From Neptuniibacter sp. (GTDB taxonomy: Bacteria; Pseudomonadota; Gammaproteobacteria; Pseudomonadales; Balneatricaceae), in assembly GCF_024231755.1 (NCBI RefSeq), contig NZ_JAAEQH010000214.1:1-47078 (forward strand): a stretch of 47,078 nucleotides of DNA. The letters are read 5' to 3'. Both the position numbers and the translations under genes were made by a program. The notes beneath the pieces were generated by a model. It did no database searches. It worked only from the letters and a program-made list of their open reading frames with translations, and was not told the DNA's origin. Shown here piece after piece: positions 1 to 47,078 of this stretch (positions are counted from its first letter, which is position 1; each line of letters starts with the position of its first letter).

Positions 1-141
1 ATGTACGCCTCTTTAAGTGGCGTCATCGTAAACCACGACGGGGCGTTCGTGACCACCTTACCACGTTCCGCCGCCTGGAGTATCGCCTTTGGTGGCGGTT
101 CGTCCCAATGCGCCCAATGAACGTCAATCCCCTCAAAATCA
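1..141. repeat. Terminal direct repeat, left copy
   Basis: These 141 bases are identical to 46938-47078. The repeat lies wholly inside the terminase gene, and joining the copies restores one open frame. It is best explained as the assembly overlap of a circular or circularly permuted genome, giving a unit of 46,937 bp. A true short terminal repeat cannot be excluded from sequence alone, but a terminus inside terL would be unusual. Confidence 0.95.
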
Positions 142-605
142 TCCGGTTGCTGGTCGTAAGACCTGATGAAGAACTCTGAACCACACTTCCGACCGTTGTG
201 GTCAGTGAAGAAGGTGATGTGCTGAACCACACCCTGTGGGTTCTTCTTAGCCTTGTAGACGCAGGTTTTCGGGATTAGGGACTTCAGGACCGGCCAAATC
301 TTCTCTGGCACGGAGTGGGACAGGGTTTCACAACCTATCAGACCGCGATTGGGCACCTGAATGTCTATCTTATAGTCAGGGTCGTCTTCGTCAAGCCATA
401 TACGCGCACCAAGGGCGTGGGCGATGTCCTCAGCGAGTCCGATGTGGGTTTTGCCGGACTTATTGCCAAGTTCGCTTAACCTTCTGCGCGGTGTGATCCC
501 CTTCCCGTTTTTAGCCCTGACGAATCGGCTTTGAGCCTCGTTCATTTCAAGGAAAAACAGGGGGTAATCACTCTCTAATCTTTCGTCAACTTCTCGCTGG
601 TCCAA
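1..605 (-). CDS. terL: Terminase large subunit, N-terminal part (continues at window end)
   Basis: This is the DNA-packaging ATPase/nuclease motor, cut by the linear presentation of the genome; the rest is at 45929-47078. Joined through the 141-bp overlap it is 537 residues in one uninterrupted frame. Walker A (GNKSGKTH) lies near residues 47-54 and the Walker B/catalytic Glu (HWAHWDEP) near 163-170. The start is unusual: an in-frame TAA at 606-608 is followed at once by TTG (605), and the first ATG is at 545, too close to the Walker A for a normal N-terminus. TTG with the GGGTGG just upstream is the likely start. It abuts the preceding 73-aa gene, so translation is probably coupled. Confidence 0.93.
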   Translation of the reverse strand, partial: MDQREVDERLESDYPLFFLEMNEAQSRFVRAKNGKGITPRRRLSELGNKSGKTHIGLAEDIAHALGARIWLDEDDPDYKIDIQVPNRGLIGCETLSHSVPEKIWPVLKSLIPKTCVYKAKKNPQGVVQHITFFTDHNGRKCGSEFFIRSYDQQPDDFEGIDVHWAHWDEPPPKAILQAAERGKVVTNAPSWFTMTPLKEAY

Positions 606-827
606 TTACCACCCGTCACCGGACGTCCAAAGACCACGTTTTTTCGCCTGTTCCTTACAATATGCTTCCCACTTGGGGTCGGTAAATTTAGCTACCCTAT
701 TATCAATCACACCCTTCGAGGTTTTTACGGGAGGGGCGTGTTTTGGTCGAGGATCTTCGGGCACATCTGTAGCGTCGGTGTACCAAATACGGTTCCCATT
801 CTTGGTCATAAATTTGAAAACATCCAT
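606..827 (-). CDS. Hypothetical protein between terminase subunits
   Basis: A 73-residue, charged, soluble-looking protein with no recognised domain. The ATG at 827 overlaps the small-terminase stop (TGATG), and its own TAA is followed directly by the terL TTG in the same frame. This suggests tight translational coupling of the three packaging genes. Residues 4-16 (VFKFMTKNGNRIW) resemble a short beta hairpin; the C-terminus is rich in Lys and Trp. Confidence 0.75.
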   Translation of the reverse strand: MDVFKFMTKNGNRIWYTDATDVPEDPRPKHAPPVKTSKGVIDNRVAKFTDPKWEAYCKEQAKKRGLWTSGDGW

Positions 828-1402
828 CAATGTGCCATTCCCTTCAGTTTGCCAGCCTTCTTCTTCTTCAGGTCACGGATGGCGGTAACTATTACTGCAA
901 CGTTTTCGGTAGATTCGCCCCTCTCCAAGCGTTCCTTATCAAATTTAATGCCGTAATCCACACTTATAGCCTGAAACCACGCTTTCGCCTGATTGTTGTC
1001 CATGAGCGCTATCTTGCTTACAACCTCACCATCCTTCTGGACTTCCTCACCATACACGTGGTGATCGAGTATCCGCTGCTGCGCGGTCATGGCTCTCGCC
1101 TGAGTGTAGGCCAGGAGGTCTGCTTTCTTGGATTTGTACTCGTCAACCACACCCTGATAATAGTTCAGGGTCAGCGCCTTCTCAGCGACGTGTTCCCGGG
1201 TCACTCCGTTCTTACCTAGACCAGATTCCGCCCTCTTCTTGAGTGATGCATCAATATTATAGCCGTGCCGACACTTGACGAGGTAGCCCTGCTTCTTCCA
1301 CTTCATAATCGTCTGGGGGCTTTTTCCAATCGCTTCGGCGAATGCACGTTGTGTTTTGGCGTACTTTGGTATCGGTTTTGCTTCCTTCACTTCTGCTCCC
1401 AT
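827..1402 (-). CDS. terS: Terminase small subunit (HTH-containing)
   Basis: 191 residues starting at ATG 1402, with a GGAG 6 nt upstream. The N-terminal region holds a helix-turn-helix (TQRAFAEAIGKSPQTIMKW) like those of Nu1-type packaging proteins, followed by a mostly helical domain. Small terminases recognise the viral DNA and load the large subunit. Position directly upstream of terL, with only a 73-aa gene between, supports the call. It overlaps a 50-aa zinc-ribbon ORF by 16 nt at its 5' end. The family is too diverse for certainty without a profile search. Confidence 0.75.
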   Translation of the reverse strand: MGAEVKEAKPIPKYAKTQRAFAEAIGKSPQTIMKWKKQGYLVKCRHGYNIDASLKKRAESGLGKNGVTREHVAEKALTLNYYQGVVDEYKSKKADLLAYTQARAMTAQQRILDHHVYGEEVQKDGEVVSKIALMDNNQAKAWFQAISVDYGIKFDKERLERGESTENVAVIVTAIRDLKKKKAGKLKGMAH

Positions 1403-1539
1403 ATAGCTCCGCAATCAGGGTCTGCACATTCCAAATATATAATTTCACACCTCCCATTAGTGTAGGCTCTCCACTCGGTGCAACCACATTCTCCACACTC
1501 GGATAGAAATTCTGTCATGTCTATTATTTCAGCGGTCAT
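1387..1539 (-). CDS. Small zinc-ribbon protein
   Basis: A 50-residue ORF with Cys pairs at CGECGC (about residues 15-20) and CADPDC (38-43), spaced as a zinc ribbon. Its ATG shares ATGA with the stop of the upstream 55-aa ORF, and its 3' end overlaps terS by 16 nt, the packing style seen throughout this operon. It may be a small regulator or nucleic-acid binder; no specific family is recognised. Confidence 0.7.
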   Translation of the reverse strand: MTAEIIDMTEFLSECGECGCTEWRAYTNGRCEIIYLECADPDCGAIWEQK

Positions 1540-1703
1540 TCTTCTCGTCTATTACAACCAATTACTAAATTGTCCAAAATCTCATAACCAGACGAACTTG
1601 AAGTCAAAAACAGACAAATTCGGATTTTCACGACAACACCATATTTCCCCTGTTCTGACCGAAAGTATAGGTGGCGACATCCCATACATCGCGTTCCGTC
1701 CAT
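1536..1703 (-). CDS. Small hypothetical Cys-containing protein
   Basis: A 55-residue ORF beginning at ATG 1703 behind a strong purine run (GGGGGGAGAAG). It has one CxxC near the N-terminus (CMGC, residues 6-9) and two further Cys (30, 50). Its stop overlaps the next start (ATGA). It fills the apparent gap between the 67-aa gene and terS. No family is recognised. Confidence 0.6.
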   Translation of the reverse strand: MDGTRCMGCRHLYFRSEQGKYGVVVKIRICLFLTSSSSGYEILDNLVIGCNRREE

Positions 1704-1796
1704 CTTCTCCCCCCAAATTTTCAGCGTATAATTCCCCTACGACCCAACTGGTCGCAATCATTAGAGAAGTGTTATTCCCTAATTATATTAGATACC

Positions 1797-2000
1797 TCAC
1801 TCCAGGCAGGAGGAGGGATCTTCACCTAAGTATCCTTCCTCACTCGGCTTTGTCTCAACCGTGATGATGGATTCACAGTGAACCTCAACACCATCTCTCA
1901 TTATAGGAGTATCTGTGCAGTTTATACCCCTCTGATGAAGGATAAGTCCAAGTTGCTGCAAAATCTTTGACTCTTCTGGCATATACCAAGGGTTACTCAT
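1797..2000 (-). CDS. Hypothetical protein
   Basis: 67 residues starting at ATG 2000, preceded by GGGAGG and overlapping the upstream stop as TGATG. It is soluble and acidic towards the C-terminus, with no recognised domain. The coupling to the upstream barrel gene is what supports it as real. Confidence 0.65.
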   Translation of the reverse strand: MSNPWYMPEESKILQQLGLILHQRGINCTDTPIMRDGVEVHCESIITVETKPSEEGYLGEDPSSCLE

Positions 2001-2662
2001 CAAAACCTCCCTGAAACACCCGTGAATACCCTCAATCCACCCGGTTTCCACTTCGTTTTCCGAAATATCTCAGACTCCATAGGGTAACTTGAGTAGTTCA
2101 TCTCTAAATTAAGTCCGAAATGGTCAGAATCCACCCCTGAATTCAACCCGAAATCCCACTGATAACCCACAATCGCCTCTGGGCCGTACGCAGACAGCTT
2201 CTCAGAACCCCCTGGAACGCGATTTTTAAGGGTGGCATCACACAAACCCGCCCCAACGTAGGGGTAGAGTACCTTTCTAAGTCCGTTATCCCCTCTAAAG
2301 CGGTATTTCAGCCCTAAACCCCACCAGTAAGTCGAGGCGGAGTACTTGTAACCCTCCATCGGATACTTCGAAATACCCCTATCTTCACCGTACTTACCGT
2401 ACACACCGAAATTCCTGAACCATTCAGTCACTCCAATCTGCCAACACCACCCTGAAAGCTCAGTATCACTCATCTTGTGCAGGAACGTCTTGTGTGAGTT
2501 CATTCCAGCGAATTTATAGCCGTATTGGGCGGTTACTTCCGTTTCGGCGGGGTAGGCATTTTTTGCACAAACAAATCCACAAACATAACCCATGATTCCT
2601 GTTAGGGCGACTATAAAAATTAAATCTTTTGTTTTTAAATACCACCACTTATTGTTTTTCAT
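2000..2662 (-). CDS. Putative outer-membrane beta-barrel protein
   Basis: 220 residues from ATG 2662 (strong GGGGGGAGG site; TGATG overlap with the upstream gene). It has an N-terminal hydrophobic export segment (about residues 11-32) followed by AYPA, a plausible signal-peptidase site. The rest is alternating aromatic/polar strands with many Tyr, Trp and Gly, and the protein ends in Phe (VSGRF), the usual C-terminal signal for BAM-assembled outer-membrane proteins. Small porin/OmpW/Lom-like proteins have this shape. A phage-encoded barrel could alter receptor use or exclude superinfecting phage; that role is inferred. It is coupled to a small lipoprotein gene upstream. Confidence 0.6.
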   Translation of the reverse strand: MKNNKWWYLKTKDLIFIVALTGIMGYVCGFVCAKNAYPAETEVTAQYGYKFAGMNSHKTFLHKMSDTELSGWCWQIGVTEWFRNFGVYGKYGEDRGISKYPMEGYKYSASTYWWGLGLKYRFRGDNGLRKVLYPYVGAGLCDATLKNRVPGGSEKLSAYGPEAIVGYQWDFGLNSGVDSDHFGLNLEMNYSSYPMESEIFRKTKWKPGGLRVFTGVSGRF

Positions 2663-2886
2663 CACTCTACCTCCCCCCTCTTCACCACGGCGACCCCGCC
2701 TCGGCGCGTCCAAAATACCGTATATCCATCATATTCAGTCGCGTAGAGCGTATTTTCCCACATATTGGTTCTGCCATTATTTTCGGAAATTACGACGGGT
2801 GGATTCTCCGGTGTACGCTTGGCTTCAGCACAGTTACAACCCACACAGAAAAGTAACAGTAAAATACTAATCCCTAATTTTTTCAT
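2662..2886 (-). CDS. Small exported protein, probable lipoprotein
   Basis: 74 residues from ATG 2886 (GGGGGGAG upstream). It starts MKKLGISILLLLFCVGCNC, a short positively charged n-region and hydrophobic core ending in VGC, a near-lipobox; a signal peptidase I site after AEA is the alternative. The mature part is about 50 residues. It is translationally coupled (TGATG) to the outer-membrane barrel gene, so both probably act in the envelope. An outer spanin subunit is possible but no proline-rich or coiled-coil pattern supports it. Confidence 0.6.
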   Translation of the reverse strand: MKKLGISILLLLFCVGCNCAEAKRTPENPPVVISENNGRTNMWENTLYATEYDGYTVFWTRRGGVAVVKRGEVE

Positions 2887-2943
2887 GGCTCCCCCCACTT
2901 TTACGTACGAGTTATGTGCAGAAAATCACACTTCACGCCCCAA

Positions 2944-3165
2944 TCACGAGATGTCGTCAAGCGATATGCCACGTTCTTCGAGTAGTTCACACATCTTTTC
3001 CCTTACTAGACTGAGCCTGTATTTGTCTATATCAAAGTGTTTTATCATGCTTCTAGCCCACTGATCCAGATCCCACATAGCAAGCGCCCAGTCCATAGCC
3101 CTATCAGTCACTCGCCATTCAGACTGCTCTTCAGGTAGGTTGAATTCTAGGGTTGCTTTGGGCAT
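2944..3165 (-). CDS. Conserved phage protein of unknown function
   Basis: 73 residues, ATG with AAAGGAG 8 nt upstream. The layout (an FNLPEE-type start, a WALAMWDLDQWARS helix, then a basic/acidic helix ending in LLEERGISLDD) resembles a small family common in phages and prophages whose function is unknown. Expected to be soluble and all-helical. Confidence 0.75.
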   Translation of the reverse strand: MPKATLEFNLPEEQSEWRVTDRAMDWALAMWDLDQWARSMIKHFDIDKYRLSLVREKMCELLEERGISLDDIS

Positions 3166-3179
3166 TAAAGAGACTCCTT

Positions 3180-3404
3180 TTAAATTTTGGCTAAACGCTC
3201 CCTGACCATGGCCAACTGTGCCCGGTCTTCATCGTCTAATTCGTAGGAGACTTCGATCCACTCAATCCCAACGCCACAGTTCGGGCAGTATTTAAAGCCA
3301 TCACCAATAGCCCAACCACAAATAGGGCACCTGTACCATTCACAGTACAACTCGTCCGCCCCAATACCACTGTCAGTCTTGATTTTTACCGGTGGTTGGC
3401 ACAT
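3180..3404 (-). CDS. Zinc-ribbon protein
   Basis: 74 residues with a clear zinc ribbon: CPICG (about residues 25-29) and CPNCG (40-44). The C-terminal third is an acidic helix. It overlaps the upstream gene by 32 nt. Likely a small nucleic-acid- or protein-binding factor; the target is unknown. Confidence 0.7.
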   Translation of the reverse strand: MCQPPVKIKTDSGIGADELYCEWYRCPICGWAIGDGFKYCPNCGVGIEWIEVSYELDDEDRAQLAMVRERLAKI

Positions 3405-3696
3405 AGTTCCTAGACCTTTCTAATCCTATAATCTCGCAGTAAGTGTCATCCGGTATTCTTTCCCAAAATGGTTCATTATATCCCATTGGGGTATCTATCC
3501 TGCAACCCCCAACACATCCACATGGTTTTCTTTCTGGCTTTTCTGGCTTGGGTCCATGACCTATACTAACCCCGTCCTCCAAGTTGTGCAGGTTGCCATA
3601 ATCATCTTCCCATAGACAGTCATAATACACTCTCAAGTCGTAGTGATTACATTTAGGCGTGTAGTCAACCTTTATTAGTGTGTAGGAAGTAGGCAT
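3373..3696 (-). CDS. Hypothetical protein, upstream end of the main late cluster
   Basis: 107 residues from ATG 3696 with AAAGGG upstream. It contains a mid-protein CGCVGGC cluster (about residues 59-65) and two other Cys, suggesting metal binding. No family is recognised. It follows a roughly 460-nt untranslated stretch downstream of the 51-aa membrane ORF, so it either has its own promoter or sits behind a long leader. Confidence 0.65.
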   Translation of the reverse strand: MPTSYTLIKVDYTPKCNHYDLRVYYDCLWEDDYGNLHNLEDGVSIGHGPKPEKPERKPCGCVGGCRIDTPMGYNEPFWERIPDDTYCEIIGLERSRNYVPTTGKNQD

Positions 3697-3732
3697 AACC
3701 CTTTTGAATTTTTCAGTTTCTTAGGCAGACAT

Positions 3733-3772
3733 ATACACATATCCATCCCCCCCATCCCCCCAAGCCGCCCCA
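3733..3772 (-). promoter_or_regulatory. G-rich leader tract (possible quadruplex)
   Basis: On the minus strand this stretch carries G runs of about 4, 2, 6, 7 and 2 separated by one to three bases. That pattern can form a G-quadruplex in the nontemplate DNA or in the leader RNA of the leftward operon. It lies 37-76 nt upstream of the ATG at 3696. A regulatory role is inferred only. Confidence 0.3.
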
Positions 3773-3895
3773 TCGCCTACCGGATATCGCCTCTATATTA
3801 TTATAATGGTATCCAGATCCCTCTCTATATACTGCCATCCAGCTCACATGAACATACAGCTCACATACTTCAGAGTATGGGCCACTGTTTTACAC

Positions 3896-3952
3896 ATATG
3901 ACAATAAGCCACTAGTACGCATGGTACATAATGAGTAAGGCTCAGTGATAGG
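3896..3952. repeat. 57-bp direct repeat, copy 1
   Basis: Matches 4099-4155 at 50 of 57 positions; all seven differences are transitions. It lies in the noncoding half of the control region. The surrounding 3697-4162 contains no ORF I can support. A replication-origin or regulatory role is possible. Confidence 0.75.
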
Positions 3953-4098
3953 CTGTATAGGTACTGCTATCAACACTGGATCACAGCACACACTATCACA
4001 CTAACCAGACAACACGCTAGTGTGAGTAATATAGCTCCCCATATAACCCCGATTATTCGTATTGCAACAGGAACCATAATATAGCCTCTATATTATAG

Positions 4099-4155
4099 AT
4101 ATGATAATAAGCCACTGGTATGCATGGTACATAGTGAGCAAGGCCCAGTAATAGG
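4099..4155. repeat. 57-bp direct repeat, copy 2
   Basis: Second copy of the repeat at 3896-3952, 203 bp away, same orientation. Both contain the GCATGGTACATA core and a GCC...GGC inverted pair that could form a weak hairpin. It ends just past the stop of the 51-aa membrane ORF (4163). Confidence 0.75.
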
Positions 4156-4162
4156 TCGTAGG

Positions 4163-4318
4163 CTATAAGAGCCATATAACCAGTAGTATCATAATAATAC
4201 ATCCGATAATCAAGTCAAGTAAAGGAGAGTAAAGCATTGTATCACCTGATAAGCAGAAGGATATCAGCATGCCTACGGTCCAGCCTATGAATGTTCCTAT
4301 TATAATAGCTGAGAGCAT
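4163..4318 (-). CDS. Small two-helix membrane protein
   Basis: A 51-residue ORF starting at ATG 4318 with AAAGGTGG 5 nt upstream. It has two hydrophobic segments (about residues 3-24 and 33-51) joined by a short polar loop (SGDTMLYS). It is the most upstream ORF of the leftward arm, next to the operators. The shape fits a small holin-like or superinfection-exclusion-type membrane protein; neither is proven. Confidence 0.55.
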   Translation of the reverse strand: MLSAIIIGTFIGWTVGMLISFCLSGDTMLYSPLLDLIIGCIIMILLVIWLL

Positions 4319-4380
4319 GATAACCACCTTTTTTGTTTGGTATCAACGAGCCGGTGAAACATATGATCCAGTCCAACCCC

Positions 4381-4396
4381 TATAACTTTAGTTATA
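4381..4396. promoter_or_regulatory. Operator-like palindrome 1
   Basis: Perfect inverted repeat TATAACTTTAGTTATA. The same core recurs at 5001-5016 and a variant at 4458-4473, all within the divergent control region, as expected for a repressor or activator operator set. The protein that binds it is not identified. Confidence 0.5.
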
Positions 4397-4433
4397 CCTA
4401 ATGTGTAAACTAACTGAACACTTGCGCCCCATT

Positions 4434-4449
4434 GTTACACTTATGTAAC
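4434..4449. promoter_or_regulatory. Operator-like palindrome 2
   Basis: Perfect 6+6 inverted repeat GTTACACTTATGTAAC, 37 bp from palindrome 1 and 8 bp from palindrome 3. The sequence differs from the ATAAC-type sites, so it may bind another protein or be a weak variant. Confidence 0.4.
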
Positions 4450-4457
4450 CTAACACT

Positions 4458-4473
4458 TATAACCTATGTTATA
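4458..4473. promoter_or_regulatory. Operator-like palindrome 3
   Basis: Perfect inverted repeat TATAACCTATGTTATA, with the same TATAAC...GTTATA arms as palindrome 1 but a different centre. Confidence 0.45.
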
Positions 4474-4796
4474 GCTATACACTAATATAATCACTAAAAA
4501 CAGTTTGTCAAGGGGTAGCTGCAAACTATTTGCATAAAAGCCTGATATACTTGCTAATAAAAATGCACTTCAGCCCGGAACACAACTAAACGTCAATACC
4601 TCAAAACCGGGCCTTGAAATGATTGCCTTCATTGTTACCTTGTTATAATGATATACTGGCAGACTGTTTTAAAGGTGTAGGCTTGACAAGAATAGAAGTC
4701 GAGCTTGCTAAAGAATTAGCTTTCAGTAGCTATTCTTTCAAGCTACTTAAAGATAATCATTGTTTAGTCGTTTGTCAAGTACCTAAAGTAAAATAG

Positions 4797-4813
4797 TTGG
4801 CACGCTTCTTGCG
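4797..4813 (+). promoter_or_regulatory. Sigma-54 promoter P1
   Basis: TTGGCACGCTTCTTGCG matches the RpoN consensus (TGGCACG, four bases, TTGC), with the invariant GG (4799-4800) and GC (4811-4812) separated by exactly 10 bp. Expected start about 4824, reading rightward to the early genes. A CTTGACAAG site at 4682-4690, about 138 bp upstream of that start, is a candidate activator site. No ORF intervenes before 5125. Confidence 0.75.
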
Positions 4814-4896
4814 TTTTAGCCATAAACCTATGATATCAGGGACAATAAAAATTACATTTATTTTCACTACAACACTTAAAGTATCACTTCAACCCA

Positions 4897-4922
4897 GGTG
4901 ATTCTCACTAGTGATTTTCACC
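4897..4922. promoter_or_regulatory. Imperfect inverted repeat between the two promoters
   Basis: Two 12-bp arms (GGTGATTCTCAC and GTGATTTTCACC) separated by TA match at 9 of 12 positions. It lies between P1 and P2 and could be an activator or repressor site, or form a hairpin in the P1 leader transcript. Confidence 0.35.
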
Positions 4923-5000
4923 GGTCTGCATTGCTAATGATACTTGATAGTTAGCATGGTTAGTACACAAAAGGATACGTAATTCTCACCAGGCAACCCC

Positions 5001-5016
5001 CATAACTTTAGTTATA
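5001..5016. promoter_or_regulatory. Operator-like palindrome 4, upstream of P2
   Basis: ATAACTTTAGTTAT core, identical to palindrome 1. Its centre is about 83 bp upstream of the predicted P2 start, the usual distance for an enhancer-binding-protein site at a sigma-54 promoter. The assignment is inferred from position. Confidence 0.45.
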
Positions 5017-5064
5017 CCCAAAATAATACTAAACAATATCAACACCTTGTATTCACCTGCACTA

Positions 5065-5081
5065 TTGGCACGTATCTTGCT
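5065..5081 (+). promoter_or_regulatory. Sigma-54 promoter P2
   Basis: TTGGCACGTATCTTGCT is a full match to the -24/-12 consensus, with GG (5067-5068) and GC (5079-5080) 10 bp apart. Predicted start about 5092, giving a roughly 33-nt leader to the first early gene at 5125. Sigma-54 holoenzyme needs an AAA+ activator, so early transcription should depend on a host signal or on a host activator recruited by the phage. Confidence 0.8.
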
Positions 5082-5124
5082 AGTAATATTATCAACTATC
5101 AATTATAATAAAGGAGAGTGAACA

Positions 5125-5478
5125 ATGAAAACAGATAAATTTTCAGACCGGATAGACATGACAACAACTATATCTTTATATGAGTATAAAATTATCCGTA
5201 ACCCAAAAACCGACAAATGTATTATCTGCTATAATTGCCATGCGCTTGAAAATATTGGCAGTGTTGTAGACTATGACAAGGCGGTTAAGCCGGACATCGG
5301 TGTTGAGTATATATCTTTTGATGACGTTAAGGAAGAACTTGAGAATGTTGAGCCGGGATACTTTGACTTTATTGGAGCTGATAGGCAGACTGAAATAGAT
5401 GATTTAAACAACGACTATCTGACTAATCATATTTTTTCGCTTGATATGTATAATGGAGCGTTCCGGCTTGTAAGATAA
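5125..5478 (+). CDS. First early gene, hypothetical protein
   Basis: 117 residues, ATG preceded by AAAGGAGAG. Acidic, soluble, no recognised domain; a CIICYNC cluster at about residues 33-39 might bind metal. As the first gene behind the sigma-54 promoter it may be a host-takeover factor; this is inference from position. Its stop codon leads directly into the first copy of a repeated stem-loop. Confidence 0.7.
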   Translation: MKTDKFSDRIDMTTTISLYEYKIIRNPKTDKCIICYNCHALENIGSVVDYDKAVKPDIGVEYISFDDVKEELENVEPGYFDFIGADRQTEIDDLNNDYLTNHIFSLDMYNGAFRLVR

Positions 5479-5530
5479 CCTCTCAATTTCAACACGCTCT
5501 GAGGCAGTGTGTTGAGATGGCAAGGTTATT
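5477..5530 (+). repeat. Intercistronic stem-loop element, copy 1
   Basis: Begins within the TAA stop of the 117-aa gene. A 10-bp stem (5489-5498 with 5506-5515) has a 7-nt loop and one G.U pair where copy 2 has A-U. An outer AACCT/AGGTT helix frames it. There is no U-tract, so it is not a classic terminator; RNA processing, stability control or attenuation is possible. Confidence 0.65.
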
Positions 5531-5564
5531 GAATATTAATCATTTATTAAAGGGAGAATGAATA

Positions 5565-6065
5565 ATGGCAAACCAAAACGTAGGCATTAACTATGCTGGA
5601 AAGTATGATATGACAGTGAATAGGGATGCCGAAGCTGGAATCAGGTTTGGAGTGATACATCAGAACGAAGTCATGGAAGTATGGTGCGAAGAAAGTGAGG
5701 CTGAGTATGGGGTTATCGAATGTTCATCTTGCGGTGACGATTTGTCCATCGACATGGATGAATGCCCTAATTGTGAAGCAGATTTGGTTTCTGAATTTGA
5801 CTTTGCAGAGCCGATAGCGTTTAGCTATATTAAAGACGGTTATAAATGCTTCTCAAATGAATATGGGGATATATTTATTGAAAAGGCTCCATATTACACT
5901 TACGCCCAATTCTGCTCGCCTTGCGCTCCGGGAGCATGTCACTTGAGTAACCCGCTTGATATGCCGAATGACAATAACAAATGCTACTGTTTTGGGCATG
6001 ATTGGTTTGATAACGAGAAAGCACCATATCCTGTTTATGACGTGGAAACTGGACAATTAGTGTAA
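5565..6065 (+). CDS. Conserved phage protein with zinc ribbon and FCSPCAPGA motif
   Basis: 166 residues. It matches a family found in many phages and mobile elements: a YAGKYDMTVNRDAEAGIRFG start, a zinc ribbon (CSSCG...CPNC, about residues 50-69), then YFTYAQFCSPCAPGA-type and CYCFGHDWF motifs near the C-terminus. The function is unknown; the conserved Cys/His suggest one or two metal sites. It is usually encoded beside the family seen here at 6510-7331. Flanked on both sides by the same stem-loop element. Confidence 0.8.
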   Translation: MANQNVGINYAGKYDMTVNRDAEAGIRFGVIHQNEVMEVWCEESEAEYGVIECSSCGDDLSIDMDECPNCEADLVSEFDFAEPIAFSYIKDGYKCFSNEYGDIFIEKAPYYTYAQFCSPCAPGACHLSNPLDMPNDNNKCYCFGHDWFDNEKAPYPVYDVETGQLV

Positions 6066-6117
6066 TAACCTCTCAATTTCAACACACTTTCGAGTGTGTT
6101 GAGATGGCAAGGTTATT
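6066..6117 (+). repeat. Intercistronic stem-loop element, copy 2
   Basis: Nearly identical in sequence and position to 5477-5530: it starts at the stop of the preceding gene. A perfect 10-bp stem (6079-6088 with 6093-6102) is capped by a TTCG tetraloop, framed by AACCT/AGGTT. The loops differ between copies while the stem pairing is kept, which supports selection on RNA structure. Confidence 0.7.
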
Positions 6118-6148
6118 AACTATTAATCTTTAGATTGGAGGGTAAACA

Positions 6149-6322
6149 ATGAACTTTTTAGTCGAATTTAATATTGATAATGATGCGTTTAAAATAAGCC
6201 CAGAAGAGGAAACCGCTAAACTGTTAAGGTTGGTTGGTGAAAGAGTCCTTCAGGGTGAGGTTGTTGGCCGGATTAGAGACACTAACGGAAACACTGTCGG
6301 GGAATTTGAGTTTATAGACTAA
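6149..6322 (+). CDS. Small conserved phage protein
   Basis: 57 residues from an ATG preceded by GGAGGG. Pattern: FNIDNDAF near the N-terminus, a helix ending in GERVLQGE, and a C-terminal beta strand with DTNGNTVGEFEF. Similar short proteins are frequent in phage early regions, function unknown. Its stop overlaps the next start (TAATG). Confidence 0.7.
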   Translation: MNFLVEFNIDNDAFKISPEEETAKLLRLVGERVLQGEVVGRIRDTNGNTVGEFEFID

Positions 6323-6495
6323 TGAAACACAACGCCACATATAAAGCGCGATTTGTGGTTTGGTTGAGATACCTGCCACAAATCCGCCAACATTTAACAA
6401 ACGGAATTCACGTCTATTGCCGCTTGTGTGATCTTGGTTTGTGTCCTAAAAGAGCGTGGAAGGTTGCACGGGTGCTAACTTATAACCTTATTTAA
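6322..6495 (+). CDS. Small basic protein
   Basis: 57 residues, coupled to the preceding gene through TAATG. Strongly basic, with a CRLCDLGLC cluster at about residues 33-41. Probably binds nucleic acid or metal; no family is firmly recognised. Confidence 0.65.
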   Translation: MKHNATYKARFVVWLRYLPQIRQHLTNGIHVYCRLCDLGLCPKRAWKVARVLTYNLI

Positions 6496-6509
6496 TGGAG
6501 GGTTAAAGC

Positions 6510-7331
6510 ATGGAAACAACGATCCACTATTATTATTACAACTTAGACAAAGAGGCCGACAGGAAAGAGTATTCTGCTTTGTGTGATGCACTATTGAGAA
6601 GAGGTTCAAAGCTGTTTGACTCAATTTCAGCAGACCATTATACATATTACCGAGATAAAATAAAGCCGCTTGACGGTCAAACAGTGACGCTCGAACCTAA
6701 ACACCTATTTGATAACCAATGGAACACAGCACCGACATCAACAAGTGAGTCAGGTTTACGTGTGTTTGATTGGGCTGAAGGTATCCTGCCAAACAGGAAC
6801 ATAAAGCAGGGCCAATGGTTAGGGCTAACACCTAAAATGGTAGCTATCAGGAAAAACACCTTGAAATGTGGTTATTGTGGCAAGCAATATCAAGCCCAGC
6901 AGGGGTATGTATTCTGTGGTGCGTGCCTTGACAGTGAATACCTGGAAGAAAAAGAGTTGCACTTATTGCGTCTTATGCCAATCTGTGAAACATGGGATAA
7001 CCGGGCCAAATTGACACAAGCTGAGAGGGGGTGGCTTGTTCCTCAATATGTTAAAGCACAAACAGAGGGTTTGACTGCCAGGGGCAAAGCAAGAATTAAA
7101 AAGAAATATTCAGACATTAAAAAGCATCGGGACAAAACAATCCAGAACGCTAACAGAGAATATGACGGCTTCAAATGGTTGATGGACAGGGGCGTAAACA
7201 CAGATAACTGTATCTACTACGATCACACGGGGCGCTTCTGTTTTGGTTGGCGGAAACTGGTTGAAGGTGATACCAGAATCGCACTTCTGGAAAAACTCTC
7301 AGACTTCCCTTTCGACTATGATATTAAATAA
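6510..7331 (+). CDS. Conserved phage protein with zinc ribbon
   Basis: 273 residues, ATG preceded by GGAGGG. It belongs to a phage family recognised by HLFDNQWNTAP (about residues 65-75), a zinc ribbon CGYCG...FCGAC (about 120-138) and a C-terminal DNCIYYDHTGRFCFGWRK block. Its function is unknown; it is usually encoded close to the FCSPCAPGA family, as here. The conserved Cys and aromatic residues suggest a structural metal site. Confidence 0.8.
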   Translation: METTIHYYYYNLDKEADRKEYSALCDALLRRGSKLFDSISADHYTYYRDKIKPLDGQTVTLEPKHLFDNQWNTAPTSTSESGLRVFDWAEGILPNRNIKQGQWLGLTPKMVAIRKNTLKCGYCGKQYQAQQGYVFCGACLDSEYLEEKELHLLRLMPICETWDNRAKLTQAERGWLVPQYVKAQTEGLTARGKARIKKKYSDIKKHRDKTIQNANREYDGFKWLMDRGVNTDNCIYYDHTGRFCFGWRKLVEGDTRIALLEKLSDFPFDYDIK

Positions 7332-7352
7332 CTGGACTGGAGGACAAATAAA

Positions 7353-7667
7353 ATGTTACAAGGAATTTTGATGGCAGGTGAAAAGAATAGGGATATGGTT
7401 TTGAACGGTTCAAAAACCGTCACAATCAGGGAGGGCGAACGGGCATGTGTTTGCGGGCCTGTTTTGATTGGATGCCCTGAATTGGGGTGGTGTGTGCTGA
7501 AAAACATTATATCAGTGAAACATACGACTATGGATAATATATTTATTGATGACGTTTGGAAGGGTGGGCATCGGACTGAAGATGGATATATTGAAGAACT
7601 AAAGCAGTATTATCCTGACTTTAATGAATATTCTGTTATTACTGTAATAGAATGGGAGGACAAATAA
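7353..7667 (+). CDS. ASCH-like domain protein
   Basis: 104 residues. The TVTIREGER motif (about residues 23-31), the following short strands and the YYPDF...VITVIEW end fit the ASCH/PUA-like beta barrel, a fold associated with RNA or modified-nucleotide binding. Phage ASCH proteins are small and mostly uncharacterised. Overlapping ribosome sites tie it to the next two small genes. Confidence 0.65.
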   Translation: MLQGILMAGEKNRDMVLNGSKTVTIREGERACVCGPVLIGCPELGWCVLKNIISVKHTTMDNIFIDDVWKGGHRTEDGYIEELKQYYPDFNEYSVITVIEWEDK

Positions 7668-7668
7668 A

Positions 7669-7836
7669 ATGATGACAATAATAAAATGCTCTAATTGTGG
7701 CAGGGAATTGAAAGCGGGCGAACGGGAGTATTGCGAAAAAACCTGCTCGTCAGAGTGCGCTGATTGTGTGTGGCACTCTTTAAACCAGTCGCGCATAATA
7801 GGAGATTACAATAAATGGTTGAGGGAGGACGAATAA
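7669..7836 (+). CDS. Small Cys-rich protein
   Basis: 55 residues, ATG preceded by GGGAGG. Seven Cys, including CSNC (residues 7-10), CEKTC (22-26) and CADC (30-33), pointing to a compact zinc fold. No family is recognised. Confidence 0.65.
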   Translation: MMTIIKCSNCGRELKAGEREYCEKTCSSECADCVWHSLNQSRIIGDYNKWLREDE

Positions 7837-7837
7837 A

Positions 7838-7942
7838 ATGTTTCAACAATTTATCGAGTTGTCTCTATTCCTGATAGCGGTAACACTGTTCTGGTGTGCT
7901 GTTTTGGTTCCCATTTTTAAATGGGTAGGGGTTTGGATATAA
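7838..7942 (+). CDS. Single-pass membrane peptide
   Basis: 34 residues, one base beyond the upstream stop, with GGGAGGAC before the ATG. About residues 7-28 form one transmembrane helix. Peptides of this size can inhibit host membrane functions; the role here is unknown. Confidence 0.55.
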   Translation: MFQQFIELSLFLIAVTLFWCAVLVPIFKWVGVWI

Positions 7943-7967
7943 TCTAATTTAATTGGAGGTGTTTAAA

Positions 7968-8552
7968 ATGATTGAGATAAAAGATTTTAGTGGTAATGTG
8001 TTGAAGGTGGTCGATGCCGATACGCTTTACGGAGCGAACCTTTACGGAGCGAGCCTTAACAGAGCGAACCTTGACGGAGCGAGCCTTTACGGAGCGAGCC
8101 TTAACAGAGCGAGCCTTAACAGAGCGAGCCTTGACGGAGCGAACCTTTACGGAGCGAACCTTTACGGAGCGAACCTTAACGGAGCGAGCCTTAACGGAGC
8201 GAACCTTTACGGAGCGAGATTGCCCCATTTTTCAATCGTTCCAGAAGTGGGTGGTTTCTACGCATGGAAAAAAACCACGAAAGGCATCTGCAAAATATAT
8301 ATTCCTGCCGATGCTGAGCGCATTTCATCTTTGGTGGGCAGGAAATGTCGTGCAAGTAAGATAAAGATTGTATCCGGTGGCGGTTGCGGTGGTTCAAGCC
8401 CTACACATACAAAACAAAACACATATTTTAAGGGTGAAACATATCACAGTGAAAACGATGCCGGTGAACGTGCTTTCGATCCTGACATTCGTGTCGAGTG
8501 TGCCGTTGGTATCCACTTTTTCTTGACTAAAAGAGAGGCTAAAGAATGGTAG
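7968..8552 (+). CDS. Pentapeptide-repeat protein with DUF5758-like C-terminus
   Basis: 194 residues from ATG 7968 (TTGGAGG upstream). Residues about 20-86 are tandem A(N/S)L(Y/N/D)(G/R) pentapeptides, which form a right-handed quadrilateral beta helix. The C-terminal half resembles the DUF5758 domain commonly fused to such repeats (AWKKTTKGICKIYIP, RKCRASK, GIHFFLTKREA). Some pentapeptide proteins mimic DNA and bind gyrase; that role here is speculative. The repeats are almost identical 15-bp DNA units. Confidence 0.85.
   Translation: MIEIKDFSGNVLKVVDADTLYGANLYGASLNRANLDGASLYGASLNRASLNRASLDGANLYGANLYGANLNGASLNGANLYGARLPHFSIVPEVGGFYAWKKTTKGICKIYIPADAERISSLVGRKCRASKIKIVSGGGCGGSSPTHTKQNTYFKGETYHSENDAGERAFDPDIRVECAVGIHFFLTKREAKEW
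8026..8218 (+). repeat. 15-bp tandem repeats encoding pentapeptides
   Basis: About 13 near-perfect 15-bp units of the type CTTTACGGAGCGAAC, differing mainly at the codons for Y/N/D, N/S and G/R. They lie inside the pentapeptide-repeat gene. The near-identity at synonymous positions implies recent expansion or gene conversion. Confidence 0.9.
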
Positions 8553-8734
8553 ACATACAACCACGTTGTGCAAAATGCGCACGACCTGAAATGATATGTC
8601 TTGACGGTGCCAAAGTTGAGTATCGGCATCCTAAGACTGCCAGATCAGGCCGGAAATCGACAACCTATATTAAACAAATCCTCTGCTCACAGTGTTGTCA
8701 GAGGGTTAAGGGGGAGATAAAATGGGAAAGCTGA
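8546..8734 (+). CDS. Small zinc-ribbon protein
   Basis: 62 residues; its ATG overlaps the end of the pentapeptide gene (ATGGTAG). Two Cys pairs, CAKC (residues 8-11) and CSQC (47-50), flank a basic linker. Probably a nucleic-acid-binding zinc ribbon. Confidence 0.65.
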   Translation: MVDIQPRCAKCARPEMICLDGAKVEYRHPKTARSGRKSTTYIKQILCSQCCQRVKGEIKWES

Positions 8735-8767
8735 AAAAAGAATGGCTTTCAGAAGGGGGTGAATAAG

Positions 8768-8959
8768 ATGTGGGTGAAAGTGGTTGACCAACACCGGGTA
8801 GCACTCCAAAAAGTGTTTGACAATAGACACAAATTTGAAATATTGGGGCAGGAACTCACTACACACTGTATCGGGATATTGCTCGGCAGAGAGGTTGAAA
8901 CTGAACGTAAGCGTCTTAGAAACCGCAAATATAGCTGGAAATACAGGGGGGTAAAATGA
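8768..8959 (+). CDS. Hypothetical protein
   Basis: 63 residues from ATG 8768 (AAGGGGG 8 nt upstream); an in-frame GTG at 8759 is the alternative. Basic C-terminus, no recognised domain. Overlaps the next gene as ATGA. A 14-codon ORF at 8722-8766 precedes it and may act as a leader. Confidence 0.6.
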   Translation: MWVKVVDQHRVALQKVFDNRHKFEILGQELTTHCIGILLGREVETERKRLRNRKYSWKYRGVK

Positions 8960-9144
8960 AACCGCTGAATATACATCAAATGGCACAAGTAGCCATGCAG
9001 ATTCATCACGTCACATACTTTGCCGGGCTGGAAAAAGCCAATCTCGATTTAGAGTCGGTGGGTGAGTTTGAAACGGTGCAAGACTATTTTAATTACTTGG
9101 AAGGTGAGAAAAATGGTGTTAAGGGGTTGACAAACTTTAAGTAA
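8956..9144 (+). CDS. Hypothetical protein
   Basis: 62 residues, coupled to the previous gene by ATGA. Helical and acidic in the second half, no recognised domain. Confidence 0.6.
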   Translation: MKPLNIHQMAQVAMQIHHVTYFAGLEKANLDLESVGEFETVQDYFNYLEGEKNGVKGLTNFK

Positions 9145-9174
9145 GTCTTATCTTTAAATAGTGGAGGGTGAAAT

Positions 9175-9465
9175 ATGGAATATATACTGGTGGGATTGCC
9201 AGAATATGAACTTGTGCATTTAGAGGGTTGGTTGAACAGTGTAAACAATTGCCCGTTTTTTAGGTGTTCTAATTGCCTAAAAGTTCTCCCCACGATGTCG
9301 TGGAGAGATAGCGAAATCTTGGGATGCCAAATCTGTGATGAATCTCCATGTGACGAATTTGGTTGTTCCGCGCTAGTTGACCTGGCCCTGGAATTATTAG
9401 AATATAACAACTATGAACTACGGTCAGATAATCCTAAAGATTACCCTAGACTGGAGGCAGTATGA
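9175..9465 (+). CDS. Hypothetical Cys-rich protein
   Basis: 96 residues, ATG with GGAGGG upstream. Cys pairs at CSNC (about residues 31-34) and CQIC (51-54), plus two later Cys, suggest a zinc-binding centre. Overlaps the phosphoesterase gene by 4 nt (ATGA). Confidence 0.65.
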   Translation: MEYILVGLPEYELVHLEGWLNSVNNCPFFRCSNCLKVLPTMSWRDSEILGCQICDESPCDEFGCSALVDLALELLEYNNYELRSDNPKDYPRLEAV

Positions 9466-10157
9466 AAAAGCACTTACTATTCGGAGATGTCCACGGAGAG
9501 TATTCGGCAAAAGATGTGTTGAATATCATTCACGCCTTCAGTCAGGATTGGCAACCGGACAGGGTATGGGCGATGGGTGATATTGGTAATTTTGATTGGG
9601 CTTCGAAGTATAATGACAGGCACGAATTTACAGCCCGAGAGGAATATGCGTTTATTGATGAACTGTTTGAGAGCTTGGGTGTCACTGATTTCTACTTTGG
9701 GAACCATGAGGAACGGTTAGAACGTGATGACATCCCATCTGATTATCGAGAACTGTTCAAAATCGGTGAGCATGTCAACCTGAAAAATGTCAACACGTAT
9801 CCATACAGTATAGAGTGCATCCCAAAAATTGGGAGGGTGAGTGTGACACATGGCTTTAACTGGAACAAGCATGTCGCCTGTACAGCTTCGGAGGACTTCG
9901 GGCGGGTTATTGTGTGGCACGCACACAGGTATCAGGTTTACACTCACTGGAAAACCGGCATGAAACAGGCGGCATACTCGATACCGTGTTGTTGTCGGTT
10001 GGTGATGCCATTTGAGAAGAAATTGAGGCCCAGAGGACATTCACACGGTTTCTGCATCCTCTATGAACACTCAGACGGCATTGTGGATGTCAGGCCGATT
10101 CCAATCATTGGTGATTCGGTTGTAATCGAGGGGCGAGTTTATAAGCGAAAGTCGTAA
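9462..10157 (+). CDS. Calcineurin-like metallophosphoesterase
   Basis: 231 residues. It carries the ordered metal ligands of this superfamily: GDVHG (residues 8-12), MGDIGNFD (about 38-45), GNHE (about 80-83), THGFNW (about 129-134) and the HAH near 153-155. Such enzymes hydrolyse phosphomono- or diesters with two divalent metals. Phage members include protein phosphatases and nucleases; the substrate here is unknown. Its position among replication/recombination genes slightly favours a nucleic-acid or nucleotide substrate. Confidence 0.85.
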   Translation: MKKHLLFGDVHGEYSAKDVLNIIHAFSQDWQPDRVWAMGDIGNFDWASKYNDRHEFTAREEYAFIDELFESLGVTDFYFGNHEERLERDDIPSDYRELFKIGEHVNLKNVNTYPYSIECIPKIGRVSVTHGFNWNKHVACTASEDFGRVIVWHAHRYQVYTHWKTGMKQAAYSIPCCCRLVMPFEKKLRPRGHSHGFCILYEHSDGIVDVRPIPIIGDSVVIEGRVYKRKS

Positions 10158-10184
10158 TGTAAATCTGCGCGGCTAACTTTACAT
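10157..10184 (+). promoter_or_regulatory. Inverted repeat before the zinc-finger gene
   Basis: ATGTAAA and TTTACAT arms separated by 14 bases, directly after the phosphoesterase stop and before the ribosome site of the next gene. It could be an operator or a weak RNA hairpin affecting downstream translation. Confidence 0.35.
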
Positions 10185-10193
10185 GAGGATTAA

Positions 10194-10748
10194 ATGCCAA
10201 GAAAACCTAAACCACCCAGGGTGGTGAAGTGTCTCAACTGTGGTTTCAAATATACGCTGAAACCCAAACTTCACTCCACCAAATATCCGTACTGTGCGAA
10301 ACCTGAGTGTCAGGAGGCACAGAGGAAGCATCAACTGGAACTATTGAGGAAAGCCAGTCGTGAGTATAAAAAAAGGAAAGAGAACGGCACGGCAGCTACA
10401 TACAACAGAAGGCGGGTGGAATATACGGGGAGAATGTGTCACCAGTGCGGCAGGGAAATATATCGGCAGAAAAAGGGTGGAGTGTGGTTTGACCCGTGGT
10501 ATAACTGTCTCGACTGTAGGCCACTAACGGAGGGTTTTTCATATGGAATTGACCGAAATCAGGACGCATTTGGTAACAGCGTTAGACGCTTGCAGTCCAC
10601 CGGAGAGGCAGACGATGATCGAGAAGGTGGAGCAGAGTGTGACTTTTTTGAATGGCTCGAATCGGAAAGGGAACGTTTTCATATTCCAGAACATGGATGT
10701 ACAGGTGGCTGTGATTGGTGGGATAGTGAAGGCGATGAGTGGGATTGA
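10194..10748 (+). CDS. Zinc-finger protein with acidic tail
   Basis: 184 residues, ATG with GAGG upstream. Two Cys clusters: CLNCG...CAKPEC (about residues 13-42) and CHQCG...CLDC (about 80-107). A basic central region is followed by a Trp/Asp/Glu-rich tail (CDWWDSEGDEWD). The last 206 nt overlap the next ORF in another frame, so this tail region may be genuinely dual-coding. Likely nucleic-acid binding; no family is recognised. Confidence 0.65.
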   Translation: MPRKPKPPRVVKCLNCGFKYTLKPKLHSTKYPYCAKPECQEAQRKHQLELLRKASREYKKRKENGTAATYNRRRVEYTGRMCHQCGREIYRQKKGGVWFDPWYNCLDCRPLTEGFSYGIDRNQDAFGNSVRRLQSTGEADDDREGGAECDFFEWLESERERFHIPEHGCTGGCDWWDSEGDEWD

Positions 10749-10926
10749 TGAGTTAATGACGGCAGAGAGGGTTAACATGCCGCTTAAAGAGGAAATCGCA
10801 GAACTCACACGGACCAGGGTTCTGGGTATGCTGGATGAAACCGGAGGAGCCAAAACGGTATCAGCAGATAGACTTGGCATCCCACGGAAGAGAATGACTG
10901 AACTTTGCAAGAAATATGGAGTGTGA
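10543..10926 (+). CDS. Small protein with Fis-type helix-turn-helix
   Basis: 127 residues, ATG preceded by AACGGAGGG at good spacing. The C-terminus (SADRLGIPRKRMTELCKKYG) has the Fis/NtrC-type HTH pattern, the DNA-binding domain also carried by sigma-54 activators. No AAA+ domain is present. It might bind the palindromes in the control region and modulate the sigma-54 promoters; that is inference. It overlaps the upstream gene by 206 nt in a different frame. Confidence 0.65.
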   Translation: MELTEIRTHLVTALDACSPPERQTMIEKVEQSVTFLNGSNRKGNVFIFQNMDVQVAVIGGIVKAMSGIDELMTAERVNMPLKEEIAELTRTRVLGMLDETGGAKTVSADRLGIPRKRMTELCKKYGV

Positions 10927-10959
10927 AGATGGCGACAAGGTATAACACAGGAGGGTAAA

Positions 10960-11508
10960 ATGCTTTTATCATTAGATGTTGGTTTCAGTAAGTGTGGTTG
11001 GGCGGTTTACAAACACAGACAACCTGTCGCGTGTGGTTGCATTATCACTGAAAAATCAAAGAAAAAACAGACCCGTGTGAGCGATGATTATGCGTACAGA
11101 AGTGCCATGATTGCACAAGGCTTGCAACAAATAGTCGGGCATTATGGAAGTGGTGGCATTGTTGGTGAATTGCCGTCAGGTGGGGCGCAAAGTGCGAAGG
11201 CGATGGTACAGATGGGCATGGCTACTGCTTCTGTTGCCTCTGCCGCAAGTATTATGGGTTTACCGGTTGAGTGGACAAGCCCTAGCGATGTTAAGTTAGC
11301 GGTTACAGGGTCAAGGAAGGCCACGAAAGAAGAAATTATGGATGCTATTGCAACTAAGTATGATTGGGAAAAAATGGTGAAAGGGAACAGAACGAGCTAT
11401 ATTGTTCTTGGTGACAAGATAACTAAGGGTGTTTTTGAACACATTGCCGATGCTTGTGGTGCGTACCTTGCTCTTATCCACGGTAATCTGGCAAAAATGT
11501 TCGGGTGA
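10960..11508 (+). CDS. RuvC-like Holliday-junction resolvase
   Basis: 182 residues, ATG with GGAGGG upstream. RNase H-fold signature: LLSLDVGFSKCGWAV (Asp6), a Glu in IVGELPSGG (Glu70), a conserved SPSDVKLAVTG loop, and HIADACGAYLA carrying Asp164. These match the acidic catalytic residues of RuvC. It would cut branched DNA produced by recombination-dependent replication or clear branches before packaging. The nearby SSB and annealase support that pathway. Confidence 0.85.
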   Translation: MLLSLDVGFSKCGWAVYKHRQPVACGCIITEKSKKKQTRVSDDYAYRSAMIAQGLQQIVGHYGSGGIVGELPSGGAQSAKAMVQMGMATASVASAASIMGLPVEWTSPSDVKLAVTGSRKATKEEIMDAIATKYDWEKMVKGNRTSYIVLGDKITKGVFEHIADACGAYLALIHGNLAKMFG

Positions 11509-11541
11509 GGATACCAGGGAGAAAAAACCGAAGAAAAAGCC

Positions 11542-11569
11542 TTGACAACCGGCTTTGAGGTCTTAGATT
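11542..11569 (+). promoter_or_regulatory. Possible sigma-70 promoter
   Basis: TTGACA (11542-11547) and TAGATT (11564-11569) with a 16-bp spacer, reading to the 110-aa gene and the SSB/annealase genes. The -35 overlaps a small AAAGCC/GGCTTT hairpin. Only the -35 is a full match, so support is moderate. Confidence 0.3.
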
Positions 11570-11590
11570 AAGTGTAAAGGAGATTCAACC

Positions 11591-11923
11591 ATGAAACTAG
11601 ACGAAGATATTCAGACATATGTAGACGATTTCTGCGGGGATAATCCCGGTGAGAAAGCTGGCCCCATAAAAATGATGGGTCAGTTGTGGCAGATTGACAG
11701 GGACGAGAAGAATGCCACAATTAATGAGAAAGACGAAACTATCGGACGATTAACTGAGGCACGTCAAGCCGACCTGCTGGAAACCGAGAGGAAGAGGGAG
11801 GTTATCAATGAAGTCACTGATGCAATTAATGCTGAGAAGGCTCGTCTTGGCGGTGATCCTGATACTCTCACACCTAGCGGCCTGCGCAGGGGTATTGGTC
11901 GTGTGTTCGGTCTTGACGACTGA
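11591..11923 (+). CDS. Coiled-coil protein of unknown function
   Basis: 110 residues, ATG with AAAGGAG upstream. Residues about 35-85 are highly charged and heptad-like, predicting a long helix or coiled coil. The C-terminus (LTPSGLRRGIGRVFGLDD) is compact. No family is recognised. Confidence 0.65.
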   Translation: MKLDEDIQTYVDDFCGDNPGEKAGPIKMMGQLWQIDRDEKNATINEKDETIGRLTEARQADLLETERKREVINEVTDAINAEKARLGGDPDTLTPSGLRRGIGRVFGLDD

Positions 11924-12002
11924 CCTAGACGTAAGACACATGCCGCCTTCGCCGGGGGTGTGTCTGGATTGGGAGGATTATAATGGAAAGACTACAGGGT
12001 AG
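11808..12002 (+). CDS. Possible overlapping membrane/lipoprotein ORF
   Basis: 64 residues in another frame, overlapping the 110-aa gene by 116 nt and the next gene by 20 nt. In its favour: AGGGAGG 7 nt before the ATG and a good hydrophobic segment ending in LAAC, a lipobox-like site. Against it: the reading frame could be a by-product of the host gene's codons. Reported as a candidate only. Confidence 0.3.
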   Translation: MKSLMQLMLRRLVLAVILILSHLAACAGVLVVCSVLTTDLDVRHMPPSPGVCLDWEDYNGKTTG

Positions 12003-12204
12003 CAATAGGGCGTACAACACGCCACCGGGAGTGGGTAATAATCTCTGCATTTGTAAGCGGTGTGTCCACAAGGGTAGTCAGGAAGTCGAGGTCAGGAGGG
12101 GTGTGATCCACACAGAATATTTTTGCACCCACGAAGAATCTCCATGTTTCCATATTATTCCGCTGGACTTGATGGAAACGTGTGAACACTGTAAACTTTT
12201 TTGA
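11983..12204 (+). CDS. Small Cys-rich protein
   Basis: 73 residues, ATG with GGGAGG upstream. Four Cys groups (CICKRC about residues 22-27, FC 47-48, CF 55, CEHC 67-70) suggest a zinc fold. It lies immediately upstream of SSB. Confidence 0.65.
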
Positions 12205-12214
12205 GGAGGGTGAG

Positions 12215-12559
12215 ATGCCAGGGATAAATAAGGCCGTGTTGATTGGCAGATTGGGGGGTGATCCAGAGGTCAGATATATGCAGGACGGAACTGCGGTCAC
12301 GAATTTTAACATCGCCACATCGGAAGAGTGGAAAGATAAGGAATCTGGTGAGAAGAAAGAGAAGACCGAATGGCACCGGATTGTGGCGTGGCGCAGATTG
12401 GGCGAAGTCTGCGGTGAATATCTCAAGAAGGGCAGTCTGGTCTACATTGAGGGTAAAATCCAGACGAGACAGTGGGAAGATTCTGACGGCAACAAGCGGT
12501 ACACCACTGAAATAAACGCCAACCAGATGCAGATGTTGGGGGGCAAGGGAGGAAATTGA
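12215..12559 (+). CDS. ssb: Single-stranded DNA-binding protein
   Basis: 114 residues from ATG 12215 (GAGGAGGG upstream; the longer ORF begins 33 nt earlier without a site). A clear bacterial-type OB fold: [18 protein letters not shown] at the start, then [14 protein letters not shown] and [15 protein letters not shown]. The protein stops at GGKGGN soon after the OB fold and lacks the flexible linker and acidic DDIPF-type tip normally used to recruit partner proteins. The neighbouring annealase carries that tip instead. Confidence 0.95.
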
Positions 12560-12560
12560 T

Positions 12561-13280
12561 ATGGAGGGGAAAATAAAAACACTCCCAAAAGATGTCAGGG
12601 AAAAACTTAGAGAACCAATGCCACCTGAGTCTATTTCACAGCATCAATCTAAGAAGTATCTAAGCACTATAAAGGCTATCTATATTGTCGAGAGGTTGAA
12701 CGATGTTTTCGGTATCGGTGGTTGGACGTTGGAGCATGATGTCTGGTTTGATGAACCGGGTTACGTTGTCACACGTGGGTGTATTATAATCGGGGAGCCA
12801 TACAATTTTTCCACCCCTATGCAGTATGGTGGGCATAAGAAAACTGGAACCGGTACAGAATTGGCAGACGGGTATAAATCTTCTGTCACGGACTGCCAGA
12901 GTAAGTGCGCGTCATACTTGGAAGTGGGCATAGACGTTTTCAAGGGGCAGAAGGAGCAACCCAAAACACAGGCGAAGAGGGATACCCCACAGACACAGCA
13001 ACAACCTGCCAACGCGCAAGACGATAAAGAGTGGGACGATGGCGAGAGGAAAAACTTCTTCGGGCATTGTGCCCACCATAAAGTGGAAGACAAGGACGCT
13101 TTCAAGGAATGGTTGAAGTCTGCCACTGACCTTGACGGCAATCCGATTGTCGCTGTTATCATGCGGGATGGTCTTCCAAAGATATCTCAGCGTGGTTTCA
13201 GGTATGTGATGAAAAATTTTCAAGACCTACTTTCTCAATACAAACTGTCTAGGGTTCCAGAAGATGACATACCATTTTAA
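12561..13280 (+). CDS. Rad52/Rad22-family single-strand annealing protein with SSB-like tail
   Basis: 239 residues. The N-terminal annealase domain (about residues 20-135) shows YIVERLNDVFGIGGW, GTGTELADGYKSSVTDCQSK and a CASYLEVGIDVF segment typical of Rad52/Sak-type phage annealases. A Gln-rich linker (about 135-155) leads to a helical C-terminal region. The last residues, PEDDIPF, are the canonical SSB C-terminal interaction tip. It would anneal complementary strands during recombination-driven replication; the tip should let it contact the same host partners as SSB. Confidence 0.88.
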   Translation: MEGKIKTLPKDVREKLREPMPPESISQHQSKKYLSTIKAIYIVERLNDVFGIGGWTLEHDVWFDEPGYVVTRGCIIIGEPYNFSTPMQYGGHKKTGTGTELADGYKSSVTDCQSKCASYLEVGIDVFKGQKEQPKTQAKRDTPQTQQQPANAQDDKEWDDGERKNFFGHCAHHKVEDKDAFKEWLKSATDLDGNPIVAVIMRDGLPKISQRGFRYVMKNFQDLLSQYKLSRVPEDDIPF

Positions 13281-13612
13281 CTGAGCCAACCCACGGAACC
13301 GTGGGCATCAGGCAAGAGAGTGGTGCCTCGTTTAATGTCTGATGTCGCACGGTTCCGACTAACTAAATATATTTGTGGGGATTGGAGTTGCCATCCAATC
13401 TTAGGGGAGCCTTGTACTAGCTAGTGTCCCGGGAGACACGTGAGAGCATCCTCCCAACCGAAAGGTTGAGCGCCAGGAGGGTAATGCGGCAAGCAAGCTC
13501 AGGTGACGAAGCATTTATTTGGCATGGACCGAAACGTCTTGACGGGCGGTTGTTAGGTGAACTGAGGACTGCGAAGATACCCCACCCGCAAATAATTTTA
13601 TAGGAGTAACCT
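13281..13612 (+). ncRNA. Candidate structured RNA
   Basis: A 332-nt gap with dense secondary structure. Main helices: 13294-13303 with 13348-13357 (10 bp) stacked on 13304-13311 with 13339-13346 (8 bp, one G.U); 13380-13386 with 13394-13400; 13424-13428 with 13435-13439; and 13448-13454 with 13476-13482 enclosing 13455-13459/13464-13468 capped by a GAAA tetraloop. There is no ORF with a ribosome site on either strand and no U-tract terminator. It does not match tRNA, tmRNA or RNase P signatures I can recognise. It could be a long leader element for 13613 or a free RNA. Confidence 0.6.
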
Positions 13613-13813
13613 ATGTGGACATCAGCAGATGATAATCGGAAGGCGTATGTCAAGGCTTTGGAGAAGTTAATCGTGAAACATGCCGGGAGTCTCGCCAATG
13701 ATTCTGACATGAAGCAGAAGATTGACGGGAAGTTGGTTAGTTGTGCCCACATCCTGTTCGATGAACTGAAGGAAGAGGCTGTGACCATTTCACAGAAGAA
13801 GAATGTTGGCTAA
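13613..13813 (+). CDS. Hypothetical helical protein
   Basis: 66 residues, ATG with TAGGAG upstream, directly after the structured RNA. Mostly helical and charged, no recognised domain. Overlaps the next gene by 11 nt. Confidence 0.65.
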   Translation: MWTSADDNRKAYVKALEKLIVKHAGSLANDSDMKQKIDGKLVSCAHILFDELKEEAVTISQKKNVG

Positions 13814-14003
13814 AGGATCACCCTGCCCTGAATGCAGTCTAGGCTTCCCCTATCCGATACTTACTGAGGCGGGGGTGGACACACACCTGAGATGCCCTAG
13901 ATGCAAGAAGGTTTGGACACGTAAGGGTGAGTTGTGGAAGAAACCGCCGCCTAGAAGGAAGACAGCCCTGGAGAAGTGGTGGGATGAGAATGGTTGGGCA
14001 TAG
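13803..14003 (+). CDS. Zinc-ribbon protein
   Basis: 66 residues with CPEC (8-11) and CPRC (31-34) followed by a basic tail (KKPPPRRK) and WWDENGW. Typical of small zinc-ribbon nucleic-acid binders. Confidence 0.65.
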   Translation: MLAKGSPCPECSLGFPYPILTEAGVDTHLRCPRCKKVWTRKGELWKKPPPRRKTALEKWWDENGWA

Positions 14004-14036
14004 GAGATTAACAGAAGTGTTAACTTGGAGTATCCG

Positions 14037-14219
14037 ATGACAATGCTTGAATACAATATAGCCGACCACTTCCCACCCGTCAGTTTTGATGATGTCACAG
14101 TGGAACAGTGGAGCTACCTCTACGGTTCCCTGTATGGTGACAGGCTCTATCGAGCTAGGCGTATTGAGAGGATGGCTAGGCGGATTGAGGAGGAGAATAA
14201 CGATGCCAACCGGGACTAA
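14037..14219 (+). CDS. Hypothetical protein
   Basis: 60 residues from ATG 14037 (GGAG 7 nt upstream). The C-terminal half is an Arg/Glu-rich helix. A TTAACA/TGTTAA hairpin lies just upstream (14009-14024). Overlaps the next gene by 17 nt. Confidence 0.6.
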   Translation: MTMLEYNIADHFPPVSFDDVTVEQWSYLYGSLYGDRLYRARRIERMARRIEEENNDANRD

Positions 14220-14457
14220 GTTTCTTGTTTTTAACTATCCATCAAGCGAAGATACGGACAAATATCGCAAACCATCTCTTTTCGCCTTCACGAAAAGGGT
14301 TAATGGGTTTTTGGAAACCCACGAAATTATTGATGTGCAGTTTAGCCATAAAATTGCCCAAGCCTCAACAAGTTTCTCGTTTGCTGCTGATGCGCGGGAT
14401 TTTGTTTCTTATGTTGTGCGATATAAGGAGAATGACGATGCCACTGTCAGGATTTGA
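14203..14457 (+). CDS. Small protein, weakly Cse60-like
   Basis: 84 residues from ATG 14203 with GGAGGAG upstream. The pattern KRVNGFLETHEIIDVQFS followed by a Ser-rich strand and a terminal VVRYK strand loosely resembles the small DUF2758/Cse60-type fold. The assignment is tentative. Overlaps the next gene by 20 nt. Confidence 0.55.
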   Translation: MPTGTKFLVFNYPSSEDTDKYRKPSLFAFTKRVNGFLETHEIIDVQFSHKIAQASTSFSFAADARDFVSYVVRYKENDDATVRI

Positions 14458-14608
14458 TAAGAAAATAGAAGGGTTGAAGCAGATAGTTAAAGTAATCGAA
14501 ACCTATGCCCCAGTTAATGACAGAGGGGAGAGGGTAGCCGTCTACCAGAGGGCTTTGGACGCGGCTACTGATACCATCAAAAAGGCCGGTAGGTGGACTG
14601 CAAAATGA
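14438..14608 (+). CDS. Hypothetical helical protein
   Basis: 56 residues, ATG with AAGGAG upstream. Predicted two helices, no recognised domain. Ends in an ATGA overlap with the next gene. Confidence 0.6.
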   Translation: MPLSGFDKKIEGLKQIVKVIETYAPVNDRGERVAVYQRALDAATDTIKKAGRWTAK

Positions 14609-14787
14609 TAGACTTCGAAGAGTTGGGGCAACAGGCATTCACTGCTGGTAAAACTAGGGAAGAGTGGATCAGGGAGCGGCTTACTGCCGTGGAGAGGACG
14701 TTCACCATACTGAGGTCGCGCCTACTTGACCTGCAATCAGACAGAGATGAGCTGAGAGCTGAGGTGGAAAGCTGGAGGACTAAATAA
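14605..14787 (+). CDS. Coiled-coil protein
   Basis: 60 residues. Residues about 20-58 form a leucine-containing heptad helix (RSRLLDLQSDRDELRAEVES). Coupled on both sides (ATGA, TAATG). It may be a small adaptor for the replication protein encoded next. Confidence 0.6.
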   Translation: MIDFEELGQQAFTAGKTREEWIRERLTAVERTFTILRSRLLDLQSDRDELRAEVESWRTK

Positions 14788-15260
14788 TGCAGTGGCCGAT
14801 ATTCAGAAGTGAGAAATCAATGGCAATACCACTAAACTCACAGGTTAAGGTAGCCAAGAAGGTTCTAGCCTACCTGAATGAGCGCAAGGGGTCAGGGTAT
14901 GAAAACTATAGCTTCATACTTGCCCGTATTAAAAGTGGTAGAACTTACGATGATTGTGTGAAGGTGATAGAGACTAAGATGCAAGATGATTTCTTTATCA
15001 AAAATCCGAGGAATCTTAACCCTGAAACCCTGTTCAGACCGGGTAATTTTGACAGATATGTGAACGAAACAACCGGTTCTTTTGGACGTGAACCGTCTAA
15101 AAAGCAGGGTAAAACTCAGAAGATATGCGACAAGTGCAGGGCACAGTTCATAAATGGCAAGTGTGAGTGTGATTTACTGTCGCCTGAAGAGTTGGCGGCG
15201 GGCAGGAAGAGACTTATTGAGATATTGGGCGGCGTTGGGAAGTCAATTGAATGGGAATAG
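14787..15260 (+). CDS. Replication-associated protein with phage conserved C-terminal domain
   Basis: 157 residues, TAATG-coupled, with GGAGG upstream. Residues about 20-95 (VAKKVLAYLNERKGSGYE ... NPETLFRPGNFDRYVNE) match the conserved C-terminal domain of phage replication-organiser proteins (Phg_2220_C type). Here it stands almost alone, without the usual N-terminal DNA-binding half, and is followed by a Cys cluster (CDKCRAQF...CEC, about 113-127). It probably helps recruit host replication machinery. Confidence 0.75.
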   Translation: MQWPIFRSEKSMAIPLNSQVKVAKKVLAYLNERKGSGYENYSFILARIKSGRTYDDCVKVIETKMQDDFFIKNPRNLNPETLFRPGNFDRYVNETTGSFGREPSKKQGKTQKICDKCRAQFINGKCECDLLSPEELAAGRKRLIEILGGVGKSIEWE

Positions 15261-15336
15261 CCATGTTGACGGCGTGAGCAAACCACGCGGACATAAAAGG
15301 CGCGTTCCTACAAGGGCGGTTCCGTGGGAGGGGTGA

Positions 15337-15400
15337 GGTATGATTTTTCTATATATCACCCGATTTCGGACGCTATATAGACAAATCGCGGGATAATCAT
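15337..15400 (+). promoter_or_regulatory. Mutually exclusive inverted repeats before the 83-aa gene
   Basis: CTATATA...TATATAG arms and CCCGATTT...AAATCG arms interlock, so only one can pair at a time. The wider gap 15261-15429 otherwise holds only an 18-codon ORF (15341-15397) behind GGGAGGGG. A leader-peptide or attenuator arrangement is possible. Confidence 0.35.
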
Positions 15401-15429
15401 TGTTCGGTTTCTCGGAGGTTGAAACAACA

Positions 15430-15681
15430 ATGGGAGATGCGCTAACAAGGTTTTTGGCGAAAGCAGAGGATCATTATTGGGACTCTTTCGAGGAAGACAG
15501 GCGAATAGTCTTAGCCCATATCAACGAAATAGCAATACAAGTTCGGAGGGAAATCCTCAACGAAACCGAACCCATCGCTGAAGTGGATGCTCGGGGATAT
15601 CTTGATAGTTGTAGCCACTGTGAGGGGTGGCATAAAGACGGAAACATTTGCGGGTGTTGTGGGACCCCTCCCACCACTTAG
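15430..15681 (+). CDS. Hypothetical protein with C-terminal zinc cluster
   Basis: 83 residues from ATG 15430 (GGAGG 11 nt upstream); an in-frame TTG at 15400 is the alternative. Helical N-terminal part, then CSHCEGWH...CGCCG near the C-terminus. It is the last gene before the cassette array. Confidence 0.6.
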   Translation: MGDALTRFLAKAEDHYWDSFEEDRRIVLAHINEIAIQVRREILNETEPIAEVDARGYLDSCSHCEGWHKDGNICGCCGTPPTT

Positions 15682-15683
15682 CT

Positions 15684-15696
15684 CTAACCGTTATAC
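15684..15696 (+). other. Left boundary of the cassette array (TAACCGTTAT core)
   Basis: The TAACCGTTAT core seen at the end of cassettes 2, 4 and, with one extra A, 5 also occurs here, upstream of cassette 1. No matching upstream R'' arm was found, so this is not a full attC. It could be an attI-like insertion point or the remnant of an older site. Confidence 0.4.
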
Positions 15697-15711
15697 AGTG
15701 GGAGGTTTGGA

Positions 15712-15945
15712 ATGAATGGTATCAAAATTAGCGAGAAGGCGTTGAATCGTGCGAGGCTATATACAAAAAAGCCGCTACCGGTTCAGGCGCAACAAATTAA
15801 TCAGACCTTTTGGGTGGAATCATTAGAGGGCGACTTTCAAGGTAAAGAAGGTGATTATTTAATGCGCGGTGTTCGTGGGGAATTATATGTTTGCGACAAG
15901 GGAATATTCGAGGAAACTTACGTACTGTATAACCCGCCAGTGTAG
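15712..15945 (+). CDS. Cassette 1: phage PGDYL-type protein
   Basis: 77 residues, ATG with GGGAGG upstream. The pattern VQAQQINQTFWVESLEG ... KEGDYLMRGVRGELYVC and FEETY resembles a small beta-rich family frequent in phages, function unknown. The end of the gene overlaps the attC-like site that closes this cassette. Confidence 0.65.
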   Translation: MNGIKISEKALNRARLYTKKPLPVQAQQINQTFWVESLEGDFQGKEGDYLMRGVRGELYVCDKGIFEETYVLYNPPV

Positions 15946-15987
15946 CCGACAGGAAGACACTGCGGCTAACCGGCAATCGTTAGGAGG
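15928..15987 (+). other. attC-like site 1
   Basis: Outer arms ATAAC (15929-15933) and GTTAG (15979-15983). Inner arms GCC/GGC (15936-15938, 15972-15974) and TAGCCG/CGGCTA (15943-15948, 15963-15968). A 14-nt loop. About 60 bp long, the common attC size. Confidence 0.55.
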
Positions 15988-15994
15988 CAGAAAA

Positions 15995-16213
15995 ATGAGT
16001 ACTTGGGGTGAGGGATACAAGTCTGGTTTTCAGGCAGGGGCAAGAAAAGCTCTGCGACTATACAGGGCAGACAAGTCCAAAGGGGACAGGGAGAAATCTA
16101 TTAAACTGGTGGTAGCCCAGATTGGTAAGTCAGAAGATGGTGGGCCGTCTTTCTATGCTGTGGCAAATAAATGCTGTGGTGGTGTCGATGCTCACGATGT
16201 AGGTTGCAAATAA
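15995..16213 (+). CDS. Cassette 2: hypothetical protein
   Basis: 72 residues, ATG preceded by GGAGG that is part of the attC-like boundary. N-terminal Gly/Lys-rich helix (GYKSGFQAGARKALRLY), C-terminal CCGGVDAHDVGCK with three Cys. No family is recognised. Its stop codon falls inside the next attC-like site. Confidence 0.6.
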   Translation: MSTWGEGYKSGFQAGARKALRLYRADKSKGDREKSIKLVVAQIGKSEDGGPSFYAVANKCCGGVDAHDVGCK

Positions 16214-16279
16214 CCCAAGCGTCCAGTCCGACCGGCAGAACACTACCGTTGCTGGCGGCTGACGCTAACCGTTATGAGG
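16210..16279 (+). other. attC-like site 2 (best formed)
   Basis: Outer arms ATAAC (16210-16214) and GTTAT (16271-16275). The long arm 16218-16238 pairs with 16249-16266, giving about 18 pairs (two G.U) interrupted only by single unpaired C16224, T16227 and A16231, all on one strand. One-sided extrahelical bases are the hallmark integron integrases use to read attC. The GAGG at 16276-16279 then serves the next gene's ribosome site. Confidence 0.65.
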
Positions 16280-16287
16280 CAAAGAAT

Positions 16288-16530
16288 ATGGACAGATTAA
16301 TGGTTATACATAACTGCCATGAGTGTAAGCATTCCAGTGTTGAGGTTGGCAATGAGAAAGGGTGTTTTTTGGAAGACAGGCGGATAATAAAAACAAATTA
16401 CTTTCAAGAGATCCCCGGTTGGTGTCCTTTACCAACTGCGCCTCATAACCCAGCTCGTTGTCAACATTGGTATTATAAAAACAAGTGTATCCACTGCGGG
16501 GAGATATTTGAGGATTATCCCCGCGCCTGA
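16288..16530 (+). CDS. Cassette 3: Cys-rich WCPL protein
   Basis: 80 residues from ATG 16288. N-terminal HNCHECKHSS and GCFLEDRRII, then IPGWCPLPTA, the same Cys/WCPL layout as cassette 4, so the two are paralogous. C-terminal CIHCGEIF adds a zinc pair. The APHNPA peptide in this gene is encoded by the R'' arm of the next attC-like site. Confidence 0.65.
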   Translation: MDRLMVIHNCHECKHSSVEVGNEKGCFLEDRRIIKTNYFQEIPGWCPLPTAPHNPARCQHWYYKNKCIHCGEIFEDYPRA

Positions 16531-16543
16531 CCAGCAACGTTAG
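16445..16543 (+). other. attC-like site 3
   Basis: Outer arms ATAAC (16445-16449) and GTTAG (16539-16543). Inner GCT/AGC (16453-16455, 16533-16535) and GTCA/TGAC (16460-16463, 16528-16531). The weakest of the five stems. It mostly overlaps the 3' end of the cassette 3 gene. Confidence 0.4.
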
Positions 16544-16552
16544 AGGGACGAG

Positions 16553-16807
16553 GTGAAATTACTTAAAATAAATTATTGTGAAAGTTGTACCTTCTTCGAT
16601 GAGGTGTCAGCAGTATGCACAAAACTATGGAAGGATATAAAACCTGATAGTGGTGGTACGATAATCCCCTCTTGGTGTCCCCTGGAAGATGCCCCTCTAA
16701 CCCAAGAATCGACCGGACAGGATATAAAGTGCGGTTGTCCACATGAGGATAATTGGGATTGTAATCACAATGAAGACGGTGTTTGCACAATAGCCGGTCA
16801 TTCTTAA
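16553..16807 (+). CDS. Cassette 4: Cys-rich WCPL protein (GTG start)
   Basis: 84 residues from GTG 16553, with GAGGGACGAG from the attC-like boundary as ribosome site. YCESCTFFDE, a lone Cys and IPSWCPLEDAP match cassette 3. Five further Cys follow (CGCPHEDNWDC ... C). Probably a small metal-binding protein of unknown function. Confidence 0.65.
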   Translation: MKLLKINYCESCTFFDEVSAVCTKLWKDIKPDSGGTIIPSWCPLEDAPLTQESTGQDIKCGCPHEDNWDCNHNEDGVCTIAGHS

Positions 16808-16814
16808 CCGTTAT
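16697..16814 (+). other. attC-like site 4
   Basis: Outer arms CTAAC (16697-16701) and GTTAT (16810-16814). A 12-bp stem, AAGAAT/ATTCTT plus GACCGG/CCGGTC (16704-16716 with 16794-16805), is interrupted by a single unpaired C16710. The long terminal loop codes for the end of the cassette 4 protein. Confidence 0.62.
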
Positions 16815-16824
16815 GAGGCTAAGC

Positions 16825-17079
16825 GTGAGTGACATACCACAGAATGGAAAACGTTATAGTTTAAGATCACGACCTTGGGATGTAAGCTATCTGGAAATAA
16901 TTGAAGATTCAGGGGGGGACTGGGTTTATAGCCCTCACACTGAACCACATGCGCCTCATAACCCTGCGCTTGAGTCTGACGGGGCTAATGAGTGCGAGTG
17001 TAAAGTTCCTATCCCTTCAAAATACCACCCAGTATGTCGTAATTGTGGTGGTGATTTACCGCCCCGCAGCACAGCTTAA
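16825..17079 (+). CDS. Cassette 5: hypothetical Cys-rich protein (GTG start)
   Basis: 84 residues from GTG 16825, 6 nt after the GAGG of the attC-like boundary; an in-frame ATG at 16813 lies inside the recombination core and has no ribosome site. An N-terminal beta-rich part (GKRYSLRSRPWDV) is followed by APHNPA, translated from the R'' arm, and a zinc pair (CRNCGG). Last rightward gene. Confidence 0.55.
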   Translation: MSDIPQNGKRYSLRSRPWDVSYLEIIEDSGGDWVYSPHTEPHAPHNPALESDGANECECKVPIPSKYHPVCRNCGGDLPPRSTA

Positions 17080-17087
17080 ACCGTTAT
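16958..17087 (+). other. attC-like site 5
   Basis: Outer arms ATAAC (16958-16962) and GTTAT (17083-17087). CTG/CAG and CGGGGC/GCCCCG arms (16976-16985 with 17061-17069) have one unpaired A16979; an extra GCT/AGC pair lies outside. The GTTAT arm also supplies the TAA stop of the convergent leftward gene at 17084. Confidence 0.5.
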
Positions 17088-17401
17088 GGACTAAACCCAA
17101 TGGTTACAATAGTGGGTTTGTCAAGGATAGCGCATGAAACCTCATCCGCATAGCCAGACTCTCCATACTGATTTGATGCCGTTACGGTAAAATAATATAC
17201 CCCGCTATCTAGGGGCACTGTGTAAGTTTGCACGTCCCCTACCGGTATGCCGGGGTTGTATTCGCCCGTGGCATGACCCCAATAGACCGTGTACTCTTGG
17301 GCATTGACTACCGGATTCCATTTTAAGGTAACCTCGGCACCGTGGCAAACTCCAGTCAGCATCACAAGGCCAATAAACAGGAAGGCAATTACCCTACACA
17401 T
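17084..17401 (-). CDS. Secreted fibronectin type III-like protein
   Basis: 105 residues. A signal peptide (about residues 1-22, ending CHGAEV) is followed by a single FN3-type beta sandwich (VTLKWNPVVNAQEYTVYWG ... YYFTVTASNQYGESGYADE). FN3 modules are common in phage particle and surface-binding proteins; here the signal peptide suggests export. It is the last gene of the leftward operon and converges on the cassette array. Confidence 0.65.
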   Translation of the reverse strand: MCRVIAFLFIGLVMLTGVCHGAEVTLKWNPVVNAQEYTVYWGHATGEYNPGIPVGDVQTYTVPLDSGVYYFTVTASNQYGESGYADEVSCAILDKPTIVTIGFSP

Positions 17402-17449
17402 TTGCGAACCCCCACTCGACTGTTATGGTGTCACCGATCTCTGGTAATT

Positions 17450-17803
17450 TCATCTCCGCCTCCTAGTGTTCTCGCAAACCTGAAAGTGGAAGTGACAGCC
17501 CGGTGTGTCCCGGTTCTCATGCCACAGGCACACGTCATACTTCCCAGGTCTTGTCGGGTCATATTCCCACCGGTCGTTCATGGCTTCCTCAATAACTTCA
17601 GGCGCATCGTATTTTTTACTGCTGCCATCAAAAGACCTCAGTGGTAGAAAACTGTGCATGGAACCGTCCCGTCTGAACCCGCTCGTTATGACAGGATTAT
17701 TGACAATTTTGCACCAGTCAGAATAGACTTCGAAAAGTATCGGACTCCACGGAACCAGGAAGCACTCACCGGCTACCTGAAGGTTTTTTATCTGTAGGCT
17801 CAT
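17450..17803 (-). CDS. Peptidase M15-like endolysin candidate
   Basis: 117 residues. VITSGFRRDGSMHSF ... SFDGS and a C-terminal CHFHFQV give the His, Asp and HxH zinc ligands expected of D-Ala-D-Ala carboxypeptidase/VanY-type (M15) lysins, though the spacing is unusual and should be checked. It would cleave peptidoglycan cross-bridges. The nearby membrane protein gene supports a lysis cluster. Confidence 0.6.
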   Translation of the reverse strand: MSLQIKNLQVAGECFLVPWSPILFEVYSDWCKIVNNPVITSGFRRDGSMHSFLPLRSFDGSSKKYDAPEVIEEAMNDRWEYDPTRPGKYDVCLWHENRDTPGCHFHFQVCENTRRRR

Positions 17804-17939
17804 AGTCCATCACCTCAAATTGTGTCTCATCGTCTACATCACACCCACGAATGTAGATTGATTCCACCAACTGCATGGCGTGACCCTCACATTTGACCAC
17901 AGTACCTCTCGGAACCTTAATAATGTGCGATTTATCCAT
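17766..17939 (-). CDS. Hypothetical protein
   Basis: 57 residues from ATG 17939, with a weak GGAAGG site; the frame stays open upstream to 18032. Beta-rich and acidic, no recognised domain. Overlaps the lysin gene by 38 nt. Confidence 0.5.
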   Translation of the reverse strand: MDKSHIIKVPRGTVVKCEGHAMQLVESIYIRGCDVDDETQFEVMDYEPTDKKPSGSR

Positions 17940-17982
17940 AGTAAGGGTCGCCTTCCACTGAGTTTTACGATTGTCGTTGATC

Positions 17983-18261
17983 CTACGGCTTCGGTTTCTC
18001 CTGTGATTTCGGTGAGTTACCGTTTTGCTCAATCTTTAAGAGAAGGTCATACATCTTGTCCTGTTTTCGTTCCAAACGGTCAATATGTGTCTTGACATTG
18101 TTTTCAGACAGCATCAATCTGCTATTGCACCTCTCTTCCACCCTGATAACGTCCGTCTTGCTCGCCTTACCCGCCACGATACCGCCGCAGGTTATCATTA
18201 GGGCTATTATGCTGAGAATCACTACCATCTGTTGCCACGTCACACCATTTCCGTTTGGCAT
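17983..18261 (-). CDS. Membrane-anchored coiled-coil protein (holin/spanin-like)
   Basis: 92 residues, ATG with GGAGA upstream. One transmembrane helix (about residues 12-33), then a charged coiled coil (RLERKQDKMYDLLLKIEQ) and a basic tail. Next to the lysin gene this fits a holin-associated protein or an inner-membrane spanin; it is short for a typical i-spanin. Confidence 0.55.
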   Translation of the reverse strand: MPNGNGVTWQQMVVILSIIALMITCGGIVAGKASKTDVIRVEERCNSRLMLSENNVKTHIDRLERKQDKMYDLLLKIEQNGNSPKSQEKPKP

Positions 18262-18269
18262 TTAGTCTC

Positions 18270-20180
18270 CTATGAATTAGTGCTTCTTGATACTTCATAC
18301 CAGTTTGTGCCATTGCACAATAGCCTGATTGTTGAGCCTGCCGCTGTAGTAAAATTTGCGGCACCGGCTAAAACCAAGTTATTGCCGTGTGTGACATCTA
18401 GTATCCCGGCGAAAAGTAGGGTCATCTCTCTCCCCGCCCTCACTGGGCCTATAGATGTTATATTGACTGTACCAGTCACATAGAATACATCCCCGACATT
18501 TGGTAGGGCGCTTAGTGAAGCGTGAGAAGCCACCGTCTGATAGCTGGAGATTAAACCCTGCTGTATCTTACAGGCGATGCCCCCTGCATCGGTGAAATTG
18601 TTGCAATGTATGAGGGTGATTGAATCGCCTGAAGACAGATTATTGGTATTAACATTTCCACTGTTGTTTATAAATATGTATGCGTCACCTGTGGCCCCGA
18701 ATGTTTGCAGGAGATTGCTATTTATTGATGTCACCCTGTTTGTATCCCAAACATTCGTACCAATACCCGTTTGGTAGACCACATTGGAGATATAAACATT
18801 ATTGCCAACCGTGCCAGACGCCGTGATAAAATTGAATGTATTTTGCACCTTTATCCAGACATTCTCAATTATGATACCTCTTGGTGTGTCCTTTAAGACA
18901 ACCATGTTTCGCCCTGCGGTTACTGCCGCCGCCGCATTATCTTTGATATCTAAATCCCTAATTGAAATATCGAAACACCCATCTAAGATAAATAGTTCTT
19001 GATCTTGGTCGCCAGTATCCCCGAGTGCAACACCTTTGAAGTTAATACCCCTGCACGCTGTCATCACCTTTATCAAGGCATCGGTATATTTAGTTAGGCT
19101 TTCAAACTTTACTCCGTTAAAGTCCACATTGTATGATGTGTCTACGTAAATTGATACGTCATCCAGCGAGTTTTCAAACCCAAAAAAATCAAATGTCAAC
19201 TTTTCGCATGCCGTGACGTGGAGAACATATCCACCTATCCCGCCCACCATCCAGATGTGTCTGAAGTTTGAATATAATGTTGTGTCAACCTTCATATTGT
19301 AGCCGGATATGCTGTCGAAGTTGGCTATATTTCCGCTATATGAGTGTAGGGAATATCCAGTTGCACCTTGATTGACTATATTGATATTAGAGGTTGTCGA
19401 ATAGTGGCTCGTCACGTAGAGTCCATCCCCCCCCAGGGAATTATTATCTATCGTGAGATTTCTGACAATGCTGTAGTCTCCAGTTTGGGTGAGGTCGTCA
19501 GTCGTCCCAGACAGCTTAACCAACCTAGTGCCAGATACATCAGATGATATGGTATCGTTCTTCCCACTACCTTCAAATATCTGCCCGAAATTATTTACAG
19601 ACAACCCCCCAGTGTGACCATATTTGGTGTCTAAAAGTCTAACGTGCCTGTTCGTATTTATTGCCGATGTTATGGCGTCTGTCATATCCGTGGTGCCAGG
19701 GGTGGTGTTGACCCCAAACCATTCTGCGTAAACCCAGTCAGTGGCCGCTGCACTAAGCGCGAAAGTCCCAGAGTCCGTATCATCAATCCAGTAGAACGGT
19801 CCTGTCGGGGCTAGCTTGTTGATTGTCAGGTTAAACGTCACCCTGTCCAGCACAGCACCGGGTAGTGGTTTGAGAATAATATTCGAAGGGATAGTCAGCG
19901 CACTCGTCAACGTCCAAGTCCCAGGCTCTAAAACTATTGTCCTAGTATTAGAACCCTGCGCCGTGATTGCCGCTGAAAGTGTGGCATGACTCGTAGTATT
20001 GTCCCCATAATACCTCGCATTAACCTCCCCCGGCAGGTATTTGTATATGTTGGGTGACTTGGTGATTGTGTTAGTCCCACCCGCAGAACTTGTCCTGTCA
20101 AATGTCTCAGTCGGATAGCCCTCAGTCACCTGTATGGCGAGGTCTTCTTTACCGATTAATCCTTTTGTTATTGTGCCCAT
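18270..20180 (-). CDS. Tailspike 2 (beta-helix)
   Basis: 636 residues. The N-terminal block MGTITKGLIGKEDLA is shared with the next spike. After it comes a pectate-lyase-like right-handed beta helix (repeating short strands rich in N, T, G and D, e.g. IRDLDIKDNAAAA and IIIENVWIKV) and a C-terminal beta-rich domain. Such spikes bind and often cleave surface polysaccharide. The divergent middle suggests a different receptor from spike 1. Confidence 0.75.
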   Translation of the reverse strand: MGTITKGLIGKEDLAIQVTEGYPTETFDRTSSAGGTNTITKSPNIYKYLPGEVNARYYGDNTTSHATLSAAITAQGSNTRTIVLEPGTWTLTSALTIPSNIILKPLPGAVLDRVTFNLTINKLAPTGPFYWIDDTDSGTFALSAAATDWVYAEWFGVNTTPGTTDMTDAITSAINTNRHVRLLDTKYGHTGGLSVNNFGQIFEGSGKNDTISSDVSGTRLVKLSGTTDDLTQTGDYSIVRNLTIDNNSLGGDGLYVTSHYSTTSNINIVNQGATGYSLHSYSGNIANFDSISGYNMKVDTTLYSNFRHIWMVGGIGGYVLHVTACEKLTFDFFGFENSLDDVSIYVDTSYNVDFNGVKFESLTKYTDALIKVMTACRGINFKGVALGDTGDQDQELFILDGCFDISIRDLDIKDNAAAAVTAGRNMVVLKDTPRGIIIENVWIKVQNTFNFITASGTVGNNVYISNVVYQTGIGTNVWDTNRVTSINSNLLQTFGATGDAYIFINNSGNVNTNNLSSGDSITLIHCNNFTDAGGIACKIQQGLISSYQTVASHASLSALPNVGDVFYVTGTVNITSIGPVRAGREMTLLFAGILDVTHGNNLVLAGAANFTTAAGSTIRLLCNGTNWYEVSRSTNS

Positions 20181-20213
20181 TTATATTCCCGTTAGTATAA
20201 ATACACCCACTTT

Positions 20214-22127
20214 TTAGTTATTGTCAACCCACGCATCGGCCACTGCGTTGGTGTTGCTAGAGCCGGTTACAACCCAATATGAATCTGTAACAGCCCTTAA
20301 TGTTATGGAGTTCCCAAGTCCAGCGCTCTGTATGGAATCACCATTCGCATTGGTTAACCCATATATCCTGTCGGCATCATCGGGATTAATATTCAGGAAT
20401 TCAGCAGTTAAAACTACAAACGTAAACTCTGCCCCCCTACAAGTAGACGCCTCTGGTAAATTAAATATGATAGCGCCACCTGCACCCTGGTTTGAATGAG
20501 TTGAACCCGACTCAGTGAGAGATAGGGTGTCTCCTGCTGTGTGGTGTTCAACAGTGCTTGTCATCCCATCTATTGACCCCAATCCATCGCCAACAATGTC
20601 ACCATCAATGTCGAGATTAGCATCTATCGTAATTTTGCCGGTGCTAGAGCAATGTTTTATTGATTCTGTACTCGTTGTCACACTGTTCCCGGCGTAAGCG
20701 CTGTTCCAATAAAGATTGCTTGCTGTTAAGGTGTCTATCAACACCTTCGTGAACTCTCTGATATTGGAGAGAGTAAGCGTACCGACATCAATCCCCAATC
20801 CTCCACAACTGTTATGCTCAAAATCTAATTGTTGAATCGTTAGCCCAGCGGGGGTGGACAGGGCGTATGTCGCCGGATTCCAGTAACCGTTTCTGATGCT
20901 CCAGTGGGTGCATGTTGTAGTGTCTCCGAAAAGCACACCATAATCAGGTCTTTTAGTCCCATAGATTTCACCACGGAAGCCGTCAATATTTATAAAGTTA
21001 CATGCCGCCGATGCTTCATCGTTGTCAACATATATATATGACCTCGCGTTTTGTTGTGTGCATATGAAAAATGACCCATACATATTAATGTTTAATGCAC
21101 CTCGCAGTATTATATTGTCAACCTCTCCAGCGTTTTTTGATCCTGAGTGCTTAAATGTGCAACCGAAGAACTGATTGTCTGAATTGGATTGATCCCCCGT
21201 AACGATTGTGATATTGGGACTGCTTAACCCTTCTTTGTTGTCGTGCGTTGACCAAAAATTACATGAATCATCTTCGGAATTATTAAAGTAGCAATTATAA
21301 TATCTGCACTCCTCTGCGGCATATGAGTAAACGTTCGCTTTTGAAAACGCACCGCTAAAGATAATGTTATAAAAATAATGGAATAAGCCGTTCAACGCTG
21401 CATCTCTAGCGAAAAAGAATCCTGTTTGCGGTGTGGTTGTCGTATCACCGATTACAGTAAAATCTTTAAATGTAATATGATTACTCCCCGAGCAATCTAT
21501 GCCATGAGTAGCTACAGCAAACGTTATTTTGGTGCTATTACTTTCTCCCACCACTTCCCAATAATATCCCTGTAGTGATGTCATATCAACGCATGTTGTG
21601 GAGGTAGCTGCACCACCCGGAAGTCTGACCGTCCCACCAACTGCGCTGATAGATGCTATAGCATTAGTCCATGCGACTCCGGCAGCAGTTGTCCAGTCGG
21701 GCCACCACCCTGCGTAGACTTCTCTTGCTGTGCTGAACACTACGTCACCCACACCGGCGAATATCTGATAGTCACCAGCCAAAATACTACCCGATATAGT
21801 GAACGTTCCCCCATTCACGGTCAACACGGCACCCCTCGGGATGCTCAACGTCACATATGACGGGATGGTCATACTGGTCGTAATCACCCATGAACCGTGA
21901 CTCAACTCTATCACACGTTCCTCGGAACTCTCGTTAATGGCATTCTGAAGTACAAGCTGGGTACGTGTCGTGCCGTCACCAAACATTACGGCGTCAACCA
22001 CATTACCCATTCTGGTTAGAGCCTGAGTGCTACCCGTGGATGTACCCCTGTCATACGTGTAGGTGGTGCTACCCGTCCATCTGGCTAGATCCTCTCTACC
22101 GATAAATCCTTTGGTTATTGTTCCCAC
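20214..22127 (-). CDS. Tailspike 1 (beta-helix)
   Basis: 637 residues, almost the same length as the adjacent spike, with the same N-terminal anchor (MGTITKGFIGREDLA) but a largely different body. Beta-helix character with NITFK/YFNNS-type turns, and a C-terminal domain with a LNINPDDADRIYG strand set like those of trimeric phage spikes. Likely a second receptor-binding protein mounted on the same tail site. Confidence 0.75.
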   Translation of the reverse strand: MGTITKGFIGREDLARWTGSTTYTYDRGTSTGSTQALTRMGNVVDAVMFGDGTTRTQLVLQNAINESSEERVIELSHGSWVITTSMTIPSYVTLSIPRGAVLTVNGGTFTISGSILAGDYQIFAGVGDVVFSTAREVYAGWWPDWTTAAGVAWTNAIASISAVGGTVRLPGGAATSTTCVDMTSLQGYYWEVVGESNSTKITFAVATHGIDCSGSNHITFKDFTVIGDTTTTPQTGFFFARDAALNGLFHYFYNIIFSGAFSKANVYSYAAEECRYYNCYFNNSEDDSCNFWSTHDNKEGLSSPNITIVTGDQSNSDNQFFGCTFKHSGSKNAGEVDNIILRGALNINMYGSFFICTQQNARSYIYVDNDEASAACNFINIDGFRGEIYGTKRPDYGVLFGDTTTCTHWSIRNGYWNPATYALSTPAGLTIQQLDFEHNSCGGLGIDVGTLTLSNIREFTKVLIDTLTASNLYWNSAYAGNSVTTSTESIKHCSSTGKITIDANLDIDGDIVGDGLGSIDGMTSTVEHHTAGDTLSLTESGSTHSNQGAGGAIIFNLPEASTCRGAEFTFVVLTAEFLNINPDDADRIYGLTNANGDSIQSAGLGNSITLRAVTDSYWVVTGSSNTNAVADAWVDNN

Positions 22128-22130
22128 ATT

Positions 22131-23567
22131 CTATCCTTCTGGCATTACTGGTGATGTTGGTTTTTTGGGTTTCCGTTCGTCTGACCAACCTTCTTTCCAC
22201 TCTTTAGCCGCCTGACCTGTCTGCGAAATCCCTAGTCTTGCGAAGGTTGTTTTGGCGTTAATTTTGTACCCCTTCTGTCTCATTCTATTGATGAGAAGGG
22301 CTAAATGGGCCTTGATTACTGGTGTATCGTAGATGCCAAGTGCTAAGCCTAGCACTCCACCGATTTTTCCACCCGTCGGTCCACCCATCCAGTAACCCAC
22401 ACCAGAGCCGATACCCATCTTTACTGACAGTCCGAATGAAATCACATCACGATTTGAAAGCGTCATCGCCTTTGTTTCTAGCGCATCCCACAGGTCTATT
22501 AGGGCACCCTCATTCTTGTTGAGAGTTTTGATTTCAGGTATGATATCCTGTAACATTTCCTTAGTGTTTCTCGCCACACGTTTTTGTAGTGCTACATTGG
22601 CAGGAGATGACTTTACTTTTTCATAATGTGTTGCAAGGTCCGTGTAAATCTTTTGTTTTATTTTTTGCATCTCCATTGGTGTTCTGTAAATCCCGACTCG
22701 AAACGCTTCCTGCCATTCTTTTCTCATGCTGGCAAAAGCTTTATCCACTTCTGTTGGTTTTGCAGTAAGCCTTTTCATTTGATTTTTCATGTCTTCAAGG
22801 CCATGATAAATCTTTGACACATTTAGCTTTGTGCCACTTTCTACGGAGTCATTTATCAATTTAGCTATGCGAGTATTGTAACCGTCTATCATCGAACGAA
22901 GTTTTTTAAGCCCACCAATCGTTGGTGCAATCCCAAATTTAAGTGCTGTCTTCGTGACCCTAATTTGGTCTGCCGGACTTAACTTTGAGCTAAACTTAAC
23001 GACTTTCTGATACTGCCTAATGGGAATCTTTTCCGGGACTAATCTAAAGGGTGCCTTTGATATTTTCCCCGCAACATTCAGTGGCTCAAGTGCCCTAGTG
23101 ACTGGGAATGTGACGGTCGCCAAGTCAGTCAGAAACTCTACGGGGTGTTGAGCCAACTTCTTCTTGAACCCCTCGATGGAACCGTACTCTTCCTTATATT
23201 TCTTTACGAGAGCGTCTACATACTGCTCCTGTGGTTGGACACCCGGCATCCCCTTCTGTGCTGCACCCTGCACCAATCCTCCAAGACCCCGTGCAGTTTG
23301 CTTGTAGTTCACGATAGAGTCTATAATATTCCCAGCAATCCCGACTGAATCCTTTGGAATATTATGGAAACCTGACCTGATAGCTTCGGACCAAGTTTCA
23401 GGGTCCAACTCTTCCCTTGTTATCGGAGTGAATGATGCCCTCGCGGTTTCATCACGCTTTGCAGGATCAAACTGTGCTATTTCCTTTAGCACGCTTGTAT
23501 TATTTTGGGGTGGAGCCTGTTCTGCCCTAGCTGGATCATACTGCGCTATTTCTTCTAGTGCATTCAT
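22131..23567 (-). CDS. Putative ejection (internal virion) protein
   Basis: 478 residues. An N-terminal internal repeat (LEEIAQYDPARAE and LKEIAQFDPAKRD) is followed by long basic helices and a Gly-rich hydrophobic stretch near residues 385-415 that could insert in a membrane. Position just before the spikes and size fit podovirus proteins injected with the DNA. No close family is recognised. Confidence 0.55.
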   Translation of the reverse strand: MNALEEIAQYDPARAEQAPPQNNTSVLKEIAQFDPAKRDETARASFTPITREELDPETWSEAIRSGFHNIPKDSVGIAGNIIDSIVNYKQTARGLGGLVQGAAQKGMPGVQPQEQYVDALVKKYKEEYGSIEGFKKKLAQHPVEFLTDLATVTFPVTRALEPLNVAGKISKAPFRLVPEKIPIRQYQKVVKFSSKLSPADQIRVTKTALKFGIAPTIGGLKKLRSMIDGYNTRIAKLINDSVESGTKLNVSKIYHGLEDMKNQMKRLTAKPTEVDKAFASMRKEWQEAFRVGIYRTPMEMQKIKQKIYTDLATHYEKVKSSPANVALQKRVARNTKEMLQDIIPEIKTLNKNEGALIDLWDALETKAMTLSNRDVISFGLSVKMGIGSGVGYWMGGPTGGKIGGVLGLALGIYDTPVIKAHLALLINRMRQKGYKINAKTTFARLGISQTGQAAKEWKEGWSDERKPKKPTSPVMPEG

Positions 23568-24478
23568 TTGATATATTCCATAATCTCTTCTAGTTTTATA
23601 GCTTGGTTGGAATTAATTAACCGAACAATGTCTTCGGGTTCCAGTCCTTTTTTTAAATAATAGGTGAATCTTGCTTCTGCTGCTCTTCCCGCCAACGTTA
23701 TTCTGTCTGCTTTTGCCTCGAATTGTGTTGGTGAATCCCCATCAAAAATTCCATCACCGGCGTCTGGAGGGACCAGTCTTAATCTCTTGACCTCGACATT
23801 CGACATTTGGGCACCTGTGATTTCTTTCACATATAAATTAAGATTCTCTGCTGCACTCGACCTAAAGGTTTGCATTTTTGACAATCGTTCTACTTTTTCT
23901 TTTGGTAATTTTTTCCCCATCTTTTCTTTTACAGAATCCCACGACCCCCCCAATCTTGTTGGCCACTCCAACCACTCTCTCTTGTAGTTGCCCATAATTT
24001 CGCCAACCCGTGACCGCTGCTCTTTCACGGCATATAGTTTTGTCTCTATAGCACCCTTGACTTTTTTCTCCATTCCCCCCATGCTAGACCCGCCGATAGA
24101 GAGATTTTTTATTTTTCCATCTGCGTCAAAACCAAGCTGGATGCCCTTTTGCTTAATTGGTACGGCACCTTTCGGGGGGCGTTGGCCCCTCTGGATGTTT
24201 TGGACTGTGCCGTCTGGTAATTTCCAAGGTTCAAACGGTTGCCCACCACGTCTTAGGCTCTCCTTATAGTCTGCCAACGCCGCCGCGTCTGTAAGTTTTT
24301 CCTCTCTAGTTGGAGTTCTAAGGAGTTTTTCTTTCTGGGCATTAACCCCCTCTTGCTGCAAATCCAACCCCTGCTGCCTCAATATCTGGTTAAGCATGGC
24401 GTTGGCCTTGTCCTGCTTTACACCCTGCGCCCGGAAATACATATTGGCACCGGCTATGATATTTTCTCTAGTTCCCAT
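23564..24478 (-). CDS. Putative ejection protein, helical
   Basis: 304 residues, overlapping the next gene by 4 nt. N-terminal Gln/Leu-rich helix (ANAMLNQILRQQGLDLQQEG), a basic linker and a C-terminal helical domain. Part of a block of four helical genes in the usual ejection-protein position. Confidence 0.5.
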   Translation of the reverse strand: MGTRENIIAGANMYFRAQGVKQDKANAMLNQILRQQGLDLQQEGVNAQKEKLLRTPTREEKLTDAAALADYKESLRRGGQPFEPWKLPDGTVQNIQRGQRPPKGAVPIKQKGIQLGFDADGKIKNLSIGGSSMGGMEKKVKGAIETKLYAVKEQRSRVGEIMGNYKREWLEWPTRLGGSWDSVKEKMGKKLPKEKVERLSKMQTFRSSAAENLNLYVKEITGAQMSNVEVKRLRLVPPDAGDGIFDGDSPTQFEAKADRITLAGRAAEARFTYYLKKGLEPEDIVRLINSNQAIKLEEIMEYIK

Positions 24479-24486
24479 ATTACCTT

Positions 24487-25089
24487 CTATTGTATGCCAA
24501 AGTCAGGCATACCAATTGTTTGATAGGTCCCCATTGCGTTAGGTGCAAGACCTGCCCTCACCCCAGACCCGGGCATTCCAGTTGGTTCACCACCACCAAA
24601 CAGATTCGAAAACACATCCCCTTCTCCGAACTGTCTTGCTAATCCATAACCTGTCATCATTTCACCCATTGCGCCAAGAGTCCCCACTCCACCGGGACCG
24701 GCAGATGACGGGTAGGCGGCACCGGGAGGAGCGAAGAATGGTGTGTTCCTGAAAATCTTGTCGGCGGTGTCTGCCTCCCCAAGGGCACCGACGTAGGCGC
24801 GGTCAAGTTCTGCCGTCCTACCGGCTATTGTGTCCCCCGACAATCCAAAACCACTTGTCCCTAGTCTATTAATAATTTGACTTTTTGCGCCTTGGTAAGC
24901 TCCAGACAACTCTCCCCTACGTTTTGCAGCAGTCGCTGCCATAAGTTCCGGGTCAGGTTTTGACTGTTGTTTGTAAAATGTCTCCGCATCTTTCTGCGCT
25001 TTCTCTTGCTTGTCCATCTGGCGCTCATTACTCCACACAGATGCGGCAGATCCTAATACCATAGCAATCGGCATTGCCCACGGTGCCAT
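24487..25089 (-). CDS. Putative ejection protein, Gly/Ala-rich
   Basis: 200 residues from ATG 25089 (TAAGGAGG upstream). MAPWAMPIAMVLGSAASVW is a hydrophobic N-terminal helix, followed by a charged helix and a Gly/Pro/Ala-rich C-terminus. This is the pattern of small podovirus internal core or ejection proteins. Confidence 0.5.
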   Translation of the reverse strand: MAPWAMPIAMVLGSAASVWSNERQMDKQEKAQKDAETFYKQQSKPDPELMAATAAKRRGELSGAYQGAKSQIINRLGTSGFGLSGDTIAGRTAELDRAYVGALGEADTADKIFRNTPFFAPPGAAYPSSAGPGGVGTLGAMGEMMTGYGLARQFGEGDVFSNLFGGGEPTGMPGSGVRAGLAPNAMGTYQTIGMPDFGIQ

Positions 25090-25102
25090 TGTTGTTACCT
25101 CC

Positions 25103-25786
25103 TTAAAATAGGTCACTCTCATTTCCGGGAAAAATATCCCCCGGTATTTTATTCAAAATATCCTTGAGCGCCATCGCCATTTCAGGTATCCCGCCCTCAT
25201 CTTCCCCAAGCTCACGCGCTTTCTTATAGTACATCTCATCACCACCGGGCAGACCCTTCAATACGTTTCCGTAAATCCCAGACCCGGGACCGAACCCTCT
25301 CCCCGCTGCGGACTTCCTCGCCGCCCCATACCCCGCTATTTCCTTCACCTTTCGGTTATATTCTGACTGCTGTTTCAGGTATGCATCCTCCTGCCACCGA
25401 TTCCAGACGTCTTTCCAAACCCACTTCTGCCCCGCAGCCCCTTCTGGATTATACAACACGCCAGGAGATATTTCCCTTGCAAACCAATTAAAAATTGGTC
25501 GTCCACCGGGCCTTCCCCTAGTGCCGCCACCTTTTACTCCCTGGAAATCTTGGAACAACCATTGAGCCTGTTTTTCGGTTAAGTAGGGAGAGTTCTCCAT
25601 CCGGTCCTCCAGACTTGGGAACCAACTCGCACCGACTCCCTCCCGGCCAACCTTCGAAAGTATGTTATACTTTTCACCCCACCCGATTAATTTTCCCTCC
25701 CAATCCCTATCTTCCTGTAACATGGGACTGTGTTGCCACTGTCTCTCATAGGTTCTTTCACCCTTCCCTGGTGGACGTGCCGCCAT
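25103..25786 (-). CDS. Hypothetical virion protein
   Basis: 227 residues, Trp- and Gly-rich, basic N-terminal half, soluble. Lies between the GNAT-like and ejection-type genes, so probably structural. No family is recognised. Confidence 0.5.
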   Translation of the reverse strand: MAARPPGKGERTYERQWQHSPMLQEDRDWEGKLIGWGEKYNILSKVGREGVGASWFPSLEDRMENSPYLTEKQAQWLFQDFQGVKGGGTRGRPGGRPIFNWFAREISPGVLYNPEGAAGQKWVWKDVWNRWQEDAYLKQQSEYNRKVKEIAGYGAARKSAAGRGFGPGSGIYGNVLKGLPGGDEMYYKKARELGEDEGGIPEMAMALKDILNKIPGDIFPGNESDLF

Positions 25787-25789
25787 ATG

Positions 25790-26203
25790 CTACAACTCCT
25801 TTTCCATATTTACCGAAACAACTTTAAAACCGTGTCTCCGCCTGAAAGCCTTAATGTGCCCCTTGGCTATCATGGCGATAATCTTGACGCCCCATTCTTT
25901 AGCAAATTCCCCTCCAACCTTCTCAAACGCTTCAAATACTTCACGCTGTTTAGCGTATATTCTCAATAGATTTAACCTTTTGGCTCCGGGAAAAATTGTT
26001 ATTAATGCAGAGAAGTAGCCAATGACCTCCCCCCTATCGTCGTACGCTATCCAGAAACCAAACTGTGGGTTACTAATGAGGAACTTAATAGAGTACAGCA
26101 TGTCAGATATCTTGGTGTCGTCCCTCCCCTTGTCACGAATCTTCTGCTCAAAGGGGACACACCTCTGTATCTCTGCCATATCTGTGGCTCTCTCAATTCT
26201 CAT
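25790..26203 (-). CDS. GNAT-fold protein, T7 gp13-like position
   Basis: 137 residues. WIAYDDRGEVIGYFSALI, a central helix and AKGHIKAFRRRHGFKVV give the beta-strand/acetyl-CoA-loop/C-terminal pattern of GNAT acetyltransferases. T7 gp13 is a GNAT-like protein of the same size next to the internal core genes and is needed for virion assembly. The same role is plausible; enzymatic activity is uncertain. Confidence 0.6.
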   Translation of the reverse strand: MRIERATDMAEIQRCVPFEQKIRDKGRDDTKISDMLYSIKFLISNPQFGFWIAYDDRGEVIGYFSALITIFPGAKRLNLLRIYAKQREVFEAFEKVGGEFAKEWGVKIIAMIAKGHIKAFRRRHGFKVVSVNMEKEL

Positions 26204-26565
26204 TCTACCGCTACCAATAGATCGGTGCCAGTATAACCCTTAATGTCAGCATTAATTTTCGTTTCTAGCGATTTTGCGTATGTTGCGAACAACTTCATAA
26301 CCTGAAGTTGCGTCAATGGATTTTTAGATTCCGACAAAACATAACCTGACTTTTTAATTCTTAAAGTACCCCCGCCCGAGTCAAGAAGTCGATAGGAAAG
26401 GGATGCCTCCGTCCGATAGCAAGTATCTTCGCACTCTTCGGAAACATCGCGGTTTATCAGAAATTCTACCCGGACTAATTTTGCTGAATCAACGATTCTG
26501 GTGTCAAGTGGCTTTCCCGCTATGAGAAATGGGATAAGCAGTAATAGTAGAATGTATTTTTTCAT
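26200..26565 (-). CDS. Exported protein of unknown function
   Basis: 121 residues, ATG with GGAG upstream. Signal peptide MKKYILLLLLIPFLIAGKP, then a beta-rich mature part with a close Cys pair (CEDTC) that could form a disulfide outside the cytoplasm. Overlaps the GNAT gene by 4 nt. Confidence 0.55.
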   Translation of the reverse strand: MKKYILLLLLIPFLIAGKPLDTRIVDSAKLVRVEFLINRDVSEECEDTCYRTEASLSYRLLDSGGGTLRIKKSGYVLSESKNPLTQLQVMKLFATYAKSLETKINADIKGYTGTDLLVAVE

Positions 26566-26576
26566 AATTCTCCTTA

Positions 26577-28100
26577 CTATGTTGCTTCACCGAGTTTATT
26601 TGATGTGTATTCAACCTCTATATGAAATGCTATAGGTTCTGCCGTTGGGTTAGTGCCTCCGTCAAGTGCAACTCTTTTTACTTGGAAACCTATTAAATCA
26701 CCAGCAGTTAACGAGGCGCTTGCAATTGTACCACCAGATGTCTTTGTGAGATATTTTGCCGTGGCGGGAAGGTTTTGATCCCCGAAGTCGATTGTGCCTG
26801 TGTGTGTTGGCGCATCAATAGCCTCGGTTGCACCTGTAGGACATGCAGACCAGTTTATTTCCCATTGAATTTCTCCATTAGGTGCGTCTCCGTAAGCTTC
26901 ATCTATGGCCCAATACACTTTAAGCTCTATAGCTGTTGAAGAATCCCAATCAAAAGGTATTTCAAACTCTGTAAGCATATCATCATTAATGCCAAAAGCC
27001 CACCCAGCATATGTACCAAGGCTTGTTTGATTCGCGCCACTTGCACCAGGGGCAAGACTAACAATATTAACCTTTGCTTCCTTTACGACTCTAGCTGTTC
27101 CTGATAGCGTAATTTCACCATCAGATGCAATATTTACTTGATTTGTCCCATCTCCAATTTGAGCATCACCCTCCACATCTAGTGCAGTAGCAGGAGCCGT
27201 AACCTTACCAATACTAAAATCGCCAGCGTGCGCACTTTTTCCTCCTTTTGACATTATGGCCCAATTGTCAGTGGCGGCAGTTTGCGCTTCTAATTCTAAC
27301 AGGGTTGCTTTATCTAATGTATTATAACCAATAGTTATAGTTACTTGTTGGATGTGTGCTTGTATAGCCTCAGTAATTGTAGAGTTAACGGCATTCATTG
27401 GCTCTATATTAAGAGATTTTGCAAGAGTTATAGTTCCAGTTTTTCCAGCTTGCGACTCACCAGCAAGAGTCAACGCAGATACGCTACTTATGGTTCCATT
27501 TCCTCTATGCTCCCAATGCATTCTTCCTGACCGATGACCGCCCAAGGCTACTCCTGTAAAAGCATTATCACCATAAAAGTACACATGCGAGTTAAATGCG
27601 CCTTGACTTGTTGCAGAAACGGCACCGTCTGAGGAGTCTGCATAAATTTGACAGTCCATCGCCCTAGTGTTTAATGAATTGTCATCCATAACTGATATTA
27701 CAGAAAGAAACTCCCGTATCTGGTTAGGAAAACTGCCTGAGTAATCAGAAATAGTTAGCCTATTTGAACTGGCATCCCAAAACGCGCCTGGATAACCAAC
27801 CGTTGTCCCCCATATAGATACATCTTGACCAGCACCACTAACACCAACATTGAGCGTGCCAGCTTTTATGTCAACATTTCCTCCTGTAATATCCAAACCT
27901 TTATTCAAGGAAAACTGATCTTCGCTTTCATCCCAAAATATCTTTGGGGTTCCGGTAACATTGACCTCAACAATGTCTTCGTCTTGGTCTACACCTGTGC
28001 CTATTAAAATTCCATCTAAAACAGGCCAAGCACAGAAAGCTACCATTGGGAAGATAAAAATCCACCAAAATATTATGAGAGAACTTTTGATTTTCTTCAT
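26577..28100 (-). CDS. Fibre-like protein with signal peptide
   Basis: 507 residues from ATG 28100. A hydrophobic N-terminus (KKIKSSLIIFWWIFIFPMV) is followed by a fibre-type body: repetitive short strands with ITLSGTARV, NVDIKAGTLNVG and TISDYSGSF segments, ending in a beta sandwich. The body suits a tail fibre or appendage, but cytoplasmically assembled fibres do not carry signal peptides. Either this is an exported phage-encoded surface protein or the hydrophobic segment has another use. Confidence 0.5.
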   Translation of the reverse strand: MKKIKSSLIIFWWIFIFPMVAFCAWPVLDGILIGTGVDQDEDIVEVNVTGTPKIFWDESEDQFSLNKGLDITGGNVDIKAGTLNVGVSGAGQDVSIWGTTVGYPGAFWDASSNRLTISDYSGSFPNQIREFLSVISVMDDNSLNTRAMDCQIYADSSDGAVSATSQGAFNSHVYFYGDNAFTGVALGGHRSGRMHWEHRGNGTISSVSALTLAGESQAGKTGTITLAKSLNIEPMNAVNSTITEAIQAHIQQVTITIGYNTLDKATLLELEAQTAATDNWAIMSKGGKSAHAGDFSIGKVTAPATALDVEGDAQIGDGTNQVNIASDGEITLSGTARVVKEAKVNIVSLAPGASGANQTSLGTYAGWAFGINDDMLTEFEIPFDWDSSTAIELKVYWAIDEAYGDAPNGEIQWEINWSACPTGATEAIDAPTHTGTIDFGDQNLPATAKYLTKTSGGTIASASLTAGDLIGFQVKRVALDGGTNPTAEPIAFHIEVEYTSNKLGEAT

Positions 28101-28597
28101 TAGACTATCGCTCCTGAAGCATTTACCCAATTACTTCCATCATAATCAATTCTGTAACCAAGATCTGTATCAAAATAATGCTCAAATTGGATTGGCGTAG
28201 CCGGTCTGTCAGCGGTGGTGCCACCATTCCCAACTGTTCTTGTGGAAACCTTCAAGCCAGAAGCACTCAGCGAAAGGGACACCCCATCAAGTTTGATTTG
28301 TTCGCCAGAAGCATCTGACTCCAACCCGCCAGTGGATAGGTTCTTAATTGACGCGCCACTAGAAGTTACTTGCAAACCACCATCAGATGTCGGGTCAAGT
28401 GCGAGATCGTTCCCCGATTTAGTCAAGCCGGAAGACGATGCTAACTCAAGGGTCAGAACATCCCCCGTGATGGAGAACACGTCCCCGAGCGCGGCACCAC
28501 CGATACGCTCCTCATACAGTTCACGTATCAGTTCACCAACCTGCCTTCTAAGGTCTGCTATAGTCTCCCCCGACAGGGGGTAGGGTACATTAGCCAT
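28100..28597 (-). CDS. Fibre/tail protein
   Basis: 165 residues. A helical N-terminus (ADLRRQVGELIRELYEE) is followed by repeated Leu/Ser/Gly beta strands and a C-terminal RIDYDGSNWVNASG strand typical of phage fibre ends. TAATG overlap with the next gene. Confidence 0.55.
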   Translation of the reverse strand: MANVPYPLSGETIADLRRQVGELIRELYEERIGGAALGDVFSITGDVLTLELASSSGLTKSGNDLALDPTSDGGLQVTSSGASIKNLSTGGLESDASGEQIKLDGVSLSLSASGLKVSTRTVGNGGTTADRPATPIQFEHYFDTDLGYRIDYDGSNWVNASGAIV

Positions 28598-30318
28598 TAA
28601 TCACCAACCGCTGATGCTTCAAGCGCCCAGGGAGCATATATCACGACATCTTCTGAGTCAGAGCATGTAATCTTTATCGAGTGTCTGTAACCCTCCATCA
28701 AATGGAGATGTGTGGACCTCTTCCTCTCCCTGGAGGTTGTGTTCAATGTCATGGTGGTTGAGTCCGCCGTCCCGTCAACGTAGAATGTCACCACAACGTC
28801 AGCGCCACCCGTGTCTATATCGTAATACAGGTATTCCAGATTCTTCTTCTTCAGGGCTTCCTTGAACACCCTGTCACCAGTCTGGAGTGTGGTGGAGATG
28901 GTTTCAGTGCCGGACTCGTAGTATTCGTAACCACTCTTCGTCAAGTATCTTGTACCGTTGTCTCTGTCATATTTGTGTGCGTCAGCTATGAAGTCATCGT
29001 GGAAGAACACCATCTCTGGCCATGCGTTCATGTCGAGGACCAGGCACTTATCGACTGTCGTACTGCTTGAGGCGTAGTAGAAGTAGTACCTGTCCCCATC
29101 ATACTCTGAGAAACAGACCGTCAGGTCATCGAGGTCAGTGAAGAACTCTGTGCCGAGGTACTTCTCCGTAATATTCTTATTGAACACCCCATCAAACAGG
29201 TAGATACCGTCATACCACAGGCCCAGGATGCCGTACTTGGTCTTTTCTACTGTGTACCGGTTAATAACGCCATTATCGGCGAACGTGTACTTCAACGCCC
29301 AAGTGTCAGGGTCGTTACCCTGAAGTCTCTTCCACTCCCTGGTTGTGGCGATGTAGAGTTGATCTCCCCACTCGACACATGCCACCAAGTCTTCACCATC
29401 TGTTGAGACTGTGGCGTTATTACCAGCGAGGTAACTGAAGGGGGCGTAGGTTTCCGTCCAATACAGTTTTTCCCCTTTAATACCGAATATCCTCTGGATG
29501 TAGACTGCAACGTCAACGAAGTCGCCCGGGACGGGGTAACTCTGTGAGGATGCCAGGGTGGAGGATGCCTGGAGAGTGGCGTCGGTAGTAACATCTGAGA
29601 ATGTCGTTGTCGTGTTGTCCATCAACTCTTTAACGAGGTAGTTAATCCCTGAAACAGACCGATACAACCTCCGTCTAATGTCAAGACCATCACCAGCATA
29701 CCCGCAGGTCGGAATACCAGACCACTCCACCGCATTTTCCGAAGGTTCAACAGTCCCAACGCTAGACGCGCCAGTCTCGTAGGCGTGACCGTTCGGGAAT
29801 ATGACGTAGAAAGTAACGTAGCAGTAGTACGTTCCGTCAGGCCCACCTACTTCCGCTGCTCCTACGACAACCTCTGGTGCTGCGGTTGGGTTTTCAACCC
29901 CCCACGTGTAATCCTCATCGTCAAGGAACGCCTTCTGATTGGCTCCACCATCAACTGCGAAGGTGAACCCAAGGTAGTTGGCCCATCTGGGTTTTGCGTT
30001 TCCACCCATCAGACCTACATTAGTCCATGAGGTTCCTGTCGTAAGTCTATGATATATGTAATTGAAATACGCCTGATCCCCGAGGCAGTAGGCTTTAGAG
30101 GCGGCGTAGAGGGAATCATCGTAGACCTGAAATCCGTGGACGGTGCTGTCAGAATCCGTGTCGATGGAGTAGAGTTGGTTCCTCGATGGCCTTGCGGAGA
30201 GTTGTCCAGCAGTCCTGAAATCCCACCCCGAACATGATATCAACTCATCTTCTCCAAGGAACAGTGGACCCTTCTTGAGATTAATCCCCTTATCGAACGT
30301 TATTGGTTCTCTGCTCAT
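28597..30318 (-). CDS. Tail nozzle / tubular protein B-like
   Basis: 573 residues in the usual nozzle position, directly after the adaptor. Repeating beta-blade-like segments (YDDSLYAAS, WGDQLYIATTREWKRLQG, YGILGLWYDGIYLFDG, EYDGDRYYFYYAS) match the propeller of T7 gp12-type nozzle proteins. Forms the hexameric tip of short tails. Confidence 0.65.
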   Translation of the reverse strand: MSREPITFDKGINLKKGPLFLGEDELISCSGWDFRTAGQLSARPSRNQLYSIDTDSDSTVHGFQVYDDSLYAASKAYCLGDQAYFNYIYHRLTTGTSWTNVGLMGGNAKPRWANYLGFTFAVDGGANQKAFLDDEDYTWGVENPTAAPEVVVGAAEVGGPDGTYYCYVTFYVIFPNGHAYETGASSVGTVEPSENAVEWSGIPTCGYAGDGLDIRRRLYRSVSGINYLVKELMDNTTTTFSDVTTDATLQASSTLASSQSYPVPGDFVDVAVYIQRIFGIKGEKLYWTETYAPFSYLAGNNATVSTDGEDLVACVEWGDQLYIATTREWKRLQGNDPDTWALKYTFADNGVINRYTVEKTKYGILGLWYDGIYLFDGVFNKNITEKYLGTEFFTDLDDLTVCFSEYDGDRYYFYYASSSTTVDKCLVLDMNAWPEMVFFHDDFIADAHKYDRDNGTRYLTKSGYEYYESGTETISTTLQTGDRVFKEALKKKNLEYLYYDIDTGGADVVVTFYVDGTADSTTMTLNTTSRERKRSTHLHLMEGYRHSIKITCSDSEDVVIYAPWALEASAVGD

Positions 30319-31262
30319 GGGAGGCTCTTCTGGTGTGGCATGTTAGTCATCCAGTTCCAGACCGCAGCCCTCCTCATTGGCCTTTGACCATCAAAGTTTT
30401 TCTTCCTCTTCCTCTTGTACGTTTCAATCTCTCCGAGGAATCTCTTGTGATATCCCGGTGCCCTCTTATACTCAGCGGAGTCCTCCGGGTTACTCGCCAA
30501 CAGGTCAGCGGTGGCATAGTACACTAGCGCTTTCTGGTATTCTCTTGGTATTTCAGGGTATTGAGCGCCAGTTACCCCCAACCCTTCGGTCGGCACAATC
30601 AATTCTTCGGGGAACCTGTAGTACTCTAGGAAAACGTTGCCATCCATTTCTTCGGCTTGAGCCACGACGCCGGTATCGACATTCATCACAAACTCATCCG
30701 TATCAGTCATGCGGATTATGACACCATACTCGCTTGCGAACGTGAACGTGGGACACACCCACTGGACCACCTGCCCATATTCTGAGTCAAATGATATCTC
30801 ACCACCGTCAGTATCAGGTATTGGAGTTAGACCGAACATACCGATATTGCCATACGTCCTGTCAACGTACAACTGCTTCGGGTTCCCGGTCGCAGTTCTC
30901 CAATCCCCATACTGATAGTTTAACTCATTGTGGGTTGTGATAACCAACTGCTCGTAGCCGTAGGTGTAGGAGGATTTGAAGAAGTACGCTGCCTCAAGGT
31001 CGAGGAAATTCCAGGGGAGTCTGTACGTCCGATAGTTCGCCTTCATCTCGACTATAGCATATGTAGCCAGGCAGAGAGTTTCACGAACGAAGTCTTCCTG
31101 TCCCCTGTTCAGGGCGTCGTCCACCCAATCGTAATCTGCCGCCCCCCCGGTCGGGGAGTACCGGACAGTATTAGTGGCACGTAGGTTTTTCAAGACAAGT
31201 GCCCTCAACTCAGTCAGGGTATATCCACTGAATTGCCCTGTCTGCTGTGTGACAATTGCCAT
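30315..31262 (-). CDS. Head-tail adaptor protein
   Basis: 315 residues, 4-nt overlap with the nozzle gene. N-terminal helical bundle (LTELRALVLKNLRA ... DWVDDALNRGQEDFVRET) followed by beta strands and a C-terminal helical, basic tail. This is the shape and gene order of T7 gp11-like/podovirus adaptors that dock on the portal. Confidence 0.6.
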   Translation of the reverse strand: MAIVTQQTGQFSGYTLTELRALVLKNLRATNTVRYSPTGGAADYDWVDDALNRGQEDFVRETLCLATYAIVEMKANYRTYRLPWNFLDLEAAYFFKSSYTYGYEQLVITTHNELNYQYGDWRTATGNPKQLYVDRTYGNIGMFGLTPIPDTDGGEISFDSEYGQVVQWVCPTFTFASEYGVIIRMTDTDEFVMNVDTGVVAQAEEMDGNVFLEYYRFPEELIVPTEGLGVTGAQYPEIPREYQKALVYYATADLLASNPEDSAEYKRAPGYHKRFLGEIETYKRKRKKNFDGQRPMRRAAVWNWMTNMPHQKSLP

Positions 31263-31265
31263 GGC

Positions 31266-31604
31266 TTACCTCACATAGACTTTTATGGAATTTGCTACTA
31301 AGTTGGTCGAGTTCATAATTGACAGACCGTGCCGAGTTTTTATGGCATGACCACCCGGGGCAGTCCACGTCAAGGTTCCATCCACACCACCCACGCCATT
31401 TATGTCTATAACCGCACCCTGCAAGTCATAGGTGCCATCATATATTTTTCCAACTTTGGAATTGGTTGGGATGGTGTTATCATCTATGAGTGTCAATCTT
31501 GAGTCTGCCGCATCGTTATCAACCGTTGCAGATACTGCTACAATCTCATGTTTACCTGCCCTTAATGGATTAGGTATATTCCCGTAACACTGGAGGGGGT
31601 ACAT
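31266..31604 (-). CDS. Small beta-rich virion protein
   Basis: 112 residues with Gly/Thr-rich strands (DGTYDLQGAVIDINGVGG). Between the sugar island and the adaptor. Possibly a capsid or connector accessory protein, or another glycosylation acceptor; no family is recognised. Confidence 0.5.
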   Translation of the reverse strand: MYPLQCYGNIPNPLRAGKHEIVAVSATVDNDAADSRLTLIDDNTIPTNSKVGKIYDGTYDLQGAVIDINGVGGVDGTLTWTAPGGHAIKTRHGLSIMNSTNLVANSIKVYVR

Positions 31605-31612
31605 ATTCTACC

Positions 31613-32431
31613 TCATGTTCTAAGTTTTTCGATTATTGGGAGTTCGGAATCGTACACGACCTTCCGGCCATCTCCCATCATTTTCTCAATTAGTTCAATC
31701 CTTCTCATTAATTCAAACACACCAGCGGGTTCGATGCTTGCGGCTTGATCGCTACCGTACATCGTCCGGTCAAGTGTCACGTGCATCTCAATCATCTCAG
31801 CACCGTAGGCGACTGCGAGGCACATAGCCATGAGTCCCGGGTAGTGATTCGAAAAGCCAATCTTCGAAGCGTACTTCAGGTTCCTCATATACCCCACGTT
31901 AATCTCTTCCGGCACTGTCGGATAGGTGGAGGTACAGTGCATCGTGCAGTATTCGAACGGGTGGAGCAAGTCCTGCGCTGCCGAAATCTCATCCTCAGTT
32001 GACATACCGGTTGAGAGTATGGTTGGAATCTCATTCGCCACACACGCCTTCAGTATGTCAGTGTCGGTTATCAGAGCAGACGGCACCTTCATCATCGGCA
32101 CACCTAAGTCCATTAGAAAGTGGAAACTGTCCACATCCCAAGGACTTGCGAACCATTTGATCTTGCCGGTGCAGTATTCGTTTATGGCGACGTAGTCTTG
32201 GAAATTAAATTCAAGACCCTCTTTCTGTTCCCTGTTCGTCGTGCCCCACGGAGATTGTCTTGGAGCGTCAAGTTCCTCCTTGGAGTACACCTTGTCAACC
32301 GTACGTTTCTGGAATTTTACGTAATCACAACCCGCCGCATACGCCACATCAATGAGTTTTTTGGCTATCCCCAAATCTCCGTTATGATTGATGTGTCAAA
32401 TACCTATCTCGGCAATTACTTCGATAGGCAT
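31613..32431 (-). pseudogene. neuB: NeuB-like nonulosonic acid synthase, split by in-frame TGA
   Basis: NeuB enzymes condense phosphoenolpyruvate with an amino-sugar to make sialic, legionaminic or pseudaminic acid. The frame starts at ATG 32431 (MPIEVIAEIGI), hits TGA at 32396-32398, then continues with HIN-HNGDLGIAKKL. Removing the 9 bases 32390-32398 restores the canonical AEIGINHNGD motif. Downstream, KFQKRTVDKVY, WFASPWDVDS, KVPSALITDTD, ILSTGMST, HCTSTYP and LDRTMYGSDQAAS are intact. About 272 residues in all, lacking the C-terminal SAF (antifreeze-like) domain. A TTG at 32374 could restart translation but would omit the motif. The HNH gene overlaps the start by 16 nt. Confidence 0.8.
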
Positions 32432-32901
32432 ATAGCATCACCCCCTTCCATTTTTCCGGTAAATCTACCGGATTTGTCCCTAACCATATTCGCTACGGAC
32501 TGTTTGTGGTGAAAACTTAAATGTTCTGACTTTTGCATGAGCATCAAGTTTTCCAGTTTGTCATCATCTATGACACCGTTCACATGATGAACAACCTCAT
32601 CTTCAGTCAAATACCGCCCCAAAGACTCTTCCATGACCAATCTGGACCTCAAAACATATCCCCTGCCTTGGGCATTTCTGGCTGGATGGTCAGGACTATA
32701 AACTAAAATATAGCCGTTTGAGTTTTTAATTTCGCCACCCTTCCAACCACGTTTGTTGCCATATTGCTGATGTCCCTTAATATATTTTGGAAATTGTCCT
32801 AAATGCGACGGGAAATAATGGCGTTTTCTCAGGACCAGTAGCCCACCACATCCACAACCACAACCTGCGTAACCAACAATATCATTATCTGCTTTCCCCA
32901 T
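32416..32901 (-). CDS. HNH homing endonuclease
   Basis: 161 residues from ATG 32901 (AGGAGGGG upstream). An N-terminal Cys cluster (CGCGCGG) is followed by an HNH_3-type nuclease: SRLVMEESLGRYLTEDEVVHHVNG ... DKLENLMLMQKSEHLSFHH, with the His-His, Asn and His residues. Such free-standing nucleases spread into sites near their target. It ends inside the start of the broken neuB, suggesting it invaded the island next to that gene. Confidence 0.85.
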   Translation of the reverse strand: MGKADNDIVGYAGCGCGCGGLLVLRKRHYFPSHLGQFPKYIKGHQQYGNKRGWKGGEIKNSNGYILVYSPDHPARNAQGRGYVLRSRLVMEESLGRYLTEDEVVHHVNGVIDDDKLENLMLMQKSEHLSFHHKQSVANMVRDKSGRFTGKMEGGDAICLSK

Positions 32902-33097
32902 TTTTCCCCTCCTGACATCTTGGACACGTTGGTCTTCCGTTAACAGACTTCCAACCGTCTTCAAGTGGTTGACCAATCTTATGTTCCAGAATATTCACAT
33001 ACGCATTTGTCGTTTCTTTCTTCCCATCACCGGCGAAGAACCTTTGGGTACAAAGTGGCCCATTGCATCGTAACGTGACGTAAAGACGATTATCCAT
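32885..33097 (-). CDS. Small zinc-binding protein
   Basis: 70 residues, TGATG-coupled to the methyltransferase gene, with AAGGAGGGG upstream. LRCNGPLC and CPRC form a likely zinc site. No family is recognised. Confidence 0.6.
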   Translation of the reverse strand: MDNRLYVTLRCNGPLCTQRFFAGDGKKETTNAYVNILEHKIGQPLEDGWKSVNGRPTCPRCQEGKNGESR

Positions 33098-33759
33098 CAC
33101 CCCTCCTTCCTGCAAATACCATACATGAATGTCGTTTCATCCCCTCGATGATTCACGTCCTTCACCTTCAATATCTGATAACCATTGAACCAGAAACCCA
33201 AGAGTTGTCTGAACCTACTCTCAGTGAGTTCAAATAGATGGTACTCATTAGTATCGCTCGGTCCGCCTGACTCTGTCAATGGTGTGCTGATAACCAGAGT
33301 ACCACCGTCCTTGAGGGCAGTGAGGAATTCTGTTATTAGCTTAAACTGTTGGGCACCTGCGATATGTTCCAGACCCTCGATACATGCAATAACATCGTAC
33401 TGCTGATCCCCAAGGTAGGCATCCTCAAGGTCTGCGACACTAAACATCCTGTCCAACGGGTCGTGGTTATTTCTGCGACAGTATTCAATTGTTACGGGGT
33501 CAATGTCCATCCCACGATACTTGACACCGAACGGTTTGAAAATGTCTGCGGCGTAACCCGACCCACACGGGAAGTCCAACACCTTCATCCCGGGTCGCAT
33601 GAACATGGCTGGAAGATGGTATCTCGCACGATGTCGCGCTATCAGATCCGCCATTTCCGGCATGTTAGTCCTACTTATCTGGACATCCTCTCCACTGAAT
33701 GTGAAGTTCATGTCATTCAGGTACAACCTCTCCTCGTTCGCTCCCCCTCTCCAGATCAT
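33097..33759 (-). CDS. SAM-dependent class I methyltransferase
   Basis: 220 residues, ATG with GGAGG upstream. Rossmann motif I VLDFPCGSGYAADIF (about residues 60-74), acidic motif II YRGMDIDP, motif III YDVIACIEGLEHI and GGTLVISTP. The small-molecule-methyltransferase type seen in sugar and antibiotic pathways. In this island it may methylate a sugar or an attached glycan; the substrate is unknown. Confidence 0.8.
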   Translation of the reverse strand: MIWRGGANEERLYLNDMNFTFSGEDVQISRTNMPEMADLIARHRARYHLPAMFMRPGMKVLDFPCGSGYAADIFKPFGVKYRGMDIDPVTIEYCRRNNHDPLDRMFSVADLEDAYLGDQQYDVIACIEGLEHIAGAQQFKLITEFLTALKDGGTLVISTPLTESGGPSDTNEYHLFELTESRFRQLLGFWFNGYQILKVKDVNHRGDETTFMYGICRKEG

Positions 33760-34315
33760 AACCTAACCTCCTAAGTGCGCTTTCAAGTCTCCCCTGTATT
33801 TCCTCATCCGTCCGTCTTTCGGACATTTCCATAAATACAACTTTACGCCCCTTGAGCAATACCTCTGGACCCTGATTATTTATGTAATATACTCCCTCTG
33901 CGGCTACAGTATCCGGCAGACCACATTTTTCGACCAGGCTTTTGATCGTTTGTTTCTTGCTTCTTGAACATCTCACCCAAATAGGATCTGGATAGAAGCA
34001 TATAAGTGCCCCTAGTATGTGCGGTAGCGAGTTGTTAGGTTGTTTGAAACCCCACGGCGCACCCTCTTCTAGTCGCTTTCTAGTATAATCTGATAGGGCG
34101 TTGTGCCAACCAGTATATACCAACTCCCCATATGTGAACTGTTGATGTATGTCTGAAATAACCTTCTCTTCGTAGTGCCCGTCTGGAGTAATGGGATCGT
34201 ATGGTTTAAAATCATTTCCCATACAAATACCCATCCTCTCATGTAGAACCCTAGCGACAGCACTCGTCCCAGAACGAGGACATCCGAGAACTATGACTGG
34301 ATTCGGATACTTCAT
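33713..34315 (-). CDS. Sulfotransferase family protein 1
   Basis: 200 residues from ATG 34315 (ATGA overlap with the preceding paralogue). N-terminal P-loop VIVLGCPRSGTSAVA, the PAPS 5'-phosphosulfate loop of sulfotransferases; IWVRCSRSKKQTIKS supplies the 3'-phosphate-binding R/S pattern. Closely related in layout to the next gene, so a tandem duplication. The acceptor is unknown; island context suggests a sugar. A P-loop kinase role is the alternative. Confidence 0.7.
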   Translation of the reverse strand: MKYPNPVIVLGCPRSGTSAVARVLHERMGICMGNDFKPYDPITPDGHYEEKVISDIHQQFTYGELVYTGWHNALSDYTRKRLEEGAPWGFKQPNNSLPHILGALICFYPDPIWVRCSRSKKQTIKSLVEKCGLPDTVAAEGVYYINNQGPEVLLKGRKVVFMEMSERRTDEEIQGRLESALRRLGYDLERGSERGEVVPE

Positions 34316-34884
34316 CCCACATCCCACGCCACTACACTATCCCCACCAGCCTTAATCCTTTCCTCTATCTCTGTGTCCGTCGCTCTTTCAGACATATCCA
34401 TAAAAATAGTCATATTGTTTGGCAGAATTTTATCCATCGAAGTATTCCTGAAGTGGTACATGCTTTCACCTTGGGACTTTTTCGTGCCGAAAGCAGCAGT
34501 ACAACTTTTCACCGTCTGTTCTCGCGTCCTATGGCAACGCACAAAAACTGGAGCAGCGAAGTAGGTAACAAGAGGACCAAGGACTATCGGATGGGCAAAT
34601 TTGGGATCTTTCAACCCCCACGGAGACTTCAATTCGTACATCCTTTTGGTATAGGCGACAAGCCCCTCGCCCCAATACGTATGGTTACAGTGTGCCTCAA
34701 TTAGTAGTGAATTAATCCGGTGTATCTCTTCTGACTCGTAGCTGCCGTCAGGCGTAATGTCTATGGATTTCTTGAGGTCGAACCCCATGAATATCCCCAT
34801 ATTCTCATGCAACACCCTCGCTACAGCACTTGTACCGGATCGTGGCGGACCCAGAACTATTACAGGTTCCTGATATTCACCCAC
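34312..34884 (-). CDS. Sulfotransferase family protein 2
   Basis: 190 residues from GTG 34884, which overlaps the radical SAM stop and lines up with the start of its paralogue; ATG 34929 would add 15 residues. VIVLGPPRSGTSAVARVLHE is the PAPS loop and VFVRCHRTREQTVKSC the second site. It shares the order ITPDG(S/H)YE, (A/S)PWG and MSER(A/R)TD with sulfotransferase 1. Confidence 0.7.
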   Translation of the reverse strand: MGEYQEPVIVLGPPRSGTSAVARVLHENMGIFMGFDLKKSIDITPDGSYESEEIHRINSLLIEAHCNHTYWGEGLVAYTKRMYELKSPWGLKDPKFAHPIVLGPLVTYFAAPVFVRCHRTREQTVKSCTAAFGTKKSQGESMYHFRNTSMDKILPNNMTIFMDMSERATDTEIEERIKAGGDSVVAWDVG

Positions 34885-35674
34885 GCGGTATTCCCCAATA
34901 GTCACACCCGGAACACAGCGGAACCTCATCCCGCCTGCCCTGGATGTGTCTCTCAATTATTTCCCTGCGCTTCACAGACTTCCAGATAGAAGCCAGCGAT
35001 TTACTCTTGATATTCCCCAATCGTCCTTCGCCTTCAGGGTCAAAGCGAACGCAATGGGCAACATTACCCCATCTGTCAATCGCAAGATGACTAAGCAGGT
35101 CAAGGCAGATACCGTGTTCTGGGATCGTAACAGTCTTTTCATAATTGCGACTTCCCATCGGATCGTGAAGAATACGCCTCGCAACAGTGCCCTCCAGTTC
35201 CTCCCATCTATCAGACCGTTCAACCCCGCCAAGTAGTCGATAAACCATGTAAGGTCGCCGAGATTTTTTTCTCTTAACAAAACTTTTGACGATATCATAT
35301 TGCTCGTCCCCCTCTGGATCGTTAGGAATTACTGACACCGTTAGAGTGTCGAGGTTGCCGATGATTTCGTCTGCCTTCTCAAGCAGGAGTTTCCCGTTCG
35401 TGTTCAGGCACCTGATATTCTGGTTGAAATAGGCTAACGCAGTCCCGAGGTTGGGGTACATCAGGGGTTCGCCGTTGTTGTGAAACTGGATCAGAATCCC
35501 TGACGGTATCTGGCTGGTAATCTTCCTGACCAGTTTCAGGGGCATATTGCCAAAATCCCTCGCCAGTTTGGGATGGTCACGCTCTAACTTTCTGCGACCA
35601 CACATCCAGCAGGACTTATTACACTTTGACGTTAGTTCAATATTAACTGTGGTTAGACCGTTCATTGAACTCAT
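34877..35674 (-). CDS. Radical SAM protein with SPASM-like C-terminus
   Basis: 265 residues from ATG 35674 (GAGGGGG upstream). VNIELTSKCNKSCWMCG carries the CxxxCxxC cluster (Cys18, 22, 25) that binds the [4Fe-4S] and SAM; NNGEP is the GGE-like motif. A C-terminal region with HGICLD, NVAHCVRF and LCSGC suggests auxiliary cluster ligands (SPASM/twitch). Such enzymes modify peptides or sugars by radical chemistry. The substrate here is unknown. Confidence 0.85.
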   Translation of the reverse strand: MSSMNGLTTVNIELTSKCNKSCWMCGRRKLERDHPKLARDFGNMPLKLVRKITSQIPSGILIQFHNNGEPLMYPNLGTALAYFNQNIRCLNTNGKLLLEKADEIIGNLDTLTVSVIPNDPEGDEQYDIVKSFVKRKKSRRPYMVYRLLGGVERSDRWEELEGTVARRILHDPMGSRNYEKTVTIPEHGICLDLLSHLAIDRWGNVAHCVRFDPEGEGRLGNIKSKSLASIWKSVKRREIIERHIQGRRDEVPLCSGCDYWGIPRG

Positions 35675-36599
35675 AAGGCGACACCCCCTCTTTGGCACCC
35701 TCGTCCCACGCTTGGATTTGGGCTTTGATGTCTATGCCGTTACAGAAAACATCTACCAATTTACGGAACCAACACCCAGGATCTCCATCTCCTATCTCTA
35801 CGCCGTTATATTTTGTTACTGGCAATATGCAAAATGGCGTTCCTGTAAAGAAAGATTCATCGGCATTGTAAACGTCGTACGGCTCAATATTTGTTTCTTC
35901 AACGGGGTACAACTCAAATATACGATCTCTACTAATCCCCCTTAAAATATTTCTCGGTTCTGGTGTTTTTATAACACTATCTTTTACAATAAAGAAATTA
36001 GCCCCAGTCCCCTCAGTGACAAACCCATCCTCATCAAGCAGCAGCGCCCAATTATTGTCCCCCCGATATCTGGACACCTCAATATTAGCCATCTGATAAT
36101 GAAGACGACTCCGGTTCTTAACCTTCGGGTCAAGGAGGTGAGCGGGTATGGCTCTTTGGGAGGGGGTCACGGCGTTAATGCCCGTGTCAAAGAGTTTGCC
36201 CATACCCGCTGTGGTCCACCTCAAGGGGAAGTCGCTGATAATCACGTTGGTCCCAACATGACCCCCAGAAACATCCCCATATATACCCAATAACCCCCTC
36301 GTAACATTAATCATCAAACGGTGTTCGTCATCGGGTTCAAACTGGTTTGCTGCCTGTACTTCATCACATGCCCGGGTCAACTCGTCAATCCCCATTGACA
36401 TCGGGATGTGAACATACCGAGCTGATCTAAGTAGTCTTTCAAGGTGTTCGCGTAATTTAAACTGGACACCATTGAAGGATCTTGACATTTCAAAAATTGT
36501 GTCGCCAAACTGAAATGCACTATCGTATATTGAAATACGAGCTTCTGACTCGGGAAGGATTTCCCCGTTAATCCAAACCTTCCTTGAAGAGTGCTTCAT
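35643..36599 (-). CDS. Class IV PLP aminotransferase (IlvE/D-amino-acid type)
   Basis: 318 residues, ATG with GGGGGAAT upstream. SAFQFGDTIFEM, a Lys near position 161 in DPKVKNRSRLHY (Schiff-base lysine), WALLLDEDGFVTEGTGANFF and a C-terminal SFFTGTPFCILPV match branched-chain/D-amino-acid aminotransferases. Full length for the family. In the island it might make or use an amino acid linked to the glycan; no direct evidence. Confidence 0.85.
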   Translation of the reverse strand: MKHSSRKVWINGEILPESEARISIYDSAFQFGDTIFEMSRSFNGVQFKLREHLERLLRSARYVHIPMSMGIDELTRACDEVQAANQFEPDDEHRLMINVTRGLLGIYGDVSGGHVGTNVIISDFPLRWTTAGMGKLFDTGINAVTPSQRAIPAHLLDPKVKNRSRLHYQMANIEVSRYRGDNNWALLLDEDGFVTEGTGANFFIVKDSVIKTPEPRNILRGISRDRIFELYPVEETNIEPYDVYNADESFFTGTPFCILPVTKYNGVEIGDGDPGCWFRKLVDVFCNGIDIKAQIQAWDEGAKEGVSPYEFNERSNHS

Positions 36600-37296
36600 T
36601 TAATAATTCCCCCGCTAAATTATATAAAGCAATATCTGGTTCTAGTTGATCTCTAATTATCTCTAAATCTTCCTTGCTTACATCGACCTTATACTTTTTA
36701 GGTGTAACGCCAACGGTGTCAAGATCACCACCAATTCCGTACCGATGTTGGAACAGTTTCAACGTATCTTCCGGTCTTTCAAGGATGCCGACAGAATCGT
36801 AGTTCTGGCAAATATTGTGGCACGCACTGAAAAACATATCCCTTAAATCATATACCAACTTCCCCTCTTCATCCACCATCTCTAAACTAGAACAGATATA
36901 TCCGGTTTGTGCATTTACCCAGAAAAGGATGTTTGGGTCTTCATTATCAATAAATTCCATGAGAGAGGGTTTTTCCTCCCGCATCTTTGCGGCGACCTCC
37001 ATGTTGGAGGGCATATTTATGAAGTGATTATATTGAGAAATAGTCCTAGCCACAGGTTCTCTTAATATCGTTACATATTTGAAACTTCTTGGCAGGGGGA
37101 TTTGATCGTAACCAAAGTGGCCGATAAAAAGATTGTAGTACCCAAAAACTGTGTCATGTGGCATGTTTGTTTGCCAAGCGTTGGCACTGTTCATTATTTT
37201 ATAACGCTGGAACTTTTCCCTAAAAAGTTTTTTCCAGCTTCTCCCACCCGTCTTCGGAATGTGAGTGAAGGCTACTTTAAGTTCATTTGTAACCAT
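36568..37296 (-). CDS. Sulfotransferase 3 (HS2ST/family 2-like)
   Basis: 242 residues from ATG 37296 (GAGGGGG 5 nt upstream); ATG 37314 also possible. The start VAFTHIPKTGGRSWKKLF is the PAPS loop of the membrane-type carbohydrate sulfotransferase family, and YVTILREPVARTISQYNHF is the matching 3'-phosphate site. This family sulfates glycans. A different lineage from sulfotransferases 1 and 2. Confidence 0.8.
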   Translation of the reverse strand: MVTNELKVAFTHIPKTGGRSWKKLFREKFQRYKIMNSANAWQTNMPHDTVFGYYNLFIGHFGYDQIPLPRSFKYVTILREPVARTISQYNHFINMPSNMEVAAKMREEKPSLMEFIDNEDPNILFWVNAQTGYICSSLEMVDEEGKLVYDLRDMFFSACHNICQNYDSVGILERPEDTLKLFQHRYGIGGDLDTVGVTPKKYKVDVSKEDLEIIRDQLEPDIALYNLAGELLNEALFKEGLD

Positions 37297-37306
37297 CTGG
37301 TCCCCC

Positions 37307-37504
37307 TCACTCATCTTCCCTCTCTGGCTTTATCCCCAATGCCCCCCAATCCATTGAGGTACATCTCAGATAAACCTTCGTTCCTGCGGAACCCAACAGA
37401 TTAATTGCCGCCATAAATTCCAGATCAATTTCTGGCAAGCTGCAATAATTCTTCTCTATGTGCCTGCATGTCGTAGCGCAACACTTTACTTTCGTCCCCG
37501 TCAT
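37307..37504 (-). CDS. Small Cys-rich protein
   Basis: 65 residues. CCATTCRHIEKNYCSLPEIDL resembles the short C-rich phage proteins of the DUF1540 kind. It overlaps the end of the DUF115 gene by 80 nt in another frame, so confidence is moderate. Confidence 0.5.
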   Translation of the reverse strand: MTGTKVKCCATTCRHIEKNYCSLPEIDLEFMAAINLLGSAGTKVYLRCTSMDWGALGIKPEREDE

Positions 37505-38444
37505 ATCTTTTCACCACCCTCAACTCGTCTATAGTTTCCCCCGCCTTCATCCTATCAAAAATCTTGTCGATAAGTGTTATAGAATCCTTAATCGGGCGGA
37601 CATTAATTGCACTCCCACTCTTGCCAAGTAACCCCACCGATGAATCAATGAAAAATCCAGGCGGTGTCAGGTCAGAACAAACTTTTTCTATCCACATGGA
37701 ATACATAAACAGCGCCGGTAGGGTCCACTTCTCCTCCCCCGCAACATCAACAACGGGGAATAGGTTCTTCAGTTTCTCCTGTTTCGCGGACTCCTTATCC
37801 GCGTAATAGTCTTTCACTCCCGATAGACAGAGTTCGTTCCCGACAAAGACGCAAATTTTCACACCAAGCACCAATGTAACAACGAAAAGCGCAGACGAAA
37901 TCGAATTGCCACCGCTTCCCAACTGTCTGCCAAGTTTTCCCCTCACTTTTTTTCTCAACTCCTTGCCGATGCTGTAGTACGGGAGAAACCAAACATCACC
38001 CTGCCACTTCTTAACCGTGTCGTGATCTATAACTGAACTGGCAAAAAGCGTAATCCCCCTACTATCACAGTCAAGATGCTGTGGTATGTCTACGTCGTCG
38101 CTATCGCAAGAAATGACGTAGTGTGGCTTGACACCATGTTTTAATAAATACTTCAGTGAGCTGTTCGAACATAGAATCCGAAAGTTGTCACTGATACCCT
38201 TCAGGGCGTGGACATCCCGTTCCAGGGAGGGAGAAGACCCGACAAGAATAAAGGCTTTTGGATTGCCCTTGTCGTGCTTGTCCTGCAAGCGCCATATGCT
38301 GTTTTCCTTTTTCAACAGGGGAAGATTTTTTATGGTGTTCGCTTCCCACTGTTTCCGCATAATCTTGTAGCCTTCGTTGCCCTCAAACCCTTTATTGAAG
38401 TTCTTTATTATCTTTCTGTGCTGATTAACGTTGTAAATACTCAT
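37425..38444 (-). CDS. MptE/Maf-like (DUF115) glycosyltransferase-type protein 2
   Basis: 339 residues from ATG 38444 (GGAGAGGG upstream; overlaps the neuA end by 20 nt). KAFILVGSSPSLERDVHAL, SNSSLKYLLKHGVKPHYVIS and CDSDD are the core of the MptE-like domain, also the catalytic domain of flagellin Maf proteins that transfer pseudaminic or legionaminic acid to Ser/Thr. Coupling to neuA makes a nonulosonate-transfer role likely. Partner paralogue at 40056-41069. Confidence 0.75.
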   Translation of the reverse strand: MSIYNVNQHRKIIKNFNKGFEGNEGYKIMRKQWEANTIKNLPLLKKENSIWRLQDKHDKGNPKAFILVGSSPSLERDVHALKGISDNFRILCSNSSLKYLLKHGVKPHYVISCDSDDVDIPQHLDCDSRGITLFASSVIDHDTVKKWQGDVWFLPYYSIGKELRKKVRGKLGRQLGSGGNSISSALFVVTLVLGVKICVFVGNELCLSGVKDYYADKESAKQEKLKNLFPVVDVAGEEKWTLPALFMYSMWIEKVCSDLTPPGFFIDSSVGLLGKSGSAINVRPIKDSITLIDKIFDRMKAGETIDELRVVKRYDGDESKVLRYDMQAHREELLQLARN

Positions 38445-39102
38445 AAGCCCTCTCCGCCATGTACCAATCAAAAGGAGTATCTATCTCAAAACTTCGTTCC
38501 CTACTCATTTCATAGAGCTTTGCCTTTTCAGGGTTGCCAATGAAATTACCGTAAGCTATCAGCACGTCCAACATACACCAATAAATGGAACCGTTCTCCA
38601 TGAAGAAATCATCTCGGGTCTGTCTGTTCGGTCTTTGAGCCACATTGTAAGTACAGGCTGGACCCTGGTTGGAGGGTTTCCCAATCCATCCCATCCAGTC
38701 GTGCCATTGTACACTGACGACGGTTTGGTATTTCTTCATCTTAATGTACTTAGAAGATTTCGCTATATCATCTGCTGTTCTCAGCGGTGACGTTGGGTTC
38801 AGTAGACAGAGGTACTTGTGTAGATAGGTCTGCCTCGCGAAGTAATCATACAAGACTTCCGAAACCTGCACGTCATCTCCACCCAGTTCGTCCAATCTCC
38901 TGTGACTATCGACTTCGCACTCCCCTGCGATCTCCAGAATGTCTTCATCATCCGTTGAAACAAGAATTTTATCAAACACACCTGAATCTTTCGCTTGGTC
39001 GATTGTGTGCTGGATGAGAGGTTTACCGTGAAAGATTTTTTTATTCTTCCCCGGCAACCCCTTGCTCCCTTTCCTAGCTGGAATAAAAGCTATCGCATCC
39101 AT
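38425..39102 (-). CDS. neuA: CMP-nonulosonate cytidylyltransferase (NeuA-like)
   Basis: 225 residues, ATG with GAGGAGGGG upstream. AFIPARKGSKGLPGKN is the CTP-binding signature; ILVSTDDEDI, LLNPTSPLR and FEIDTPFDW complete the family motifs. It activates a nonulosonic acid (sialic, legionaminic or pseudaminic type) with CTP. Full length. Coupled to an MptE/Maf-like gene downstream and following two capsid-adjacent proteins. Confidence 0.88.
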   Translation of the reverse strand: MDAIAFIPARKGSKGLPGKNKKIFHGKPLIQHTIDQAKDSGVFDKILVSTDDEDILEIAGECEVDSHRRLDELGGDDVQVSEVLYDYFARQTYLHKYLCLLNPTSPLRTADDIAKSSKYIKMKKYQTVVSVQWHDWMGWIGKPSNQGPACTYNVAQRPNRQTRDDFFMENGSIYWCMLDVLIAYGNFIGNPEKAKLYEMSRERSFEIDTPFDWYMAERAYEYLQR

Positions 39103-39124
39103 ATCCCCTCCTCAGTCAAAATGT

Positions 39125-39583
39125 TTACGCCTCCCTATACCTCACCATAAGATCGTAGTTGCCAAGGTGCGCCGCAGTAATTGTGTTATGCCCCATATCC
39201 AACACGGCGTCAGAGGTGAAGGTTGTATTTGTCGTTGCCATCTGCATGTAGCACAGAGGGTGCTGGACATCATCTGTTACGCTAACGGTCAATAGTGCGA
39301 ACCGAGATGGTGTAGCCGAGGCAACAGTTCTCATCCCCACACGTATTTTTTGGGCTGCACCATTAATGGCACCTGTAGCATTTATATTTCTCTTTAGGAA
39401 ACAGTCTGTCACGACAACTGTTCTGCCAAAGGTCCATCCATTCGAACCTGAACCAGCAGACAGAGAAGTTTCCAGCATATTCATGGAAACTGCAATGCCC
39501 GTGTGGAGGTCAATATTGCGGAACGTTACTTCATGAAAGACCCCCGTGTCAAACAGGGGGCAAAGTTCGCTGAAATCTGACAT
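39125..39583 (-). CDS. Capsid-adjacent protein B (possible decoration protein)
   Basis: 152 residues, paralogous to the adjacent gene over its full length (MSDFSE, TGVFHEV, FGRTVVVTD, DVQHPLCY, NYDLMVRYREA shared). Beta-rich and Ser/Thr-rich, with TTNTTFTSDAV. Position between the capsid and sugar genes suggests a head decoration protein and a candidate glycan acceptor. Confidence 0.55.
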   Translation of the reverse strand: MSDFSELCPLFDTGVFHEVTFRNIDLHTGIAVSMNMLETSLSAGSGSNGWTFGRTVVVTDCFLKRNINATGAINGAAQKIRVGMRTVASATPSRFALLTVSVTDDVQHPLCYMQMATTNTTFTSDAVLDMGHNTITAAHLGNYDLMVRYREA

Positions 39584-39584
39584 T

Positions 39585-40046
39585 TTATGCCTCCCTGTAT
39601 CTCACCATCAAATCATAATTCCCCGTGAAGGTCGTAGTCTCTGTAGCATGATTGAAATCTAGCACAGCGTCAGAGGTGAAAGTGGTTGAGGTTGATACTG
39701 TCATAGCATTGTAACACAGGGGATGTTGAACATCCACCGTCACACTAATTGTTATCAACGCAAAGTTTGTTGGTGTCGCTCCAGCGGTGCTTCTATGTCG
39801 CAACCTCATAATCATTTCTGGGTCGTTGGTCGGCGCTGTCGCGTTTACATACCTCTTTAGAAAAGCGTCAGTTACAACAACAGTCCTGCCGAATGAAAAA
39901 CCGTTCGCGGCAGTACCAGCAGTCAGAGAACTTTCCAACAGATTTGACGTGAAAGAAGTCCCCGTAGTTCTGCATATATTGTAGAAAGACACTTCATGGA
40001 ATACCCCTGTTTCAAAGATGGGGCAAATTTCTGAAAAATCACTCAT
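39585..40046 (-). CDS. Capsid-adjacent protein A (possible decoration protein)
   Basis: 153 residues, tandem paralogue of 39125-39583, one base from it. Many Thr/Ser runs (TSFTSNLLESSLTAG, TVSTSTTFTSDAV). Directly downstream of the first MptE/Maf-like gene. Same proposed role; no family is recognised. Confidence 0.55.
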   Translation of the reverse strand: MSDFSEICPIFETGVFHEVSFYNICRTTGTSFTSNLLESSLTAGTAANGFSFGRTVVVTDAFLKRYVNATAPTNDPEMIMRLRHRSTAGATPTNFALITISVTVDVQHPLCYNAMTVSTSTTFTSDAVLDFNHATETTTFTGNYDLMVRYREA

Positions 40047-40055
40047 TGTTAACTC

Positions 40056-41069
40056 CTAATCGTAGACTATATCTCCTAGCCTAGCTGTCCTATTTGGATG
40101 CACCACATCAATACTCCGAGTTTCACTTAGGAAAGGTTGCCCTGCTCTCATAATCTGCTTCGCCTGGGCGACCCCGTTCTTCAATGTCAACTGCCAGATG
40201 TTGGGTTCGTTGCCACTCTTACTGACCCCGAATATTCCCGCCTCCGTACAATTAAAAAACCACGCCGCCTCTGCCATCTGCCCGATAAACCACTCAGACA
40301 CGATCTTCAGCGTAAACAGCATTCGACTTGTGTAGACGACCCCGCCGTAGATGTCCACAGCGGGTTCGCGCTTGTACTCGTCCTTCTCGTCTGTACGATC
40401 AACGTAGTACGTTGTTTTTTTATCCTTATAGCTAAGTTCGTTTCCGACAAAAATAATGACCCCGCATCCAAATATTAGTATGGCAATTGCTATGCCTATA
40501 TTATACTGACTGCTCAAGGCCGGGAACAATTTCCCAATGCCGTTCACGGGCCTGTACCATTTCTGGAGTCTTGTCATCCACGGCTCGATGTCGCTGGCGA
40601 GGGCTAACCACCTTAATGGTCCCTGCCATATCTCCAACATCTGGGGGTAAGCAAAAACGTTCGCTATAAGGGTTATATCCTTAGTTAATGCCATATCCAA
40701 ACCATCAAAAAAGTCCCCCTGAGAATGGTGTGGATCGACGGTTATCACGTAGTCAGGTTTGATGCCACTGTCGAGCAGGTACTTCACGTTGCAAGAGATT
40801 GCGAATAGTACGAAATCCTTGTCGTGCTGTAACTCTCTCAACTCATCGAGTTGGTTGGCGAGGGCGGGGCTTGCACCTATCATCACGCAGGTTTTGCCCT
40901 TGTGGGCATCCTCCAGTTCTGCCGCCCACCGCTTCCCAGACTCCCTGAATAGTTTTCGGTTTATTCGGGTATTTTCTTCCCACAGAGCGCTGCCATGCTC
41001 ACCAGTCGCTTCAGCGGCCAACTTCGCATAACCCATCCAACCTTCATGTCGCTCTGCGTATTCAACCAT
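40056..41069 (-). CDS. MptE/Maf-like (DUF115) glycosyltransferase-type protein 1
   Basis: 337 residues. TCVMIGASPALANQLDEL, SCNVKYLLDSGIKPDYVI and TVDPHHS match the same MptE-like core as 37425-38444, and the C-termini also align (VVHPNRTARLGDIVYD). Lies immediately after the major capsid gene (3-nt gap). Two copies suggest two acceptors, or linkage and extension steps. Confidence 0.72.
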   Translation of the reverse strand: MVEYAERHEGWMGYAKLAAEATGEHGSALWEENTRINRKLFRESGKRWAAELEDAHKGKTCVMIGASPALANQLDELRELQHDKDFVLFAISCNVKYLLDSGIKPDYVITVDPHHSQGDFFDGLDMALTKDITLIANVFAYPQMLEIWQGPLRWLALASDIEPWMTRLQKWYRPVNGIGKLFPALSSQYNIGIAIAILIFGCGVIIFVGNELSYKDKKTTYYVDRTDEKDEYKREPAVDIYGGVVYTSRMLFTLKIVSEWFIGQMAEAAWFFNCTEAGIFGVSKSGNEPNIWQLTLKNGVAQAKQIMRAGQPFLSETRSIDVVHPNRTARLGDIVYD

Positions 41070-41072
41070 TAA

Positions 41073-42287
41073 CTACCCGACATCGACGAGCAGGCCATGA
41101 GCAGCGTCAGCGTTCCTGATTTCCAGGGTGTACTGACCTGAAATCTGCCATTTCTCATGCCTACCGGTTTTTGCCATTTTCTCCAAGTGCCACGAATCCC
41201 CGGCCAACGGCCTGAGTGCTACCCTGGACCTGTCCATAATCATCAACATACCGGCAGGGAACCACCTGTCAAGGACGACGGGCATTTCAACACCCATGTC
41301 AGTTATGAGAACATCTTTGTAATAACCAACCTTCCTCTCTCCCGGTTCCGCCCTTCGGATACCATTCTCCATCGCAGCGATAACTCTCTGCTGTTTTGGT
41401 CCGACAACAATGATGGGGTCTGCCGAATCGTCAAGACCACCCGCATCATAAATCTTGTAGGCGAGGTCATTGATGTCACTCAAAACAAGGGCGTTGCCAC
41501 TCCTTGCCGTGACCATCGTGTCCTCACGGGTGGCATCGTAATCAGGATCTCGCAACCTGTTAATTATACCAGTCATCGTCATCAACTCTGACGCGGCATC
41601 AGTGTAAATCACACCCGTCTGGGATATGCCCTGCGTGACAGAGAGCGCAAGTTCGCGCTTGATCTCCATCGTCCTCCGTTTAATCTGCAACTGGAGTTCA
41701 CTGACGACCGCCTCCATGTCCATCCCCTTACGAGTCTGGGTAATGGAAACCGCCCTCTCGAAGACCTGCATAAGATTGCTTCGCTTAGTCCTCGCTACAG
41801 ACGCATCGGAACTCGCGTCGTCATCATCGCTGTATGGCGATGCCACAACGTGCCATGTAGTAGTTAGCCCAGCCGTTACCCAAGTTGTCGAACCATAGGC
41901 TCCAGCAAGTTTCACACCAGCGGTCCCGAGAACACTCGTAACCTGTACGAGATAGTCAGTTCCACCACGCGGATCGACAGGTGCCAAGATCGAACCGTCA
42001 CGGATCATAGCCTTACCTGATGCCTGACTGGAAAAACTTGTGATAAACGTCAGGGTGGTACTCACTTCAGACGAGTAGGCTTCAAAAGAAGCCGGGTTAA
42101 GACCATCTTCGATCCAATCGCACATAATATTATGTGCAGGCGGTCCCATTTTAATATGTCCAAGAATCTCCCTGTCTCCCTTTAAGACAGCGGCCAACAC
42201 CTGGGAACAGTCTACCTTGTCTAACTTTGATGCCAGAGTCGCGGTCCACGCCGAATCCGTCATAAAGCCTGTACTCAAAATACTCAT
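41073..42287 (-). CDS. Major capsid protein (SU10-like, DUF5309)
   Basis: 404 residues. CDWIEDGLNPASFEAY near residue 60, a helical central region (AVVSELQLQIKRRTMEIKRELALS) and a C-terminal LIMDRSRVALRPLAGDSWHLEKMAKTG ... LEIRNADAAHG block match the SU10/DUF5309 HK97-fold major head protein. Follows the scaffold gene. Builds the icosahedral shell. Confidence 0.85.
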   Translation of the reverse strand: MSILSTGFMTDSAWTATLASKLDKVDCSQVLAAVLKGDREILGHIKMGPPAHNIMCDWIEDGLNPASFEAYSSEVSTTLTFITSFSSQASGKAMIRDGSILAPVDPRGGTDYLVQVTSVLGTAGVKLAGAYGSTTWVTAGLTTTWHVVASPYSDDDDASSDASVARTKRSNLMQVFERAVSITQTRKGMDMEAVVSELQLQIKRRTMEIKRELALSVTQGISQTGVIYTDAASELMTMTGIINRLRDPDYDATREDTMVTARSGNALVLSDINDLAYKIYDAGGLDDSADPIIVVGPKQQRVIAAMENGIRRAEPGERKVGYYKDVLITDMGVEMPVVLDRWFPAGMLMIMDRSRVALRPLAGDSWHLEKMAKTGRHEKWQISGQYTLEIRNADAAHGLLVDVG

Positions 42288-42318
42288 TGTCTATTACTCC
42301 TATTCTGCCAACCTGACA

Positions 42319-43146
42319 CTAATCTCTAAAAATTTCTCCAAACATAGTGTCAAGCACACCATCTGCATCACCTTTCTCCACAGCTTCCGCTATTGTAGCC
42401 GATGTATTCGGCTTCCGATCAACATCCCGTCCCGCTACCGTACTAGAATCAACTTCTGGCATATAGGCATTATTGTTTTGTGTTTTAGTTTCTGTCGTCT
42501 TTCCCGCGCCCATGAGTTCACGTAATTTGGCGAGTTGCTCATCATTCGGAGTCTCACCCAACAGGTAACCGAGCGCCTGCATGGAACCTTCCTTGACCTG
42601 CTGCTTCTTCAACTTCTCACCCTCCTCGAACAACTTCTTCACTCCTGCTGCCGAAGATCCAAGGTTCGGGTTTAGTGTCGCGGCATGTTTGGCCCATGCG
42701 TACTTCTCATTGAAATCTTTGATATTCTTACTGTCTAACTTTATTTCCTCAAGGACTTCCTCGATCCGGGTCAATCTCGCAGCTTCCATAGCCTTACTGG
42801 TTACTGCTCTCTCCGGGTCTGCGTAGAATGCCTCGCTGAAATCTTCAGGGGTGGTGTCAGTAGATTGTGTCGTGCTATACGACATACGCTGGTTCTCTTC
42901 AAGTTCATCTATCTTAGCCTGAAGTTCCTCGTTCGCCTCTGTCAACCCCTTATTTTCCTGTGAAACCTTCGTTGAAAAACTCTGGACATTTTTGTATCCT
43001 TCAAGAAGCGCATCTGCCGTCTTGAACTGTCCAAGATCCCCTTCCGCTTTTGGTGCTATACCTTCGCCTTTGTCCTGTGCGCTCTTGAGGTCCGCTTCGA
43101 TGGGTCCAAGGTCAACGTCAGGGAGGTTACTAATATCGTCTGCCAT
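42319..43146 (-). CDS. Scaffolding protein
   Basis: 275 residues, acidic and highly helical with a central coiled coil (SQENKGLTEANEELQAKIDELEE) and a Gln/Lys/Met-rich C-terminal half. Typical size, composition and position directly upstream of the major capsid gene. Confidence 0.7.
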   Translation of the reverse strand: MADDISNLPDVDLGPIEADLKSAQDKGEGIAPKAEGDLGQFKTADALLEGYKNVQSFSTKVSQENKGLTEANEELQAKIDELEENQRMSYSTTQSTDTTPEDFSEAFYADPERAVTSKAMEAARLTRIEEVLEEIKLDSKNIKDFNEKYAWAKHAATLNPNLGSSAAGVKKLFEEGEKLKKQQVKEGSMQALGYLLGETPNDEQLAKLRELMGAGKTTETKTQNNNAYMPEVDSSTVAGRDVDRKPNTSATIAEAVEKGDADGVLDTMFGEIFRD

Positions 43147-43166
43147 TTTCTGTTTAACTCCTCCTG

Positions 43167-43460
43167 TTAATTAATCTTTATTCGTGCTGTAATTATCACT
43201 TCCTTAGTCTTACCACCGTTTTCTTTCGTTTCGATAGAAAGATCGGACTGGTGTGATCTCAACACATCCCTAACCTTTTGAATTATTTCCTGTATCTTTT
43301 CTTCGTTGATGTAACCCAAAGTAAGATCAATTTTGTCTTTACAGTCACAATGTATTTCTGGTAATACCGAATCTTTTGATCCTAACTCTATTTTACCGAC
43401 AACAGGGACCGGGTTCTCCATGTCCCTATTTTCTCTCTGGCCAAAATATTTCTTTCCCAT
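43167..43460 (-). CDS. Hypothetical protein
   Basis: 97 residues with a CDC pair near residue 39 and a helix (EEKIQEIIQKVRDVLRSH) before a terminal beta strand. Lies between portal and scaffold genes; no recognised family. Confidence 0.55.
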   Translation of the reverse strand: MGKKYFGQRENRDMENPVPVVGKIELGSKDSVLPEIHCDCKDKIDLTLGYINEEKIQEIIQKVRDVLRSHQSDLSIETKENGGKTKEVIITARIKIN

Positions 43461-43478
43461 ATCCCCTCCAGAATGCCG

Positions 43479-43706
43479 TTAAACTTTAATATTTCCTGCC
43501 GGGTCGTTACCGTTCCCGGGTGCCACCTTCGAATCCTTCGGGCACGTGCCAATGGAACTCATCGGACCGATTATGGTCCCCTTACACTTACCTCCGCCAG
43601 CGTTCTTCTTAAACTTCGCCAGGGCGGTAGCCTTGGGTGGCCTTAAAGTTCTGTAAACCCCGGGTCTTTTACCCTGATTATTTTTCGGATGTCTCTGACT
43701 GTGCAT
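43479..43706 (-). CDS. Small basic protein
   Basis: 75 residues, very basic and Gly/Pro-rich (NNQGKRPGVYRTLRPPKAT), probably disordered. Overlaps the upstream gene by 29 nt. It may bind DNA or the portal; unproven. Confidence 0.5.
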   Translation of the reverse strand: MHSQRHPKNNQGKRPGVYRTLRPPKATALAKFKKNAGGGKCKGTIIGPMSSIGTCPKDSKVAPGNGNDPAGNIKV

Positions 43707-44040
43707 GTTTCAACCTCTCTTCTTCTAAAATTTTGTCCTTCGCCTCGATGGTGATTAGAATCCACTGGTAGAACTCTATCAGACCCTTCGCAATCCCCTT
43801 GTCTAAATCACTAGACAGAGTATTTGTAGCAATATCAATAAGGCGCATATGATTAAAAAAGTATTCCTCGATGTATTCCCAGGCAGAAGACTCAACCAGT
43901 CGAGACAGGCCGTTACCCGTTTCAATGATTTCTCCACGTCTGTCTCCGCCAGTAGCCGCCAAAGTCTTCTTGCGAACAGGATTATCATTGATCGTCTTAA
44001 GGATCTGTCTCTTTATCCTATGTGGTGGTAGCGCCCCCAT
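43678..44040 (-). CDS. Hypothetical helical protein after portal
   Basis: 120 residues, ATG with GGGGAGGGA upstream, overlapping the portal end by 23 nt. Basic N-terminus, then helices with aromatic residues (WEYIEEYFFNHMRLID). Unrecognised; possibly a head accessory factor. Confidence 0.5.
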   Translation of the reverse strand: MGALPPHRIKRQILKTINDNPVRKKTLAATGGDRRGEIIETGNGLSRLVESSAWEYIEEYFFNHMRLIDIATNTLSSDLDKGIAKGLIEFYQWILITIEAKDKILEEERLKHAQSETSEK

Positions 44041-45928
44041 TCCCTCCCCCTAACGATGGTCTACCTGCTGCCATCTTCTTAATCTTAGCCTCATACGCCT
44101 TAATCTTATTAGCGTCGATGTCAACTCCGACGTCCTTGACCTTCGCATATGCGGTTGCGATATCCTCCACCGCACCGGTGTACGACTTAACAGTCTCAGC
44201 GAGAAGTTTGTGAGTCTCCATCTTCTTCTCTTTAGTTTCAAGTTCGACCACCAAATCTTTGATGAACGCCTCTTTCTGCTGCTGTTTCTGCATACCCTGA
44301 ACCTCTTCAGGACTTAATTTCCTGAGAATCCTGTCGGCATTCTTAATGTCAATAGCGTCATACGCAGTAGTCAGGAGTTCAAACAGGTCCACCTTAAACG
44401 GTGTGTGGGCGCTCATTGTCGCCTCTGGCGGGATACTGACGGTCATATCCATAGCCGCCTGAATCTGCTGTTGGCGGAGTTCCTTGATGTGTGTCACGGA
44501 ACTGCCCATAGGCTTAAACATGAAGAATCGTCTGATCTGTTCTTCTGATAATCTGTAGAAACCGGCGTCCGGTTCACCGACAATCGCCTCCCAATCGTCC
44601 TTCTCCATATAGCGTCTATTGAGTAGGACAACCCTTGTGGCGATGTTCTGAAGTGTCGTAAATTCCGCCATCTTCACAGCAAGGTCCAACCTGTTCATGG
44701 AAGCCTGCTGAAGTTTCATGACTGTGGTAGGTTGTTCCTGATGCTGTGGCGTCATCCCCCTAGCATATCCGAAGAAGGATAGAGCATTTTCCATGTCATG
44801 CTCACGCTGTGCCTCCTCCTGATAGGAAGATTGTGTAACATCTGGAACAACGAGTGGTTCAACATCATTCAGATTCTCCAGCGGCCATATGGCACCGGGG
44901 CTGTAGTTCATCAGGTCATAGTTAATGTCAGCACCCTGTCTCGCCTTGATAATCTGCTGAATCACCAAGTCAATATTGTCCCGCCTCGCGGACCTTATCA
45001 AATTCTTATCTTCCTGAAGGTGTTCCAGCACTTCTGGAATGCCCATAGCGAAGAATTCCAGGGGAAGTGGCATGTACTTATACTGCACGACCGGCATGTC
45101 ATAGGGATATGGTGTTTCCACGTCACCTCTACTGTCCCTCAATATGACCCCCCTGTCAGCGAATGATATGACGTGACCTCCCGAAAGGTAGTGGATAGTT
45201 TCCACATTGTCCGGGTCAACCTCAAATGCCGTGATACCACAATCCTGCAATAACCTCTCATGCCACTTATTGTCGGAGCTGGACTCGTTGGGTGATCTCA
45301 CCTTGTTGGCATTCTTGAATATCCCCTTCTTCCCGAGTGTCTGAACATCTTCGACACTCATAAACTCCCTGACGAAGACACCCTTGGACTTTGTGACCCT
45401 TCTCGCACCAGCGATTGGGAGTACATTCCAGAAGTCATGTGTCTTCAGGAGTGGTAGACGATACCTGCCGTCGCGGTCCCACTTCGGGTAGACCCCGAGG
45501 TAGGAGTTGCCAAGCATGGCACCACCCTTGTAGAAGTCAATCATCTCCTCGAAGAACTCAACATCTTCATGGCTAACCTGATGGTGCAGCACCTTCGAAA
45601 CCTGATCGGCCAGTTTAATCGGGTCTATGCCCTCTTTCTTCAGGGTTAGAATCTCAGTTTCCCGAGGTTCCGTGGCGAAGAAAGGTATCTGAGCAAATAG
45701 GGTCTGCACCATGAGTGCGGTCGTGTCCTCGACAAATGCGAGGATGTCCCTCGATCTCGTCCTGTTCACATATGGCCAATCCGCCTCTGATACGCCTGAA
45801 CCAAACCGGTACAACTTGTAGTGTCTCTGTGCCCTGTCAAAATAGGGTTCACACCACTCTTCTGAGGCGTCAAATCTCTTCAGCAACCACTCTAATGTTT
45901 TCAGATCCTTCTTGGATGGTTCTCTCAT
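44018..45928 (-). CDS. Portal protein
   Basis: 636 residues, abutting the terL stop. N-terminal helical region with YVNRTRSRDILAFVEDTTALMVQTLF, a central wing (GGAMLGNSYLGVYPKWD, YKYMPLPLEFFAMGIPEV) and a helical C-terminal crown with NADRILRKLSPEEVQ and a Gly-rich tail. This matches large podovirus/P22-type portals, which form the dodecameric DNA gate and docking site for terminase and adaptor. Confidence 0.8.
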   Translation of the reverse strand: MREPSKKDLKTLEWLLKRFDASEEWCEPYFDRAQRHYKLYRFGSGVSEADWPYVNRTRSRDILAFVEDTTALMVQTLFAQIPFFATEPRETEILTLKKEGIDPIKLADQVSKVLHHQVSHEDVEFFEEMIDFYKGGAMLGNSYLGVYPKWDRDGRYRLPLLKTHDFWNVLPIAGARRVTKSKGVFVREFMSVEDVQTLGKKGIFKNANKVRSPNESSSDNKWHERLLQDCGITAFEVDPDNVETIHYLSGGHVISFADRGVILRDSRGDVETPYPYDMPVVQYKYMPLPLEFFAMGIPEVLEHLQEDKNLIRSARRDNIDLVIQQIIKARQGADINYDLMNYSPGAIWPLENLNDVEPLVVPDVTQSSYQEEAQREHDMENALSFFGYARGMTPQHQEQPTTVMKLQQASMNRLDLAVKMAEFTTLQNIATRVVLLNRRYMEKDDWEAIVGEPDAGFYRLSEEQIRRFFMFKPMGSSVTHIKELRQQQIQAAMDMTVSIPPEATMSAHTPFKVDLFELLTTAYDAIDIKNADRILRKLSPEEVQGMQKQQQKEAFIKDLVVELETKEKKMETHKLLAETVKSYTGAVEDIATAYAKVKDVGVDIDANKIKAYEAKIKKMAAGRPSLGGGNGGATTT

Positions 45929-47078
45929 CTACATCGTTCCTCGCCGTCTGACGGCATATGCCTTTTCCTGTCTCGCCTTAACCATGTCAATCAGCTTCTT
46001 CTCACTCGCCTGTGACCTGAATACCGGTTCTTCCATACAGATGTAGCGGACAATATCGGCAAAATCTTTAAATTCTTCCAGGGGTTTGTCATTCTTCGGG
46101 TTGTACTGGTAGTTGAATAGGTGATGAATCGGACCACCCTTGCCCTTGCATCTGTCCATAAACAGGATGCCAGGCTTCGACTGTCCGGTCAGGACTGAGT
46201 AGTGGTGTGACACATACTCCCTAACCACCTTATGTCCCAACTCAACGTCACCGGGTCTGGACTGAGACAGGATAATGTGTCCCAACCCACGCTTTCTCAA
46301 TTCACCTTCCCACGTCTTCCCCTCACGATCTTCTCTCACACCATATTTAGAGTCGAGTATTATCCACTTGGGTTTAGAATACCCGTGTTCCTCACGTTTC
46401 ATCCGAATTTTCCTGACCGTAGAATCAAGGTCAGGGTCTTTCAGAAGGAGGTAGTCATACACGTAGATGCGATTACGTGGTTTGTCGTAAATCTCAATCT
46501 CTTCCGGGGCTACCGCAGCGAACAGGTAGCAGGATGCTCGGGCGTCGTGTGGGTCAATACCCTCTATTTTCATCCAATCCCGAGGCACCGTGAAGTCTTC
46601 GCAGATGTGTACATCTCTGTCAAGCATCTTATAGACCAACCCTGAAAGGTGTTTCCAAAGGCCCTTCTCTCGGGCTTCCCTCTCTTCAGGGTCCAGAGTC
46701 TTCAGATACTCGTCAATACCCGCCTTCGGGATGAAACCCATCATCCTGCCACACGTCGGGCAGGTCTTAGTCGGTCTTAGGAGGTTATAATTGTCATCAA
46801 GTGTCCTATTTTCCGGTATATCCAGATCGCACTTGAAACACCAGTCAATACAGTTCTCCCATATTTCGCCACGCATGACTGCGATTTCATCATCATCACC
46901 ACCATTATTCGCGGCTTTCAGGGAGTATTCGTCATAAATGTACGCCTCTTTAAGTGGCGTCATCGTAAACCACGACGGGGCGTTCGTGACCACCTTACCA
47001 CGTTCCGCCGCCTGGAGTATCGCCTTTGGTGGCGGTTCGTCCCAATGCGCCCAATGAACGTCAATCCCCTCAAAATCA
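45929..47078 (-). CDS. terL: Terminase large subunit, C-terminal part (N-terminal part at 1-605)
   Basis: Continues the frame from 1-605 through the 141-bp overlap. It contains an inserted zinc ribbon (CFKC ... CPTC, about residues 235-264 of the joined protein) and the RNase H-like nuclease with acidic positions in IEGIDPHDARA and WIILDSKYGVRED. The nuclease cuts concatemers at headful or site ends. The TAG stop at 45929 abuts the portal start. Confidence 0.93.
   Translation of the reverse strand, partial: DFEGIDVHWAHWDEPPPKAILQAAERGKVVTNAPSWFTMTPLKEAYIYDEYSLKAANNGGDDDEIAVMRGEIWENCIDWCFKCDLDIPENRTLDDNYNLLRPTKTCPTCGRMMGFIPKAGIDEYLKTLDPEEREAREKGLWKHLSGLVYKMLDRDVHICEDFTVPRDWMKIEGIDPHDARASCYLFAAVAPEEIEIYDKPRNRIYVYDYLLLKDPDLDSTVRKIRMKREEHGYSKPKWIILDSKYGVREDREGKTWEGELRKRGLGHIILSQSRPGDVELGHKVVREYVSHHYSVLTGQSKPGILFMDRCKGKGGPIHHLFNYQYNPKNDKPLEEFKDFADIVRYICMEEPVFRSQASEKKLIDMVKARQEKAYAVRRRGTM
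46938..47078. repeat. Terminal direct repeat, right copy
   Basis: Identical to 1-141. See the left copy for interpretation. Confidence 0.95.

Follow-up and report, generated by a model that had tools for sequence, protein, structure and literature searches.

Why a phage should keep genes that look suited to making and transferring a sialic-acid-like sugar between the gene of its major capsid protein (MCP) and that of its adaptor is the question raised by this locus. The phage capsid is generally regarded as plain, unmodified protein. NeuB and NeuA make and activate sialic-, legionaminic- or pseudaminic-type acids, and Maf proteins attach them to serine or threonine. Judging from sequence comparison and modelled structures, we propose that this island is probably the phage's own O-glycosylation system, whose genes lie, and presumably are expressed, with those of the head.

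Gene Content and Setting of the Island

The window, i.e. the whole stretch of 47,078 nucleotides analysed here, is one of 384 contigs in a MAG, and its two ends carry an identical 141-bp repeat, as expected of a complete phage contig. Between the MCP gene and a 112-aa gene that is followed by the SU10-type adaptor lie 13 genes (Table 1), all on the minus strand; the original prediction was correct in the coordinates, the position between capsid and adaptor genes and the single strand. With the ORF starts as listed, neighbouring genes overlap or lie no more than 41 bases apart at 12 of the 14 junctions between the MCP gene and the 112-aa gene. The mean GC3 of the island (0.50) is similar to that of 20 other genes examined (0.48), so the island does not have the look of a fresh import. 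A possible extra small ORF is found at 32885–33115. The 112-aa gene shares 38% identity with its homologue in L007 (tblastn) and 30% with that in L091 (E 3e-10, from a single comparison).

The families predicted for NeuA, NeuB, the two MptE-like proteins, the SPASM protein, the aminotransferase, the methyltransferase and one sulfotransferase were recovered above Pfam cut-offs, and profile searches of the island proteins gave coherent families with no scatter into unrelated ones. The earlier gene list lacked the pair of P152 paralogues (39125–40046) and the HNH endonuclease gene (32416–32976). At E 0.01, PHROG gives nothing for NeuA, NeuB, MptE1, MptE2 or P152, and PHROG-based annotation therefore misses the system.

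Table 1. Genes of the island and its flanking anchors, in order from the capsid gene
Feature	Coordinates	Strand	Evidence
Major capsid protein (MCP), left anchor	41073..42287	-	PF17236 SU10_MCP, E 1.3e-48; phrog_1328 major head protein
MptE1, Maf-like putative CMP-nonulosonate transferase	40056..41069	-	PF01973, E 3.9e-21
P152a, small Ser/Thr-rich beta protein	39585..40046	-	63% identical to P152b
P152b, paralogue of P152a	39125..39583	-	63% identity
NeuA, CMP-nonulosonate synthetase	38425..39102	-	PF02348 CTP_transf_3, E 6.2e-21
MptE2, second Maf-like protein	37425..38471	-	PF01973, E 9.3e-25
ST2, sulfotransferase (Sulfotransfer_2)	36568..37314	-	PF03567, E 1.3e-9, 39 bits (cut-off 22); PKTGGRS
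Class IV aminotransferase	35643..36599	-	PF01063 Aminotran_4, E 8.6e-45
Radical SAM/SPASM protein	34877..35698	-	PF13186 SPASM, E 2e-8
ST3a, putative sulfotransferase	34312..34956	-	PRSGTS; PF13469, 20.1 bits, under cut-off 27
ST3b, putative sulfotransferase	33713..34327	-	PRSGTS; PF13469, 23.0 bits, under cut-off 27
SAM-dependent methyltransferase	33097..33759	-	PF13489, E 4.7e-16
HNH endonuclease, overlapping NeuB start	32416..32976	-	PF13392, E 1.5e-7
NeuB, nonulosonate synthase, in-frame TGA	31613..32431	-	PF03102, E 3.4e-61
112-aa gene between island and adaptor	31266..31604	-	homologues at same place in L007, L091
SU10-type adaptor, right anchor	30315..31262	-	PF24175, E 1.7e-10

The Maf-like Proteins

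The two MptE proteins score 76.0 and 87.8 bits against PF01973 (cut-off 34.6). The AlphaFold model of MptE1 (pLDDT 83) has the bacterial Maf 5mu5 as its best PDB match (E 5e-10, TM by query 0.53), followed by the pterin enzyme MptE (E 4e-4, TM by query 0.39), the difference being about six orders of magnitude in E-value; human sialyltransferases are matched weakly, from E 1.2e-3. The predicted likeness to Maf is upheld for MptE1 by this modelled fold. In the PDB sequence-profile search, the pterin MptE of M. jannaschii is best (8e-6) and Maf 5mu5 reaches 0.002. FlagModPseD (PseD) is the sole NCBIfam model matched (MptE1 E 7.6e-14), with MptE1 and MptE2 scoring 51 and 36 of 670 bits, far under the cut-off. 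At 337 and 348 aa, compared to 685 aa for the MAG's own Maf, neither protein reaches full Maf size. We regard MptE1 and MptE2 as putative Maf-like transferases of CMP-nonulosonate to serine or threonine.

PF01973 is named after a pterin enzyme, and the MptE-like proteins and the aminotransferase could in principle serve pterin or folate metabolism, with the other genes as unrelated passengers. The rank of the M. jannaschii enzyme, first by profile and second by fold, and the presence of aminodeoxychorismate lyase among the class IV models matched by the aminotransferase are in line with such a role. However, Maf 5mu5 is the closer fold, an MptE-like gene adjoins NeuA in other viruses, and the PDB chains nearest to the island aminotransferase are branched-chain aminotransferases (E 3.4e-46). 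Furthermore, G001 and G002 have MptE, NeuA and NeuB, but the window aminotransferase has no tblastn match in their fetched parts. A pterin or folate role is considered highly improbable.

NeuA and the Interrupted NeuB

NeuA scores 75.6 bits against PF02348 (cut-off 22.6), and its motif, IPARKGSKGLPGKN, is one that we take to fit the CMP-NulO synthetase pattern PARxxSKxxPxKN. A profile of three phage NeuA proteins matched NeuA chains in the PDB (best E 6.5e-40); the best NCBIfam model is PseF, at 109 of 206 bits and under its cut-off. NeuB scores 207 bits against PF03102 (cut-off 22.1) and falls under the equivalog cut-offs of NeuB_NnaB (190 of 400 bits) and PseI (124 of 340 bits). No NCBIfam equivalog cut-off that would set the sugar type as Neu, Leg or Pse is reached by either protein.

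NeuB had been described as broken. It does contain one in-frame TGA at 32398–32396, at codon 12 from an ATG at 32431 that is preceded by a purine-rich ribosome-binding site, but the frame stays open for 253 codons thereafter (listed as 31613–32374), with VKFQ, SNH and EMH present. Uninterrupted NeuB is found in L007 and L091, to which the window NeuB is 59% and 53% identical. It should be mentioned that three candidate explanations were rejected: an HNH gene inside NeuB (the overlap is 16 bases at the NeuB start), a group I intron or other RNA splitting the gene (Rfam matched nothing in the window at thresholds up to E 1), and reassignment of TGA (it is the terminal stop of 9 of the 33 genes examined). 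The TGA could be an assembly error or could be passed by recoding.

Alternatively, the system may be decaying in this phage, NeuB being dead and the other genes being remnants or using host-made nonulosonate. TGA acts as an ordinary stop, and the one in NeuB lies next to an HNH gene that has no tblastn match beside NeuB in L007 or L091. Nevertheless, the 12 other island genes are open, as is most of NeuB, and the base composition of the island is like that of the other genes examined. We judge decay to be unlikely, though worth some weight.

Conservation of the Arrangement in Related Phages

Six relatives in IMG/VR can be read past MCP, giving, with the window, the loci compared here (window, L001–L004, L007 and L008). 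MptE follows and adjoins MCP in all seven. P152 directly follows MptE in the six readable loci, L001 ending within MptE, and is followed by NeuA in five of these six; in L008 there is a possible 69-aa ORF between. NeuB is present in all three relatives of at least 44 kb and in none of six fragments of at most 18.4 kb. The transferase is fused to a methyltransferase in several relatives.

In the most distant relative, G004, MptE-P152-P152 adjoins MCP and the nonulosonate genes are located upstream of the portal gene. NeuA, Epimerase_2, a hexapeptide protein, a DegT aminotransferase, a Polysacc_synt_2 dehydratase and NeuB are above Pfam cut-offs there, and an amidotransferase is above its NCBIfam cut-off. 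This set appears to be a near-complete nonulosonate pathway, in which Pfam supports a candidate for every one of the six steps (dehydratase, aminotransferase, acyltransferase, hydrolase, synthase and cytidylyltransferase). The 466-aa gene before NeuA in G004 resembles a terminase on inspection, but it is unlike the window TerL and without a PDB match, and we make no such assignment.

Co-retention is seen in related phages, which carry NeuA, NeuB and Maf-like transferases together, within the head block or close to it. The original prediction left open whether the phage glycosylates its own particle or re-coats a host surface protein; this co-occurrence favours the particle. We accordingly lean, on balance, toward the virion as acceptor, probably with the site on the capsid.

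Remodelling of the host surface (flagellin or surface polysaccharide), blocking superinfection or altering adsorption in the manner of some prophages that act on capsule sugars, would be the other use of such genes. Among the 80 RecA loci listed, the closest to the RecA of the MAG (88%) is that of Aliamphritea, a gammaproteobacterium. One contig of the MAG carries its own locus for glycosylating flagellin: PseB and PseC, both above cut-off, a synthase like NeuB, the Maf-like protein of 685 aa, FliD and flagellin itself. If the MAG is the host, a suitable acceptor is thus available; prophage genes that modify capsule pseudaminic acid are known as well, from the part of the report cited here (PMC12053666). 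On the other hand, MptE keeps its place beside MCP and with P152 throughout the loci above, even in G004, where NeuA and NeuB are elsewhere, and genes of the head block would presumably come on towards the end of infection, by which time a recoated host should bring little benefit. Host remodelling is considered quite unlikely.

A portal profile scan for relatives that lack the island gave no counter-example among 14 loci; it has little power, since seven loci on new contigs (L103–L105, L107 and L110–L112) break off no more than 1.2 kb from the match to portal. An MCP profile in genome contigs gave 26 pattern matches and no relatives. The outgroups H1, H3 and H4 have an MCP of 26–30% identity over 59% of the length. 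In the stretches shown after it, their annotated proteins are all hypothetical, head, tail or HNH. A tblastn search with MptE1 found nothing in the collection of these outgroups, and the 112-aa gene has no detectable homology to their small genes.

P152 as a Candidate Acceptor

P152a and P152b are proteins of 152/153 aa adjoining MptE1, and the serine plus threonine fraction of P152a (0.255) is the highest among 33 minus-strand proteins examined. For the P152 model (pLDDT 75), rank 1 in the PDB is 7eel_H, a capsid chain of cyanophage Pam1 (E 2.8e-3, TM 0.46–0.52), and rank 13 is a capsid chain of phage GP4; the PDB matches are weak, none at E ≤0.001, and include TNF- and C1q-type folds. Matches in the viral structure library are mostly unnamed, with C1q, minor tail and capsid names among the rest. 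The model makes P152 a candidate capsid decoration protein and acceptor, and we regard the acceptor role as possible, at somewhat less than even odds. A glycan coat predicts mass shifts on P152 or MCP.

It is noted that a minor tail protein (rank 18) and a tail fiber protein (rank 48) are among the viral library matches, and that the tail fibre chain 9rkv_N is at rank 36 in the PDB. High serine/threonine fractions are also found in g18270 (0.204), which has a PHROG tail-fiber match, and its unassigned neighbour g20214 (0.214). A tail or fibre protein might then be the acceptor instead of the capsid, with the glycan tuning adsorption. MptE1 and P152 nevertheless adjoin MCP, not tail genes, in six of six loci, and an acceptor in the tail seems to us distinctly unlikely.

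Pathway Completeness and Tailoring Genes

The synthase and the cytidylyltransferase are the only two of the six Leg/Pse pathway steps present in the window island. Pfam and NCBIfam found no dehydratase, PseC/LegC-type sugar aminotransferase, N-acyltransferase or UDP-hydrolase among the island genes, so the hexosamine precursor would need another source, probably the host. With these genes missing and NeuB interrupted, the claim of a dedicated pathway of unusual breadth was overstated for this phage.

Three PAPS-type sulfotransferases had been predicted. ST2 is above its Pfam cut-off and matches phrog_3347, galactose-3-O-sulfotransferase (E 2.9e-7), with no PDB match below E 0.1. ST3a and ST3b are under the cut-off, but they share PRSGTS and 43% identity. 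The motifs of all three (PKTGGRS in ST2) are presumably loop-like 5'-phosphosulfate motifs. For the window sulfotransferases, tblastn gives a match in L003, whereas the fetched parts of G001, G002 and G004 yield none. Similarly, the predicted radical SAM enzyme holds in its SPASM domain, but its Radical_SAM domain scores 20.8 bits where Pfam requires 29.5; even so, an alignment of five proteins shows CxxxCxxC and four cysteines on the SPASM side to be invariant. It is 52–56% identical to proteins of the NeuA-bearing viral contigs L032, L034 and L056.

We infer sugar identity, acceptor, sulfation and timing, as well as the enzyme activities, the latter from the established functions of their families. 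In the proposed mechanism, NeuB would form a nonulosonic acid by condensing PEP with a hexosamine-derived sugar that is supplied from outside the island, probably by the host, and NeuA would convert this acid to its CMP form. The MptE proteins would then transfer it to serine or threonine in the virion, the most likely acceptors being P152, the capsid protein or both. Decoration of the sugar by variable tailoring enzymes may be the role of the methyltransferase, the aminotransferase/radical SAM pair and the sulfotransferases. That the phage activates a nonulosonic acid and transfers it is very likely; that the sugar is sulfated is possible but rather doubtful.

Comparison with Known Systems

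As in bacterial Maf/PseD O-glycosylation of flagellin with pseudaminic or legionaminic acid, a NulO synthase, a CMP-NulO synthetase and a PF01973 transferase occur together, and the genes adjoin one whose product is an abundant, symmetric surface protein. In contrast to those systems, the phage island is in the head block, its transferases have roughly half the length of the Maf in the MAG, the candidate acceptor is a capsid-associated protein, and a transferase-methyltransferase fusion occurs in several relatives. The central domain of Maf is reported to resemble Cst-II, a sialyltransferase (PMC11339370). The MptE1 model itself matches sialyltransferases weakly.

Capsid proteins of mycobacteriophages Che8 and Rita are glycosylated, and phage glycosyltransferases are thought responsible (PMC11256854, citing Freeman et al. 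2023); these lie near the genome 3' end, and the part of that report cited here mentions neither a nonulosonate gene nor a Maf gene. Prophage epaA/epaB (PMC12053666) and phage-encoded O-acetyltransferases (PMC6586298) act on capsule nonulosonates of Acinetobacter. These share with the island phage genes acting on nonulosonic acids, but a host polysaccharide is modified, and the parts cited mention neither a protein transferase nor a place among the head genes. Among the matches listed, titles and abstract beginnings in the open-licence literature describe no Maf-type or NeuB/NeuA-based glycosylation of phage virions. As a marine viral auxiliary gene, neuA is already in print, according to the part of the source cited (PMC10653327).

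A conserved, self-encoded sialic-acid-like coat, if true, would change expectations of phage stability, surface adsorption, and recognition by antibodies and bacterial defences. It would also mean that Maf-type transferases have a branch outside flagellar systems, one whose acceptor is small and perhaps simple.

Maf-like Genes beside NeuA in Other Viral Contigs

An O-glycosylation machine of this kind might recur across unrelated phages, a reading that we hold possible but somewhat less likely than not: a Maf/sialyltransferase-fold enzyme with a CMP-nonulosonate synthetase would place a sialic-acid-like coat on a capsid decoration protein, and swappable tailoring (methyl, amidino, sulfate, radical SAM) would vary the coat between lineages, like bacterial flagellin glycans. 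A NeuA single-query search of viral contigs gave four pattern matches and no relatives, an alignment query being needed to find them. Among 44 other NeuA-bearing viral contigs, 12 have a PF01973 match (three above cut-off), and in 11 of the 12 the matching gene lies immediately upstream of NeuA and shares its strand. A profile of the island MptE proteins found no match at E 1 among 1,314 ORFs of 56 other NeuA loci. The tie between the island MptE and these loci is made by Pfam, mostly under cut-off, and by hhalign (Prob 93, E 3e-7).

Head genes and layout of the island

The window ends in identical 141-base stretches, the pattern expected for a complete phage genome, and is contig C214 of a 4.49-Mb, 384-contig metagenome-assembled genome (MAG). 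Its head genes lie on the minus strand in the order terminase, portal/connector, putative scaffold (labelled from its position), SU10-type major capsid protein (MCP), island, a 112-aa gene, SU10-type adaptor and an internal-virion-type protein. In the sense of transcription, the island consists of the Maf-like MptE1, directly followed by two small paralogues, P152a and P152b, then NeuA, MptE2, the sulfotransferase ST2, a class IV aminotransferase, a radical SAM/SPASM (rSAM) protein, the putative sulfotransferases ST3a and ST3b, a methyltransferase, an HNH gene and NeuB. Between MCP and the 112-aa gene there are 14 junctions; based on the listed ORF starts, 12 are overlaps or gaps of at most 41 bases, and the remaining two are 110 and 120 bases. 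The mean GC3 is 0.50 in the 13 island genes and 0.48 in the 20 other genes examined.

Enzyme families of the island

The enzymatic labels of the original prediction hold in Pfam profile scores, some of them weakly. NeuB (207 bits), NeuA (76), MptE1 (76), MptE2 (88), the aminotransferase (154), ST2 (39) and SPASM (35) are all above cut-off. For the proposed radical SAM enzyme it is the SPASM domain that passes, the Radical_SAM domain being below cut-off. Of the three sulfotransferases called, ST2 passes; the paralogues ST3a and ST3b score below cut-off but both have a PRSGT loop. Neither NeuB nor NeuA reaches an NCBIfam equivalog cut-off that would specify the sugar type; NeuB scores better with NeuB_NnaB than with PseI, and the best model for NeuA is PseF, every one of these scores falling far short. 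No PHROG match at E 0.01 was found for NeuA, NeuB, MptE1, MptE2, ST3a, ST3b, the aminotransferase, P152a or P152b. In tblastn searches of 50,697 GenBank phage records, MptE1, MptE2, the rSAM protein and the Maf-like protein of the MAG had no match; NeuB was found in 3 records and NeuA in 4, and one record present in both sets is named as a bacterium, Moritella viscosa.

Predicted structures of MptE1 and P152

MptE1 was modelled with AlphaFold (10-sequence alignment, mean pLDDT 83). The best PDB match of the model is the Magnetospirillum Maf glycosyltransferase 5mu5 (E 5e-10); lower-ranking matches are the M. jannaschii pterin enzyme (4e-4) and, from 1.2e-3, human sialyltransferases. The sequence profile alone places the pterin enzyme (8e-6) ahead of 5mu5 (0.002). 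Because the predicted fold and the gene company were weighed above the sequence-profile result, MptE is read as Maf-like.

The P152 model (8 sequences, pLDDT 75) is all beta aside from short helices. No PDB match reaches E 0.001. The top-ranked one is to cyanophage Pam1, a capsid chain (E 2.8e-3, TM 0.46/0.49), and phage GP4 has another capsid chain at rank 13 (TM 0.52/0.52); many TNF- and C1q-type folds are among the matches. A viral library gave 20 matches at E 0.001, mostly without a name; names among the others include capsid, minor tail, virion structural and C1q. Since the fold match is weak and these names are mixed, a decoration protein is a guess, one to which the position of the gene lends help. 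The Ser+Thr fraction of P152a (0.255) is the highest of 33 minus-strand proteins examined, that of P152b (0.197) is the fifth, and P152 of five relatives has 0.21-0.24.

Conservation beside the capsid gene

IMG/VR was scanned with MCP, MptE, NeuA, P152 and portal queries. Six contigs beside the window are readable past MCP (L001, L002, L003, L004, L007 and L008); L009-L011 stop inside MCP and are uninformative on gene order. MptE directly follows MCP in all seven loci, window included (gaps of -35 to 11 bases), and P152 directly follows MptE in 6/6 (0 to 12 bases), L001 being left out as it ends inside MptE. NeuA comes after P152 in five of six loci; the P152 that precedes it in the window is the second one, and in L008 a possible 69-aa ORF intervenes. 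The MCPs of the six relatives are 40-56% identical to that of the window, a divergence which argues that the arrangement is old. NeuB is present in 3/3 contigs of at least 44 kb and in 0/6 fragments of at most 18.4 kb.

Contig G002, which carries L007, has the order MCP, MptE1, P152, NeuA, MptE2 fused to a methyltransferase domain (judged by eye and from a tblastn match that is weak), an rSAM gene (26% identity), a methyltransferase-like gene, NeuB, the 112-aa homologue and adaptor. In G001 (47,569 bases, 144-base terminal repeat), MCP, MptE1, P152, NeuA and MptE2 with a methyltransferase-type extension are followed by NeuB, a 93-aa gene, the 112-aa homologue and adaptor.

Among the relatives, G004 (44,863 bases, terminal repeat of 114 bases) is the most informative. 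Its MptE transferase stays with the capsid gene while the pathway genes sit upstream of portal, a gene matched across the contig ends. Beside MCP are MptE fused to a methyltransferase domain, two P152-like genes and a gene marginally similar to the adaptor. Upstream of portal are NeuA, Epimerase_2 (NeuC-like), a hexapeptide protein, a DegT aminotransferase, a Polysacc_synt_2 (PseB-like) dehydratase, a 244-aa gene without Pfam match, NeuB and an N-acetyl sugar amidotransferase. The first five and NeuB are above Pfam cut-offs; only the amidotransferase (WbuX) passes an NCBIfam cut-off. This gene set would cover every step of a pathway of the legionaminic/pseudaminic type with one candidate each.

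Proposed role

The NeuB, NeuA and Maf families have established enzymatic functions, and the enzyme steps were assigned because of these. Support for the functions comes in part from PMC11339370. We propose that the island, encoded together with the genes of the head, is a system in which a nonulosonic acid would be activated and then placed on virion proteins; the tailoring enzymes would vary from lineage to lineage. We infer the acceptor, the timing and the tailoring. Points against such a system are the half-length transferases, the sequence profile favouring a pterin enzyme, the weakness of the fold match for P152, the interruption of NeuB and the fact that relatives are few. The main rival is that the genes remodel the host surface, and the constant position of MptE beside MCP makes this less likely.

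The literature describes virion glycosylation in mycobacteriophages (PMC11256854 and PMC12619734), prophage genes acting on capsule nonulosonates (PMC12053666) and neuA as a viral auxiliary gene (PMC10653327). No report of a Maf/nonulosonate system within phage head genes was found among the papers listed.

Predicted NeuA-MptE pairs in other viral contigs

A NeuA scan of viral contigs gave 60 loci, 57 of them outside the phage family of the window, and PF01973 was run on 44 of these contigs. It matched in 12, three above cut-off; in 11 of the 12 the match ends 195-219 bases ahead of that to NeuA, both lying on one strand, and in the twelfth the distance is 4.7 kb. When 1,314 ORFs of NeuA loci were searched with a profile built from the MptE proteins of the island, none matched; hhalign of 11 NeuA-upstream proteins to that profile gave Prob 93 and E 3e-7. 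In a chosen set of 10 such proteins, PF01973 matched nine at E 0.01, three above cut-off. Because none of the 45 contigs tested has an SU10 MCP match above cut-off (there is one weak match), the predicted MptE-NeuA pair is placed outside this lineage as well. The rSAM protein of the window is 52-56% identical to proteins of three NeuA-bearing contigs, in one of which an aminotransferase match adjoins it, and the rSAM/aminotransferase pair is therefore tied to nonulosonate genes.

It is noted that short MptE-like genes (205-289 aa) lie directly upstream of NeuA in L039, L041, L042, L046, L049, L066, L067, L068, L070, L071 and L074; the viral contigs in question measure 12-380 kb. The arrangement appears to be a widespread pairing, among viruses, of a CMP-nonulosonate transferase with a synthetase.

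Possible host

RecA of the MAG is closest to that of Aliamphritea (88%, among the 80 loci listed). MAG contig C106 has a flagellin glycosylation locus with PseB and PseC above cut-off, a NeuB-like synthase, a 685-aa Maf-like protein, FliD and flagellin. The MAG (contamination 5.86%) is a possible host of the phage and, if so, could supply the precursor sugar.

NeuB reading frame

The NeuB ATG is preceded by GGAAGGGGGTGA and opens the segment MPIEVIAEIGI; one TGA follows, between the conserved segments AEIG and NHNG, and the remainder of NeuB is in the same frame. The stop may be an assembly error, a recent lesion or a stop passed by the ribosome, translational recoding being conceivable. The NeuB copies of L007 and L091 are uninterrupted. 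The end of the HNH gene lies 16 bases within the NeuB start.

Coordinates of features in the window and in other contigs
Contig	Position	Strand	Feature
Window	3-605	minus	open frame resembling large terminase front part by eye; lies across contig break from frame at window end
Window	827-1414	minus	small terminase subunit-like protein (phrog_57)
Window	10960-11508	plus	RuvC-like resolvase
Window	12561-13280	plus	weak Rad52-like protein
Window	14787-15260	plus	replication-initiation-like protein
Window	32398-32396	minus	in-frame TGA of NeuB
Window	32431	minus	ATG of NeuB
Window	32416-32976	minus	free-standing HNH endonuclease gene bordering NeuB; no match at equivalent place in L007, L091
Window	32885-33115		possible Cys-rich small ORF, listed at 76 aa, in methyltransferase-HNH interval, overlapping HNH frame
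L004	8123-9480		after adaptor-like gene, three consecutive similar-sized proteins, alike by eye (LPYP/LPFP starts, GVGFxP), perhaps paralogous structural proteins
L095 (IMGVR_UViG_3300033145_000591)	1261-7659		45-kb phage contig: near-complete set of legionaminic/pseudaminic-type genes, with amidotransferase, upstream of portal gene
L193 (MW202462)	1-978		distant outgroup phage: upstream of terminase gene, annotations of mannosyltransferase and methyltransferase genes
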